A DNA stretch of 49,734 bases from an uncultured Clostridia bacterium (GTDB lineage Bacteria > Bacillota > Clostridia > Christensenellales > Borkfalkiaceae): positions 1-49,734 of the forward strand of contig CANQPO010000006.1 in assembly GCA_947625695.1 (NCBI GenBank), written 5' to 3'. A program made the translations under genes and the position numbers. Below, one piece after another: positions 1-49,734 of the stretch. Every line of letters starts with the position of its first letter. Position 1 is the stretch's first letter. The notes beneath the pieces are model-generated. The model saw nothing but the letters and a program-made list of their open reading frames with translations, searched no databases and was not told where the DNA came from.

Positions 1-1
1 G

Positions 2-988
2 ATGAAGGGGCGGACGGGGTCCGCTTATGAAGCATTGATTTTGTATGCTCTTTACACTTCGGAGTGTATGCTGATTGTATGCTCGAACGAGGACTATTTG
101 CAGACGAAGTGGGTGAAGAACGAATACACTCGCTTTATAAACCTCATGCAAGAAAGCGGAAAGGAGCGGGATGCACTGACGTTTGTGTTCACGGGAAAGC
201 CCATTGAAAAACTTCCGAACGGAAAGAAAATCCAAGGGATCGACCTTTCAAAGCCCGATGCTTACTCCCGCATCACCGAATATGTAGAGAGTCATACACC
301 CGAGGCAAAGAAGAGGAGAAAAGAGGAAGCGGAAACAAAGCTTGCCGAAGAGGAAGCGCGCCGTAAAGCCTTTGAGGAACAGCAAAAAGAATTTGAAGAG
401 CGCAGTAGACAACTCATTGAAGAACAACAGAAACGGTTGATTGAATTACAGGAAAAGCTAAACGTTCTTACGTATAACCAAGAAAATAATTCGGCGGGCG
501 AGGCGCTCGCCAATGAAGATGAAATGTTTGATGTTATAATCAAACACTGCGGAAATGATAAGATTTCCGTTATTAAGGCGTTACGCAATGTTACCGGATT
601 GGGATTGGCGGAAGCTAAAAAAGCCGTTGAAAGTGGTGGAGCCGTATTTAGCGCAAATCAAACTATCGCAGCAAATGTTTGTCAAGTGCTTCGAAACGCC
701 GGAGCAGATGTAATAATACGAAGTAAAGGTTATGTTGAGACCGATATTGACCAAGGAAATACCTATGATGTGGTTTTGGACAATATAGGGCTCAACAAGA
801 TCACCGTGATAAAGATTCTGCGAAATTTTACTAATTTTGGTTTGGCTGAGGCTAAGAAAATCGTTGAACAAGGTGGGGTAATCTGTTCAATCGAGGACAA
901 ATACAAGGCTAACATGCTAGTTGATGAATTATGCCGTGCTGGCGCACGAGCAAGAATTAAACCGGTATACCACGGTACACGAAATTGA
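2..988 (+). CDS. TIR domain - coiled coil - two L7/L12 C-terminal-like domains (5' partial)
   Basis: The gene almost certainly begins before the window, since only the second half of a TIR domain is present (residues 1-75). It keeps the WVKNE segment with Glu41, which matches the catalytic glutamate position of NAD-cleaving TIR domains. Residues about 100-158 are a highly charged E/K/R/Q-rich coiled coil. Residues about 175-240 and 255-320 are two copies of the ribosomal protein L7/L12 C-terminal fold, recognised by KISVIKALRNVTGLGLAEAK and KITVIKILRNFTNFGLAEAK. In the ribosome this domain recruits translational GTPases. Here it is a fusion partner, so ribosome or GTPase contact is only inference. 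The gene is more AT-rich than the genes after it. It is followed by about 200 bases without an intact gene. The domain calls are strong; cellular function is not known. Confidence 0.8.
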   Translation: MKGRTGSAYEALILYALYTSECMLIVCSNEDYLQTKWVKNEYTRFINLMQESGKERDALTFVFTGKPIEKLPNGKKIQGIDLSKPDAYSRITEYVESHTPEAKKRRKEEAETKLAEEEARRKAFEEQQKEFEERSRQLIEEQQKRLIELQEKLNVLTYNQENNSAGEALANEDEMFDVIIKHCGNDKISVIKALRNVTGLGLAEAKKAVESGGAVFSANQTIAANVCQVLRNAGADVIIRSKGYVETDIDQGNTYDVVLDNIGLNKITVIKILRNFTNFGLAEAKKIVEQGGVICSIEDKYKANMLVDELCRAGARARIKPVYHGTRN

Positions 989-1052
989 CTTATGCAACTC
1001 TGTTATCAACAAGCAGTCGTGTAAAATGTCAAATCAGGAAAGTGGTGTATAG

Positions 1053-1180
1053 ATGGATAATATGACTTTGTTCAAATGTAAAAATTGCGGAGACTCCTAT
1101 AAAAACATCCAATTTACATTCATTTGATCTACTGCCACGGTAAATCGCGTAACCGTGGACCGAAAAGTAACTTAAAGAAG
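1053..1180 (+). pseudogene. Decayed zinc-ribbon fragment
   Basis: A start at 1053 gives a 24-residue peptide beginning MDNMTLFKCKNCGDSYKN, the first half of a zinc ribbon, stopping at 1127. In a shifted frame the sequence continues as HLIYCHGKSRNRGPKS, which resembles the second half of a zinc ribbon (compare VKCIYCGSVF at the start of the next gene). This suggests a frame-broken relic of another zinc-ribbon gene of the same set. The evidence is short motif similarity only. Confidence 0.35.
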
Positions 1181-1192
1181 GAGAATTAAAAA

Positions 1193-2041
1193 ATGCGCTG
1201 TAAATTATGTAATGGAGAATGCGAGCCGATCGGCGGCGGAAAAGTGAAATGTATCTATTGCGGGTCTGTCTTTTCCGAGAACGAGATCGCGGCAACGACA
1301 AGGAGTGCGTCGGCCAAATCGGACGGCGGCGCCAATGTCTTTGAGCAAAACATCAACGGGATCCTCGAGATCCGTTGGCAGAGCGGTCAATATGTCTATT
1401 CCGGCTCCGGCTTTTTGATCAATTCAAAAGGCTATGCGATCACGAATACACATGTCGTGACCTATGAGGACGGCAGGTCCTGCGGGAACGTTTCCGTAAA
1501 ACTGAACGGGCAGACCCTTTCTGCCTCCGTTGAGGTTTTGGGAGACAATCGGCACGGAAGCGGGAACGGTGTGGATCTTGCGCTCATCAAATTATCCCAT
1601 GTGCCGAGCGGAGCGAAAGTTCTGGAGTTCGAGGACTTTTCCAATGTCCGTATCGGCGAGCAGGTGTACGTCATCGGAAATTCTCTCGGCTATGGGACAT
1701 GTATCACAAGCGGGATCGTCAGCGATAAAGCGCGTCCCGTAAACGGCAAAATGCTGCTCATGACCGATTGCGCCGTAAACGGCGGGAACTCGGGCGGCCC
1801 CATCTTCAACGGAAAGGGCAAGGTGATCGGCGCGATCGTCTCGGGGATCGACCATGCGGAAGGGATGAACTTTGCAATTCCCGCGAATACGATCCAAGAG
1901 TTTATCGGACGGAACCGAAGAGGCATGACAAGTATGTTGGAATACAGAAAGGCCAAAGCGCCTTGCCCGAGATGCGGCTCATGGAACACAATTGTCGAAA
2001 ACAACATTTTTGTCTGCCTTGATTGCGACTTCGAAGGATAA
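1193..2041 (+). CDS. Trypsin-like serine protease flanked by two zinc ribbons
   Basis: 282 residues. An N-terminal zinc ribbon (Cys3, Cys6, Cys20, Cys23) leads to a trypsin-fold (S1/HtrA-type) protease core at about residues 50-240. The triad is visible: His87 in TNTHVV, Asp128 in VDLALIKL, Ser200 in GGNSGGP. A second zinc ribbon (Cys258, Cys261, Cys275, Cys278) closes the protein. There is no PDZ domain, signal peptide or membrane helix, so unlike typical HtrA proteins it is expected in the cytoplasm. A GAAGGAG ribosome binding site stands 8-9 bases before the ATG. It lies between two TIR-protein genes, and trypsin-like domains are known effectors in bacterial conflict systems. The family call is firm; the effector role is inference. 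Confidence 0.85.
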   Translation: MRCKLCNGECEPIGGGKVKCIYCGSVFSENEIAATTRSASAKSDGGANVFEQNINGILEIRWQSGQYVYSGSGFLINSKGYAITNTHVVTYEDGRSCGNVSVKLNGQTLSASVEVLGDNRHGSGNGVDLALIKLSHVPSGAKVLEFEDFSNVRIGEQVYVIGNSLGYGTCITSGIVSDKARPVNGKMLLMTDCAVNGGNSGGPIFNGKGKVIGAIVSGIDHAEGMNFAIPANTIQEFIGRNRRGMTSMLEYRKAKAPCPRCGSWNTIVENNIFVCLDCDFEG

Positions 2042-2118
2042 TTCTTTAAGCGACGAAGGTAGCGTCTGAGTGCAAAAGCGAACTACGAAAAAGAAATCAA
2101 TCGTCAAGGAAATACGTT

Positions 2119-4905
2119 ATGGAAGAATTTACAGGTCTCAAATGTCCCACCTGTCAAGGGGAACTGAAGCAAGGTCGGGGCGGGCTCCTCGAATGTCCCT
2201 ATTGCGGGAGCCATTATCCCCGCGATTTCAGTGAGAAAAAGGCAAACACGCTCACGAGCGATCTCGTTCAGAATCTGAACGCCGCGCAAAATCTGCACCG
2301 TCTCGGACATTTCGACGATGCGGCGGAGATGTATGACGCGATCACCCAGCAATACCCCAACGAGGCGTTTGCCTATTGGGGGGCATTCCTCTCCGAATAC
2401 GGCGTGCAATATACCGAGCAGAATAAAGTTTTCCGTCCGGTTTGCCACCGGATCAGCCGTATCCCCGCCACAGATTCTCAATATCTGAAAAAACTTTATC
2501 ACGTTTGTGCGAGCGAAGCGGACCGGCAGATCTATCGCCTCAAGGCGGACGCCGTTGAAAGTATCCGCTACAAAACATATGAAATCAGCCGCCGGCAAGA
2601 GCCTTACGACGTTTTCCTCTGCTGCGGCGGCGGAAGGAGGGAAGAGGAGTACGCGAATCTGCTTTCGCAGTCGTTGAAAGAGAAAGGGTACCGCGTATTC
2701 CTTCCGCGTAAGGCTGCGGAGGGCGACGACACGGCGGAAGCGTACATCTTCGCCGCCATTCAAAGCGCGGAGTGCATGCTCGTTTTTGCCGAGTCGGTCG
2801 AAAGCCTCAAAAACACCGAGAATACGTGGGGACGGTTCGTCACCCTGGAAGGGAAACGCATTCAGGTGCTTCACGACGGTCTGAACGAGAGCGAATTCCC
2901 GCTTAAACTTCGCAGAACGGTGCAACTGCAGGCGCCCATCGACCTGAAGTCGTTCTCCTGGCTTGAGACTGCCGTCGATTTTGTGAAAAAGCCCAAAACA
3001 GAGGGCGTTCATGCGGCGGGCACGGAGGAGTTCAAACGCCTTCTCGAAGAGCAATCCGCACAGCGCAGTCTCGAGATCGACCGCATCGTCAACAGCCTCA
3101 TGCCCGTGGCGAACAACATCGACGAGGCGTTCATCGCCATGCTCACCTACATCACGCAAGGCGATACTTCGCGGGCAGAAATGCTGCTCGTCAGCCAAAT
3201 CGTCCGTTTCAATAACGGCGAAAACGGAGAGACGGAGGACCTCGGCGGCGTAAAGCTCGTTGCGGAACTGTGCGTGGAGCTGCTCAAACTCAGCAAGTCG
3301 AACGAAACGGAACGCCGCAACATCATTGCAAAAATCGGCACCGTTTCTTCCCGCCTGAAGAGCGGCTATGCCCTCCTCTCCGAAAAGGAACGCCGTCTCT
3401 ATCCCATCGTTGCGAGCGTGAGAAGGGCCAACCTCCTCATCTATCTCGCAAAGGTATTCGGCGCCATCAAAGACGTCGAACGGCAGTGCTTTGTCCTCGA
3501 CCTTGTCGGCTATGACATGCTTGCCGACATGAAAGAGACGAACGAGATGGTCGCCATGCTCTTTTCACTCGGAAGAGAAAGAGAGGTGAGCGAAGTGCTG
3601 CGCAACTTCTCCCGTCTGGACGGCGATTATCTCCTTCCGCTCTTCCTGAAGAAGTTTACCCTCGGTTCGCAAAAGCAGTTTGTGCTCATGAGCATTGCGG
3701 ACAAGATCGTCTGCACCGAAAAGATCTCCGACGAACTCAATTCTTATCTTGCCGACTGCAAAGATCTCGGCACGGCGCTCGCCGTTGTCGATATCATGAC
3801 CGCAAACCGCATTTCGTTGACGGCCGGCGGGCTCGGCGGGATCCTCGGGACCGTAAAAGAGGCTGCGCAAGTCAAGCGGATCCTCGATAACTTCGGAAAA
3901 CGGGAACTCAGCGGGATCGAAGTGGACATGCTCGTCGGGATCGGAACCAACAGCGACGACGCGGCGAATGAAGTATTGCGTCATTTGCGGTTCGATTCGA
4001 GGGTCGAAAATATCGGCGCCCACAATATGCGGCTGTTCATTACAAAGTGCAACCTCGATAAGATCAAGACGCGTCTTTTTGAGTTCGTGCTTGATAAAAA
4101 ACTTGCGGAACAGCTTTTTATCGAAACGGTGCGCGGCAACGGCGTCGATCGGCTCTCTACAATCAATATTTTAAGCTCGTTTGTCCCCGTTGTGGATATC
4201 GACACATATGCGGATATGATGCTCGGCAAGGATCCGCTCAAAAAGGAGATCTTGCGGATCGTCGCTCCGAAAACGGGGAAATTTGCGAGCGCGAACAAAA
4301 CGATCGAGAGCTTCCTTGCGGGTAGCGACAGCGATGAGGACAAGCGAGAAATTTTTGCGATGTTCGGGGAGTTTCCCTTCAGCGAACAGGCGCTCGAAAA
4401 ATATCTTGCCATCCTTCCTGCCGAATACGATGACGACTATCGGAAATGGCTGTTCTTTTTCCTTGACAAATATCCCGGCAAGGCCCGCGAAACGTTTACC
4501 TTTCATTACGAGCGGCTGATTGGCGGGTATGAAGAGCTGCTTCCCAAGATCTTCGACCGCATCCAATACATGGACAACGAAGCGATCATCCGCTTTATGC
4601 TCGATTATCGCGGCACACAAGGCACCAAGGACGAGCTCTTCTGCCGCATGATCCGCTTTTTGGAGAAGCCGAAAAAAATCGAAGTCGAAGTGGCGGGTGC
4701 GACCTGCAATCTTCTGCAAGCCTACGTTTTGAGCGCGCGCGAACCCGCAAGCAGTACGCAGCGCGTTGTTGCGGCGCTCAAAAAAGAGGGACTCAAGCCC
4801 GATGAAAAGGTCATTTTCTACGGCAAAAAATGCAAGATGGCGGAGTTCCTTCAACTTGCGGAGATCAAGGAAGAGATCCGCAGTGAAATCGCGAAATATT
4901 TATAA
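2119..4905 (+). CDS. Zinc ribbon - TPR-like - TIR - helical-repeat protein
   Basis: 928 residues. A zinc ribbon (Cys9, Cys12, Cys26, Cys29) is followed by a TPR-like helix pair (about 45-90) and a TIR-like domain at about 160-300, starting EPYDVFLCCGGG and continuing EKGYRVFLPRK and AYIFAAIQSAECMLVF. This architecture is common in Firmicutes. Aligning ENTWGRFVTL here with KNEYTRFINL of the protein at 2-988 puts Thr236 where the catalytic glutamate should be, so this TIR is probably a binding or scaffold domain, not an NADase. Residues 300-928 are leucine-rich amphipathic helices resembling HEAT/TPR solenoids. No membrane helix is seen. The start is 77 bases after the protease gene, with AAGGAAA as ribosome binding site, and the next gene begins 33 bases after its end. 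Confidence 0.75.
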   Translation: MEEFTGLKCPTCQGELKQGRGGLLECPYCGSHYPRDFSEKKANTLTSDLVQNLNAAQNLHRLGHFDDAAEMYDAITQQYPNEAFAYWGAFLSEYGVQYTEQNKVFRPVCHRISRIPATDSQYLKKLYHVCASEADRQIYRLKADAVESIRYKTYEISRRQEPYDVFLCCGGGRREEEYANLLSQSLKEKGYRVFLPRKAAEGDDTAEAYIFAAIQSAECMLVFAESVESLKNTENTWGRFVTLEGKRIQVLHDGLNESEFPLKLRRTVQLQAPIDLKSFSWLETAVDFVKKPKTEGVHAAGTEEFKRLLEEQSAQRSLEIDRIVNSLMPVANNIDEAFIAMLTYITQGDTSRAEMLLVSQIVRFNNGENGETEDLGGVKLVAELCVELLKLSKSNETERRNIIAKIGTVSSRLKSGYALLSEKERRLYPIVASVRRANLLIYLAKVFGAIKDVERQCFVLDLVGYDMLADMKETNEMVAMLFSLGREREVSEVLRNFSRLDGDYLLPLFLKKFTLGSQKQFVLMSIADKIVCTEKISDELNSYLADCKDLGTALAVVDIMTANRISLTAGGLGGILGTVKEAAQVKRILDNFGKRELSGIEVDMLVGIGTNSDDAANEVLRHLRFDSRVENIGAHNMRLFITKCNLDKIKTRLFEFVLDKKLAEQLFIETVRGNGVDRLSTINILSSFVPVVDIDTYADMMLGKDPLKKEILRIVAPKTGKFASANKTIESFLAGSDSDEDKREIFAMFGEFPFSEQALEKYLAILPAEYDDDYRKWLFFFLDKYPGKARETFTFHYERLIGGYEELLPKIFDRIQYMDNEAIIRFMLDYRGTQGTKDELFCRMIRFLEKPKKIEVEVAGATCNLLQAYVLSAREPASSTQRVVAALKKEGLKPDEKVIFYGKKCKMAEFLQLAEIKEEIRSEIAKYL

Positions 4906-4938
4906 AAATATTTAAAAAATAAAAAAGGAGGTTAAAAC

Positions 4939-6729
4939 ATGTCATACGATGATGATTATGAAGCTCAACGACGGCTGGACGAAGAATACGACGATCTATG
5001 CGACAAATGCAATCAAGAGCTGGAACGTCAGGCAAGACTCGAAGCCGATCGCGGATATTGCCAGATAGACGTCCAGCGTTGCATCGACCTGTTGAGCGGA
5101 ATTACCAAAGTCGTAACGCCTCCGCTCAGCAAAACTGCGGCGGAGACGGACAAGGAGGCGACCGTTGCCCTTGACGCTTCTATGGCAATCGACGATCTTG
5201 TCGAAAAGTATAAGCTATTGAGCAACGGAAGCGCGGCGTCGATGAATCTGACGGGATATCGCGAGAAGTATTCCACCTATTACAAAATGTACAACGACTT
5301 GCGGCGGGTAACTCTCGGCTATGTCGTCGGGCTCGACAAAAACTTTTTGCAAACCGACATCCCCAGACAGAAGATGGAGAAGGCGTATCTCGCCAACACC
5401 GACTATTGGCTTGCCTATGCGGCAATGGCAGTCATGTTGTGGGCTTCGGACGAGCAAGAGGCGTGCAATCGTGCGGTATCCAAAGCCATGCAGATGGATG
5501 AGAGGAGGTCGGCGCTCTTCTTTCTTCTCGCGTTGCTCAGGTTCAACCGCGTGAATGCGGCGCGCGAATGGTACAGGCTCTACTTCAAATTGGTAGAGAC
5601 CGACGGGATCGGCGATGAGATCATTTACATTCTGCAAGTGCTCTTGAGCGGCGCGCTCGGCGCGGACGTCGCTTTTGCCAAGGCGGTGCAGGCAAAGGTG
5701 CGCGAATTGCTCAAGGAGACGGAGAGAGATATTACGGCGACCCACCGCGCGCAGGAGAGCGTTGATAACTATTTCGCCTCGTTTGTTTCGGTCACGGACA
5801 AGGAATTCCTCGATCTGAAACACATTTGCGGGGAATATGACGAAATGATCGCGCTCCTCTCCTGTGCGGAGAAAAACCGGATCCTGAAGGACTATTTCGA
5901 GTCGGTCATCAACAGCGACGCGCCCGTAAGCGACAGACTCTCCGAGCGCATCGAGGACGCTCTTTATGCCCTCATCTCCACTTACGATGTGAGCGAGCAG
6001 GAACTGCTTGATAAGATCACCTATGAAGAGATGGTCGTCAAGGCGCATGGCGATCTCCACGCCGCGCAAGAATCCTATCGTCAACTCATAGCAGACAGAA
6101 AGATGGATAAGAATCTGATCCTGATCATGATCAATTCCGTGCTCAATCTCAAGTCGAAAGCGGACATGCGGGTCAAAAAGTTCTCCCTTGACTTTATTCG
6201 GGGATATTGTCTCGAAGGGGCGGCGAAGTTTGCGCAGTATCGCAAACGGGAGAAAAAGGAGTATGCGCTTGAAGTGGACGGGTGTCCGCTCAAAGGCGAT
6301 GAGAACAGTTTCGAAGCCAATAAACCCAAACTGCAGACATATTACAACGGCTTGATCGCCTCGCGCATCAAGGGAGACAAAAAGGTAAAGACGCTTCGTC
6401 TTTCGGCGCTTCTCTGCGCGATCGTATGCGTGATCTTCGGCGTCGTCGGCAGCGTGGGCGTTGCGGTCCCCTTCCTCAGCGGAGGACAGGCGGCGGCGAT
6501 GTTTGTGCTTGTGGCGATCTTTCTTGCGGGAGTCGTGCTCTCGATCTATTTCGGGTATGCCGAAAAGCAGAAGATAATAAAGAGCTTCGAGTACCGTATT
6601 TCCCATGGCATGAAGATGCTTGAGGACGGCTTGAAAGATATGGCGGCATGGCGTGCAGCTTATCACGCAGCAGACGCCGTATATGATGAATTGATAAAAG
6701 TTTTGAAGGAGGAAGTAACGAATGGCTAG
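4939..6729 (+). CDS. Membrane-anchored helical protein, paralog A
   Basis: 596 residues; family not recognised. A charged helical N-terminus leads to a signature segment with DYWLAYAAMAVMLW, then EACNRAV, RRSALFFLLALLRFNR and AREWYRLYFK. The same signature is in the proteins at 6722 and 10446, so the three are paralogs. Two hydrophobic helices stand near the C-terminus (about residues 480-540, LRLSALLCAIVCVIFG and AAMFVLVAIFLAGVV), followed by about 60 residues of helix. The likely topology is a large cytoplasmic N-terminal domain, a two-helix hairpin in the membrane and a cytoplasmic tail. A strong AAAAAGGAGG site precedes the ATG. Its last 8 bases overlap the next gene, so the two are translationally coupled. 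Function unknown. Confidence 0.85.
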   Translation: MSYDDDYEAQRRLDEEYDDLCDKCNQELERQARLEADRGYCQIDVQRCIDLLSGITKVVTPPLSKTAAETDKEATVALDASMAIDDLVEKYKLLSNGSAASMNLTGYREKYSTYYKMYNDLRRVTLGYVVGLDKNFLQTDIPRQKMEKAYLANTDYWLAYAAMAVMLWASDEQEACNRAVSKAMQMDERRSALFFLLALLRFNRVNAAREWYRLYFKLVETDGIGDEIIYILQVLLSGALGADVAFAKAVQAKVRELLKETERDITATHRAQESVDNYFASFVSVTDKEFLDLKHICGEYDEMIALLSCAEKNRILKDYFESVINSDAPVSDRLSERIEDALYALISTYDVSEQELLDKITYEEMVVKAHGDLHAAQESYRQLIADRKMDKNLILIMINSVLNLKSKADMRVKKFSLDFIRGYCLEGAAKFAQYRKREKKEYALEVDGCPLKGDENSFEANKPKLQTYYNGLIASRIKGDKKVKTLRLSALLCAIVCVIFGVVGSVGVAVPFLSGGQAAAMFVLVAIFLAGVVLSIYFGYAEKQKIIKSFEYRISHGMKMLEDGLKDMAAWRAAYHAADAVYDELIKVLKEEVTNG

Positions 6730-8365
6730 TACGTCACAGCTCATCTCGGAATTACAATCGGTTTCGGACAAACTCGAAGCCAATGTAACTACGCAGGCTA
6801 AGAAGGTGCACGTCGCACTTGATAAGATCGATAAAACGGTCAACAACGTAGCGCAGAAGATCAAGGAACTTCGCAAGCAGATCATCAATGGGGAGGAAGA
6901 AAAGATCGCGCAAGAGAATCTGCTCCGCATCGAGCACCAGATCAACGACCAGCTCCAAAGCTATCAGGCGGTGCGTAAATCGGTGATCGGCGTTATCAAA
7001 GATTTTGATATCAACCTTGCACGCAACTCCACGATTTCCCAGCTCAGCGAAGAACTTTGGATGTCCTCGTCCCGCTATTGGCTCTCTTATGCGTTCATTG
7101 CGATCAGCGCATGGGTGCAGAACAACAAGGAAGTATGCAGAAACGCAGTAGAAGAAGGGCTCAGGTGCGACTTCAACAAGACTTCTCTCTTTTTCTGCCT
7201 TTTGAATTTGCGTTTCAATCGGAACCCTTCCGCACGCGAATGGCTTTACGAATATTTCAATTCGGTCGATTCGGAGAAGCCTCCCCGCGAAACGACGCTG
7301 ATCTTGCGCGCCTATCTTTGCGGCGTGTTCGGCAGAGATTCCCAGCTCGACAACTTTATCCGTACAACGGTCGAAAAGTGGGTCACCGAGCTCAATACGA
7401 ACAGCTCGATTTCCACCAACCTCGTAGAAGGATATAACAAGTATATTGCCGCGCTTCCTTCTTCCCAATCGACATTTTCGGCCAATATCCTCGAATCGCA
7501 CTGCGATACCCTTCCCGCAATGCGCGATTCGCTCGTTTCGGCGGGGCGGTATAAAACCGTTTTGCAGAAAGTTGCCAATCTCGACAGCGTTGAAGAGAAG
7601 TTCGCCGGAGGAGATTTCATCCGGCAGGTAGACGCTTTGCTCGACGATCTTGTCAACAACTACGACGAAGAGGAAATCCGCCTCAACAACGAGAAAAAAT
7701 TCTATCAGATCGTCATGGAACACAAAGGCGACGTGGAGGCGGCAAAGAAAGAATACGAAGTCTTTATGGACGCGAACAAAGAAGAACCCAATATCGGCGA
7801 GCAAATGTTCCGTTGGGTGGCTTATCCCGACAAGGGAGTTGATCTGAGCATCCAAAAATTTGCGGTTTCCAAGACGAAAGTCTGGTTTATAGATGCTATC
7901 AATACCTACGACCACACCGTGAAGGGTTCGGCGCCCGGCGTGTTCAAACTCTCCATCGACTTTTGGGAAGACACCACGGACGGGAAAGACCGTGAGGCGA
8001 TCAAGAAGGGGCTTCGCGATAAATTCGAGGCGGAAAAGTCGAAGTTGGTCGTCTTTACCAAGCCCAACGTTGTTCTCACGATCGTTGCGGCGATTTTGCT
8101 GGTGATCGGGATCGTGATCGGCGTCGCGGCGGCCTCCACCTCCTGGGGTTGGTACGGCTATCTTGTCGGCCCCATCGCGTTTGCGATCCTCGCCGCCGTC
8201 GTCGTGCTGAAAACGGTGCCTGCCCTCAAAGCATATCCTAAACGCATACATCAAGCGGAAAACGTTCTCGAAGCCTGTCTCGATGAGATCGACGGCTATC
8301 GCACGACGTTTGAAGAAGCTACGCAAATCAAGGACGAAGTCCTTAAGAAACTCGAATATATTTAA
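6722..8365 (+). CDS. Membrane-anchored helical protein, paralog B
   Basis: 547 residues. A predicted coiled coil occupies the first 90 residues. Then comes the trio signature: RYWLSYAFIAISAWVQ, EVCRNAVEEGL, KTSLFFCLLNLRFNRN and AREWLYEYFNSV. Two membrane helices lie near residues 455-505 (VVLTIVAAILLVIGIVIGVA and YLVGPIAFAILAAVVVLKTV), with a 45-residue charged helical tail. The start overlaps the end of paralog A and uses the GGAGGAAG site inside that gene. The signature resembles a TPR-type helix pair, but I cannot assign a named family. Three divergent copies around one ATPase suggest subunits of one membrane assembly, which is inference. Confidence 0.85.
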   Translation: MASTSQLISELQSVSDKLEANVTTQAKKVHVALDKIDKTVNNVAQKIKELRKQIINGEEEKIAQENLLRIEHQINDQLQSYQAVRKSVIGVIKDFDINLARNSTISQLSEELWMSSSRYWLSYAFIAISAWVQNNKEVCRNAVEEGLRCDFNKTSLFFCLLNLRFNRNPSAREWLYEYFNSVDSEKPPRETTLILRAYLCGVFGRDSQLDNFIRTTVEKWVTELNTNSSISTNLVEGYNKYIAALPSSQSTFSANILESHCDTLPAMRDSLVSAGRYKTVLQKVANLDSVEEKFAGGDFIRQVDALLDDLVNNYDEEEIRLNNEKKFYQIVMEHKGDVEAAKKEYEVFMDANKEEPNIGEQMFRWVAYPDKGVDLSIQKFAVSKTKVWFIDAINTYDHTVKGSAPGVFKLSIDFWEDTTDGKDREAIKKGLRDKFEAEKSKLVVFTKPNVVLTIVAAILLVIGIVIGVAAASTSWGWYGYLVGPIAFAILAAVVVLKTVPALKAYPKRIHQAENVLEACLDEIDGYRTTFEEATQIKDEVLKKLEYI

Positions 8366-8376
8366 GGAGAAATATC

Positions 8377-8547
8377 ATGGATGACAATAAAAATCAGGAA
8401 AGTGAATTCAATTTCGAAATGTTCTTGACGGATGACGGAGCGCAGGTGCTTTCCGACGATCGGCTGAAGGACCTGAAAAAGAATCTTCCGTCATGGGATA
8501 TCAAACCGCCGCAGAAATACGACGAGAAAAAGAAGACCGATGCGTAA
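8377..8547 (+). CDS. Small acidic protein, 56 residues
   Basis: An ATG at 8377 sits 6 bases after a TTAAGGAGA site and opens a 56-residue frame starting MDDNKNQESEFNFEMF and ending in a lysine-rich tail. It holds the short string LPSWDIKPP, which looks like a linear motif in a disordered protein. The stop overlaps the start of the next gene in ATGCGTAA, and the gene starts 11 bases after paralog B, so it fits the operon spacing exactly. There are no membrane helices and no recognised family. A role as an adaptor peptide is only a guess. Confidence 0.7.
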   Translation: MDDNKNQESEFNFEMFLTDDGAQVLSDDRLKDLKKNLPSWDIKPPQKYDEKKKTDA

Positions 8548-8962
8548 GGGCCCCGTCCATTACATAGATTGGACAGAAGCGCTTTCCCATCCGCTTGACG
8601 CGGAAAATTATACCTATCTCAAATGCGGGAAACTCAAGGAAAAAGAGCTTACCGCGAGTCTGTTCAACCGCATATCCGATTACGTCGTGGAAGAGTTCAA
8701 CCGCGGCGCGGAGGCGGTGAAGCGTGCGGAGAGGGGAGAGCTCATCTATGTGCTGGTAGCGTTTACCGCAAAACTCGCGCGTCTCTTCTTTTATCAAGGA
8801 TTGTCTTTTTTCGAGGAAAAGCATAAAGACGCGCTCACTTGTTCCGTGAAAGACGCGCTGAACGAGCTCATCAGGGCTTTGTCGGCGCGGGATTCCGAAC
8901 CGGACGCCGACTTGTTGTATGAAATCTGTATCTTGAAGCGCTTGGCAGGAGGAAGTTTATGA
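8540..8962 (+). CDS. Hypothetical helical protein, 140 residues
   Basis: A small, mostly alpha-helical soluble protein; family not recognised. It starts MRKGPVHYIDWTEALSHPLD and contains LVAFTAKLARLFFYQGLSFFEEK. The start overlaps the stop of the 56-residue gene and the end overlaps the start of the AAA+ gene by four bases (ATGA), so all three are translationally coupled. Such tight coupling to an ATPase gene suggests a partner or adaptor of that ATPase. This is inference from position only. Confidence 0.75.
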   Translation: MRKGPVHYIDWTEALSHPLDAENYTYLKCGKLKEKELTASLFNRISDYVVEEFNRGAEAVKRAERGELIYVLVAFTAKLARLFFYQGLSFFEEKHKDALTCSVKDALNELIRALSARDSEPDADLLYEICILKRLAGGSL

Positions 8963-10443
8963 GCAATTATTTACAGGTAGTAGACGAATTAACGGCGTGC
9001 CTTTCTTCGCGCGCGCCCTTTGTGATTCTCGAAACGGAAGAAAGAGATCGGGCGCAGGAAGCGTTGACCGCTTCTGCACGGGAACTCAATGTGGAGATCG
9101 AATTCTATACCGATTGCGGACAATTTGTCGAACTTCGCCGCGGCGAGAAGAAGATTGACGTTTCTGGCGACCCCTATGGGTATATCGGAGATTCGCTTAA
9201 AAAACGAAGTTCGCAGATCTTTGCGCTCGGCGATGTGCGGTTTCTTGACGGCGACAACTCTTTTTCCCGCAACTTGGTTGGATTGGTCCGCCTTGCGGCA
9301 GAGAGGACAAGCACGGTTGTGGTCGTCACGGCAGACCCCGTTTGGGCAGGGCTCAATAAACTCGGTTTCAGTTTGAAACTCGACTTGCCCGACCGGCAAG
9401 AGCGGGAAAAGATGCTGAAGCAGTTCATTACACGCCACCGCATCAAGAGTCTTTCCGAAGAAAAGCTCTCGCAGGCGGCGGCGATCCTCTCCGGCTACAC
9501 CGCGCTTCAGCTCGATACGGTGCTCAATTACACATTGAAACTGCGCGGCGGATTTACATACGATAATTTATGCGCCGTTGCAATGCAAAAGAACAAGCTC
9601 TTCGGCAAAGTTCCCTCCGTAACAAAGGTTCCCGTCGGCGACGTGCATGTCGCGGGGCTTGATGGAATCAAGGAATGGCTTGCGCAGAAGGAGAAGATCT
9701 TTTTTGCGGGAAAGGAAGAACTCGGGAAGAAACATCTTGCGCCGCCCAAAGGGGTGCTACTTGTGGGCGTCCCCGGTTGCGGGAAATCGCTGTCGGCGCG
9801 GCTCATCGCCAAGCAATGGCAGCTTCCGCTCTATCGTTTCGACATCGGCGCGCTGTTCGATAAATACGTCGGCGAGAGCGAAAAAAATATGCGCCTTGCC
9901 CTCGACTATATCGAAAGCGTCAGCCCGTGCGTCCTTTGGATCGACGAGATCGAAAAAGAGCTTTACACGGGCGGAGAGAGCGATACGGCAAAGCGGATCC
10001 TCGGCAGTTTCCTCTATTGGTTGCAGGAATATTCGGGAAGAGTTTTCCTTGTGGCGACGGCGAACGACATCTCCCAACTGCCGCCCGAATTGTTCCGGAA
10101 AGGCAGATTGAGCGAGATCTTTTTTGTCGATCTTCCCAACGAGAAAGAGCGGTGCGCCGCAATCGAACTTTATGCGGGGCTTTGTCTCTCTTTCCGCCTT
10201 ACCAAGGGCGAACTTGCGGAGCTCACTGCATGCAGCGAGGGATTCTCTTATGCCGATATCGAATCGGCGATCAAATCGGTCGCGGAACAGGAATTCATAA
10301 CGGAAAAGAACGAAAACTTTTCGGCATTAAAGCATGCGTTTGACGAGACGGTGAGTATTTACCGTTCGCAAACGGAATTGATTACAAGGACGAGGGAATG
10401 GGGCGAGCATAGCGCCGTTTCTGCGTCCGCAAAAAGGAGGTAA
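8959..10443 (+). CDS. Ycf46-like AAA+ ATPase
   Basis: 494 residues, the size of Ycf46-type AAA proteins of cyanobacteria and plastids. The N-terminal half (1-225) has the characteristic opening with [17 protein letters not shown] and no visible Walker motif. The AAA+ module spans about 230-470: Walker A GVPGCGKS (270-277), Walker B VLWIDE (325-330), sensor-1 ATAND (Asn369) and [10 protein letters not shown] with Arg380/Arg383 as likely arginine fingers. [10 protein letters not shown] is the usual pore-proximal segment. The fold is related to FtsH/Cdc48 ATPases but has no protease domain or membrane helix. The start overlaps the previous gene and has an AGGAGGAAG site. It is probably the energy-using core of the island. 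Family call is strong; substrate unknown. Confidence 0.88.
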
Positions 10444-10445
10444 AC

Positions 10446-12158
10446 ATGGCAACGCAAAGTATGATTGCGGCGGCAAAATCAAAATTGAATGAGATCAGAA
10501 CGGAAAATGCGCAGATCGAACGTGAGATCGGCGTGATGGTACAGGCAATTCGGAATGCGTGCACAAGCGCCACCGATGCTGGGAACAATACGCTCGAAAC
10601 GCTCGGAAACGGCGAGACAATGCTGCTTTCGGATGACAATACTCTGATTGGCGTTGAAGGTGTGCGGCAGGATATCCAACGGCGGTTCGACCTTTATAAA
10701 AATATCGAAGAAGCCTATAAGACGATCCGTCAGCTCAACAACAATTTGCACGATCAGCTGGGAAACGAAAAAGTCGTGCGCCGTATGGTCATGGCAATGG
10801 TAGACAACGAAGAAAAGACCTTTGTAACCGACGAGACGCTTTCCACGCAGGCGGAGAAACTCTATACCCAAACCCAATTCTTCTTTCTCACGTATATCAT
10901 GATGGATCTACAACTGAGGAGACAGGGGAAAACGGAGGCGGCGGACAGAGCGCGGAAGCAAGCCTTGGAAATGGATGCGCGTCAATCGGCTTGGGTGTAT
11001 TTTATGATCGCGCTCAAGCGGAAAAACGTGAATGAACAGCGCGAATGGTTCAGCAAGATCACCGCCCGCCCTCTTACGGGTACGGAGAAGACAAACTGTA
11101 AGATACTTACAATGCTCTCTTTGAAAGAGGACGAAGAGATCGCGTCGGATATCAAGAAGTATATTGGAATGGACAAACTCACTGCAATCGACAAAGACGA
11201 TGTCGTCGCCGAGATCCTTACGGGCTATCGTGGCGCAATGACGGTTGTGCCGCCTACATTCCAATATCTAAACCGCTATGTTTCGGAATACGGCGAATTG
11301 AACGAAGCGCTTCGCGGCGCGATGAATAACGAGTTGGTGGGCGCCTATGTCCAGCAGGTCTCTAAAGTCAAAGAGGAGAAAATGCGCGACAATATCATTA
11401 CGATGATGTTTGATACGATCATCGAATCCTGCCATTCTCCACAGGCGCAAAAGATCTTAAAAGAAATCGAGCACCAACAGCACATCATCGACGCCAAGGG
11501 CGTTGAAAAAGAGGCGACCGTGCTGGACGCAAAGCAAAAAGTCGCGGAGACCACCGAGGTCAACCTCGAAAACTGTCTTTACGAATGGCTCAACGATCAG
11601 GAGAATTATAACGGCAAACGAGAGATCTCACTGTTTGCCTATTCCAGACTCAAGCCTTGCTATAAGCGCGCCTATCGGCAGTACACCGAAGAATATCGCA
11701 AGAGATATCAGAAGAAGGTGAATGTCACCATTGATTCTTATACGACGCAGAGCACGCTTACAAGCAGCGCGGAAGAGGTGGTAAAAATCGAAGATTATTG
11801 CCGCCGCCGCTGCCAAGCGGAAAAGGAAAAGATAAAGGATCTCCCTTCGCTGCTCTTTATGATTTTCGGTGGTGTGTTGTTGCTCGCGGGGATCATTCTC
11901 AACTTTATTCCTGCGCTCGGTTCTGGTGGAGAACTTGCGTGTTTTCTTATCGGCATTATCGGCGGATGTGTGTTGGCGATCGTCGGCGTGGCAAAGCGAT
12001 ACGGGAACTATCGAAAACGGATCGCGGCAGAGGAAGGATGCGAACGGGAAATTGCCAAACTCTCCGAGCAAATGCAATATGTCATAAGCGATATGGAAGC
12101 ATATCGGGAGATGTACAAAACCTATGATGAAAAAGCGCTCGACGAAAACTTCTTTTGA
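10446..12158 (+). CDS. Membrane-anchored helical protein, paralog C
   Basis: 570 residues. It is the most diverged of the three paralogs, but keeps the layout: helical N-terminus, signature segment (FFFLTYIMMDLQLRRQ, AADRARKQALEMDARQSAW, NEQREWFSKI), a long helical middle, two membrane helices at about 470-525 (LLFMIFGGVLLLAGIILNF and LACFLIGIIGGCVLAIVGVA), and a helical tail. The start is two bases after the ATPase stop, with AAAAAGGAGG inside the ATPase gene. It is the last gene of the run and is followed by a terminator 27 bases later. Function unknown. Confidence 0.85.
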   Translation: MATQSMIAAAKSKLNEIRTENAQIEREIGVMVQAIRNACTSATDAGNNTLETLGNGETMLLSDDNTLIGVEGVRQDIQRRFDLYKNIEEAYKTIRQLNNNLHDQLGNEKVVRRMVMAMVDNEEKTFVTDETLSTQAEKLYTQTQFFFLTYIMMDLQLRRQGKTEAADRARKQALEMDARQSAWVYFMIALKRKNVNEQREWFSKITARPLTGTEKTNCKILTMLSLKEDEEIASDIKKYIGMDKLTAIDKDDVVAEILTGYRGAMTVVPPTFQYLNRYVSEYGELNEALRGAMNNELVGAYVQQVSKVKEEKMRDNIITMMFDTIIESCHSPQAQKILKEIEHQQHIIDAKGVEKEATVLDAKQKVAETTEVNLENCLYEWLNDQENYNGKREISLFAYSRLKPCYKRAYRQYTEEYRKRYQKKVNVTIDSYTTQSTLTSSAEEVVKIEDYCRRRCQAEKEKIKDLPSLLFMIFGGVLLLAGIILNFIPALGSGGELACFLIGIIGGCVLAIVGVAKRYGNYRKRIAAEEGCEREIAKLSEQMQYVISDMEAYREMYKTYDEKALDENFF

Positions 12159-12184
12159 TCACAGATAAAGAGAGCGCACATGTT

Positions 12185-12220
12185 AAAAACGGGCAATGGT
12201 GAAAACCACTGCCCGTTTTT
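12185..12220 (+). terminator. Rho-independent terminator of the island
   Basis: AAAACGGGCA pairs with TGCCCGTTTT; after an A-C mismatch TGGT pairs with ACCA around a GAAA loop, and the 3' side ends in a T run. It starts 27 bases after paralog C and marks the end of the operon. Confidence 0.9.
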
Positions 12221-12255
12221 ATATGGAAATCGGAGCCGGAGCGCGCAAAAAGGCG

Positions 12256-12480
12256 ATGTGCTATAATGGGGGCGGAATTCGTCCTGACGCAAAATAAAAT
12301 CGCATGTGCTATAATAGGAGCGGAATTCGTCCTGACGCAAATAAAATTGCATGTGCTATAATAGGGGCGGAATTCGTCCTGACGCCGAGGAGAAACTCAT
12401 GTGCTATAATAGGAGCGGAATTCGTCCTGACGTAAAATGAGGAATCTATGTGCTATATGAGGAACCTATGTGCTATAATA
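12256..12480 (+). repeat. Tandem repeat of extended -10 promoters with operator-like palindromes
   Basis: Six copies of ATGTGCTATAAT (the fifth imperfect) start at 12256, 12304, 12351, 12399, 12448 and 12468. The first four are in full units of 47-49 bases that also carry GGAGCGGAATTCGTCCTGAC or a close form. The TGC-TATAAT core is an extended -10 promoter. The GAATTC palindrome with GG and CC arms falls where transcription would start, which is a typical repressor site position. Copies 5 and 6 keep only the promoter part. There is no good -35 box at normal spacing, so promoter activity would rest on the extended -10. It lies directly before the gene at 12544. Confidence 0.7.
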
Positions 12481-12543
12481 GGGAAGGAACTTAAGGAAAC
12501 GTTTGGCGCAAGCCGTTCAAAAAAATCCAAAAAGGAGGAATAT

Positions 12544-12780
12544 ATGAAACAAGAAACGGCAACTTTAAGCCAACTGCAAAGTTTTGCACCCGATTTCTCA
12601 GCGCTCAAAGCAAAACTTGGCAAATTCAATTATTTTCGGAGCATTCGGATGCAGACGATGGAGACGCGGCACAGCAATGTTCTTGCATTCCTGTTGGACA
12701 GCAAGGAAACTCATCGGCTCGGCAATTCTTTCACGCAGGCATTTTTCTCCGCAGTCTTAAAAGAATTGATTGAGGAATAG
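12544..12780 (+). pseudogene. Truncated PD-(D/E)XK nuclease family protein (N-terminal fragment)
   Basis: 78 residues with a good AAAAAGGAGG site. The segment METRHSNVLAFLLDSKETHR followed by LGNSFTQAFF is the typical N-terminal signature of the PD-(D/E)XK nuclease superfamily proteins of the PF14281 type, which are normally several hundred residues long. The stop comes right after this region, before any catalytic residues. So it is either a decayed nuclease or a small protein reusing the N-terminal domain. The downstream DNA is occupied by another gene, which supports a deletion. Family call rests on motif memory. Confidence 0.55.
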
Positions 12781-12798
12781 GAAGTTCGTAAATAAAAT

Positions 12799-13293
12799 AT
12801 GGACTCGCGCATTTTGTTTTTGGACTATGACGGCGTCGTCAACACGCCGATGTGGAACGAGAGGGGTACGAAAGTTTCCTACGGCTTCCCCGAGGATGGA
12901 AAAGTCAACAACTTTCAGGCGGTGCAGTGGGTCTCCGAGTTCTGCCAAAGATGCAAATTCGACATCGTTGTCACGAGTTCGTGGCGGGAAGAGAGAAATT
13001 ATCGGGAATGTTTGATCGAGGGCGGCTTGCGCAAAAATATCGCAATCGCGGGCGCACTTCCCATCGATGAGACCAAGTCGCGCGGGGAACTCATCCGCGA
13101 CTATCTTCTTTCGCACCCCGAAATCAAATACTACATCATCGCGGACGACGAGGAGGACCTGCTTCCCGAGCAACTGCCGCACCTTGTAAAGACAAACCCG
13201 CTCTATGGCTTTTTAGAGCCCGAATACCACACCGCCGTCGCCCTCTACATGAAGCTGAAAAGCGGAAGCAACCCCAAAGGCCGGAAAATTTAA
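12799..13293 (+). CDS. HAD-superfamily phosphatase of the RNA-repair-associated (SAK) type
   Basis: 164 residues. HAD motif I is [11 protein letters not shown] (Asp9, Asp11), motif II is VVTSSWRE, and motif IV is [11 protein letters not shown]. The compact fold with SSWR and the acidic motif IV matches the HAD domain found in Swiss-army-knife RNA repair proteins (PF18143-like), which also exists as a stand-alone protein. Such domains are proposed to trim phosphate ends of nucleic acids; the activity here is inferred. No close ribosome binding site is seen, and GAGGAA at the end of the preceding fragment is about 21 bases away. A link to the nuclease fragment in front is possible. Confidence 0.75.
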
Positions 13294-13426
13294 TCGGATG
13301 ATTTTTCGGCAAGTCCTTCCGTTTTGGGGGGATTTTTATCTGTCACCTCTTTTTTGTTTTCAGGATATGATGATAACAGAACGTTTTGTTCTTTTAAGGA
13401 CAGAGCGACGAAGGAGGAAAAAATTT

Positions 13427-14035
13427 ATGTCTTACAAAGAACACTTCCTCGTACTTTTGCAGTGCAACTGCGGCTGCGGATGTAACTGCGGATGCGGCGG
13501 AAGCTCTTTCTACGTTCCCTCGTTCAGCGTGCGGCAGTATGTGCCTACGGGCTCGGGCACGGGCGTCACCGGCCCCACGGGTCCGACCGGTCCGACAGGC
13601 GCAACGGGCGCGACAGGTGCGACAGGTCCTCAGGGGGAAATCGGTCCTACGGGCCCCGTAGGCCCCACGGGGGAAGTCGGCGCGGTAGGCGCAACGGGCC
13701 CCCAAGGCGAAATCGGTCCTACGGGTCCTGTAGGCCCCACGGGGGAAGTCGGCGCGGTAGGCGCAACGGGCCCTCAAGGCGAAATCGGCCCCACCGGCCC
13801 CCAAGGCGAAATCGGTCCCACCGGTCCTGTAGGTCCCACCGGCCCTCAGGGTGAAATCGGTCCTACGGGTCCTCAGGGTGAAATCGGGCCTACGGGTGCG
13901 GATGCGGTCCTCACGCCCGCTGCGAACGTTGCGACGCTCGATGCCGGCGCGACGACGACGGAGATCGTCACGGCGTTCAACTCGCTGATCGACAATCTCA
14001 TCGCAGCCGGTCTGATGGAAGGTCCCGCGGCATAA
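13427..14035 (+). CDS. Collagen-like GXY-repeat protein with Cys-rich N-terminus
   Basis: 202 residues. The start at 13427 is chosen because AAGGAGGAAA lies just ahead; longer reading frames upstream have no site. A short leader contains a Cys/Gly block (CNCGCGCNCGCGG). Residues about 46-157 are uninterrupted Gly-X-Y triplets built from [12 protein letters not shown] and GEVGAVGAT blocks, so a collagen-like triple helix is expected. The 45-residue C-terminus ends [19 protein letters not shown], a typical trimerising end of such proteins in spore formers. BclA-like exosporium or surface filament is the nearest known role. No signal peptide is seen, as in exosporium proteins. The near-identical triplet blocks can recombine and change length. 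Confidence 0.85.
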
Positions 14036-14075
14036 ACAACTCCGCGGCCTCCCGCCGATCACAACCGTCAAAAAA

Positions 14076-14104
14076 GAAAGCCTCTCGTTTGAGAGGCTTT
14101 CTTA
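14076..14104 (+). terminator. Terminator after the collagen-like gene
   Basis: GAAAGCCTCTC and GAGAGGCTTTC form an 11 bp stem with a GTTT loop, preceded by an A run. The trailing T run is weak (TTTCTT). It lies 40 bases after the stop of the collagen-like gene. Confidence 0.7.
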
Positions 14105-14106
14105 CA

Positions 14107-14140
14107 GCGTCCGCCCAAGCCGTTCGGCTTGGGCGGACGC
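14107..14140. repeat. GC-rich palindrome, 15 bp stem, GTTC loop
   Basis: GCGTCCGCCCAAGCC pairs perfectly with GGCTTGGGCGGACGC. A near-identical copy stands at 22348-22381. Neither is followed by a T run, so it is more likely a REP-like intergenic element than a terminator. Confidence 0.75.
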
Positions 14141-14280
14141 CCGTTTATGCCTCATATAAGAGAAACTTATATATACACATAATTATGTATAATCCACTGC
14201 GAAAAAAAATGACAATATTTCTCAAAAATTCTGTGAAACGATACAAAAATCCCTTCAATTTTCAAAATATTCTTTTTTTC

Positions 14281-14311
14281 TTGACAGAACCCCGCGGGGA
14301 TATGATATACT
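14281..14311 (+). promoter_or_regulatory. Promoter of the 1265-residue lipoprotein gene
   Basis: TTGACA at 14281-14286 and TATACT at 14306-14311 with 19 bases between. The spacing is two longer than ideal. TATGAT at 14301 is the alternative with 14. The AT-rich stretch 14142-14280 has no gene. Confidence 0.55.
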
Positions 14312-14353
14312 GATATAAATATCTCACATGTAAATTATACAAGGAGGAAGAAC

Positions 14354-17300
14354 ATGAAACATTTCAGGAAAGCAATGCTTCTTATTCTCGCGCTCACAAT
14401 GACGCTTGCGCTCGGCATCTTTGCCGCGGCATGCGGAGGCGGGAACAAGGTCATGCTCACGTTCACCGAGGGGGGGGGTGAGCCCTATACGTTGGAGGCG
14501 GAGGCGGGAAGCACGGTGACGCCGCCCGTTCCCGACGCGCGCGACGGCTATCTCTTCGACGGATGGTTTGCCTCGTCCGATTTCTCGGGCGGCGCGCTCG
14601 GTTCGAGCCTGACCGCACCCGAAACGGATACGACATATTACGGAAAGTGGTCGAAGGCTTATGTTCTCACACTGGCGCTGGACGGCGGCACGATGAGCGG
14701 CGAAAAGACCGTCCTTCTCAGGGAGGGCGCAAGCCTTTCGGACGCCGTGGCGGAATATCTGCCCACAAAGGACGGGTTCACGTTCGGCTCATGGCTGCTC
14801 GACGGGAAGGAACTTACCGCAAGCGACAAAATGCCTGCAGGCGAACTTACGTTGACCGCGGGATGGAAGATCGGATACACGGTGCAAGTGTATTTGCAGA
14901 ATAAGACGGCGGACGGCTATGAGCTCTCCTCCGAGCTGAGCGTGGAAGGAAGCGGCTATGTCGGCGTCAAAACGACCCCCGCCGCGCCTTCCGTCACAGG
15001 CTTCCGCCTCACAAGCCATGAAAACGAGCTGACGGAGGCGGTATTGACGGAGACGGCGTCCTCCAACGTGTTCCGCTTCTACTTTGCCCGCGAGGAATAT
15101 TCCGTCGTCTTTGACGCCAATCTGCCCGAAGGAATTGAGGCGGAAGGGGAGGTCTCCGAGCTGACCGCGCTCTACGAGCAGGAAGTTACCATTCCCGAAA
15201 ACGGATTTTCCGCGGCGGGGCATCGGTTTGTGGGTTGGAGCACGCAGTGGACGGGCGCCGTTGAATATCGGCCAGGCGCGAGCCTCCCGCTCACGCAAGA
15301 CCTTGTGCTCTATGCCGTCTGGGACGTCGGTTGCACCGACCTCTGGGGCAGCAAAGACCTCATCTATTCTCTCAGCGACGAGCCGGGGAAGGCGATCCTC
15401 GAACGCTACGGCGAAGTCTTTGAGGGAACGATCGACGAAAACGGCGTCTTTGAGATCGCCGGCATGAGCGGCATGATCTACAACGGCTCCGTGTTCGCCT
15501 ACTACCGCGAGGACTATGCGGCGAAGTTCTACCTGCTCGACGGCTATTATCATGAGAAAGAGACCGAACTCATCGACAAGAATACGACGCTCACGCTCGA
15601 CGGCTATCTCAATGCCACGATCAATTCGGCGGACGGGTCGGTGACGGTCGGCGCCTACGGTTACGATACCGATGAGAAGTCCAACTATATCGCGACGGAG
15701 GACGGGACGACCATCTATTTCCGTCTCGGCAGCTATCAGAATACCGCGGTGTTCGGCATTCGCGGCGACGAGGCGGACGTCTACGACCAGTTCGTTCCGA
15801 TCGACGAGATCATAGGTGTGCCCGGAAGATGGACCGTTCTCCTCGACGGATACGGCACCGCGCTCCTCGGCGACGCGGCGGCAGAATCGGAAGAAGAGGT
15901 CCTCTACGAGGGCGTCTATTACTGCGAAGATTCCGGTTTCTTCGCGGGCGACGAGGAGATCAGATTCTACCATGTCTTTACCGCCGAAACAGGCGAATTG
16001 GTATTCCACAACTATCCCTTGACGTCGGGAGATGCGCTCGTCCTTAAAGACGGGCTCTCGGGCGATTACAAGGGCGAGATTGACGGGAAGGCGGTCACCG
16101 TCACGCTGAACGGGTTCGGACTTCTCGACGGCGCAACCATTGACGGCGATCCCGATTCCGCTTGTGGGTACTATACGACCGAGTCGGACGCATTCGGGAC
16201 CATTCTCTACCTTTTGACGGACGACGGAACGATCACGCTCCGTCTGACGGAAGCGGGGAAATTCGAAGAGTTCACCGTAAACTATACGGAGCTTCTCTAC
16301 CTGCGCACGGACGGGGTGGGGGCCAACCTGTTCTATCCCGCGATCCTGCTCTATGAGGAAAAGGACGCGATCCGCGCGGAGCTGTATATGCCCGATGACG
16401 ACGACAAAGTGCAACATGTTGCAACGGCGGATTGCACGGTCCTCAACGATATTCCCGGGCGCACATTCCTCAAGCTCACGCTCAAGCAGACATACGGCGG
16501 GGCGAAAGTCATCTTCTCCGGGTTCGAGGAGGAGTTTACATCGGCGTCCATTCTGCTCGATACCGAGTCGCTCGCCTATGACGTTTACAGCGTTCTCGAA
16601 TACAACGGCGAAAAATTGTACAACAAGTACACCGACAAGGACGGCTGCGTATTCTGGGAGAACCTCATCGACAGCGGCGTCAACGGGATCGGCAGTTTCT
16701 TGTTCGAAGGCGGACAGGTTCTCGAGGGCAGAGTCGTCAAAACCTATACGAACATTCAGGAATTCGGCTTCACGGCCATGGCGTTCAGATATTACAACGC
16801 GGAAGATCGTTTGGAGACCCGCTACTTCGCCCTTTGCGAGGACGGGACCTTCTTCGAGCTCGACGAAGAGCCCGACCACGCGATGCTCATGGACGAGTAC
16901 GGCACAATGAAACAGCAGGCGGGCGTCTACTTCGACGGGGCAGGCAATGCGTATTACTTTGCGGAGGGGACCGATCTCTATAATCATAAGTATATCGGCG
17001 GGCCCGTCCGCAAGACGGAGGAAAAGACCGCCTTGGGCGCGGAGATCTGGGTCATCGAGCCCGAAGAGGGGGAGCCCCTGCGGTTCGTCCTCGAGCAGGA
17101 GACGGAGAGCACCCTCCTCGCCTATGTCTACTATGAAGCGCCCGTCTCGCTCAAGGGGGAGAACGGCTCCTTTACGGCGGACGGCTACAACTACATGGCG
17201 TCCTTTGTGAGCGCGGATGGGATCAGCTTTTCGGGACTCTATCACATGCTCAACCCCGAAGATTGCTCAATCTCCGACGAATACAAGTGCGCCTATGTCA

Positions 17301-18151
17301 TGATGGTGCAGGAGGGGCTGTTCTGGCGGCTCTATGTCAGGGCGGACGGCACGTTCGACGCGCTCTATTCCCCGCTCGGCAATATGGACGGGAGTGTCCT
17401 CATGGTGATGGACGACTCGTACAACGCCCTCGGCATGTTTATGGTGGAGTTGATGGATGGAGAGATGAGCGTCATGTATATCGGAATGGATGAGACGGTG
17501 GGTATGCCCATATCGGAGGGCAATCCGTTCGTGCCCACGGCCGACGGCGCGGTCTCCATCATGCTGATGCTCATGAATGAGGCGGAAGAGAGCGTGGAGT
17601 TCGAAACTTGGGTCCTCAGCGATTTCTCCGTAGATTCCTGCGTCATCTTTAACGAGGATATCTGCGGGCTTTACAGCGACGGCGCGGCGTCATTTGAAAT
17701 GGACGGATACGGGTACGGAGTCTACACCGATCGCTACGGATTCCGCAACGAGGGCGCGTATGTGATTATCGACGATACGCATGTCGCGTTCGAGTTCGCG
17801 CAGGGCGCGGGCAGCGCGGTCCTCAAGATCGACGCCGTAACAAAGAAGTTCACGGAGATGGATCTCGAGCCATACTATGCAACCTATTACTGCGGAGATT
17901 CCACCATCGAATTTGCGGACTATGTCTACATCGACGATGAGCCCGTCGGGTTCTGGTATGCGGAGAACGATGTTGTCGTGTTCGCAATTTACAGCGATGA
18001 CGACGGCACATATCATACCGTTACCTTCCATGTGGGCGAGAATTTCGTGTACGAAGGAAAGACCTACACGACCACCCCGCCCGCAACAGACTCGGGCTCG
18101 GACGCGGACGCGGACGCGGAAGCCGTTCTTTTGGGTAAATTCGACGCATAA
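14354..18151 (+). CDS. Large surface lipoprotein with InlB-type repeats and LDGYG modules
   Basis: 1265 residues. A lipoprotein signal peptide ends at Cys27 (GIFAAAC). Residues about 33-330 hold three to four Listeria-Bacteroides (InlB B-type) repeats, recognised by DGYLFDGWFAS, TTYYGKW, GHRFVGWSTQW and LVLYAVW. The rest is a beta-rich chain of repeated units centred on LTLDGYL, VLLDGYGTALL, VTLNGFGLL and FEMDGYGYGVYTD, each followed by a G-x-Y strand, ending in a Thr/Ser/Asp-rich tail. It is anchored to the outer face of the cell membrane and probably binds a polymer or partner; function unknown. A run of nine G stands at 14470-14478, inside codons 39-42, where slippage would turn the gene off. 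AAGGAGGAAG precedes the ATG. It is a paralog of the split gene at 35512-40541. Confidence 0.85.
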   Translation: MKHFRKAMLLILALTMTLALGIFAAACGGGNKVMLTFTEGGGEPYTLEAEAGSTVTPPVPDARDGYLFDGWFASSDFSGGALGSSLTAPETDTTYYGKWSKAYVLTLALDGGTMSGEKTVLLREGASLSDAVAEYLPTKDGFTFGSWLLDGKELTASDKMPAGELTLTAGWKIGYTVQVYLQNKTADGYELSSELSVEGSGYVGVKTTPAAPSVTGFRLTSHENELTEAVLTETASSNVFRFYFAREEYSVVFDANLPEGIEAEGEVSELTALYEQEVTIPENGFSAAGHRFVGWSTQWTGAVEYRPGASLPLTQDLVLYAVWDVGCTDLWGSKDLIYSLSDEPGKAILERYGEVFEGTIDENGVFEIAGMSGMIYNGSVFAYYREDYAAKFYLLDGYYHEKETELIDKNTTLTLDGYLNATINSADGSVTVGAYGYDTDEKSNYIATEDGTTIYFRLGSYQNTAVFGIRGDEADVYDQFVPIDEIIGVPGRWTVLLDGYGTALLGDAAAESEEEVLYEGVYYCEDSGFFAGDEEIRFYHVFTAETGELVFHNYPLTSGDALVLKDGLSGDYKGEIDGKAVTVTLNGFGLLDGATIDGDPDSACGYYTTESDAFGTILYLLTDDGTITLRLTEAGKFEEFTVNYTELLYLRTDGVGANLFYPAILLYEEKDAIRAELYMPDDDDKVQHVATADCTVLNDIPGRTFLKLTLKQTYGGAKVIFSGFEEEFTSASILLDTESLAYDVYSVLEYNGEKLYNKYTDKDGCVFWENLIDSGVNGIGSFLFEGGQVLEGRVVKTYTNIQEFGFTAMAFRYYNAEDRLETRYFALCEDGTFFELDEEPDHAMLMDEYGTMKQQAGVYFDGAGNAYYFAEGTDLYNHKYIGGPVRKTEEKTALGAEIWVIEPEEGEPLRFVLEQETESTLLAYVYYEAPVSLKGENGSFTADGYNYMASFVSADGISFSGLYHMLNPEDCSISDEYKCAYVMMVQEGLFWRLYVRADGTFDALYSPLGNMDGSVLMVMDDSYNALGMFMVELMDGEMSVMYIGMDETVGMPISEGNPFVPTADGAVSIMLMLMNEAEESVEFETWVLSDFSVDSCVIFNEDICGLYSDGAASFEMDGYGYGVYTDRYGFRNEGAYVIIDDTHVAFEFAQGAGSAVLKIDAVTKKFTEMDLEPYYATYYCGDSTIEFADYVYIDDEPVGFWYAENDVVVFAIYSDDDGTYHTVTFHVGENFVYEGKTYTTTPPATDSGSDADADAEAVLLGKFDA

Positions 18152-18186
18152 CGTTCTTTCGGAACATCTTCATCATGATAACGCAA

Positions 18187-18218
18187 GCCCTGCGCCGCAT
18201 GCGGCGCAGGGCGTTTTT
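18187..18218 (+). terminator. Terminator after the 1265-residue lipoprotein gene
   Basis: GCCCTGCGCCGC pairs with GCGGCGCAGGGC as a perfect palindrome, followed by GTTTTTG. The arm GCCCTGCGCC recurs in the tRNA-linked hairpin at 22887-22922. It also lies past the end of the opposite-strand AraC gene. Confidence 0.85.
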
Positions 18219-18267
18219 GCCTTGATTTTTATCTCGGCGGCTATCGTTTCATCACCGATTTTTGCAA

Positions 18268-19062
18268 TCAAATGGAGTAGGCGGCGCGGAATTCGGTCGC
18301 CGTCATGCCCGTCTCGGTGCGGAAAAAGCGGAAAAAGGTCTGCGGAACGGGGAAATTCAGGTAGTAGCCGATCTCTGAGGCGGTGTAGTCCGTTTCAAGC
18401 AGCATCCGCTTTGCCTCGGCAAGCCGCACGGAGGCGATGTACCTTTTGAGCGTTGTTCCCGTCTCGGCGCGGAAGGCGGCGGAGAGGTACTTTTCGTGGT
18501 AACCGAGCTCGCGCGCAAGGACCGCGATTTTCGGATCGGTGAACCGATAGCGAAAGACGAGCTCTTTTATGCGCTCCGTCAGTCTTGCGCGGGCGGAGAG
18601 GGGCGCTTCCTGCGCCTCGACGCCTGCAAGTTCGAAAAGGAGAAAGGTCGCAAGGTATTTCAGTTGCAGTCCCTGCGGGTCGGCGCGTTGGGCTTCGAAC
18701 ATCCGCTGAAAGATCGTTCTTACGGCGTCCATGTCGGAGACCTGTGCCTTCTTCGGAAGAGAGCAATTCGCATTCTCCGCGCCGCAACGGAAATGCAGCC
18801 AAAAAAAGCGGCAGCGGCAAGGGTGGGTGCCGTGCTGGTAGCGGGTCGGCGGCATGAGAAGGTACTCTCCCGCATTTACGCGGTATTCCTCCTTATCGTC
18901 GCCGATGAGGAGGGTTCCTTCCGTCACGATCATGAGTTCGTAATCAATAAGGTTGCGCGTGAGGTGCCGCCAGCCGCGCTCGGGGGAGAGGAATTCCCCG
19001 AAGAGGACGGGTTCGACGGGTTTTTCGAGATCGAGTCGGATCATCTTACTTTTTGTTACCAT
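18268..19062 (-). CDS. AraC-family transcription regulator
   Basis: 264 residues. Residues 1-155 form a cupin-like sensor domain (AGEYLLMPPTRYQHGTHP). Residues about 165-262 carry the two helix-turn-helix units of AraC/XylS proteins: DPKIAVLARELGYHEKYLSA and TASEIGYYLNFPVPQTFFRF, then FFRTETGMTATEFRAAY. It reads away from the GH127 gene across a 112-base divergent region, so it is likely the sugar-responsive activator of that gene. The AAGGAG nearest the start is about 24 bases upstream, so the exact start is not certain; Met7 (19044) is an alternative. Family call is strong. Confidence 0.88.
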   Translation of the reverse strand: MVTKSKMIRLDLEKPVEPVLFGEFLSPERGWRHLTRNLIDYELMIVTEGTLLIGDDKEEYRVNAGEYLLMPPTRYQHGTHPCRCRFFWLHFRCGAENANCSLPKKAQVSDMDAVRTIFQRMFEAQRADPQGLQLKYLATFLLFELAGVEAQEAPLSARARLTERIKELVFRYRFTDPKIAVLARELGYHEKYLSAAFRAETGTTLKRYIASVRLAEAKRMLLETDYTASEIGYYLNFPVPQTFFRFFRTETGMTATEFRAAYSI

Positions 19063-19109
19063 AAAATCCGAAAATGCGCTTGTCGGATCTCCTTGAATAT
19101 ATTATAATG

Positions 19110-19138
19110 ATTGTATCATAATTTTTCGGAAAAGACAA
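19110..19138 (-). promoter_or_regulatory. Promoter of the AraC gene
   Basis: On the minus strand TTGTCT (19138-19133) and TACAAT (19115-19110) are 17 bases apart. The region 19063-19174 is shared with the GH127 gene, whose own promoter could not be set clearly; an activator-dependent one would fit. Confidence 0.55.
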
Positions 19139-19174
19139 GTCTTGAACGAAAAAGACGTTTGAAAAGGGGGAAAT

Positions 19175-22100
19175 GTGAAAATGAAACATAAGGGAGTCAA
19201 GAAAGCCATTTCCATCGCGCTCTCCGCATGCCTTTGTGTACCACTCCTTCCGTCGGCGGTCGGGTGCGGCACGAAGGGGACAAACAGCGTCGGTTTTGCG
19301 ACCGTCGGCGAGACGGTGATCACCGAAAGCTACGCCGCGAACGGGCTTGCGAAGGAGCTGGACTATCTCCTCTCCATCGACAAGGACCGCCTTCTTTCCG
19401 ACTTCTACGTCAATGCGGGACTTGAGCCGAAAGGAGAGGCGTATGGCGGCGGCTGGGAGCATTCCCTCATCGGCGGCCACACGACGGGACACTATCTTTC
19501 GGCGCTTGCGCAGGCGTATGCGAACGCGGGCACGCCCGAGGCGACACGGCAACAGATAAAAGCCCGCATAGAGGCGATCGTCCGCGAACTCAAGACCTGT
19601 CAGGACAATGCGACGTCGGCCGGCGCGAAGGAGGGCTTTCTTTGGGGCGCGCGCTTCATCATGGTGCCCGAACTTCAGTTCGACAACGTCGAGAAGGGCA
19701 GGGCAAACATCGCAACGGAGGCATGGGTGCCGTGGTACACGATGCACAAGCTCATCGCGGGGCTTGTTGACATTGTCGAATATACGGGGAGCGATACGGC
19801 AAAGACGGTCGTCACCAAGCTCGGCGATTGGGTGTACAACCGCGTCTCCAAGTGGGACGAGGCGACCCGCGCACAAGTCCTTGCCATCGAATACGGCGGC
19901 ATGAACGACTGCATGTACAACCTCTATAAGATCACGGGGGACGAAAAGCACGCGATCGCCGCGCACAAGTTCGACGAGGACATTGCAAATCCGGGGCGGA
20001 CGACCTCCCTCTTTGCGGACATCCTCTCGGATAAGGCGGACTATCTCGACGGGCGGCACGCCAATACGACCATTCCCAAGGTCATCGGCGCACTCAACCG
20101 CTATATGACCCTCGACGGCAAGACGATCGGCGGAGAAAAGGTGAACGCGGACGAGATGCTCGAGCTCGCGGAGAAGTTCTGGACGCGCGTTACTCAGCAC
20201 CACACCTATATTACGGGCGGAAATTCCGAGTGGGAGCACTTCGGAAAGGACGACGTTCTCGACGCCGAGCGCACCCGCGCCAACTGCGAGACGTGCAACG
20301 CCTATAACATGCTCAAGCTCTCGCGCATGCTCTTCTCCGTAACGGGGGAGAAGAAGTATCTCGACTTCTATGAGAATACCTACCTCAACGACATCTGGGC
20401 GTCGCAGAACCCCGAAACGGGCATGACGACCTACTGGCAGCCGATGGGGACGGGGTATTTCAAAGTCTATTCTTCCCCCACGGAGCACTTCTGGTGCTGC
20501 ACGGGGAGCGGCATGGAGAGCTTCACCAAGCTCAACGACAGCATTTATTATAAGAATGAGGACGAGACGGTCGTCGCCATGTACCTTGCGTCCACCCTCA
20601 AGACCGACAGCGTAAGCCTCACCCAGACTGCGGACCTCGAGAACTCCGATGAGGCGACCCTTCACATCGACGAGGGAAAGACCGAGCTCAAGCTCCGCGT
20701 TCCCGACTGGACGCAGAAGTTCGAAGTCACCCTCAACGGACAGCCCGTCACGGAGGGGACGGACGACGGGTTCGTCTCCGTTGACGTCAAGAAGGGGGAC
20801 GACGTCAAGATCGTCTTTCAAAAGACCTTCAAGGCGTACTCTCTCCCCGATAATTCCAACGCCTATGCCTTCAAATACGGTCCGTTCGTGCTTGCGGCGG
20901 AGCTCGGAACGAACGACATGAGGACCTCGACGGACGGCGTCAACGTGCTCGTTCCCGCCACGCGCGATCTCGGCGGCTTTTCGGAGACCGTACACATTCA
21001 GGGGAGCAGCGCGCAGGCATTCATGGCAGATCTTTCTTCCCACTTTACGGCAAAGGACGGCAAGTTCGTCCTCTCGGGCGGGGATGAGGAACTCGTCTAT
21101 TCCTACTTCTTCCGCCAACACACCCAGCGCTACGGCGTGTACTTCGAATTCCTCGGCGAAGGGGAGAATGCCGACGAGGGCACAAAGAACTACACCTTCG
21201 AGAAAATCGACACTGTCCAGCCCGGGTACGGCCAATACGAGATCGACGACTGGCACAAGATGACGGACAACGGCTCGGTCGGCTCGACCGCGGACAAGGA
21301 ACTTGCGACCTCGCGCTATGCGACGGCGGGCGGCTCCTTTACCTACCGCATGGCGGTGGATAAGACAAAGACTAACCACCTTATCGCCTACTTTGCGAAG
21401 TCGGACGCAGGCAAGAGCATCCGCATTTCCTCGGGCGAGACCGTCCTTTTTGAGCGGACCCTCGAATATAACGGCCCCGACGACATGTATGAAGTGCTCA
21501 TTCCCCTCCCCGCCTCCGTCGTCTCGGCGGCAGAGGACGTGACGATAAATGGTGAGACGCGTTCGCTCATTCCCGTCACCGTCTCGTCTGCGGAGGGCAA
21601 TTCCGCCCGCATCGGGAGCTACCTCTATACGGCGGTCGTCACCTTCCGCGGGGAATTTAAGGGGGAGCGCGACAACTCGGTCGCCTACTTTGTCAACTGC
21701 GGCGACTACGACACGAACACCCTTCCCGCGGGAGAGAAGTTCGGAAAATACAATTCGCTTACCGAACAGCTCTTCGGCGCAGACTATGCAACGGGCATGC
21801 ACTGGGGCCTTGCCGACGGCGCAGACCCGAAGTCGGGCACGGCGGGCTCGGCCTCTTCCTCGGGCGGCATCAGTTCCGCCAACACATGGGCGCAGGAAGG
21901 GCTCGCCGCGGAGGCGGGAAAGGCCGTCTCCAACCGCTACACGAAGAACCAGTTCGAAAACGACATGGCGCGGCGTCTTGGCTATGTGTTTGAACTTCCC
22001 GAAGAGGGGATTTACCGCATCGAGCTGTGCTTCCTCAACCCTTGGAACTGCTCTTCGGGCATCACCGTCTCCGCTAACGGGGAGGCGCTTTTAAGCAACA

Positions 22101-22234
22101 TCGCCGTTCCGAACGGCACGGCGGGGCAGATCGTCACGACGGAATGCGAGGTCTCGGGCGGCTTCCTCCGCCTCGACTTTACGACCGTGGACAAGTGCAT
22201 CAACCTTGCCTATATCAAGATCTATTTCGCATAA
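19175..22234 (+). CDS. GH127-type beta-L-arabinofuranosidase lipoprotein
   Basis: 1019 residues including a signal peptide ending near Cys31 (SAVGC, a slightly weak lipobox). Residues about 50-640 are a GH127 (DUF1680) catalytic domain. The family's glutamate/cysteine set is visible: Glu372 and Cys374 in NCETCN, and Cys441-Cys442 in FWCCTGSGME, the residues that hold zinc and provide the cysteine nucleophile in known members. The extra 380 residues are beta-sandwich-like. It would release L-arabinose from plant or glycoprotein arabinans outside the cell. The start is GTG at 19175, four bases after AAAAGGGGG, or ATG at 19181, ten bases after. The divergent AraC gene is the likely regulator. 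Substrate linkage is inferred from the family. Confidence 0.88.
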   Translation: MKMKHKGVKKAISIALSACLCVPLLPSAVGCGTKGTNSVGFATVGETVITESYAANGLAKELDYLLSIDKDRLLSDFYVNAGLEPKGEAYGGGWEHSLIGGHTTGHYLSALAQAYANAGTPEATRQQIKARIEAIVRELKTCQDNATSAGAKEGFLWGARFIMVPELQFDNVEKGRANIATEAWVPWYTMHKLIAGLVDIVEYTGSDTAKTVVTKLGDWVYNRVSKWDEATRAQVLAIEYGGMNDCMYNLYKITGDEKHAIAAHKFDEDIANPGRTTSLFADILSDKADYLDGRHANTTIPKVIGALNRYMTLDGKTIGGEKVNADEMLELAEKFWTRVTQHHTYITGGNSEWEHFGKDDVLDAERTRANCETCNAYNMLKLSRMLFSVTGEKKYLDFYENTYLNDIWASQNPETGMTTYWQPMGTGYFKVYSSPTEHFWCCTGSGMESFTKLNDSIYYKNEDETVVAMYLASTLKTDSVSLTQTADLENSDEATLHIDEGKTELKLRVPDWTQKFEVTLNGQPVTEGTDDGFVSVDVKKGDDVKIVFQKTFKAYSLPDNSNAYAFKYGPFVLAAELGTNDMRTSTDGVNVLVPATRDLGGFSETVHIQGSSAQAFMADLSSHFTAKDGKFVLSGGDEELVYSYFFRQHTQRYGVYFEFLGEGENADEGTKNYTFEKIDTVQPGYGQYEIDDWHKMTDNGSVGSTADKELATSRYATAGGSFTYRMAVDKTKTNHLIAYFAKSDAGKSIRISSGETVLFERTLEYNGPDDMYEVLIPLPASVVSAAEDVTINGETRSLIPVTVSSAEGNSARIGSYLYTAVVTFRGEFKGERDNSVAYFVNCGDYDTNTLPAGEKFGKYNSLTEQLFGADYATGMHWGLADGADPKSGTAGSASSSGGISSANTWAQEGLAAEAGKAVSNRYTKNQFENDMARRLGYVFELPEEGIYRIELCFLNPWNCSSGITVSANGEALLSNIAVPNGTAGQIVTTECEVSGGFLRLDFTTVDKCINLAYIKIYFA

Positions 22235-22273
22235 AACAGAGGATCGGAAGTACTTCGCGGGCTATGCCCGCTC

Positions 22274-22330
22274 GTGCCGCGCTTAGTGTACAAATAGAAA
22301 CTTCGCGCGGGGCGAACCCGATGGGTTCGC
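22274..22330. repeat. Dispersed repeat piece (GTGCCGCGCTTAG type)
   Basis: GTGCCGCGCTTAG followed about 17 bases later by CGCGCGGGGCGA. The same pair of blocks occurs inside each copy of the 156 bp repeat at 30938-31246. The region 22235-22407 has no gene. Confidence 0.6.
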
Positions 22331-22347
22331 TTCCTCATCGAAAACCA

Positions 22348-22381
22348 GCGCCCGCCCAAGCCATTCGGCTTGGGCGGGCGC
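22348..22381. repeat. GC-rich palindrome, 15 bp stem, ATTC loop
   Basis: GCGCCCGCCCAAGCC pairs perfectly with GGCTTGGGCGGGCGC. It is a second copy of the element at 14107-14140, with compensating changes in the arms, which suggests the hairpin itself is kept. Confidence 0.75.
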
Positions 22382-22407
22382 CGGTACGCTCCAAACTTAT
22401 TCACAAA

Positions 22408-22791
22408 TCATTTCACTGATTTTTTTCTTATTTGTAATATCAGAATGCTTAACTCTAAAGCAAATATTGCCCCGAATACAGTTAACGATGTAATGGCAAA
22501 AGGCAATTCACGCTCTATCACCCCATTAGAAAGCGTCAATATCAAGACGATAATAAAAGGGACGCCAAGATAAACAGTCGAAAAAATATCAACGCCCAAA
22601 ACACTTTCATTTCGGCCTTGCAGAAAACAAATTACACAATATACCAAAGCATAAATCGCAAATGCGTAGTACCAACCGATACCCGAAACGGAACCGCTAT
22701 GCGAATAGCCGTATTCGTAACCGATTTTTCCAACCATCAATTCGAATAAGAACAGTGCAAATGCAAATTTGAAATATCGGAGAATTTTCAT
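22408..22791 (-). CDS. Small four-helix membrane protein, 127 residues
   Basis: Four hydrophobic segments are visible: FKFAFALFLFELMVG, WYYAFAIYALVYCVICFL, VYLGVPFIIVLILTL and VFGAIFALELSILILQI. The frame is open further upstream, but a start at 22791 is chosen because AAGGAG lies six bases before it (the ATG at 22794 is only three bases away). The longer N-terminus would run into the tRNA terminator. The gene is AT-rich compared with its neighbours. No family recognised. Confidence 0.7.
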   Translation of the reverse strand: MKILRYFKFAFALFLFELMVGKIGYEYGYSHSGSVSGIGWYYAFAIYALVYCVICFLQGRNESVLGVDIFSTVYLGVPFIIVLILTLSNGVIERELPFAITSLTVFGAIFALELSILILQIRKKSVK

Positions 22792-22886
22792 CATGAACTC
22801 CTTATGATATTCAATACGGAATCTCTTACCATAATTTTGCCATAATTTATACGATTTGTCAATAGCCGACAATATTTTTAATATAA

Positions 22887-22922
22887 CGCAAGCCCTGCGC
22901 CAAGAATGGCGCAGGGCTTGCG
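22887..22922 (-). terminator. Hairpin directly after tRNA-Arg(CCT)
   Basis: A perfect 16 bp stem with a four-base loop; its base touches the last base of the tRNA CCA end. The T run after it on the minus strand is poor (GTTATATT), but position argues for termination or 3' end protection. Confidence 0.7.
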
Positions 22923-22997
22923 TGGTCTTCCCGGCGAGAATCGAACTCACAATACAGACTTAGGAGGTCCGCGTTATATCCATTTAACTACGGAAAG
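22923..22997 (-). tRNA. tRNA-Arg (anticodon CCT)
   Basis: The minus strand folds as a cloverleaf: acceptor CTTTCCG with CGGGAAG, anticodon stem CGGAC with GTCTG, loop CTCCTAA giving anticodon CCT, T stem GTGAG with CTCGC and loop TTCGATT. The CCA end is encoded. It reads AGG codons. Confidence 0.92.
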
Positions 22998-23012
22998 AGA
23001 TGGGTCGTTTTT

Positions 23013-23041
23013 ATCTTACAACATTCCGGTCAAAAAAGCAA
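23013..23041 (-). promoter_or_regulatory. Promoter of tRNA-Arg(CCT)
   Basis: Minus strand TTGCTT (23041-23036) and TAAGAT (23018-23013), 17 bases apart, about 15 bases ahead of the tRNA. Confidence 0.6.
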
Positions 23042-23132
23042 ACACTTTTGCAAACATTTTCTGGAGCGGGGGAAATTTTCATGCAATAAGCCGGACTTAT
23101 ATCTTTCATAAGCATTTTGTAGCGTTCACAAA

Positions 23133-23161
23133 CTGCAATCTGCGCCGAAATTTGCTATAAT
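23133..23161 (+). promoter_or_regulatory. Promoter of gdhA
   Basis: Extended -10 TGCTATAAT (TATAAT at 23156-23161) with a weak -35 CTGCAA at 23133-23138, 17 bases apart. The start codon follows 31 bases after the -10. Confidence 0.65.
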
Positions 23162-23171
23162 GGGTCGGTAA

Positions 23172-24527
<1,356 letters not shown>

Positions 24528-24548
24528 ATTTTGTTTATTGTTTGCTTG

Positions 24549-24578
24549 GCCCCCTCTTTACAGAGGGGGCTGTTTTTT
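24549..24578 (+). terminator. Terminator of gdhA
   Basis: GCCCCCTCT pairs with AGAGGGGGC around a TTAC loop, followed by TGTTTTTTG. It starts 22 bases after the gdhA stop. Confidence 0.9.
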
Positions 24579-24589
24579 GTTGGGAGAGG

Positions 24590-24760
24590 AAAAGGGCGCC
24601 TCCTCAGGAGGAGCTGTCACGAAGTGACTGAGGTGGTGGATAAGGCGGTGCATATTCAGAACGAAGGACACCACCCCCTTAGTCCCCCTCCAGTGGAGGG
24701 GGTTCCGTTGGGTGCCGCTTACCCCCTCAGTGGGAGGGGGATAGGGGGGTGGGGATAATA
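24590..24760. repeat. Intergenic palindromic repeat cluster
   Basis: Several short inverted repeats in a row: CCTCCTCAGGAGG, GTCACGAAGTGAC, CCCCCTCCAGTGGAGGGGG and CCCCCTCAGTGGGAGGGGG. These mosaics of CCCCCTC palindromes with a GTCAC hairpin are typical of non-coding repeats in gut Firmicutes. The stretch from 24579 to 24921 holds no gene that I can support. Confidence 0.65.
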
Positions 24761-24921
24761 CGCGGAGGTATATTTTGTGCGGAAAATTCCCAAAATCCTC
24801 CAAAGAGGGGAGGTGTATTCTTGGAAAGGAAGAAGTCCGTGCCCCAAACCCCTCATCCGGTCGTCTCAAACGGGCGCAAAGGGGCGGTTGCGCTTTCCCG
24901 AAACAAATATCTCGTAAATTG

Positions 24922-24950
24922 TTGACACTTCAAGTCGAATATGGTATAAT
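24922..24950 (+). promoter_or_regulatory. Consensus sigma-A promoter of the glm cluster
   Basis: TTGACA at 24922-24927 and TATAAT at 24945-24950, 17 bases apart: a perfect match on all counts. The expected RNA start is about 24957, only about five bases before the first ATG of the next gene. Confidence 0.9.
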
Positions 24951-24961
24951 CTTGACAATTC

Positions 24962-25669
24962 ATGTGGGAGAATGTCGCTTCGGCGTATATGAAAGAACAA
25001 AATCATTTGCCGTCTGAGCCCATCGCTTTTTTCGACGGCTCCAAATCGCTCGCGGGAGAATTCTTGTCCTCGCTCGGCGAAATGTGGGAGATCTTTCCTC
25101 TTCTTTCACAAAAGATCGTAGAGTGGCAAACCCAGCTCGACCGCTCCGAATACACCGAAGTGCAGGCGGGCGTTTTCGTGCATAAGACGGCGAAAATTGC
25201 GCCCACCGCCTATCTCGGCGCGCCCTGCATCATCGGCGCGGGCACCGAAATAAGGCACTGCGCCTTTATCCGCGGCGCGGCGCTCGTCGGACGCGACTGC
25301 GTCGTCGGCAATTCCGTCGAGCTCAAAAACTGCATTCTCTTCGATGGCGTACAGGTCCCGCACTACAACTATGTGGGGGACTCCGTTCTCGGCTACCGCG
25401 CCCATATGGGGGCGGGTTCTATCACGTCGAACATCAAGTCCGACCGCACGAACGTCACCGTAAAATGCGGCGATGTGCGCGTTCAAACGAACTTGAGAAA
25501 ATTCGGCGCGCTCATCGGCGACTTTGCCGAGATCGGCTGTAACTGCGTGCTCAACCCCGGGACGATCGTGGGAGCGCGCACTTCCGTCTATCCTCTTCTC
25601 TCCCTTCGCGGCTTTTACCCACAGGACAGCATCGTGAAGAGCGCGGAGATCATCGTCCCGAAAATTTAA
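24962..25669 (+). CDS. Left-handed beta-helix acyltransferase (GlmU C-terminal-like)
   Basis: 235 residues. After about 60 residues of helix, the chain is a left-handed parallel beta-helix of hexapeptide repeats (VHKTAKIAPTAYLGAPCIIG, RHCAFIRGAALVGRDCVVG). PHYNYVGDSVLG and MGAGSITSNIKSD match the acetyltransferase end of GlmU. It has no pyrophosphorylase domain. This family is common in Clostridia, often annotated as UDP-GlcNAc pyrophosphorylase-related. The genes after it are glmM and glmS, so acetylation of glucosamine-1-phosphate is the best guess. The first ATG (24962) would give an almost leaderless mRNA; the next in-frame ATG is 24989, but has no clear ribosome binding site. Confidence 0.8.
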   Translation: MWENVASAYMKEQNHLPSEPIAFFDGSKSLAGEFLSSLGEMWEIFPLLSQKIVEWQTQLDRSEYTEVQAGVFVHKTAKIAPTAYLGAPCIIGAGTEIRHCAFIRGAALVGRDCVVGNSVELKNCILFDGVQVPHYNYVGDSVLGYRAHMGAGSITSNIKSDRTNVTVKCGDVRVQTNLRKFGALIGDFAEIGCNCVLNPGTIVGARTSVYPLLSLRGFYPQDSIVKSAEIIVPKI

Positions 25670-25687
25670 CGAAGGAAACAAAATTAC

Positions 25688-27046
25688 ATGGGAAAATATT
25701 TCGGCACGGACGGGTTCCGCGGGGAAGCGAACGTCACTTTGACGACCGATCAGGCGTATAAGGTCGGGCGGTATCTCGGGAACTACTGTGCAAGAAAGAA
25801 GAAAAACGGAGAGCGGGCGCGCGTTGTCATCGGCAAGGACACCCGCATTTCAAGCTATACTTTTGAATACACGATCGCCGCGGGGATCTCCTCCTCGGGG
25901 ACGGACGTGTGCATGATGCACGTCACCACGACCCCCTCCGTCGCCTACATCACCCGCACCGACCGTTTCGATTGCGGCGTCATTATCTCGGCGAGCCATA
26001 ATCCCTTCGAGGACAACGGCATCAAGATCATCAACGGCTCGGGGGAGAAGATGGACGGCGAGGTCATCGCGGGCATCGAGGACTACCTCGACGGGAAGAT
26101 CGGCGAGCTTCCCTTCGCGACGGGCGACAAGATGGGGCACATCATCGACTATATTTCGGGCAGAAACCGCTATATCGGCTACCTCATCTCCCTCGGCATG
26201 TACTCCTTCCGCGACAAGCGGGTCGCGCTCGACTGTGCGAACGGCGCGGCGTGGAGCATTGCAAAGTCTGTGTTCGAGGCGCTCGGCGCGCAGACGCAGG
26301 TCATCAACGCCGAACCCAACGGGCTCAACATCAACAAGGACGCAGGCTCCACCCACATCGAGGGGCTGCAACAATATGTCGTCGAGCACGGGTGCGACAT
26401 CGGTTTTGCTTACGACGGCGACGCCGACAGGTGCCTCTGCGTGGACGAAAAGGGGAGGGTGCTCACGGGCGATCATATCCTCCTTTTGTATGCAAAATAC
26501 ATGAAATCGCGCGGAAAGCTCGTCACCAACACCGTCGTGACCACCGTCATGTCCAACCTCGGACTGTATAAGGCGCTCGACGAGGAGGGGATCGGTTACG
26601 TCAAGACGCAGGTCGGCGACAAGTATGTGTACGAGTACATGAAGGAGCACAAGAATAAACTCGGCGGGGAGCAGTCGGGGCACATCATCTTCTCCAAATA
26701 CGCCACGACGGGCGACGGCATCCTCACCAGCCTCAAGGTGATGGAAGTTTTGCAGGCGCGCAAAGTTCCCGCGAGCAAGTTCTTCGACGAGCTCACCCTC
26801 TACCCCCAGAAGATCGTCAACATCCGCGTTGCGGACAAGTCCGTTCTCTCGGACGGCGCCGTACAGGCGGCCGTAAGGGAAGCGGAGGAGGCGCTCGGCA
26901 GCGAGGGCAGGATCCTCGTGCGGGAATCGGGCACGGAGCCCCTCATCAGGGTGATGGTGGAGGCAAAGACGGAGAGCGAATGCGTGGAGCTGGCGGAAAG
27001 GGTCGCCTGCGTCATCCGCGCCGCCGCAGGAACGGAGGGGGAGTAA
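25688..27046 (+). CDS. glmM: Phosphoglucosamine mutase
   Basis: 452 residues, normal for GlmM. It turns glucosamine-6-phosphate into glucosamine-1-phosphate for UDP-GlcNAc and cell wall synthesis. The start KYFGTDGFRGEAN, the phosphoserine loop VIISASHNPFEDNGIK (Ser103), the metal loop AYDGDADRCL and the phosphate-binding RESGTEPLIRVMVEA are all intact. It starts 18 bases after the acyltransferase gene and is followed 37 bases later by glmS, so the three form one transcription unit. Confidence 0.95.
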   Translation: MGKYFGTDGFRGEANVTLTTDQAYKVGRYLGNYCARKKKNGERARVVIGKDTRISSYTFEYTIAAGISSSGTDVCMMHVTTTPSVAYITRTDRFDCGVIISASHNPFEDNGIKIINGSGEKMDGEVIAGIEDYLDGKIGELPFATGDKMGHIIDYISGRNRYIGYLISLGMYSFRDKRVALDCANGAAWSIAKSVFEALGAQTQVINAEPNGLNINKDAGSTHIEGLQQYVVEHGCDIGFAYDGDADRCLCVDEKGRVLTGDHILLLYAKYMKSRGKLVTNTVVTTVMSNLGLYKALDEEGIGYVKTQVGDKYVYEYMKEHKNKLGGEQSGHIIFSKYATTGDGILTSLKVMEVLQARKVPASKFFDELTLYPQKIVNIRVADKSVLSDGAVQAAVREAEEALGSEGRILVRESGTEPLIRVMVEAKTESECVELAERVACVIRAAAGTEGE

Positions 27047-27083
27047 TTCCCCACAAATGAGAGAGTAAGGAGATCTGCGCACC

Positions 27084-28913
27084 ATGTGTGGGATCGTAGG
27101 ATATATCGGCAAAAAGCAAGCCGCGCCCATTTTGCTCGAAGGGCTGAAAAAACTCGAATACCGCGGGTATGACTCCGCGGGTATCGCCGTGCGCGGCGAG
27201 CAGGGCATTGAGGTCGTCAAAACCCCGGGAAGGCTCTCCAATTTGGTGGAAAAGACGGCGGGCGGCGCGCTTTTGAAGGGCACCGTCGGCATCGGGCACA
27301 CCCGTTGGGCGACCCACGGCGGCCCCAGCGAGTGCAATGCCCATCCCCATTGCAGTGCGGACGGCGCGGTCACCGTCGTCCACAACGGCATTCTCGAAAA
27401 TTTCAGAGAGCTCAAGGAAAAGCTCAAAAAGAGCGGCTATGAATTCGGGTCGGAGACGGACACGGAGGTCATCGCCGCCCTCATCGGCTATTATTACAGT
27501 AAGTGCGGAGACCCCCTTCGGGCGATCTCCCGCTTTATGCGGCGTGCGCGGGGAGCCTATGCGCTCGCCGTTTTATTCCGCGACTTCAAGGACGAGATCT
27601 TCATCTCCCGCAAGGACAGCCCGATGATCGTCGGCGTCGGCGAGGGGGAGATGTTCATCGCCTCCGACGTTCCCGCCATTTTGAACCATACGCGGACGGT
27701 CTACTATGTGGACAACCTCGAGATGGCGCGCCTTTGTGCGGACGGCGTCGTCTTTTACCATGCGGACGGCGAGGTCACGGAAAAAGAGCCCGTCACCGTC
27801 GATATGGACCCCTCCGCCGCCGAAAAGGACGGCTGGGAGCACTTCATGATCAAGGAGATCCACGAACAGCCCCGCGCCGTTTCGGAGACCTTCCATCGCT
27901 ACGTGCAGGGGGGAAAGATCGACTTTTCGGAAGCGGGCGTTGAGGAGGATATCTTAAAACCTTCCCACATCGTCATCGTGGGGTGCGGCTCTGCCTACCA
28001 TGTGGGCGCGGTGCTCCAATACGTCATCGAGGAGCTCGCCCGCATTCCCGTGCGCGTGGAGCTCGCTTCCGAGTTCCGCTACCGCAACTTTATCTTTGAG
28101 GAGAACACCTTAGTTGTCGCCGTCAGCCAATCGGGTGAGACGGCGGACACCCTCGCCGCAGTGCGCGAGGCAAAGGCGCACGGGGTCAAGACGCTCGCCA
28201 TCGTCAACGTGCAGGGCTCTTCCATTGCGCGCGAGGCGGACTACACCCTGTTCACCGTCGCGGGCGCGGAGATCGCCGTCGCCACGACCAAGGCATACAG
28301 CGCACAGCTCATCGTGGGGTATCTTTTGGCCCTTGAATTCGCCCGCCTCAACGGGAAGATGGGGGAAAAGGAATACGCTTCCGCGCTCGCCGAGATTGAT
28401 TCTCTTCCCGAAAAGATGAAAAAGATCCTCGACTCTAAGGCCGAATATCAGAAGTTTGCCGCGGAGCACCTCGGCGTACACGACGTTTTCATGATCGGAA
28501 GGGGAGTGGACTATGCCGTCTGCATGGAGGGTGCGCTCAAACTCAAGGAAGTCAGCTACGTCCATACCGAGGCGTATGCGGCGGGCGAACTCAAACACGG
28601 CACCATCAGTCTCATCGAAGAGGGCACCCTCGTTGTGGGCGTGCTTTCCCGCGACAGCATCGCCGAAAAGACGGCTTCCAATCTCGAAGAAGTCGTCTCG
28701 CGCGGCGCAAACGTCGTGAGCTTGGTGCGGGAAGGCTGCTCTGCCCAGCACAGTCAACCCGGTACGGTGTGGACGGTCCCGTCCGTGGCGGAATGCTTTG
28801 CGGCGAGCCTGCTCGTGCTGCCCCTCCAGCTTCTGAGCTATTATGTGAGCGTGCAGCTCGGCCATGATGTGGATAAACCCCGCAACCTCGCGAAGAGCGT
28901 TACGGTAGAATAA
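27084..28913 (+). CDS. glmS: Glutamine-fructose-6-phosphate aminotransferase
   Basis: 609 residues, full length. It makes glucosamine-6-phosphate from fructose-6-phosphate and glutamine. The N-terminal glutaminase domain begins MCGIVGYIG, with Cys2 as the nucleophile once Met is removed, and has TRWATHGGPS. Two SIS sugar-binding domains follow (VGCGSAYHVGAVLQ, AVSQSGETADTLAA, and IGRGVDYAVCMEGALKLKEV), and the protein ends DKPRNLAKSVTVE as expected. The 37-base gap after glmM is too short for a glmS ribozyme, so that control is absent here. An AAGGAG site precedes the ATG. Confidence 0.96.
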   Translation: MCGIVGYIGKKQAAPILLEGLKKLEYRGYDSAGIAVRGEQGIEVVKTPGRLSNLVEKTAGGALLKGTVGIGHTRWATHGGPSECNAHPHCSADGAVTVVHNGILENFRELKEKLKKSGYEFGSETDTEVIAALIGYYYSKCGDPLRAISRFMRRARGAYALAVLFRDFKDEIFISRKDSPMIVGVGEGEMFIASDVPAILNHTRTVYYVDNLEMARLCADGVVFYHADGEVTEKEPVTVDMDPSAAEKDGWEHFMIKEIHEQPRAVSETFHRYVQGGKIDFSEAGVEEDILKPSHIVIVGCGSAYHVGAVLQYVIEELARIPVRVELASEFRYRNFIFEENTLVVAVSQSGETADTLAAVREAKAHGVKTLAIVNVQGSSIAREADYTLFTVAGAEIAVATTKAYSAQLIVGYLLALEFARLNGKMGEKEYASALAEIDSLPEKMKKILDSKAEYQKFAAEHLGVHDVFMIGRGVDYAVCMEGALKLKEVSYVHTEAYAAGELKHGTISLIEEGTLVVGVLSRDSIAEKTASNLEEVVSRGANVVSLVREGCSAQHSQPGTVWTVPSVAECFAASLLVLPLQLLSYYVSVQLGHDVDKPRNLAKSVTVE

Positions 28914-28938
28914 AGAAACGACCAAGGAATTTTCGGAA

Positions 28939-30795
28939 ATGAAAAGGTGGAACAAAGGCGAACGGCTCAGGCTCGGAAGGATCGTCCTCTTCGCACTATG
29001 CGATCTTGCGGCGATCTTTGTCTCTATGCTGATCGCATGCGCATTGACGCAGAGAAATATCCGTTTCGACCTTGAATTGCTCTATTGGGGGCTGTTCAAC
29101 ATCGGGATCGTCTACCTGAGTTTCATCCTTTTCCGCATCTATTTCATCATCACGCGTTCGGCGGGCATCTTCGATACCTTAAAACTCTGCGCCGCGCTCC
29201 TCTTGATTGCTGCGGGGGAACTGCTCTTTGCGGGGTTTGCGGATATCGTCGATCTCTCCACCGCCATCGTCTTTGTCGTTGTGCTTGCGAATTTCGTCCT
29301 CATTCTCCGCTATGCGCGCCGCACACGGCTTGCGCTTCACTATCTCATCCACCGCTCCGAACGAGGCCGCACGCGAGCCATGATCGTGGGCGCGGGGAGC
29401 GCGGGCACCGAGCTCATCCGCGAGATACAGACGTCGGATAAGATCAGCTATCACCCCGTGTGCATCGTGGACGACGACCCCGTCAAGCAGAAGACGACGG
29501 TGGGGAATGTCAAGGTCGCGGGCACTTCGGAGGACATTCCCACCCTCGCGCGCAAATATGCCGTGGAGGAGATTTTGATCGCCATGCCCGCGGCGGCGAA
29601 AAAGGACGTGACCCGCATCTTCGAGATCTGCAAAAAGACGGGGCTTCCCGTCAAAATTCTGCCCGGGGTCTACCAATTCGTCACGGGCGAAACGGCGGTC
29701 TCCGCCCTCCGCGAAGTGGGAATTTCCGACCTCTTGGGCAGAGAGCAGGTCACTGCGAACTTGGAAGAGATCGCGGCGTACCTCGAGGGGCAGACGGTGC
29801 TCGTCACGGGGGGCGGCGGCTCCATCGGGAGCGAGCTCTGCCGCCAGATCGCGCGAAGCAAGCCCAAAAAGCTCGTCATCGTGGACATTTACGAGAACAA
29901 CGCCTACGACATCGAGCAGGAACTCAAGCGGCACCATCCCGAGCTCGACCTTGCGGTGCTCATTGCAAGCGTGCGGGACAAGGGCAGGCTCGAAGATATT
30001 TTCCGCTCCTATCGCCCCGACATCGTGTTCAATGCGGCGGCGCACAAGCACGTCCCCCTCATGGAGACGAGCCCCAACGAGGCGGTGAAGAACAACGTGT
30101 TCGGCACCCTCAACTGCGCAAGGCTTGCCGATAAATACGCCGTCAAGACGTTTGTGCAGATCTCCACGGACAAGGCGGTCAATCCCACCAACGTGATGGG
30201 GGCGACCAAGCGCATCTGCGAGATGATCATTCAGACCATCGGGCGGCACAGCAAGAACACCAACTTTGTCGCCGTGCGCTTCGGGAACGTGCTCGGCTCC
30301 AACGGCTCGGTCATTCCGCTCTTTAAGCGGCAGATCGCGGAAGGGGGCCCCGTCACCGTCACCGACCCCAACATCATCCGCTACTTTATGACCATTCCCG
30401 AGGCGGTGCTGCTCGTCTTGCAGGCGGGCGCCTACGCGAAAGGCGGGCAGATTTTCGTGCTCAATATGGGCGAGCCCGTCAAAATTTACGACCTCGCCGT
30501 CAACCTCATCAAGCTCTCGGGGCTCACGCCGGGGAAGGACATCGAGATCAAGTGCACAGGCCTCCGCCCGGGCGAAAAGCTCTTCGAGGAGCGGCTCATG
30601 GACGAGGAGGGAATGCAGACGACCGAGCACGGGCTCATCAACATCGCAAGCCCCATTCCCCTCGACGAGGAGTTCTTGTGGAAGAAGCTCGACGAGCTCT
30701 ATGCGGCGGCATATGCCGAAACGGACGACATGCGCCGTCTCATCTCCGAACTCGTCACCACTTACCAATATAAAAAGAACGATAGAGTAGAATAA
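28939..30795 (+). CDS. PglF/CapD-type nucleotide-sugar 4,6-dehydratase, membrane-bound
   Basis: 618 residues. Four membrane helices occupy about residues 12-120, then a CoA-binding-like Rossmann domain (AMIVGAGSAGTELIREI) and a short-chain dehydrogenase domain with VLVTGGGGSIGSELCRQIA. The active site segment is STDKAVNPTNVMGATKRICE. This is the PglF/CapD/WbpM layout; these enzymes convert UDP-GlcNAc to a 4-keto-6-deoxy sugar for glycans or glycoproteins. It sits 25 bases after glmS, so supply and first use of UDP-GlcNAc are in one unit. The exact product stereochemistry cannot be read from the sequence. Confidence 0.9.
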   Translation: MKRWNKGERLRLGRIVLFALCDLAAIFVSMLIACALTQRNIRFDLELLYWGLFNIGIVYLSFILFRIYFIITRSAGIFDTLKLCAALLLIAAGELLFAGFADIVDLSTAIVFVVVLANFVLILRYARRTRLALHYLIHRSERGRTRAMIVGAGSAGTELIREIQTSDKISYHPVCIVDDDPVKQKTTVGNVKVAGTSEDIPTLARKYAVEEILIAMPAAAKKDVTRIFEICKKTGLPVKILPGVYQFVTGETAVSALREVGISDLLGREQVTANLEEIAAYLEGQTVLVTGGGGSIGSELCRQIARSKPKKLVIVDIYENNAYDIEQELKRHHPELDLAVLIASVRDKGRLEDIFRSYRPDIVFNAAAHKHVPLMETSPNEAVKNNVFGTLNCARLADKYAVKTFVQISTDKAVNPTNVMGATKRICEMIIQTIGRHSKNTNFVAVRFGNVLGSNGSVIPLFKRQIAEGGPVTVTDPNIIRYFMTIPEAVLLVLQAGAYAKGGQIFVLNMGEPVKIYDLAVNLIKLSGLTPGKDIEIKCTGLRPGEKLFEERLMDEEGMQTTEHGLINIASPIPLDEEFLWKKLDELYAAAYAETDDMRRLISELVTTYQYKKNDRVE

Positions 30796-30801
30796 TATTT
30801 T

Positions 30802-30841
30802 GCGGCGGCGCGGGCATTCTGCCCGCGCCGCCGCAGTTTTT
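30802..30841 (+). terminator. Terminator of the glm cluster
   Basis: GCGGCGGCGCGGGC pairs with GCCCGCGCCGCCGC around ATTCT, followed by AGTTTTTATT. It starts six bases after the dehydratase stop. Confidence 0.92.
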
Positions 30842-30867
30842 ATTGTCACCTGTCCCGCTGTCTCAAT

Positions 30868-31246
30868 TTGTCATTTCGACCGAAGCCGCAGGCGAAGTGG
30901 AGAAATCTCGCCTTATTATAATGCGGTAGAGATGTCTCGACTTCGGCTTTCGCCTCCGCTCGACATGACATTTTGGAATGGCTCTCGCGTTATTCTAATC
31001 ACGTCACCCTGAGCTTGCCGAAGGGTGTCCGAATTATAAACAAGGACATGTTGACTTTCGTGCCGCGCTTAGAAAACAGAACTGCGCGCGGGGCGACTTC
31101 GGCTTACGCCTCCGTTCGACATGACATTTTGGAATGGCTCTCGCGTTATTCTAATCACGTCACCCTGAGCTTGTCGAAGGGTGTCCGCATTATAAACAAG
31201 GAAATGTTGACTTTCGTGCCGCGCTTAGAAAACAGAACTGCGCGCG
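30868..31246. repeat. 156 bp direct tandem repeat with related flank
   Basis: Two copies (30938-31090 and 31094-31246) with period 156 and only a few differences. Each contains CGACATGACATTTTGGAATG, CACGTCACCCTGAGCTTG, AAGGGTGTCCG and GTGCCGCGCTTAG. The flank 30868-30937 carries a related block (GAAGCCGCAGGCGAAGTGG). No coding function is likely; the window from 30842 to 31374 holds no gene I can support. Confidence 0.85.
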
Positions 31247-31391
31247 TTTGTATCTTTACGACACCCCTTCCGTCACGCGCGGAGCGCGTGCCCCCCCACC
31301 CCTCAAGGGGTGGGCAAGGAGACATGGTAACTTCCCCGCGCTCATAACTACAATTGACAAACAACTTGGCGCAGTTGACAAACTTTTTTTC

Positions 31392-31420
31392 TTGCATTTT
31401 CGGCGGCGGCGTGCGATAAT
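31392..31420 (+). promoter_or_regulatory. Promoter of the 87-residue membrane protein gene
   Basis: TTGCAT at 31392-31397 and GATAAT at 31415-31420 with 17 bases between; TGC before the -10 makes it an extended type. Confidence 0.65.
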
Positions 31421-31439
31421 CGGGAAAAAGGAGGGCGTT

Positions 31440-31703
31440 ATGAAAAAATTACATCTCGGCTTCGGCATTGCGGCGCTTTGCGTATTTGCCATCGGGCTTA
31501 TTCATGGCGGGATCGCGTGGATCGTCGCCGAACTTACCTGGGACCCGCACCTCACGAGTTTTCCCACATTGGCCGCGTTCGTGTTGCCGCTTCCCTTTTA
31601 CGCCTTGGGCGTTGCGGCGGTGCTCCTTGCGTGGCTTGCTGCGTGGGGCGTCTTAAGAGCGGTGAAAAAAAGTCATTGCAAAAAGCAAGACGGCGTGCTA
31701 TAA
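31440..31703 (+). CDS. Small two-helix membrane protein, 87 residues
   Basis: The start at 31440 is chosen for the AAAAAGGAGGG site just before it; the frame is open further upstream only through repeat DNA. Two hydrophobic segments, FGIAALCVFAIGLIHGGIAW and AFVLPLPFYALGVAAVLLAW, with a basic C-terminus. No family recognised. The promoter of the XRE gene lies in its last codons, and both products are membrane proteins, so a functional pair is possible. Confidence 0.75.
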   Translation: MKKLHLGFGIAALCVFAIGLIHGGIAWIVAELTWDPHLTSFPTLAAFVLPLPFYALGVAAVLLAWLAAWGVLRAVKKSHCKKQDGVL

Positions 31704-31704
31704 T
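31676..31704 (+). promoter_or_regulatory. Promoter inside the preceding gene, for the XRE regulator
   Basis: TTGCAA at 31676-31681 and TATAAT at 31699-31704, 17 bases apart, with TGC before the -10. The predicted RNA start falls on or next to the ATG at 31711. Confidence 0.75.
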
Positions 31705-31710
31705 GAGAGT

Positions 31711-32214
31711 ATGAAATTGTTGGGCGAAAAAATATGGCGGCTCAGAGAGAAGAGGGGACTCTCGCAGGAGGAATTTGCGGAACTCCTCGGCGTGTCGCGG
31801 CAGACCGTCTCCAATTGGGAGAACGACAGGGCGACCCCCGACGCTTACAAACTTAAGCTCTTGTGCGAAGTATTGCAGGTGAGCGCGGACGAACTCCTGG
31901 AAACGGGTGCCGAGCATGCGGACCCGCAAGGGACTGCGACCTTGCAGGAGGAGACGAAAACACTCGGGAGCGAAGAAGTGCATTCCGTCCCGCCCGAAAA
32001 GCGGAGCGGGCGGACGGTGTTCGCCGTCTTGCTGAGCGTGCTCGCCGCCGCGCTCGTCGTTGTGGGAATCATTCTTATCGCGCTGCCCGATACGGGGCAC
32101 GGCGGGACGAGTTCGATCGTCATCTTCACGCCGACGTTCGGCGGGATCGCGCTCTGCGTGCTCGCCATAGGGCTCCTCATTCCCGCGCTCCTTCTCTTCT
32201 TTAAGAGGAAATAA
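31711..32214 (+). CDS. XRE-family regulator with two C-terminal membrane helices
   Basis: 167 residues. Residues 1-62 are a helix-turn-helix of the Cro/cI type (RLREKRGLSQEEFAELLGVS, RQTVSNWENDRATPD). A polar linker leads to two membrane helices at about 108-165 (VFAVLLSVLAAALVVVGIIL and TFGGIALCVLAIGLLIPALL). Such membrane-tethered XRE proteins are frequent in Clostridia and probably sense the envelope. The predicted transcript starts at or next to the ATG, so it would be leaderless. Convergent with degV and separated from it by a shared hairpin. Confidence 0.88.
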   Translation: MKLLGEKIWRLREKRGLSQEEFAELLGVSRQTVSNWENDRATPDAYKLKLLCEVLQVSADELLETGAEHADPQGTATLQEETKTLGSEEVHSVPPEKRSGRTVFAVLLSVLAAALVVVGIILIALPDTGHGGTSSIVIFTPTFGGIALCVLAIGLLIPALLLFFKRK

Positions 32215-32221
32215 AAAATAC

Positions 32222-32261
32222 GCCGCGGGGCGCTTTTCTCAGAAAAGCGCCCCGCGGCTTT
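32222..32261. terminator. Bidirectional terminator between XRE and degV genes
   Basis: GCCGCGGGGCGCTTTTCT is the exact reverse complement of AGAAAAGCGCCCCGCGGC, with one base between. On the plus strand TTTAT follows, and on the minus strand a TATTTTTTATT run follows the hairpin. Confidence 0.85.
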
Positions 32262-32272
32262 ATGATTATCAA

Positions 32273-33220
32273 TTAAATTTTATCGGTTACGACCTTTCCG
32301 TGAGGCTTCTTTTGCGCCTCTGCCGCTGGGAGGGTTCCGCGCCTGTCCTTGCCGAAGAAGAAGAGCGCCACTGTGCCGGGGCCAACGTGCGAGCCCGTGC
32401 AGAGGTCGTAATACTCGATAATGATGTCCTCCGCGCCGATCTCGCGGATGAGCCCCGCAAGGTACTCCGCGTCCTCCTTGCAGTCGCCGTGGCAGATGGC
32501 GACCGTCTGCTTGTCGTAGTCAAAGGCGTGTTCGCGGTACGCCTCCGCAAGCGCCATGAGCGCCTTTTTCCTGCCCCGCTCCTTGCCGTAGAATACGATC
32601 TTGGTGTTCGCGCTGCCGTCCGCGCGCAGAACGGGTTTGATGTTGAGCAGGGTCCCCGCAATCGCAAGGGTGGTGGAGATGCGCCCCGTGCGCTTTAAGT
32701 ATTTGAGGTCGCCCACGGTGAGATAGCTGTTCGTCTTGAAGGCGTTTTCGCGCGCCCACTTTGCGGAGGTCTCCGCGCTCTCACCGAGGTCGCGAAGATC
32801 TGCTGTCTTGAGTGCGAGCAAGCCCTCGCCCATGGAGGCGTTTTCGCTGTCAATGACATAAACTTTGCGCTCGGGGAAGTCCGCCTCGAGCATTTTGCCC
32901 GCCTCCTGCGCCTGCTTGTTGGTCGCGCTGATCCCCGAGGAAATGGTGAAGAGGATCACGTCGCTTCCCGCTTGCAGGGAGGGGAGAAGGGCGTCGTAAA
33001 AGGTCTGCGCGTTCATGAGCGAAGTCTTTACTTCCGCGCCCGCGCGCATGTCATCATAGAACTTTTTTGCGGTCTCTTCGAAGGGGACGTCCTCTTCATA
33101 GCAGAGGCGGTCCTCGCCGTTCACCGTCATATGATAGGAAATGGTGCGGATGCCGCGGCTTTTTGCAAGGTCCTTTGGAATGTTCGCGCCCGAATCCACA
33201 TAAATATCGAATAATTTCAT
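32273..33220 (-). CDS. DegV-family fatty-acid-binding protein
   Basis: 315 residues. The start at 33220 follows GGAGGTG by six bases; a GTG nine bases further out is inside the ribosome binding site. DIYVDSGANIPKDLAK opens the DegV fold, ISSGISATNKQAQEA holds the lipid head-group-binding serines, and YLKRTGRIS with LNIKPVL is the usual second signature. In Gram-positive bacteria these proteins hold fatty acids for the FakA kinase; no fakA gene is in view. Own promoter at 33250-33278. Confidence 0.92.
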   Translation of the reverse strand: MKLFDIYVDSGANIPKDLAKSRGIRTISYHMTVNGEDRLCYEEDVPFEETAKKFYDDMRAGAEVKTSLMNAQTFYDALLPSLQAGSDVILFTISSGISATNKQAQEAGKMLEADFPERKVYVIDSENASMGEGLLALKTADLRDLGESAETSAKWARENAFKTNSYLTVGDLKYLKRTGRISTTLAIAGTLLNIKPVLRADGSANTKIVFYGKERGRKKALMALAEAYREHAFDYDKQTVAICHGDCKEDAEYLAGLIREIGAEDIIIEYYDLCTGSHVGPGTVALFFFGKDRRGTLPAAEAQKKPHGKVVTDKI

Positions 33221-33249
33221 GAAAAACACCTCCGTGCATTTCTATGATT

Positions 33250-33278
33250 AGCATAACGCAAAATGCCTCAAATTACAA
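33250..33278 (-). promoter_or_regulatory. Promoter of the DegV gene
   Basis: Minus strand TTGTAA (33278-33273) and TATGCT (33255-33250), 17 bases apart. Confidence 0.6.
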
Positions 33279-33414
33279 CCTACTTTGTTCGGAAATCTGT
33301 CTCCTCTTTCCCGTTTGCGTTCTATTTCGACGATTGTCGCTCTACTAAACAAAAAATCGGCTCTACTCACAGTAGAGTTGCCCGTTTTTGGGGATATGTA
33401 TGAGGTTTTGCGGG

Positions 33415-33535
33415 GTAGACATTCTAAACCACGTCATGTTGAGCGGAGCGAAGCGGAGTCGAAACATATCCTTGTTATAATGCGGACACCCTTCGACAGG
33501 CTCAGGGTGACGTGATTAGAACGGCGGGACAGGGT
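33415..33535. repeat. Inverted relative of the 156 bp repeat
   Basis: The stretch holds CATGTTGAGCGGAGCGAAGC, ATAATGCGGACACCCTTCGA and CAGGCTCAGGGTGACGTGAT, which are the reverse complement of blocks in the repeat at 30938-31246. No gene is seen between 33279 and 33837; the second half is AT-rich. Confidence 0.75.
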
Positions 33536-33725
33536 GACGTATTTAGAACAGTGTGGAGCCGAACCCATTTCCCAACAGTCATTTCGGTTCGTCTCCTTTG
33601 GGAAGTTCTCTTGCGCGGCGGAAAAATTTCAAAAAGCGAAACGTATTATCGACTTTTTATTAGTTTTATTTAGATTTCTTCAAAAAAACACCATATATTG
33701 TTATAGCCAAACGGTGGAGATACGC

Positions 33726-33754
33726 TTGACGTTATTGAACCGATTTGTTAAAAT
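33726..33754 (+). promoter_or_regulatory. Promoter of the Cys-repeat/thioredoxin lipoprotein gene
   Basis: TTGACG at 33726-33731 and TAAAAT at 33749-33754, 17 bases apart; the start codon follows 83 bases later. Confidence 0.7.
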
Positions 33755-33837
33755 ATAAAATAGTAAAAAGACATTATTTTATTATGTATTGATCAAATTA
33801 CTTTCCGCGGCAAAAGCGCGGAGGATCGGAGGAAAAC

Positions 33838-35493
33838 ATGAAGAAATATTTGTGCAGGACGATGCTCCTTGCGGCGGCGCTCGGGTGTATGGCAACCAGC
33901 CTCGCCCTTGCCGCATGCGACAGCGTCCCCGCAGAGCACGAGCATGTGTACGGCGTTTGGCAGACGGACGCTTTGGCATCATGTTCTGAAAACGGTTCGA
34001 GGCGCCATGTCTGCCTCGTTTGCGGCGAGAGCGAAGAGGAGGAGATCCCCGCGCTCGGCCACGATTGGGACGGCGGAGTCGAGACGAAAGCGCCCACCTG
34101 TAAAGAGGAGGGGGTGCGCACCGAGACCTGCCGCCGCTGCGAGGAGATGCGCACGACGACGATCCCCGTCTCTCCGCACGATTGGGAGGTGACGGAACTC
34201 ATGCCCGCCACCTGCCTCAACGAGGGGGAGGCGTTCCGCGTCTGCCTCGTCTGCCAAAAGGAGGAGACGTTTGTTCTGCCCAAGACGGGGCACCAATACG
34301 ATTACACCAAGCCCTTGAGCGAAAGGGCCGCGACCTGCACGGAGGACGGCGAGAAGGTTTTCAAGTGCATGTTTTGCGATGATCTCAAAACCGAAACCAT
34401 AGAGAGCAAGGGGCACCGTTGGAAGGCGGGAGAGACCGACCGTGCGGCGACCTGCACAGAGGATGGTGAGCGCAACCGCACCTGCCTCGTCTGCGGGACG
34501 ACGGAAAAGGAGACGCTCGGCGCTCTCGGGCACAGCTTTGCGGGGGAATATACGGTGGACGAATATCCGACCTTCGATCATGAGGGAAGCAAGTCCTACC
34601 ACTGCACCCGCTGCGGCGCAAAGAACGGGGAGACAGTCATTCCCAAACTTGAGGAGAACGTCCCCATCGACTACGAATTCCGCATTCTGCGCAATAACGG
34701 CGAGTACTTTTCCGACCCCGCGATGGTCGTCACGGTGTACGACGGAGAAGAAAAGGTCGCCGAGAGCAACCGCTCCACCCTGCAAAACGGCGTCTTTACC
34801 GTGAGTCTCAATCCCAAGACCTACACCGCAAGGGTCACCAAACTCCCCGACGGCTATTCCGCGGAGGAGAGCTACACGGTAGAAGCGGGCGATCCCCGCT
34901 GCAATCTCCGCGTGACGGCCGCGCCCATTTCCGCCGTCCCCGACAGGACGACCCGCTATTCGCTCGGCTCGGTGATGCACGATTTCAAGATCTCCGCTTC
35001 CAACACGACGGACGGGAATGAGTACACCCTTTCCGACCTACTCAAGACCAAAAAGGTCGTCGTGCTCAACTTCTGGGCGACGTGGTGCGGACCCTGCCAG
35101 AGCGAATTTCCCATCATTAACCGCGTCTATCAGGAACTCAAGGAGGAGATCGCCCTGCTTGCGATCGACCAGAGCACATCTGACGATATGCCGGGGGTCA
35201 AGCAGTTTGCCGCGACCTACGGGCTCTCCTTCCCCATGGCGCTCGACTTAGTCAACCGTCTGCAGAGCATGTTCGGCGTCTCGAGCATTCCCACGACCGT
35301 CGTCATCGACGGAGAGGGGGTGGTCTGCGAGATCCACACGGGGGTTCTCAACTCGGAGGACGACTTCCGCTCCATGCTCGCGCCCTACCTTGCCGACAAC
35401 TATTGGAAGGCGGGGGAGAGAGCGAAAACGGCAACGGCGGTGCGCGCCGAATGCATAGAGTGCGTCTTGCCCGACAAGCGCGAACGCGACTGA
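33838..35493 (+). CDS. Lipoprotein with Cys-pair repeats and a C-terminal thioredoxin domain
   Basis: 551 residues. Lipoprotein signal ending at Cys27 (LALAAC). Residues about 35-275 contain six imperfect repeats of about 40 residues with the pattern ATC, then RxCxxCG, ending in a GHxW or GHxF turn (PALGHDWDGG, KGHRWKAGE, GALGHSFAGE). A Cna-like beta domain follows (about 280-365). Residues about 380-525 are a TlpA/ResA-type thioredoxin domain with the active pair in FWATWCGPCQSEFP and a cis-proline segment SSIPTTVVID. It should act outside the membrane as a thiol-disulfide protein. Joining of Cys-rich repeats with a thioredoxin is odd. The gene after it starts 18 bases later, so they are co-transcribed. 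Confidence 0.85.
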   Translation: MKKYLCRTMLLAAALGCMATSLALAACDSVPAEHEHVYGVWQTDALASCSENGSRRHVCLVCGESEEEEIPALGHDWDGGVETKAPTCKEEGVRTETCRRCEEMRTTTIPVSPHDWEVTELMPATCLNEGEAFRVCLVCQKEETFVLPKTGHQYDYTKPLSERAATCTEDGEKVFKCMFCDDLKTETIESKGHRWKAGETDRAATCTEDGERNRTCLVCGTTEKETLGALGHSFAGEYTVDEYPTFDHEGSKSYHCTRCGAKNGETVIPKLEENVPIDYEFRILRNNGEYFSDPAMVVTVYDGEEKVAESNRSTLQNGVFTVSLNPKTYTARVTKLPDGYSAEESYTVEAGDPRCNLRVTAAPISAVPDRTTRYSLGSVMHDFKISASNTTDGNEYTLSDLLKTKKVVVLNFWATWCGPCQSEFPIINRVYQELKEEIALLAIDQSTSDDMPGVKQFAATYGLSFPMALDLVNRLQSMFGVSSIPTTVVIDGEGVVCEIHTGVLNSEDDFRSMLAPYLADNYWKAGERAKTATAVRAECIECVLPDKRERD

Positions 35494-35511
35494 CAGATTT
35501 GGGAGAACGAC

Positions 35512-36170
35512 ATGAAAAAGATCAAAAAAATACTTATCCCTGTATTTCTCATCGTTTTGACGCTCTCGCTGGGGCTCTTGGTCTCCGCATGCGCAAAAAA
35601 AATTAAACTCACCTTTGAAACAAACGGCGGCACGCCTGTGGAGGAAGCGGCGGCGGAAGTCGGCTCTTCCTTTGAAATGCCCGTCACCGCCAAAAACGGC
35701 TACGTGTTCGAGGGGTGGTATTCCTCCGCCGACTTTTCATCCGCGGCGGCGGGGGCGGAGATCACCGTGCCCGAGGAGGATACCGTCTACTACGCAAAGT
35801 GGGCGACCGCCTACACCGTGCATTTCGAGACGGACGGCGGGGTGTTTGCAGAGGGCATGCCCACCCTTTCCCTTGCGGAGGGAGCGAACGTCTATGACGC
35901 GGTCAAGGAGATCAAACCCACCAAGAGCGGGCTTGAATTCGGCGCGTGGGCGATCGGCGACGCCCTTCTTACGCGGAGCGACAAAATGCCCGCGGGCGAG
36001 CTCACCCTCACCGCAAAATACACCGTCGGCTTCACGGTGGAGACCTATCTTCACAATCTTTCGGGCTACAGCTACGTCTTGGGCGCGGAAAAGATCAGCG
36101 GCCGCGACTATGTGGGAACGAGGCTCTCGCCCGAAGCTCCCGCCGTCAACGGATTTACTCTCACACCGAT
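35512..36170 (+). pseudogene. N-terminal part of a frameshifted InlB-repeat lipoprotein
   Basis: The frame opens with a lipoprotein signal ending at Cys27 (GLLVSAC) and a run of eight A directly after it. It carries two InlB-type repeats (NGYVFEGWYSSADFS, TVYYAKW) and a third region, parallel to the start of the 1265-residue lipoprotein. Homology with that protein stops at NGFTLT near 36160 and continues in the -1 frame as DLPDEETPVETLVLSETASE. So one base is missing in this region, either truly or by assembly error. The open frame itself runs on to 36270 with unrelated residues. Confidence 0.8.
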
Positions 36171-39100
36171 CTTCCCGATGAAGAGACGCCCGTCGAAACG
36201 CTCGTGCTCTCGGAGACCGCTTCCGAGAACGTGTTCCGCTTCTATTACGAGAGAGTGCAATATCGCGTGATGTATCTTCCCAATCTGCCTCAAGACGAGG
36301 TAGAGGGAGAAGCGCCTTCTCAAGCCGTCATCTACGGCGGCACGACGGCGGCGGCCGAAAACACCTTCACGGCGGAGAAATACCGCTTTCTCGGGTGGGG
36401 GACTTCTCCCACCGCTAACGCGGTAGAATACCGTGCGGGCGACGAGGTCACCGTGACGGGCGATACCGTCCTCTATGCGGTATGGGAGAGGGGATATTGC
36501 GACCGTTTCGGCAGCAACGACGTCATCTTCTTCCCTGAGGCGGAGCCCGAAAAAGCCATTTTGCGGCGCGGCGGCTGTGAATTCGAAGGGACGCGCGAAG
36601 GAAACAGCTTCACCTTTACGATTTCCGAAGGCAAAACGCTCACGGGCTCGGTGTTCGGCGCGATGTTCTCCTATAGGCGCGAGGAACTTGCGGGCAAATA
36701 CGTCCTCTATGACGGCTATGCCGACCCCGAATACACGGGTATTTTCGACGAATCGCGTTTCGACGACTCCGTTACCCTCGTCATCAACCAATATCTCGAC
36801 GCCATTTACAGCGACGGCGAACGCTCCGTAAGAGGGACGGTCGAGTACGACGACGAGAATGGGGATTACCGCTTTACGGGCGAGGGCGAGAGTTTCCACT
36901 GCCTGTTCAGCGACACCGACCTTCCCGCCCATCCGCGCGTCTTTTCCATCGGCGGCGAGGAGGCGGACGTCTACATTGATTGGTGGTTCATCGGCGATAC
37001 GGGTTTGGGCTTTTCCAACGGCAACGTGCTCATTCTCGACGGCTACGGCACGGCGATCCTGCAATACTCCGCAAACGGGTTCCCCCTCCAATTCACGGGC
37101 TCCTACTACATCATGGGCGAGTACGTTGCAAACGGCTACCCCATGAAGAAGATTTACTGCGAAGTCAACGACGACATGGGGATCCTCGGCGACACAGAGG
37201 GCATTTACGGCAACTACATCTACACCTTCCCGCTCAGCGAGATGATCGAGACGGAGGGGGCGGAAGAGGAACGCTTCTCGGGGTACGTCATCGCGGAGGA
37301 GACCCACCGCGGCGAATTCAAGGCTCTAGATGGCTCCACCCTCACATTGGACGGCTTCGGCATCTTCCCCGACAGCGTGGAATATAAAGACGCCTCGGGC
37401 GAGACCGTGTATAAAAGCGCCTATGCCGTGGAGAGCGACTACACGACGGGCAGGGTGATTGTCGTAGAGCGGGAAGAGGGCGTTGACTACTTCAAGCTCT
37501 CCGCAACGGGCAAGAGTTTCGAAAAACTATCCACGGAGACGGCGAAGAAGTACAAAGAGTACCGCCTCGTGAACAGCATGCTCGACTTCCCCCTCGTCGT
37601 TATCTATGACGAGGAGACAACGGACGGCTTCAAGACCGAGCTCTATATGACCGAGAACGACGGCGACACGGTGGTGCTCGCGGCGGACGGCTATTGCACG
37701 AAAAAATCGCTCGGCGGGGGATTTACCCAATACACCTTCACCCGCAAAGCGCTCTACAACAACTATCTCGACGCGGAGCTCCCGCGGACGATGGAGTTTT
37801 ACACGACGGTCGTCATCAGCTCGGAAGCGCTCGACGAAGTCGAAGTCTACTGCATCACCAAGTACAACGACAGGGAGTACGCCCGCATCATCGAGATCGC
37901 GGGGGAGGGGACCCTTTGGGCGAACGACGAAGTCACCCTCACGGGGATCGGGTCGCTCCTCTTCCGCGAGGACAATACGGTGGTGGAGGGGAGCTTTTCG
38001 GAGACGCAGAACAGGTATTTCCGCGGCACATACGGCACCTTTGTCTACGGCGACGGCACAAATACCTACATGCTACGCTTCGACATCGCCGCGGGGACGG
38101 AGGAGAACGAGTGGGTCGGGACCCTCATCGAGGACGTGGAGACCGAGCTCTACTTCTACTATTACGACCCCGAGACGCGGCAGGGGGTGTACCTTGTCGA
38201 TCTTGTGCTCGGCGCGGACGGCGCCGCAAGCTGGAACGACGACCGCAGCTACGGTACGTGGCAGCGGGGCAGTTACGCCGTGACGGGCTACACCGTTCTC
38301 GGCGATGAAATTTACACTCTCACGATCGGCGGCGCGGAAAAGTTCGAGTTCATTATTTACAACTATCTGAACCCCGACGGCACCACAACGCCCATCTACT
38401 TCCTGCATGACGAGGCGTATGAGGACACTTACACCGCCGCCGACGGCAGTACCCTCGTTCTCGACGGCTTCTACCGCGCCTCCTATACCGTGAACGGCGT
38501 GACGACGCTCGGGACCTATGACGTGGACGAGGACGGGTATGCCGTCTACTTCACCCCCGAAAACGGGGAGGGGAGGTTCTTCGAGTTCGAGGGCAGTGAC
38601 TCCTTTGTCGCCCTCGACGCGGCGTATGGGGAATGGTACCTCGTCAACAGCAGCTACGAGATCATCAATAATTCCACCGTCTTTTTCGACGGCAAGGGTG
38701 GGCTCACGGTGGTCCCCGCGGGCGGCGAGGAGAAGAAGGGCATCTATTCCCTCGTGAGAACGGGCGATCTTCTCGAATGCAAGGTCACAGCCGATCTCGG
38801 CGGGAGCTACGGCGTAGGGGAGTATTTCGTCTCCCTCGAGTACTTCCCCAATTCCAACATGTACGCCTGTGTCATTTACGACAAGAACACGACGGGGGTA
38901 TTTATCGACGAGAATTGGAACGTCCTTCGTCTCGACGGCTACGGCAACGGAACGCTCTACACCGCCGACCGCGGCATGGTGGGGAGCGGGTATTATTACG
39001 TGGTGGACGAGGAGAAGAACTTCCTCGACTTCACCTTCGATACTTCCTCCGTCTACGGGACGGACGCCTATATCGTGCTTGACGTCGAACACAACACCTT

Positions 39101-40541
39101 CCAATTGCAGGACTATTCGCAGTTCGGGCTCGTGTACTTCTCCAAGGACATGGACTACATCGTGTTCGATACGGACGGCGGGGTGTATGTGGGCAATTCG
39201 AGCGGGTATTATCTCGTGGAAGAGAACGGCATTACGGCGTACCTCTACAGCTATTCGGCGGAGAGTTTCGTCAAAACGCCCATGCCCGCTCTCACCCGCG
39301 CGCAGCAGACCTATACCTATAACAATGTGACATATACCCTCTGGGACGGCAAAGAAATTTCTTTAAACGGCACGGTGCAGCTGCTCGACAAGGACGGCAA
39401 GGTCATGGCAGGCCGCACGCCGCTCGATGCGTCCATGAAATTTATCCCCGTTCTCGGCTCCAACTACGATCTTAAAGCAAGTTTTACCCTCGAAGGTAGG
39501 GAGTACGAAGATTTCACGCTCAACTTCTACACGGACGGCGAGCTCAACCCCCGCGTGACCTACAATTCGGTGGACTATTCCATCTCGTTCGTCTACGGCG
39601 AGTCTTTCACCGTTTCGGCGGGCTTCACCTCGATGACCTATCAGGACTACTTTGCGAACTACCTCGACGAGAACGGCGCCCATCGCGGCGGCAAGATCGT
39701 CAAGGAGTGGATCGGGTTCGGGCCCGTCGTGCTCGAGGAGGCGACCTACAGCGGCGCGTTCTACTACCTGTATGACGCTGAGGCCTTCCCCGACCCCATT
39801 ACGTTTGAGAATATAAAGTATGAGAATGTCGTTATCAACGGCTACCGTGCGCAGCTCGAGGACGAACTTGAGATCGTGTTTGAATTCAAGGGCACGACCT
39901 ACGCCATCGACTTCTTTGAGTATGACGTCTACTATTCCCTCTATTCTTTCTACCGCTATGATACCGTTGAGGCAAACGACGGCTACGAGGTGGGGGTGAA
40001 GTATCTTCTCTACACCAACGTTGCCAACACCGCCGGCTACGGCAGACTCAAGGAGGACGGGGGAAAGCCGATGGGCGCAACCCTCTTCAAGGAGGGCAAG
40101 GCGGTCGTCACCTACGATACGAACATCGTCGTCGGCAAGCAGGCCGTCTGGATGGCGGAGTACGACAGGGACAAGAATACGGCGGGCACAGGCTATTACA
40201 TTGATTTCACCGTGGAAGAGGGCAAAGTGACGGCGGCAGAGGTCACCACCTACAAGTTCTGGCAGGTATTGACGAGCGCGCGGGACTACATGGCGGACGT
40301 GTTCCTCGATGAAGATGGCAACATCGTGCATGTGCTCTCCGTCGCCTATCTCGACTATGCGGGCTCGTACACATGGATGGACGGCACGAGCGACCTTGCT
40401 CGCGGGGAGAACGGCGTTTGGACGTTCAAGGGCTGCATGGGCGGCGAGCCCGTTCCCGTCACGGTGCAGTTCCTCCGAGGCGACGACAACCCCACAACGC
40501 ACAACCCCGTCTACACCATGAAGGTGCTCATCGGAAATTAA
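36165..40541 (+). CDS. Main part of the frameshifted surface lipoprotein, about 1460 residues
   Basis: The open frame starts formally at 35946, but residues before about 36165 are not protein-like. From there it continues the lipoprotein begun at 35512, with another InlB-type repeat (KYRFLGWGTSPTA, TVLYAVW). Then follow about 1300 residues of beta-rich modules with the recurring motif LxLDGYG: LILDGYGTAILQYS, LTLDGFGIFPDS, LVLDGFYRASYT, LRLDGYGNGTLYT, each followed by a G-x-Y strand. Together with the first part this makes a protein of about 1675 residues, paralogous to the gene at 14354. Tyr, Asp and Gly are very frequent. Anchored outside the cell; a structural or binding role is likely but unproven. 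If the shift is real the gene is off. Confidence 0.8.
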   Translation, partial: TDLPDEETPVETLVLSETASENVFRFYYERVQYRVMYLPNLPQDEVEGEAPSQAVIYGGTTAAAENTFTAEKYRFLGWGTSPTANAVEYRAGDEVTVTGDTVLYAVWERGYCDRFGSNDVIFFPEAEPEKAILRRGGCEFEGTREGNSFTFTISEGKTLTGSVFGAMFSYRREELAGKYVLYDGYADPEYTGIFDESRFDDSVTLVINQYLDAIYSDGERSVRGTVEYDDENGDYRFTGEGESFHCLFSDTDLPAHPRVFSIGGEEADVYIDWWFIGDTGLGFSNGNVLILDGYGTAILQYSANGFPLQFTGSYYIMGEYVANGYPMKKIYCEVNDDMGILGDTEGIYGNYIYTFPLSEMIETEGAEEERFSGYVIAEETHRGEFKALDGSTLTLDGFGIFPDSVEYKDASGETVYKSAYAVESDYTTGRVIVVEREEGVDYFKLSATGKSFEKLSTETAKKYKEYRLVNSMLDFPLVVIYDEETTDGFKTELYMTENDGDTVVLAADGYCTKKSLGGGFTQYTFTRKALYNNYLDAELPRTMEFYTTVVISSEALDEVEVYCITKYNDREYARIIEIAGEGTLWANDEVTLTGIGSLLFREDNTVVEGSFSETQNRYFRGTYGTFVYGDGTNTYMLRFDIAAGTEENEWVGTLIEDVETELYFYYYDPETRQGVYLVDLVLGADGAASWNDDRSYGTWQRGSYAVTGYTVLGDEIYTLTIGGAEKFEFIIYNYLNPDGTTTPIYFLHDEAYEDTYTAADGSTLVLDGFYRASYTVNGVTTLGTYDVDEDGYAVYFTPENGEGRFFEFEGSDSFVALDAAYGEWYLVNSSYEIINNSTVFFDGKGGLTVVPAGGEEKKGIYSLVRTGDLLECKVTADLGGSYGVGEYFVSLEYFPNSNMYACVIYDKNTTGVFIDENWNVLRLDGYGNGTLYTADRGMVGSGYYYVVDEEKNFLDFTFDTSSVYGTDAYIVLDVEHNTFQLQDYSQFGLVYFSKDMDYIVFDTDGGVYVGNSSGYYLVEENGITAYLYSYSAESFVKTPMPALTRAQQTYTYNNVTYTLWDGKEISLNGTVQLLDKDGKVMAGRTPLDASMKFIPVLGSNYDLKASFTLEGREYEDFTLNFYTDGELNPRVTYNSVDYSISFVYGESFTVSAGFTSMTYQDYFANYLDENGAHRGGKIVKEWIGFGPVVLEEATYSGAFYYLYDAEAFPDPITFENIKYENVVINGYRAQLEDELEIVFEFKGTTYAIDFFEYDVYYSLYSFYRYDTVEANDGYEVGVKYLLYTNVANTAGYGRLKEDGGKPMGATLFKEGKAVVTYDTNIVVGKQAVWMAEYDRDKNTAGTGYYIDFTVEEGKVTAAEVTTYKFWQVLTSARDYMADVFLDEDGNIVHVLSVAYLDYAGSYTWMDGTSDLARGENGVWTFKGCMGGEPVPVTVQFLRGDDNPTTHNPVYTMKVLIGN

Positions 40542-40552
40542 CGCTCTATCGG

Positions 40553-40594
40553 GCGCAAAAAAATTCCCCGACTACTCGGGGAATTTTTTTGCGC
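40553..40594. terminator. Bidirectional terminator between convergent lipoprotein genes
   Basis: A fully symmetric hairpin: GCGC, seven A, TTCCCCG, a six-base loop, CGGGGAA, seven T, GCGC. It gives a T run on each strand and serves both the gene ending at 40541 and the one ending at 40710. Confidence 0.93.
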
Positions 40595-40700
40595 TTTTTT
40601 CACACTTGCCCTCCCCCAACTTGTTGGGGGAGGGGTTTTTGCGCCTTTTTCACACTTGCCCTCCCCCTACAAGTTGGGGGAGGGGTAGGGGAGGGGGTGC
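40595..40700. repeat. Two CCCTCCCCC hairpin repeats, period 50
   Basis: CACACTTGCCCTCCCCC begins at 40601 and again at 40651. Each copy folds: CCCTCCCCCAA with TTGGGGGAGGG in the first, CCCTCCCCC with GGGGGAGGG in the second. They are similar in style to the repeats at 24660-24760. Confidence 0.8.
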
Positions 40701-40709
40701 CTTATTTTC

Positions 40710-43700
40710 TCATGAGTTTGTCTTTGCTTTGAAAGTGCAGGTGACGTTTCCGGAAACGAATTGCATCGTCATTGCCGCCCTGTCAAAGGTGAGGGTGCAG
40801 GTCATGCCCGCAGTGCCTTTCTTTTCGGAGACGAAGGTGATGACAAAGCCCGTCGCCGTTGTCTGCACCGACTTGATATAGCCCACATAGTTGTAGGGCA
40901 AACTGCCGAGGTATAGGATGGTGGCAGTCGCTTCCGTTTGGGTGAAGGAGAGGTTGTTGCGGCTGTTCTGTTCGTCCACCCACTCGATGCCGAGGAGTTC
41001 CTGCGGCAGGGCCGCCCGCTCGAGGCTGCCGCCCTCTGCAATGCGGAAGGAGATCGCCTTGAACCGCATCCCGTCCGAGGAGCTGTCGGTATAATTGAGG
41101 AGATAGGTGTGCCCCGCGGTGAGCTCAAATACCCCGCTCTTCACCGTTTCGCTGTCATTCCAATTGAGGATGATGCGAGTCGTCTGCGTATCTGTGATTG
41201 AGATGAAGAGGTGTTCGATCGTCGTCGTGAGGGTGTAAACTTTGGTCTCCGTTGCGGTCACCGTCCAATAGAATTCGCCCGACGAGAGACTGTCGCTCCA
41301 ATCTTTCACAATTTCGCTCTGCGTAATGGGCTTGGGGTGCTCCTCGGTGCCGTATTCGATCTTGGGCACGCTCCCGGGGTGGTAGAGGGGAATTCCTTCT
41401 CCGCCCATCGAAAAGAGCATCACGCTCTCATATACGCCGTTCTGCGTCTTGCCGATGGAGATGTTGCAGTTCTTGCCATCCCAAACAAATTCGTAGCCGC
41501 CGTTGAAGGGGGCGAGGGTGAGCCCCGTCACCGCCTGTCCGTTCACCGTCACCGCCGTCGCCGTTGTGTCCACGCTTACGGTATAGGTGGGGTCGTTGGC
41601 GTCTACCCAAGTTCCGCTGTAAGCGGTGGGGAAAGAGAGGGTCGCTTCCGTCACGGTGAGGGAAAGTTTTCCGCCCGCGCCGCTTGCGCTTCCGTCAGAA
41701 AGGCGGAAGATATAGCGATTATTCGCGGTGAGGGGGAAGGCATACGCCTGATCGGAGGTATTCCACGCCGCCACGGTGTGTTGGCGGTTGCCCTCGAGAT
41801 AGTAGACGATGAGGTTGAGGTCGCTGAACGCTTTGCCGTTCAGCGTGTAGGAGAGGGAGTAGATGCCGCTCCTTTGCGCAGTGTAGGCGCAATACAGCCT
41901 CGGCTGCCCGTTGTCGTCCCCCGCGGGAAGATCGACTTCATGCGTGCCCAAAATCGTGTTCCAGACGATGGGATTTTGTTCGGAGCCGACTTCGCCCTCG
42001 CCCTGTCCGCCGCCTTGTCCGCCGCCTTGGGTGAGGGTTGAAAGCACGGAGCTGCCGTTCCCGTCCGTTCCGCAGTCGAGAAGCTCGAGAGCTGTTCCGC
42101 TTACGCGCACGGCATAGTGCATCGTCTCCGCGCCCTTTTGGAAGTCGAATTTCAAGAGCCCGCTTTCGGCGGAGACAACTTGCGCATTGTAAGTTTGCCC
42201 CTGCTCGGTGTAGACGACGGCGCTCACCGTCACGAGAAGGCTGCGTCCGTTTCCGTCCGCCCATGTGCCAAGAAAGGGCGTAAGGTCGGGCGTATCAGGG
42301 GCGGAGGGGCCCTTTTCGGGGTCGAAACTTCCGTCCGCACGCGTGATGGTAAAGCCGACGGGCGCATTGTTTCCCGCATCGTTTTTCACTTCCATCTTGA
42401 CGTCGCCTGCAACCACGTCGAACGTTTTGACGATCGCAGTGCCGTATGCCGTGACCAAAGTCCTACTGCCCTGCGTCATGATCATAAAGAAGTCGTCGCT
42501 GTCGGCAGTGAGGGTATATTTGCCCGCCGCGGCGGAGACGTACTTGATATAGACAAATTCGCCTCCGTCCGTGGGCACCGAATAATTGCCCGTGAGGGGA
42601 TCCACGATGTAAGGGGCACTCTCCGTTCCCTTGCCGCTCAAAAACTGTTTTGCCTCCGTCTTTTTTGTCAGCTTGATCTCGGCGGTGGGGGAGGACTGGG
42701 AGAGGGTCTTTTCGGAATAGTTGTATTCCCCGAGCCCTTCGCCCGAGAGTTTCACCGTGTAGGTTGCGGGAGGGAGGGTGAAGGTCGCGGAGCCGTTTAC
42801 AAGCTCCTTTTCTTGTGCGAGGGAGCCGTCTGCCTGATAGAGCCCCACCTTCAGTTTTGCAAGCAGAGCTTCGTCGTCGCAGGTCACCGTCACGGTAAAG
42901 GTCACGTCGGGGCGGGGCTGTTCGCCGCTCTGTATCTTCCACGTGAGCGTGTCGCCTTCGCGGTAGGGGCTGTTTCCAGCGTCGGGCATCGCCTGCATCG
43001 TATATTGCTTGCCTGCCGAAAGGGTGAACGCTCTGTAAAAGCGGTCGTCGCCCGAGATGTTGTCCAAAACCGTTTTGCCGTTCTCGTCCTCGATGATGAG
43101 TTCAAGATAGTTGATGGAAGTGGTAAAAGTGTAGGTCTCTTCCGCGGCGGGAGTGTAGATGTAGTAAACCGATGTGTAGTCATAAAATGTCTCGCTGCCG
43201 ACGGAATTTTCGATCTTTTGGGGCGTAAACGAATACTCGCCAGCTAAGGTCGTCAGCACGAAGGGATTGTCCTCGCTTCCGTCGGGCTCCTTTTCCTTGG
43301 GGGTGAGCGCAATGGTCGCGCTCGGGCTCTCCGCCGTCAGCGTCACATCCTCGTAGGCGAAGTCCGCAAGCATGTTTCTCGTATCCGAAAGGGCCACGGT
43401 GTAGTTGTCGGGCGCAAGGTAGAAGCGCGCCGAGCCGCTATTGAGCGTCTGTGCCGCCGCGGCAGTCTCGCTTCCCACGGGGAACACCTTCACGGTGATC
43501 TCGGCAAGGATGGAGGGGGCGCTCTCGCAGGTCACCGTCACGGTGTAAAAGATCTTCGCGGCGGGTTTGGGGGAGAGGACCACGGTCGCAGAAGGGGAGT
43601 CCGCGGTGAGGGTGGGCTCGGTATAGGCGTAGTTTTCAAGCGCGTCGCCGAGGAGCTTCACCTTGTAGGTCGCGGGGGCGAGGTCAAAGGAGACGGAGCC

Positions 43701-44156
43701 GTTTACAAGCGTCTTTGCCTCCGTCGCGTCCGTGCCGTCCTCTTTGAGGAGTTTCACGCTCACGCCCTCCGCGCCCGTCACCTGCACGGTGTAAGTCACC
43801 GTCGCGGAAGCTTTCGGCGAGAGGGTCACGGTGGCGTTGGGCTTTTCCTTTGTCACGGTGGCGGCGGAATAGGTGAAATTTTCAAGCAGATCGCCGCTCA
43901 GCTCCACCGTATAGGTCGCGGGGGCGAGCGAAAAGTCCGCACGCCCGTTTTGCAACTTTTTTTCCTCGGCCGCTTTGCCGTCGGACGAGACGAGCTTCAC
44001 GCCGAGCGTATCGAGCTGCTCCTGCGTAAGTTCCGCGCAGGAGACGGTTATGGAGTAGTCGCACTTTTCCTCTCCGCAGGCGGCAAAAATCGCCGCGCCC
44101 ACAAAAGTACAGAGCACAACTGCCGATAAGAGTATTTTTTTGAGTAATTTCGCCAT
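40710..44156 (-). CDS. Large lipoprotein with four beta repeats, 1148 residues
   Basis: Lipoprotein signal ending at Cys27 (GAAIFAAC), with AGGAGGAAG before the start. The N-terminal half has four repeats of about 80 residues: a YTVTVTC-type strand, then a segment ending LVNGSVSFDLAPATYKVKL, then a TADSPSATVVLSPK-type end. They look like Cna_B/transthyretin-like folds. Between repeats three and four, and again near the C-terminus, are beta-sandwich segments that resemble PPC-type domains (AGEYSFTPQKIENS, ETYTFTTSINYLELIIED). Gly-rich linker GGGQGGGQGEGE follows. Exposed on the cell surface; role unknown. Convergent with the large lipoprotein and with its own promoter. Confidence 0.82.
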   Translation of the reverse strand: MAKLLKKILLSAVVLCTFVGAAIFAACGEEKCDYSITVSCAELTQEQLDTLGVKLVSSDGKAAEEKKLQNGRADFSLAPATYTVELSGDLLENFTYSAATVTKEKPNATVTLSPKASATVTYTVQVTGAEGVSVKLLKEDGTDATEAKTLVNGSVSFDLAPATYKVKLLGDALENYAYTEPTLTADSPSATVVLSPKPAAKIFYTVTVTCESAPSILAEITVKVFPVGSETAAAAQTLNSGSARFYLAPDNYTVALSDTRNMLADFAYEDVTLTAESPSATIALTPKEKEPDGSEDNPFVLTTLAGEYSFTPQKIENSVGSETFYDYTSVYYIYTPAAEETYTFTTSINYLELIIEDENGKTVLDNISGDDRFYRAFTLSAGKQYTMQAMPDAGNSPYREGDTLTWKIQSGEQPRPDVTFTVTVTCDDEALLAKLKVGLYQADGSLAQEKELVNGSATFTLPPATYTVKLSGEGLGEYNYSEKTLSQSSPTAEIKLTKKTEAKQFLSGKGTESAPYIVDPLTGNYSVPTDGGEFVYIKYVSAAAGKYTLTADSDDFFMIMTQGSRTLVTAYGTAIVKTFDVVAGDVKMEVKNDAGNNAPVGFTITRADGSFDPEKGPSAPDTPDLTPFLGTWADGNGRSLLVTVSAVVYTEQGQTYNAQVVSAESGLLKFDFQKGAETMHYAVRVSGTALELLDCGTDGNGSSVLSTLTQGGGQGGGQGEGEVGSEQNPIVWNTILGTHEVDLPAGDDNGQPRLYCAYTAQRSGIYSLSYTLNGKAFSDLNLIVYYLEGNRQHTVAAWNTSDQAYAFPLTANNRYIFRLSDGSASGAGGKLSLTVTEATLSFPTAYSGTWVDANDPTYTVSVDTTATAVTVNGQAVTGLTLAPFNGGYEFVWDGKNCNISIGKTQNGVYESVMLFSMGGEGIPLYHPGSVPKIEYGTEEHPKPITQSEIVKDWSDSLSSGEFYWTVTATETKVYTLTTTIEHLFISITDTQTTRIILNWNDSETVKSGVFELTAGHTYLLNYTDSSSDGMRFKAISFRIAEGGSLERAALPQELLGIEWVDEQNSRNNLSFTQTEATATILYLGSLPYNYVGYIKSVQTTATGFVITFVSEKKGTAGMTCTLTFDRAAMTMQFVSGNVTCTFKAKTNS

Positions 44157-44202
44157 GGATCTTCCTCCTGAAAAGTTAGTCGCCGAAAGAGGGTCCGATT
44201 CT

Positions 44203-44232
44203 ATTATACAATATAATTATCCGCAGTTGCAA
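44203..44232 (-). promoter_or_regulatory. Promoter of the 1148-residue lipoprotein gene
   Basis: Minus strand TTGCAA (44232-44227) and TATAAT (44208-44203), 18 bases apart, 47 bases before the start codon. The rest of 44233-44336 is AT-rich and without a gene. Confidence 0.75.
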
Positions 44233-44336
44233 TGAAAAAAGGCAGAAGAATTGCTTTTTTCAAAAATTTGTGCAAAATTATACAATAAATATTGAATTTT
44301 TACACGTTTTGGGGCACTTTCAAGAGCCGCTATATA

Positions 44337-44372
44337 GCACGCGGGCGCGCCCGAATGGGCGCGCCCGCGTGC
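44337..44372. repeat. GC-rich palindrome, 16 bp stem, GAAT loop
   Basis: GCACGCGGGCGCGCCC pairs perfectly with GGGCGCGCCCGCGTGC. A decayed copy is at 45131-45160 (GCGGGCACGCCC, GAAT, GGGCGT). It lies beyond the end of the PNPOx gene and may stop its transcript, though a T run is missing. Confidence 0.75.
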
Positions 44373-44387
44373 TCTTCTCGAAAAAAT

Positions 44388-44801
44388 TCACAGTTCTATC
44401 GTTTGGGTCTTGAAATCGCAATAATATTCGGCGGTGACGCCCTTGAATTTCAGCACGCAATAGTCGGGGTCGGTCACGCCCTGTTTATAGAACATCTTGT
44501 CGCCGAAACGCCAAATTTCATCCTTTGTCGGCTGGTCGGTGCAGACTTCCATTTCGCCGATGATGGAAACGCCTTGATACTTGAATTTTCCGCGCTGATA
44601 AAAATAGATACAGGCCTTGTTGTTTGCCAGATACTGCTTGATCTTGTTGGACGAGGTGTTGGTGGTGAAGTAAATTTCGTTGCCGTCTATCTTGCGAGGG
44701 GCAAGCATGGCGCGGATCACGGGATAGCCTTGCTCGTTGACGGACCCGATAAATGCCGTCTTTTGTTCGGAAATAAATTGTAATATTTGTGCTTTGTCCA
44801 T
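44388..44801 (-). CDS. Pyridoxamine 5'-phosphate oxidase-family flavin protein
   Basis: 137 residues. A split-barrel FMN-binding fold, seen in KTAFIGSVNEQGYPVIRAML, EIYFTTNTSSNKIKQYLANN, KACIYFYQRGKFKYQGVSII and TDPDYCVLKFKGVTAEYY. This group in Clostridia is normally annotated as PNPOx family; it is too short for a true PdxH and is more likely a general flavin reductase. GGAGAT precedes the start. It is downstream of the 65-residue membrane protein gene and probably shares its promoter. Confidence 0.88.
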   Translation of the reverse strand: MDKAQILQFISEQKTAFIGSVNEQGYPVIRAMLAPRKIDGNEIYFTTNTSSNKIKQYLANNKACIYFYQRGKFKYQGVSIIGEMEVCTDQPTKDEIWRFGDKMFYKQGVTDPDYCVLKFKGVTAEYYCDFKTQTIEL

Positions 44802-44828
44802 AGTGTTATATCTCCATAAAATTGATAT

Positions 44829-45026
44829 TTATTCTTTCGGGTTCTTCATAAGTGCAAAAATGATCTGTACGATACCTGCAACGATCAGGACAGCTGCAAG
44901 AACAGAGACAAGTGGAAGCGATATTGAGTAATACTTATCCAAATCGTAAATGAATGCAACGACGCAGATAAGTAAAATTCCGATAATTGCTTCAATACTA
45001 CCCATCAAATAAAGTAATTTTTTCAT
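44829..45026 (-). CDS. Small two-helix membrane protein, 65 residues
   Basis: Two hydrophobic segments (YLMGSIEAIIGILLICVVAF and LPLVSVLAAVLIVAGIVQII) with short charged ends. AGGGGGAT stands before the start. No family recognised. The AT-rich codon choice differs from the surface-protein genes nearby. Confidence 0.75.
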   Translation of the reverse strand: MKKLLYLMGSIEAIIGILLICVVAFIYDLDKYYSISLPLVSVLAAVLIVAGIVQIIFALMKNPKE

Positions 45027-45068
45027 TTATCCCCCTACTCTAACAATAAATTCCTGTTTATCGCTATG

Positions 45069-45097
45069 ATTATACTATAAAACAATACAAAAAGCAA
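45069..45097 (-). promoter_or_regulatory. Promoter of the 65-residue gene and PNPOx gene
   Basis: Minus strand TTGCTT (45097-45092) and TATAAT (45074-45069), 17 bases apart. Confidence 0.75.
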
Positions 45098-45176
45098 GAG
45101 GGAGATACCCTTTGGATATTCGCCGTATAACATGCGGGCACGCCCGAATGGGCGTATCGGAACCGTCTCCACCCTT

Positions 45177-45212
45177 GAGTCCCTTTGGTTGCGATATAGT
45201 ACAAAGGGACTC
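45177..45212. repeat. Hairpin containing pieces of the tRNA-Arg(ACG) 3' end
   Basis: GAGTCCCTTTGGTTGC (45177-45192) is identical to 16 bases of the neighbouring tRNA's 3' half, but in opposite orientation. CAAAGGGACTC (45202-45212) closes an 11 bp stem with it. Confidence 0.7.
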
Positions 45213-45234
45213 GCGCCTTTGGCGGCGGTATATA

Positions 45235-45270
45235 ACACAAAGGCACACTCATCAGAGTGTGCCTTTGTGT
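45235..45270 (-). terminator. Terminator directly after tRNA-Arg(ACG)
   Basis: ACACAAAGGCACACTC pairs perfectly with GAGTGTGCCTTTGTGT (16 bp, four-base loop). Its base touches the CCA end of the tRNA. Confidence 0.75.
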
Positions 45271-45347
<77 letters not shown>

Positions 45348-45413
45348 AAATTTAATTATCAAGTCCGCAAAGAAGGGTGCAACTTCATCTCTCTTTCCGC
45401 CACTTGCCATACT

Positions 45414-45442
45414 ATTATATCCGTTTGAAAGTCGTTTGTCAA
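45414..45442 (-). promoter_or_regulatory. Consensus promoter of tRNA-Arg(ACG)
   Basis: Minus strand TTGACA (45442-45437) and TATAAT (45419-45414) with exactly 17 bases between. The region 45443-45713 beyond has no gene but holds regulatory boxes. Confidence 0.88.
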
Positions 45443-45533
45443 TGATTTTTTCGCAAGCAATAAAAATTCCACAGAAAAAAATTTTTTGTGGAATTGCTGT
45501 ATGCACATATATGCTGCGAACGTTCGTTTTTCT

Positions 45534-45691
45534 TGTCGAATTGTGGAGAAATGTGCAAAAATGTGGATAAATTGTGGATAAGTGCTGTTTATTTGTTGAA
45601 CAGAGTCGCCTTATTTTGGTTTTTTGCAAGTCAAATTTCGTCCCTCTGCGACTTATAAACCCACTCTTTTCCCCATTGGTCACGTTATAAT
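45534..45691 (+). promoter_or_regulatory. Regulatory region of spoIIGA: Spo0A-like boxes, DnaA boxes and -10
   Basis: TGTCGAA, the Spo0A box consensus, is at 45534-45540, with a one-mismatch copy TGTTGAA at 45594-45600. Between them are two exact DnaA boxes TGTGGATAA (45562-45570 and 45573-45581) and one near match TGTGGAGAA (45542-45550). TATAAT at 45686-45691 is the likely -10 for spoIIGA. It has no good -35 at normal distance, as expected for a Spo0A-activated spoIIG-type promoter. Confidence 0.6.
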
Positions 45692-45713
45692 ACTTGCACA
45701 AAGGGGAGGGGAT

Positions 45714-46499
45714 ATGACTGTCTACGTGGAATTCGCGTTTGCCGAGAATTTTCTGCTTGACGGACTTTTATTATATCTCGCACTCAAATGTGCGCGGGCG
45801 CAGGTAAGGCCGCTAAGGCTCTTGCTCGCGGCGGCGATCGGCGGGGGAGAGGCACTGCTCTTTCCGCTCATCTCTCTGCCCGTCTTCCTCTTGTACTTGG
45901 TCAAATTCATGGGCGGGGCCATTCTCGCGCTCATCGCCGCAAAGGGGGGAGTAAAGACGTCTCTTTTGGTCGCCTGCGCCTTTTTTGCACTCACCTTCGT
46001 GCTCGGCGGAATGCTCGTCGCCATCTACTCCTTTTTCGGGATCGCCTATGTGGAGGGGGAGGGGTATCTCGTGGAGGGCGCGCCCGTCGCCATGGTACTT
46101 GCGTGCGGGGGAATTCTGCTCATCGTGGTCACGCGGGCGGCGCGGGCGTTCTACCGCCACAGACAGAGAAAGAAGGACCTCCTTCCCTGCCGCATGACGG
46201 TGGGGGAGAACACGGTAAAGTGGACGGGACTTGCGGACAGCGGCAACCGCCTCTCCTTCCGCGGAAAGCCCGTCTGCGTGGTCTCTGCGCTCGGCGCGCT
46301 CGCCCTTTTCAAGGGGTCGCCGCCCGTGGGGAGACTGCGCATCTCCACGGTAAACGGCAGCCGCGTGTCCCCCGTGTTCGTCTGCGACAGGCTCGAACTC
46401 GAGGGGAAGGTGAACGAAAAGGTGTATTTTACGGTAGGGGAAGTGGATTCGAGAGAGTACTCCGTCATTTTGCACACATCGCTTGAGGAGAGATCATGA
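45714..46499 (+). CDS. spoIIGA: Sporulation sigma-E processing protease SpoIIGA
   Basis: 261 residues. The start at 45714 is chosen for the AAGGGGAGGGG site before it. Five hydrophobic helices occupy about residues 1-140 ([17 protein letters not shown] and following), then a cytoplasmic aspartic protease domain with GLADSGNRL, where Asp175 is the catalytic residue. During sporulation SpoIIGA sits in the septal membrane and cleaves pro-sigma-E in the mother cell after a signal from the forespore. Its stop overlaps the sigE start (ATGA), the order known from Bacillus and Clostridium. Confidence 0.92.
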
Positions 46500-47206
46500 A
46501 ACTGTTGTCATTGCTCAAAGAATGGCTCCGAAAAATCAACGGGAGCGAAAACGTCGTCCACTATCTGTGCGGGAGCGAGGCGCTGCCCCTGCCGCTCTCC
46601 GCCGAGGAGGAGGCGGAGATGCTGAAAAAGCTCGAGGAGGGGGAGGAGCAGGAGGCCATCAAGGCGAAGCTCATTGAGCACAACCTTCGGCTCGTCGTCT
46701 ACATCTCCCACAAGTTCGAGAACACGGGCGTGGACCCCGACGACCTCATCTCCATCGGCACGATCGGGCTCATCAAGGCGGTGGGGTCCTTCCGTACCGA
46801 CAAAAACATCAAACTCGCCACTTATGCCTCCCGCTGTATCGAGAACGAAATTTTGATGTACCTGCGCCGCACGGTCAAGCTCAAGAGCGAGGTCTCCTTC
46901 GACGAGCCCCTCAACACCGATTTCGAGGGGAACGAACTGCTCCTTTCGGACGTTTTGGGCACCGACAGCGACGTCGTGTACGGCGGGGTGGAGAGCGGGG
47001 TGGAGAAGGAACTGCTCGCCGAGGCGCTCGAAAAACTTCCCGAGCGGGAGCGCAGGATCATGTACATGCGCTTCGGTTTGGGGGGAAGGGAGGAGATGAC
47101 CCAAAAGGACGTTGCCGACGAGCTCGGCATCTCCCAAAGTTATATCTCCCGTTTAGAGAAAAAGATCATCGAGCGGCTGAAACGGGAGATCTCAAAGATG
47201 GTCTAA
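46496..47206 (+). CDS. sigE: RNA polymerase sporulation sigma factor sigma-E
   Basis: 236 residues. The first 25-30 residues ([20 protein letters not shown]) are the pro-sequence removed by SpoIIGA. Region 2 reads [37 protein letters not shown] and [18 protein letters not shown]; region 4 is [17 protein letters not shown] with [19 protein letters not shown]. Sigma-E drives the first mother-cell gene set of sporulation. Translationally coupled to spoIIGA. No gene for sigma-G follows directly, unlike in Bacillus subtilis. Confidence 0.96.
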
Positions 47207-47210
47207 TCGC

Positions 47211-47239
47211 TTGCTTCTTTTTTCGCACTCTGTTATAAT
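47211..47239 (+). promoter_or_regulatory. Promoter of the GH27 gene
   Basis: TTGCTT at 47211-47216 and TATAAT at 47234-47239, 17 bases apart, right after the sigE stop. Confidence 0.75.
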
Positions 47240-47265
47240 GAAGAAAAAACATCGGAGAAATTTCT

Positions 47266-48393
47266 ATGATCAAAAACGTCCCTCCCATGGGGTGGAACAC
47301 CTGGAACACCTTTGCCGCGGAGATCAACGAGGAACTCGTGCTCTCGTCCGCCGAAAAGCTCCTCTCTTCTGGCTTGAAAAAAGCGGGGTATGAATACGTT
47401 GTCATTGACGACTGCTGGTCCCTCCGCGAACGGGACAAAAGCGGCAATCTCGTGCCCGATTCCGAAAAATTCCCTCACGGCATGAAGTTCGTCGCCGACG
47501 CCCTGCACAAGATGGGGCTCAAGTTCGGCATGTACTCCTGTTGCGGCGGCATGACCTGCGCGTCCTATCCCGCAAGCCTCAACCGCGAATTTTCGGACGC
47601 CCGCACCTTCGCCCGCTGGGGTGTGGACTACCTCAAATACGATTATTGCTTTAAGCCCACCACCATCGACGGGAAGGCTCTCTACCGCCGCATGGGCGCG
47701 GCGCTTGCGGGCTGCGGAAGGGACATTCTCTTCAGCGGTTGCAGCTGGGGAGCGGACAACACCCACGAATGGATCAACACGACGGGGGCGAATATGTGGC
47801 GTTCGACGGGGGACATCGTGGATACATGGGACTCCGTGAAGAGCATCATCAAACAGCAGTACGCCATTTTGCCCTACGGCGGCGTGGGGTGCTTCAACGA
47901 CATGGACATGCTCATCGTCGGAATGCACGGCAAGGGGAACGTCGGCTTAAAGGGGTGCACGGACGACGAATACCGCCTCCACTTTGCGGCGTGGTGCATG
48001 CTCGCCTCCCCGCTCATGATCGGGTGCGACATCCGCGACATGGACGAGACGACCAAGGCCATTCTGACCGACCCCGTCCTCCTCTCCATTCAAAAGGACG
48101 AGCGCGGCAACCGACCCTTCCTCTTCCATAATTGGGGGAATGAGGACTGGACGATCTTTGGCCGCCTCCTTGGAAACGGGGACGTTGCGGTGGGCTTTTT
48201 CAACCTCTCGGACGGCGGCGCCAACCTTTGGGCGTCGGCGGACGACCTCGGCATTCCCGAATTCAGCGGAAAGGCGCTTGTCGGCACAGAGGCGTACACC
48301 AACGCGCCCGTGCGCGCCGTCAACGGCATTTTGAGCAAGGAACTTCCGCCGCACAGCTGCGCCGTCTGGCGTTTGCAGGTAAAGAATAAATGA
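47266..48393 (+). CDS. GH27 alpha-galactosidase, cytoplasmic
   Basis: 375 residues. The GH27 TIM barrel starts PPMGWNTWNTFAAEI; YEYVVIDDCW binds the sugar, YLKYDYC carries the nucleophile Asp126, and RSTGDIVDTWDS the acid/base Asp183. CFNDMDMLIVG and AAWCMLASPLMIGCDIRDMD are also family marks. A short beta domain ends the protein (ELPPHSCAVWRLQVK). No signal peptide, so it would act on small galactosides taken up by the cell. GGAGAA precedes the ATG. Overlaps the next gene by four bases. Confidence 0.93.
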   Translation: MIKNVPPMGWNTWNTFAAEINEELVLSSAEKLLSSGLKKAGYEYVVIDDCWSLRERDKSGNLVPDSEKFPHGMKFVADALHKMGLKFGMYSCCGGMTCASYPASLNREFSDARTFARWGVDYLKYDYCFKPTTIDGKALYRRMGAALAGCGRDILFSGCSWGADNTHEWINTTGANMWRSTGDIVDTWDSVKSIIKQQYAILPYGGVGCFNDMDMLIVGMHGKGNVGLKGCTDDEYRLHFAAWCMLASPLMIGCDIRDMDETTKAILTDPVLLSIQKDERGNRPFLFHNWGNEDWTIFGRLLGNGDVAVGFFNLSDGGANLWASADDLGIPEFSGKALVGTEAYTNAPVRAVNGILSKELPPHSCAVWRLQVKNK

Positions 48394-48578
48394 CCTGCGC
48401 CTGCGGAAAGGAGCTCACCTACAACGAGGCGGGACTCTCGAAAAAATTTTTGGCAGACGGACAGCTGCTCTGCATGCATTGCCTTGCAAAGCGGTTGGAC
48501 GTGACCGAGGAGCGGCTCCGCGAAAAGATCGAAGAATTTTTGCGCGCGGGATGTAAACTGTTTGTAAAGGAACAATAA
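48390..48578 (+). CDS. Small Cys-motif protein, 62 residues
   Basis: Begins MTCACGKELTYNEAGLSKKF, with LLCMHCLAKRLDV later and a single Cys near the end. CxC and CxxC could bind one zinc. The rest is helical. It overlaps the stop of the GH27 gene in ATGA, so it is translated with it. No assigned function. Confidence 0.7.
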   Translation: MTCACGKELTYNEAGLSKKFLADGQLLCMHCLAKRLDVTEERLREKIEEFLRAGCKLFVKEQ

Positions 48579-48626
48579 TATCCTCGCATAAAATGCGGGG
48601 TACAAATGATTATACGGAGTTCAACG

Positions 48627-48941
48627 ATGCATGATACTGTAAGAATGAAATTGATGATTTTGTTATTGTCAGCAATATTGATCGGAATAAGTGTGTTTTT
48701 ATTTTTTCTTGATCAGTCGTTGTCGTGGACCGCTGAAAAAATTATTTCTTGTGTCATTGTGAATGTATGGTTATTTTTCATGATACCGGCATTGCGCAAT
48801 TCGTATAATCTCAATCGCGGGAAGTCTTACGGAGAATGGTTTAAAATGGGTTTTGCATTTGGAGCAAGCGGAATTGCAATCCCTCTTATATTCGCGCCGT
48901 ATTTTGGGTTAGTGTATTATTTTACGTTTAAAGATACTTAA
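48627..48941 (+). CDS. Small membrane protein, 104 residues
   Basis: Three to four hydrophobic segments: LMILLLSAILIGISVFLFFL, IISCVIVNVWLFFMIPALR and AFGASGIAIPLIFAPYFGLV. The start at 48627 is favoured by a GGAG seven bases before; the ATG at 48606 has none. Markedly AT-rich compared with the GH27 gene, so possibly of different origin. A weak hairpin (CCTCGCAT with ATGCGGGG) stands just before it. Confidence 0.7.
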   Translation: MHDTVRMKLMILLLSAILIGISVFLFFLDQSLSWTAEKIISCVIVNVWLFFMIPALRNSYNLNRGKSYGEWFKMGFAFGASGIAIPLIFAPYFGLVYYFTFKDT

Positions 48942-48990
48942 TAGCGCATCTACTCTTGAATAAAACGCTCTTTGCAATCATTCAGACAGG

Positions 48991-49020
48991 GCGGTTTGGC
49001 GGTCAGCTAAGCCGCTTTTT
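48991..49020 (+). terminator. Terminator after the 104-residue gene
   Basis: GCGGTTTGGC pairs with GCTAAGCCGC (two G-T pairs) around GGTCA, followed by five T. Confidence 0.8.
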
Positions 49021-49106
49021 GCATACCGCAAAAGTAAAAAGGGAAGTGTAGGAGGGTAAAGAAAGGCGGTTCCCTAAAAATTTTTACGCTCACTGAATAA
49101 AAATCA

Positions 49107-49136
49107 TTGACTTTCATTCATCGAATGTGGTAAAAT
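49107..49136 (+). promoter_or_regulatory. Promoter of the alcohol dehydrogenase gene
   Basis: TTGACT at 49107-49112 and TAAAAT at 49131-49136, 18 bases apart. The rest of 48942-49163 has the terminator and no gene. Confidence 0.7.
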
Positions 49137-49163
49137 AAAAACAATTAAAAAGGAGACTGTAAA

Positions 49164-49734
49164 ATGAACGATTTTGTTTTTCAAAACACCACAAAGGTTT
49201 ATTTCGGAAAAGACCAACTTAAACATCTCGGTGCGGAACTCAAACAGTACGGTAAAAAAGTCCTTCTCGTCTACGGCGGCGGCTCGATCAAGAGAATCGG
49301 ACTTTATGAGAAAGTGCTGAAAGAAATTGCGGGCGCGGGGCTGGAGTGCTTTGAGCTTTCGGGAGTAGAACCCAATCCGCGACATACGACCGTCAACCGC
49401 GGCGCGGAAATCTGCAAACAAAACAAGATCGACGTTCTGCTCGCTGTCGGCGGCGGCTCTACCATAGACTGCACCAAGGCGATCGCCGCGGCAACTTATT
49501 ACGACGGCGACGCTTGGGATTTGGTAAAGGGGACGGCTTCCGTTGTAAACGCATTGCCCATCGTCACCGTTCTCACGCTTGCGGCGACAGGCTCCGAAAT
49601 GGATTGCGGCGGCGTGATCTCCAATCTGCAGACGCATGAAAAACTTGCCATTCTCAGCCCGCTGTTACAGCCCAAAGCGTCCTTTTTGAACCCCGAAAAC
49701 ACCTATTCGGTCAGTAAATTTCAGACGGCTTGCG
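49164..49734 (+). CDS. Iron-containing alcohol dehydrogenase, NADPH-butanol type (3' partial)
   Basis: The frame is open from an ATG at 49164 (after AAAAAGGAGA) to the window end, 190 residues of an expected 385 or so. It starts MNDFVFQNTTKVYFGKDQ, has the nucleotide-binding YGKKVLLVYGGGSIKRIG and LLAVGGGSTIDCTKAIAAA, and TVLTLAATGSEMDCGGVISN. These are marks of the BDH-type group III alcohol dehydrogenases (YqhD/BdhA). The iron-binding histidines lie beyond the window. It reduces aldehydes to alcohols in fermentation or detoxification. Confidence 0.92.
   Translation, partial: MNDFVFQNTTKVYFGKDQLKHLGAELKQYGKKVLLVYGGGSIKRIGLYEKVLKEIAGAGLECFELSGVEPNPRHTTVNRGAEICKQNKIDVLLAVGGGSTIDCTKAIAAATYYDGDAWDLVKGTASVVNALPIVTVLTLAATGSEMDCGGVISNLQTHEKLAILSPLLQPKASFLNPENTYSVSKFQTAC

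Follow-up and report, generated by a model that had tools for sequence, protein, structure and literature searches.

A paralogous membrane-protein trio and an AAA+ ATPase form a six-gene operon beside TIR and protease genes in an uncultured Clostridia bacterium

Gene arrangement at the locus

The window, i.e. the whole 49,734-nt stretch of DNA that was analysed, begins with a run of genes that all lie on the forward strand between positions 2 and 12158, as listed in the initial annotation. As the window coincides with the start of contig C6, the first gene (2..988) lacks its 5' half and a real start. It encodes a protein in which a TIR domain (TIR_2, 32.9 bits, cut-off 28) is joined to a pair of L7/L12 C-terminal domains (95.3 bits against a cut-off of 25.9). 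A remnant of a zinc-ribbon gene start follows, reading 24 codons and then a stop (1053..1127), and positions 1018-1130 share 89.6% identity with the spacer upstream of the tandem AAA gene that this genome carries on a further contig, C41. The next gene codes for a zinc-ribbon HtrA/trypsin-like protease (1193..2041; Trypsin_2, 93.3 bits against a cut-off of 27.6). The protease contains four CxxC motifs, its His, Asp and Ser motifs are all present, and no hydrophobic segment was found in it. The adjoining gene (2119..4905) encodes a 928-aa scaffold protein composed of a zinc ribbon, TPRs, a degenerate TIR domain that scores below the cut-off (23.5 bits, cut-off 28), and a long helical region.

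The remaining genes code for M1 (4939..6729), a helical protein with a predicted C-terminal membrane hairpin, its paralogue M2 (6722..8365), the 56-aa acidic protein s1 (8377..8547), the 140-aa protein s2 (8540..8962), which belongs to no known family, an AAA+ ATPase (8959..10443), called Ycf46-like in the initial annotation, and a third paralogue, M3 (10446..12158). The annotated Rho-independent terminator is borne out by a forward-strand hairpin at 12184..12221 that folds at -23.5 kcal/mol; it is absent from the list of a simple scan, in which terminators and promoters showed no excess over shuffled sequences. The reading of the whole run as a single unit did not hold. From M1 through M3 the genes are separated by -8, 11, -8, -4 and 2 nt, the gaps upstream of M1 are 33, 77 and 204 nt, and the run splits into a core (4939-12158) and a part of a second module, termed module A, which the TIR-L7/L12 and protease genes probably terminate.

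TIR domains carry a conserved Glu as active-site residue. It is retained in the WVKNEY motif of the window's TIR-L7/L12 protein and in the TIR proteins of loci L061, L065 and L023, and is replaced by T, I, V and V in the scaffold proteins of the window, L028, L026 and L027, respectively, so that the scaffold TIR, judged by its residues, has lost the presumed catalytic Glu. The window scaffold clusters with c3, the TIR-less scaffold protein of about 664 aa that typical core loci encode. The TIR-L7/L12 protein shares the conserved Glu with Thoeris and other TIR NADase systems, but here the TIR is optional.

The six-gene core and its five-gene form

M1, M2 and M3 are paralogous according to BLASTP (1e-34, 2e-13 and 6e-17), and hydropathy analysis places a pair of hydrophobic stretches at the C-terminus of each. 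Neither the trio nor the two small genes matched a PADLOC 2023, Pfam or NCBIfam model at the curated cut-off. Known families were rejected for M, for which only weak matches below cut-off or matches to coiled-coil or TM models were obtained, and a comparison with the PDB gave no meaningful match (best 0.095, keratin). The tail of s1, LPSWDIKPP in the window, follows the motif LPxW[S/N/D][L/I]xP[P/T] in 60/60 copies (59 loci and the window), a count that is partly by construction as the copies were found by similarity. The Trp is the 11th residue from the C-terminal end in 54 of the 60, and none of the 895 other proteins called in the 64 core loci contains the motif. The core ATPase is, from its motifs, an active-looking AAA ring subunit (AAA, 95.8 bits, cut-off 21.2), with Walker A (GVPGCGKS, 270), Walker B (LWIDEIEK, 326) and ATAND (366) intact; its N-terminal half gave no Pfam match.

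The exact order M1-M2-s1-s2-AAA-M3 is kept in 55 of 64 loci from Clostridia, Bifidobacterium, Eggerthellaceae and one Anaeroplasma, a complete-order count that is 55 instead of 59 since the M3 profile landed on the M1 gene in seven loci. Genes in these loci were called by a purpose-written codon-based script, not by a standard annotator. The locus scan was based on M2, so that by design only loci with M2 were recovered, and it undercounts distant forms as it requires short peptide patterns. The initial annotation was right that M1 to M3, s1, s2 and the ATPase constitute a conserved system. Its distribution is very sparse: with the genome of the window included in each case, M was detected in 5/101 relatives (three of these five being of the SPFH type described below), the AAA gene in 5/396 genomes of the order, and the M2 profile in 2/398 genomes of the phylum at E<=1e-60. 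The M match in genome G021 is an 86-residue stretch only, and the AAA match in G199 is partial and lies in a different context. In a quick tree the five Actinomycetota copies form one clade within Bacillota. Recent horizontal transfer between the lineages of the window and G115, considered because of their high identity, found no support, as the identity of the AAA proteins (72%) is lower than that of the partial RpoB sequences (83%).

The annotation had counted the TIR and protease genes among the defining parts of one TIR/protease/AAA system. The co-directional run in the window and a contig of genome G289 that carries core, TIR and protease together agree with a system in which both enzymes are obligate. 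However, the TIR occurs in 5/64 core loci, as counted with a home-made profile, and the protease in 0/64; among the 101 relatives, TIR and protease are mostly found without M, and of the eight with the protease only G000 has M. These locus and relative counts refute the single system, which we regard as very improbable. TIR and protease are accordingly absent from most related loci, but no housekeeping pathway that employs the core was found.

A five-gene form, consisting of M-s1-s2-AAA and a protein X of about 160 aa, is carried as cargo by the Streptococcus satellite phage Javan368, on plasmids of two Pseudomonadota species (Comamonas and Komagataeibacter), on an IMG/VR contig next to recombinase-like genes, and in Fusobacterium. 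The five genes occupy 7480-12015 of locus L104 in Comamonas antarctica and 7995-12531 of locus L106 on the IMG/VR contig. The M profiles of the six-gene and the five-gene form align over 519 columns (hhalign 100%). Of three scans of viral contigs, one matched a single contig; the other two, run with the M alignments of the window/SPFH type and of the Clostridia type, were empty. The mobile cargo, together with the varied enzyme domains described below, partly supports the proposed role in defence, which gains in likelihood from the phage-satellite copy and from the toxin-domain genes that some loci carry.

The flanks of the 64 loci, in contrast, are ordinary. The 155 flanking proteins, inspected by eye, are mostly metabolic or housekeeping, few recombinases were seen (L028, L035, L051), and no signal of a defence-island context in Clostridia was apparent on this inspection.

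Variable partners and module A

Between c3 and M1, 19/64 loci encode the protein c7 and 16/64 the protein c8. Like polymorphic toxins, c7 combines an acidic N-terminal part with C-terminal enzyme domains that differ: Papain fold toxin 1/Gln_amidase scored above the cut-off in 4/10 c7 proteins scanned as a whole (L030, L033, L077, L088), and a RelA_SpoT-like domain was seen below the cut-off in three of five c7 tails. In the one c8 scanned, HerA_C was above and DUF87 below its cut-off. These findings would fit polymorphic-toxin delivery or secretion, in which the HerA-like c8, the trio and the AAA ring move c7 out of the cell or into a rival. We consider this unlikely, as c7 was not seen in 45/64 loci, Pfam showed no secretion domain in c7, both proteins are absent from the window, and neither could be identified from annotation or by eye next to the copies on plasmids and in the satellite. 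The available sequence is short in some loci; where 5 kb or more precedes the first M gene (45 loci), 12 have c7 and 33 show none. Some loci have alternative enzyme genes next to the operon or within it.

More widespread partners are an SPFH-zinc-ribbon cluster (41/64 loci; Band_7_1 above the cut-off in the SPFH proteins scanned) and a TM/coiled-coil cluster (45/64). In SPFH-type loci M and an s1-like protein occur without an AAA gene; three relatives (L012-L014) combine M with SPFH, coiled-coil and zinc-ribbon genes, and no AAA match was obtained in the stretches examined. SPFH is missing from the window and present on C41, the end of which carries the front half of module A. C41 also encodes a complete zinc-ribbon TIR protein of module A with 913 aa.

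Module A comprises an SPFH-zinc-ribbon protein, a coiled coil, E1, the Snf7-like E2 and an AAA protein. Its genes adjoin the protease in three of six neighbourhoods examined (G012, G091, G289) and were not seen beside it in the others (G003, G026, G053), two of which have a module-A AAA match elsewhere (G003, G053), that of G053 being half-length with an internal stop. Two further genomes, G062 and G083, have weaker protease matches. Snf7 was matched by 5/19 members of E2 (best 2.8e-8). The first member reached 18.6 bits against a cut-off of 27.3, the Snf7-like profile did not match ESCRT chains, and a single Snf7-like sequence matched CHMP2A with an E-value of 0.12 only. The module-A AAA protein scored strongly, with Cdc48/VCP as the closest solved chains; the Vps4_C score of the L023 protein (20.3 bits) lies just below the cut-off (21.3), and an MIT domain, judged by eye only, is not among the matches shown. 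E2 is unmatched in 63/64 core loci, L061 being the sole exception, no match was obtained between the profiles of M2 and E1, BLAST did not connect the module-A coiled coil of G012 with the coiled-coil gene of L014, and the module-A coiled coil of L023 matched the coiled-coil protein of L083 weakly (5.8e-4).

Possible functions and relation to known systems

The ordinary flanks and the SPFH/ESCRT-like partners make a role in envelope stress viable. The core would then be an envelope-stress or membrane-remodelling device in the manner of PspA/ydjFGHI and ESCRT, with an SPFH microdomain, M or the Snf7-like protein as scaffold and an AAA ring that recycles it, and TIR, protease and toxins would be incidental. 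The SPFH and coiled-coil genes next to M, including the loci without an AAA match, as well as the Snf7-like and Cdc48/Vps4-like proteins of module A, point in this direction. Contexts of PspA with SPFH-ZnR and of Vps4 have been published, and the PspA/ydjFGHI envelope-stress operons likewise contain SPFH, a zinc-ribbon protein and membrane partners (PMC11237479); the AAA ring, the M trio and the s1 tail distinguish the present system from them. Archaeal SPFH-ZnR has been linked to ESCRT in a study whose abstract states that many ESCRT components have no identifiable bacterial homologues, and whose text includes PspA/Vipp1 in the ESCRT-III family (PMC10936438). Module A resembles archaeal ESCRT/Vps4 in its SPFH-ZnR, Snf7-like and Cdc48/Vps4-like AAA proteins, but is bacterial and has TIR and protease add-ons. 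The very sparse distribution, the presence of toxin-domain genes, the fact that SPFH was neither annotated nor recognised by eye next to the five genes in the satellite and plasmid stretches, and the lack of PspA models among the matches of eight window genes and five L083 proteins argue against the envelope role, which we consider possible at a probability well short of even.

We tentatively favour, with slightly less than even confidence, that the core is a mobile membrane-anchored AAA+ conflict machine, most likely directed against phages or other invaders, into which varied killing enzymes are plugged. The M proteins would assemble in the membrane region and serve there as platform and sensor, and s1 might act as a tether that binds M or SPFH through its tail, an idea that derives from the SPFH-type loci, in which M and the s1-like protein are retained without the AAA gene. 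With s2 as adaptor of the AAA ring, a trigger would cause the ATPase to remodel the platform and to set free or feed an effector. In this genome the partner effectors may be a NAD-cleaving TIR protein and a cytosolic HtrA-like protease, supplied by the adjoining SPFH/Snf7-like/AAA module. The conserved gene order, the near-fixed s1 tail, the five-gene copies on mobile elements, the sparse distribution, and the c7 and TIR genes of some loci speak for this reading. Against it count the ordinary flanks, the two empty viral scans, the missing sign of recent transfer between the window and G115, and the 45/64 loci without a visible c7 and 59/64 without a visible TIR, the available sequence being short in some.

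It is a bolder and rather unlikely proposition that M-s1-s2-AAA represents bacterial immune machinery of a new class, in which a membrane platform is policed by an AAA+ ring via a tethered peptide of about 60 residues, and which is spread by plasmids and satellites and in gut bacteria joined to the ESCRT-like module and to exchangeable TIR, protease, deamidase and RelA/SpoT-like effectors. Should the core serve immunity or membrane repair, its mechanism, in which an AAA ring works on membrane-hairpin proteins via a tiny tailed adaptor, would be new and outside the functional models of the libraries searched, and would operate in common gut bacteria including Bifidobacterium. Module A bears on the existence and role of ESCRT-like machines beyond archaea and eukaryotes, and the compact five-gene copies open both the defence and the ESCRT question to tests in laboratory strains.

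The literature search, which did not reach most subscription papers, found no description of the core. Among the models of known systems those of IetA match the AAA domain of the core ATPase best (PADLOC, 2.6e-31), and the match is limited to this domain; NCBIfam NF042959 gives 92.2 bits, far under its cut-off of 510 bits. In the anti-phage system IetAS the partner of the AAA+ ATPase IetA is the subtilase IetS. A serine protease is also encoded near the core ATPase in the window, but it is of the trypsin/HtrA-like type: Trypsin_2/Trypsin were the sole peptidase domains at cut-off among the window proteins, without an adjacent subtilisin-like protease. To our knowledge, M, s1 and s2 are no part of IetAS. 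Three other satellite proteins scanned gave no strong PHROG match, and the satellite ATPase matched phrog_8638, a family of phage proteins without known function, over its full length (1.3e-105).

Organization of the gene run

The initial annotation described a one-way gene run (2-12220), and the genes it listed are present on the plus strand and closed by a hairpin (12184-12221, plus strand). The window covers bases 1-49734 of contig C6, its source genome comprising 1.89 Mb in 93 contigs (completeness 82%), and it starts inside the first gene of the run, a partial TIR gene. Between this gene and the first membrane-hairpin gene, M1, lie a zinc-ribbon protease, whose His, Asp and Ser motifs are all intact, and a zinc-ribbon/TIR/helical protein, the scaffold, all on the plus strand. 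M1, M2, s1 (56 aa), s2 (140 aa), an AAA+ ATPase with intact Walker A and Walker B motifs, and M3 follow in series (4939-12158, plus strand), overlapping or spaced by at most 11 nt, with gaps of 204 nt before the protease, 77 nt before the scaffold and 33 nt before M1. The homology of M1, M2 and M3 spans most of each protein's length, and simple hydropathy reveals paired hydrophobic stretches at each C-terminus, M1 having one additional, weaker stretch.

The view of the run as a single system stood in part: the membrane trio, s1, s2 and the ATPase are conserved as a unit, whereas the TIR and protease genes are rare or absent beside it (counts below). The interpretation must be split into two systems. 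The window carries a conserved, undescribed AAA+/membrane core, of which we found no description in the literature searched, beside the probable end of a bacterial SPFH/Snf7-like/AAA module (module A), to which the TIR and protease genes that drew attention initially probably belong.

Just 3' of the terminator lies a tandem repeat (12256-12438; period 48, 3.8 copies, 86% match), each unit of which contains TGTGCTATAAT. A collagen-like GPTGP/GATGAT repeat protein adjoins the operon (13298-14035), with DNA repeats of 27-99 nt in its gene region (13637-13897), and a 1265-aa protein (14354-18151) has, by eye, a lipoprotein-like start and InlB-like repeats.

Conservation of the six-gene core

A search of the GTDB species genomes using an alignment of M2 yielded 64 core loci. 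Gene calling combined with profiles gave the exact order M1-M2-s1-s2-AAA-M3 in 55 of them. Among the nine others, the run stops less than 250 nt from the end of the available sequence in L050, L066 and L072, L053 is a short contig with M3 unassigned by the strict profile, the M3 profile landed on the M1 gene in four, and in L084 s2 and the ATPase were not found despite 1.75 kb downstream. The s1 tail, LPxW[S/N/D][L/I]xP[P/T], is present in 60/60 copies (59 loci and the window), a count that is partly by construction as the copies were collected by similarity; its Trp is the 11th residue from the C-terminal end in 54 of them, and the motif occurs in none of the 895 other called proteins of the 64 loci.

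Upstream of the core we found a zinc-ribbon, helical scaffold of ~664 aa (cluster c3; 53/64 loci), a TM/coiled-coil gene (45/64), an SPFH-zinc-ribbon gene (41/64), an acidic protein whose C-terminus varies (c7; 19/64), cluster c9 (17/64) and a HerA-like ATPase (c8; 16/64). Where at least 5 kb precede the first M gene, c7 occurs in 12 of 45 loci, the upstream sequence being short in some others. Four of ten c7 proteins scanned whole pass the cut-off for Papain fold toxin 1/Gln_amidase at the C-terminus, RelA_SpoT-like matches appear in 3/5 tails below cut-off, and some ends give weak matches to C39-like or metallopeptidase-like domains. Passages of PMC3482391 treat polymorphic toxins. In L030, L033, L077 and L088 a c7 protein with acidic N-terminus and Papain fold toxin 1 (Gln_amidase) C-terminus adjoins the HerA-like ATPase.

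TIR and protease genes and module A

A six-frame search with a home-made TIR profile detected TIR in 5/64 core loci (L026, L027, L028, L061, L065). None of the 64 gave a match to the window protease, the L061 contig carrying a protease just outside the searched stretch. The window forms a small clade with L026, L027 and L028, in which the TIR is embedded in the scaffold. There the Glu of the W-x-x-N-E motif, which we take to be the catalytic residue of TIR, is replaced (T in the window, V in L026 and L027, I in L028); it is kept in L061, L065, L023 and the window's TIR-L7/L12 protein. Of 101 relatives, 8 have the protease, 5 have M and 11 have the TIR part of TIR-L7/L12, which is often present many times per genome; M coincides with the protease in the window's own genome only, and with TIR there and in one further genome, G046. 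The TIR and protease genes are outside the core's defining set. For an L7/L12 domain in a conflict setting, the closest parallel encountered is the L12/ClpS insertions in vWA conflict proteins, described in part of PMC7159879.

In three of six protease neighbourhoods (G012, G091, G289) the protease sits with SPFH-zinc-ribbon, short coiled-coil, E1 and E2 (small genes), zinc-ribbon TIR and AAA genes; beside the protease in G003, G026 and G053 there are no module-A genes. The module-A AAA (E≤1e-90) is found in 7/101 relatives, five of them among the eight protease genomes, several matches spanning half the query. E2 occurs in 28/297 genomes of the order, and within 1.5 kb of 20 copies examined we found E1 (18), the AAA gene (17), SPFH (13) and TIR (3). 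E2 is the Snf7-like component of module A: the Snf7 model matches 5/19 members (best E 2.8e-8), the first member falling below cut-off; CHMP2A gives E 0.12 against E2 with a single sequence and is absent with a profile. For the AAA gene of G289, Cdc48/VCP is nearest among solved chains, and a Vps4_C match is near cut-off. The SPFH of module A is homologous to that beside M (3e-25).

In G289, core and module A are adjacent on one contig. Another contig of the window's genome, C41, has module A at its end, where the genes run from SPFH to the tandem AAA and a further zinc-ribbon TIR gene breaks off after 73 residues. The window start corresponds to residue 204 of the C41 TIR protein. Most simply, C41 would lie before the window, ~130 codons having been lost in assembly, the two ends having no overlap to prove the join. 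Within the genus, zinc-ribbon TIR genes have multiplied (G003, G012, G014 and G046 each give 5 to 9 matches), and such repetition may also cause breaks in assemblies. In the window's genome, module A includes, between E2 and the TIR gene, a 149-aa gene (L133, 12119-12568) unmatched by G012 module genes.

The portions of PMC11237479 consulted describe a Firmicutes operon (PspA-band-7-zinc-ribbon) and the transfer to bacteria of Vps4-like ATPases, where an unrelated TPR/6TM gene takes the place of snf7; the present gene set is not encountered in these portions. According to parts of PMC10936438, archaeal ESCRT is linked with SPFH-zinc-ribbon proteins, PspA/Vipp1 belong to the ESCRT-III family and, in its abstract, many ESCRT components are without identifiable bacterial homologues.

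Other forms and possible function

Outside Clostridia, a five-gene form, M-s1-s2-AAA plus X (~160 aa), was found whole in the Streptococcus satellite phage Javan368, sampled plasmids of Comamonas antarctica and Komagataeibacter nataicola, a record of Fusobacterium vincentii and an IMG/VR contig where recombinase-like genes adjoin; in G638, X, M, s1 and s2 precede a shortened ATPase frame. M of the six-gene and five-gene forms align over 519 columns (probability 100%). A third form in three relatives (L012-L014) consists of SPFH, TM/coiled coil, a zinc-ribbon helical protein and M, with an s1-like protein in L012 and L014; the window ATPase is unmatched in the stretches examined, L013 ending ~0.5 kb past M. 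Because this form exists, we think that the s1 tail would contact M or SPFH and not just the ATPase.

The ATPase occurs in 5/396 genomes of the order, own included (one partial, in another context), and M2 at a strict cut-off in 2/398 genomes of the phylum, own included. This very sparse distribution, the mobile carriers and the enzyme genes count for a system of biological conflict, a role that we hold tentatively; envelope remodelling is a somewhat less probable alternative. Against conflict, effector genes were not seen in most core loci, the flanks of the 64 loci are ordinary by eye, and SPFH plus Snf7-like and AAA partners would be expected of a membrane-remodelling system.

The satellite ATPase is matched across its length by phrog_8638 (PHROGs; unknown function). 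Its relatives, counting the satellite copy, turn up at E≤1e-20 in 93 phage records; the match spans at least 80% of the query in 45, and identity is about 30% among the matches listed (Pseudomonas, Mycobacterium). Beside the five-gene operon of the IMG/VR contig (L106) lie, by eye, an SRA/HNH-nuclease-like gene (12873-13628) and three serine-recombinase-like frames (14769-17715).
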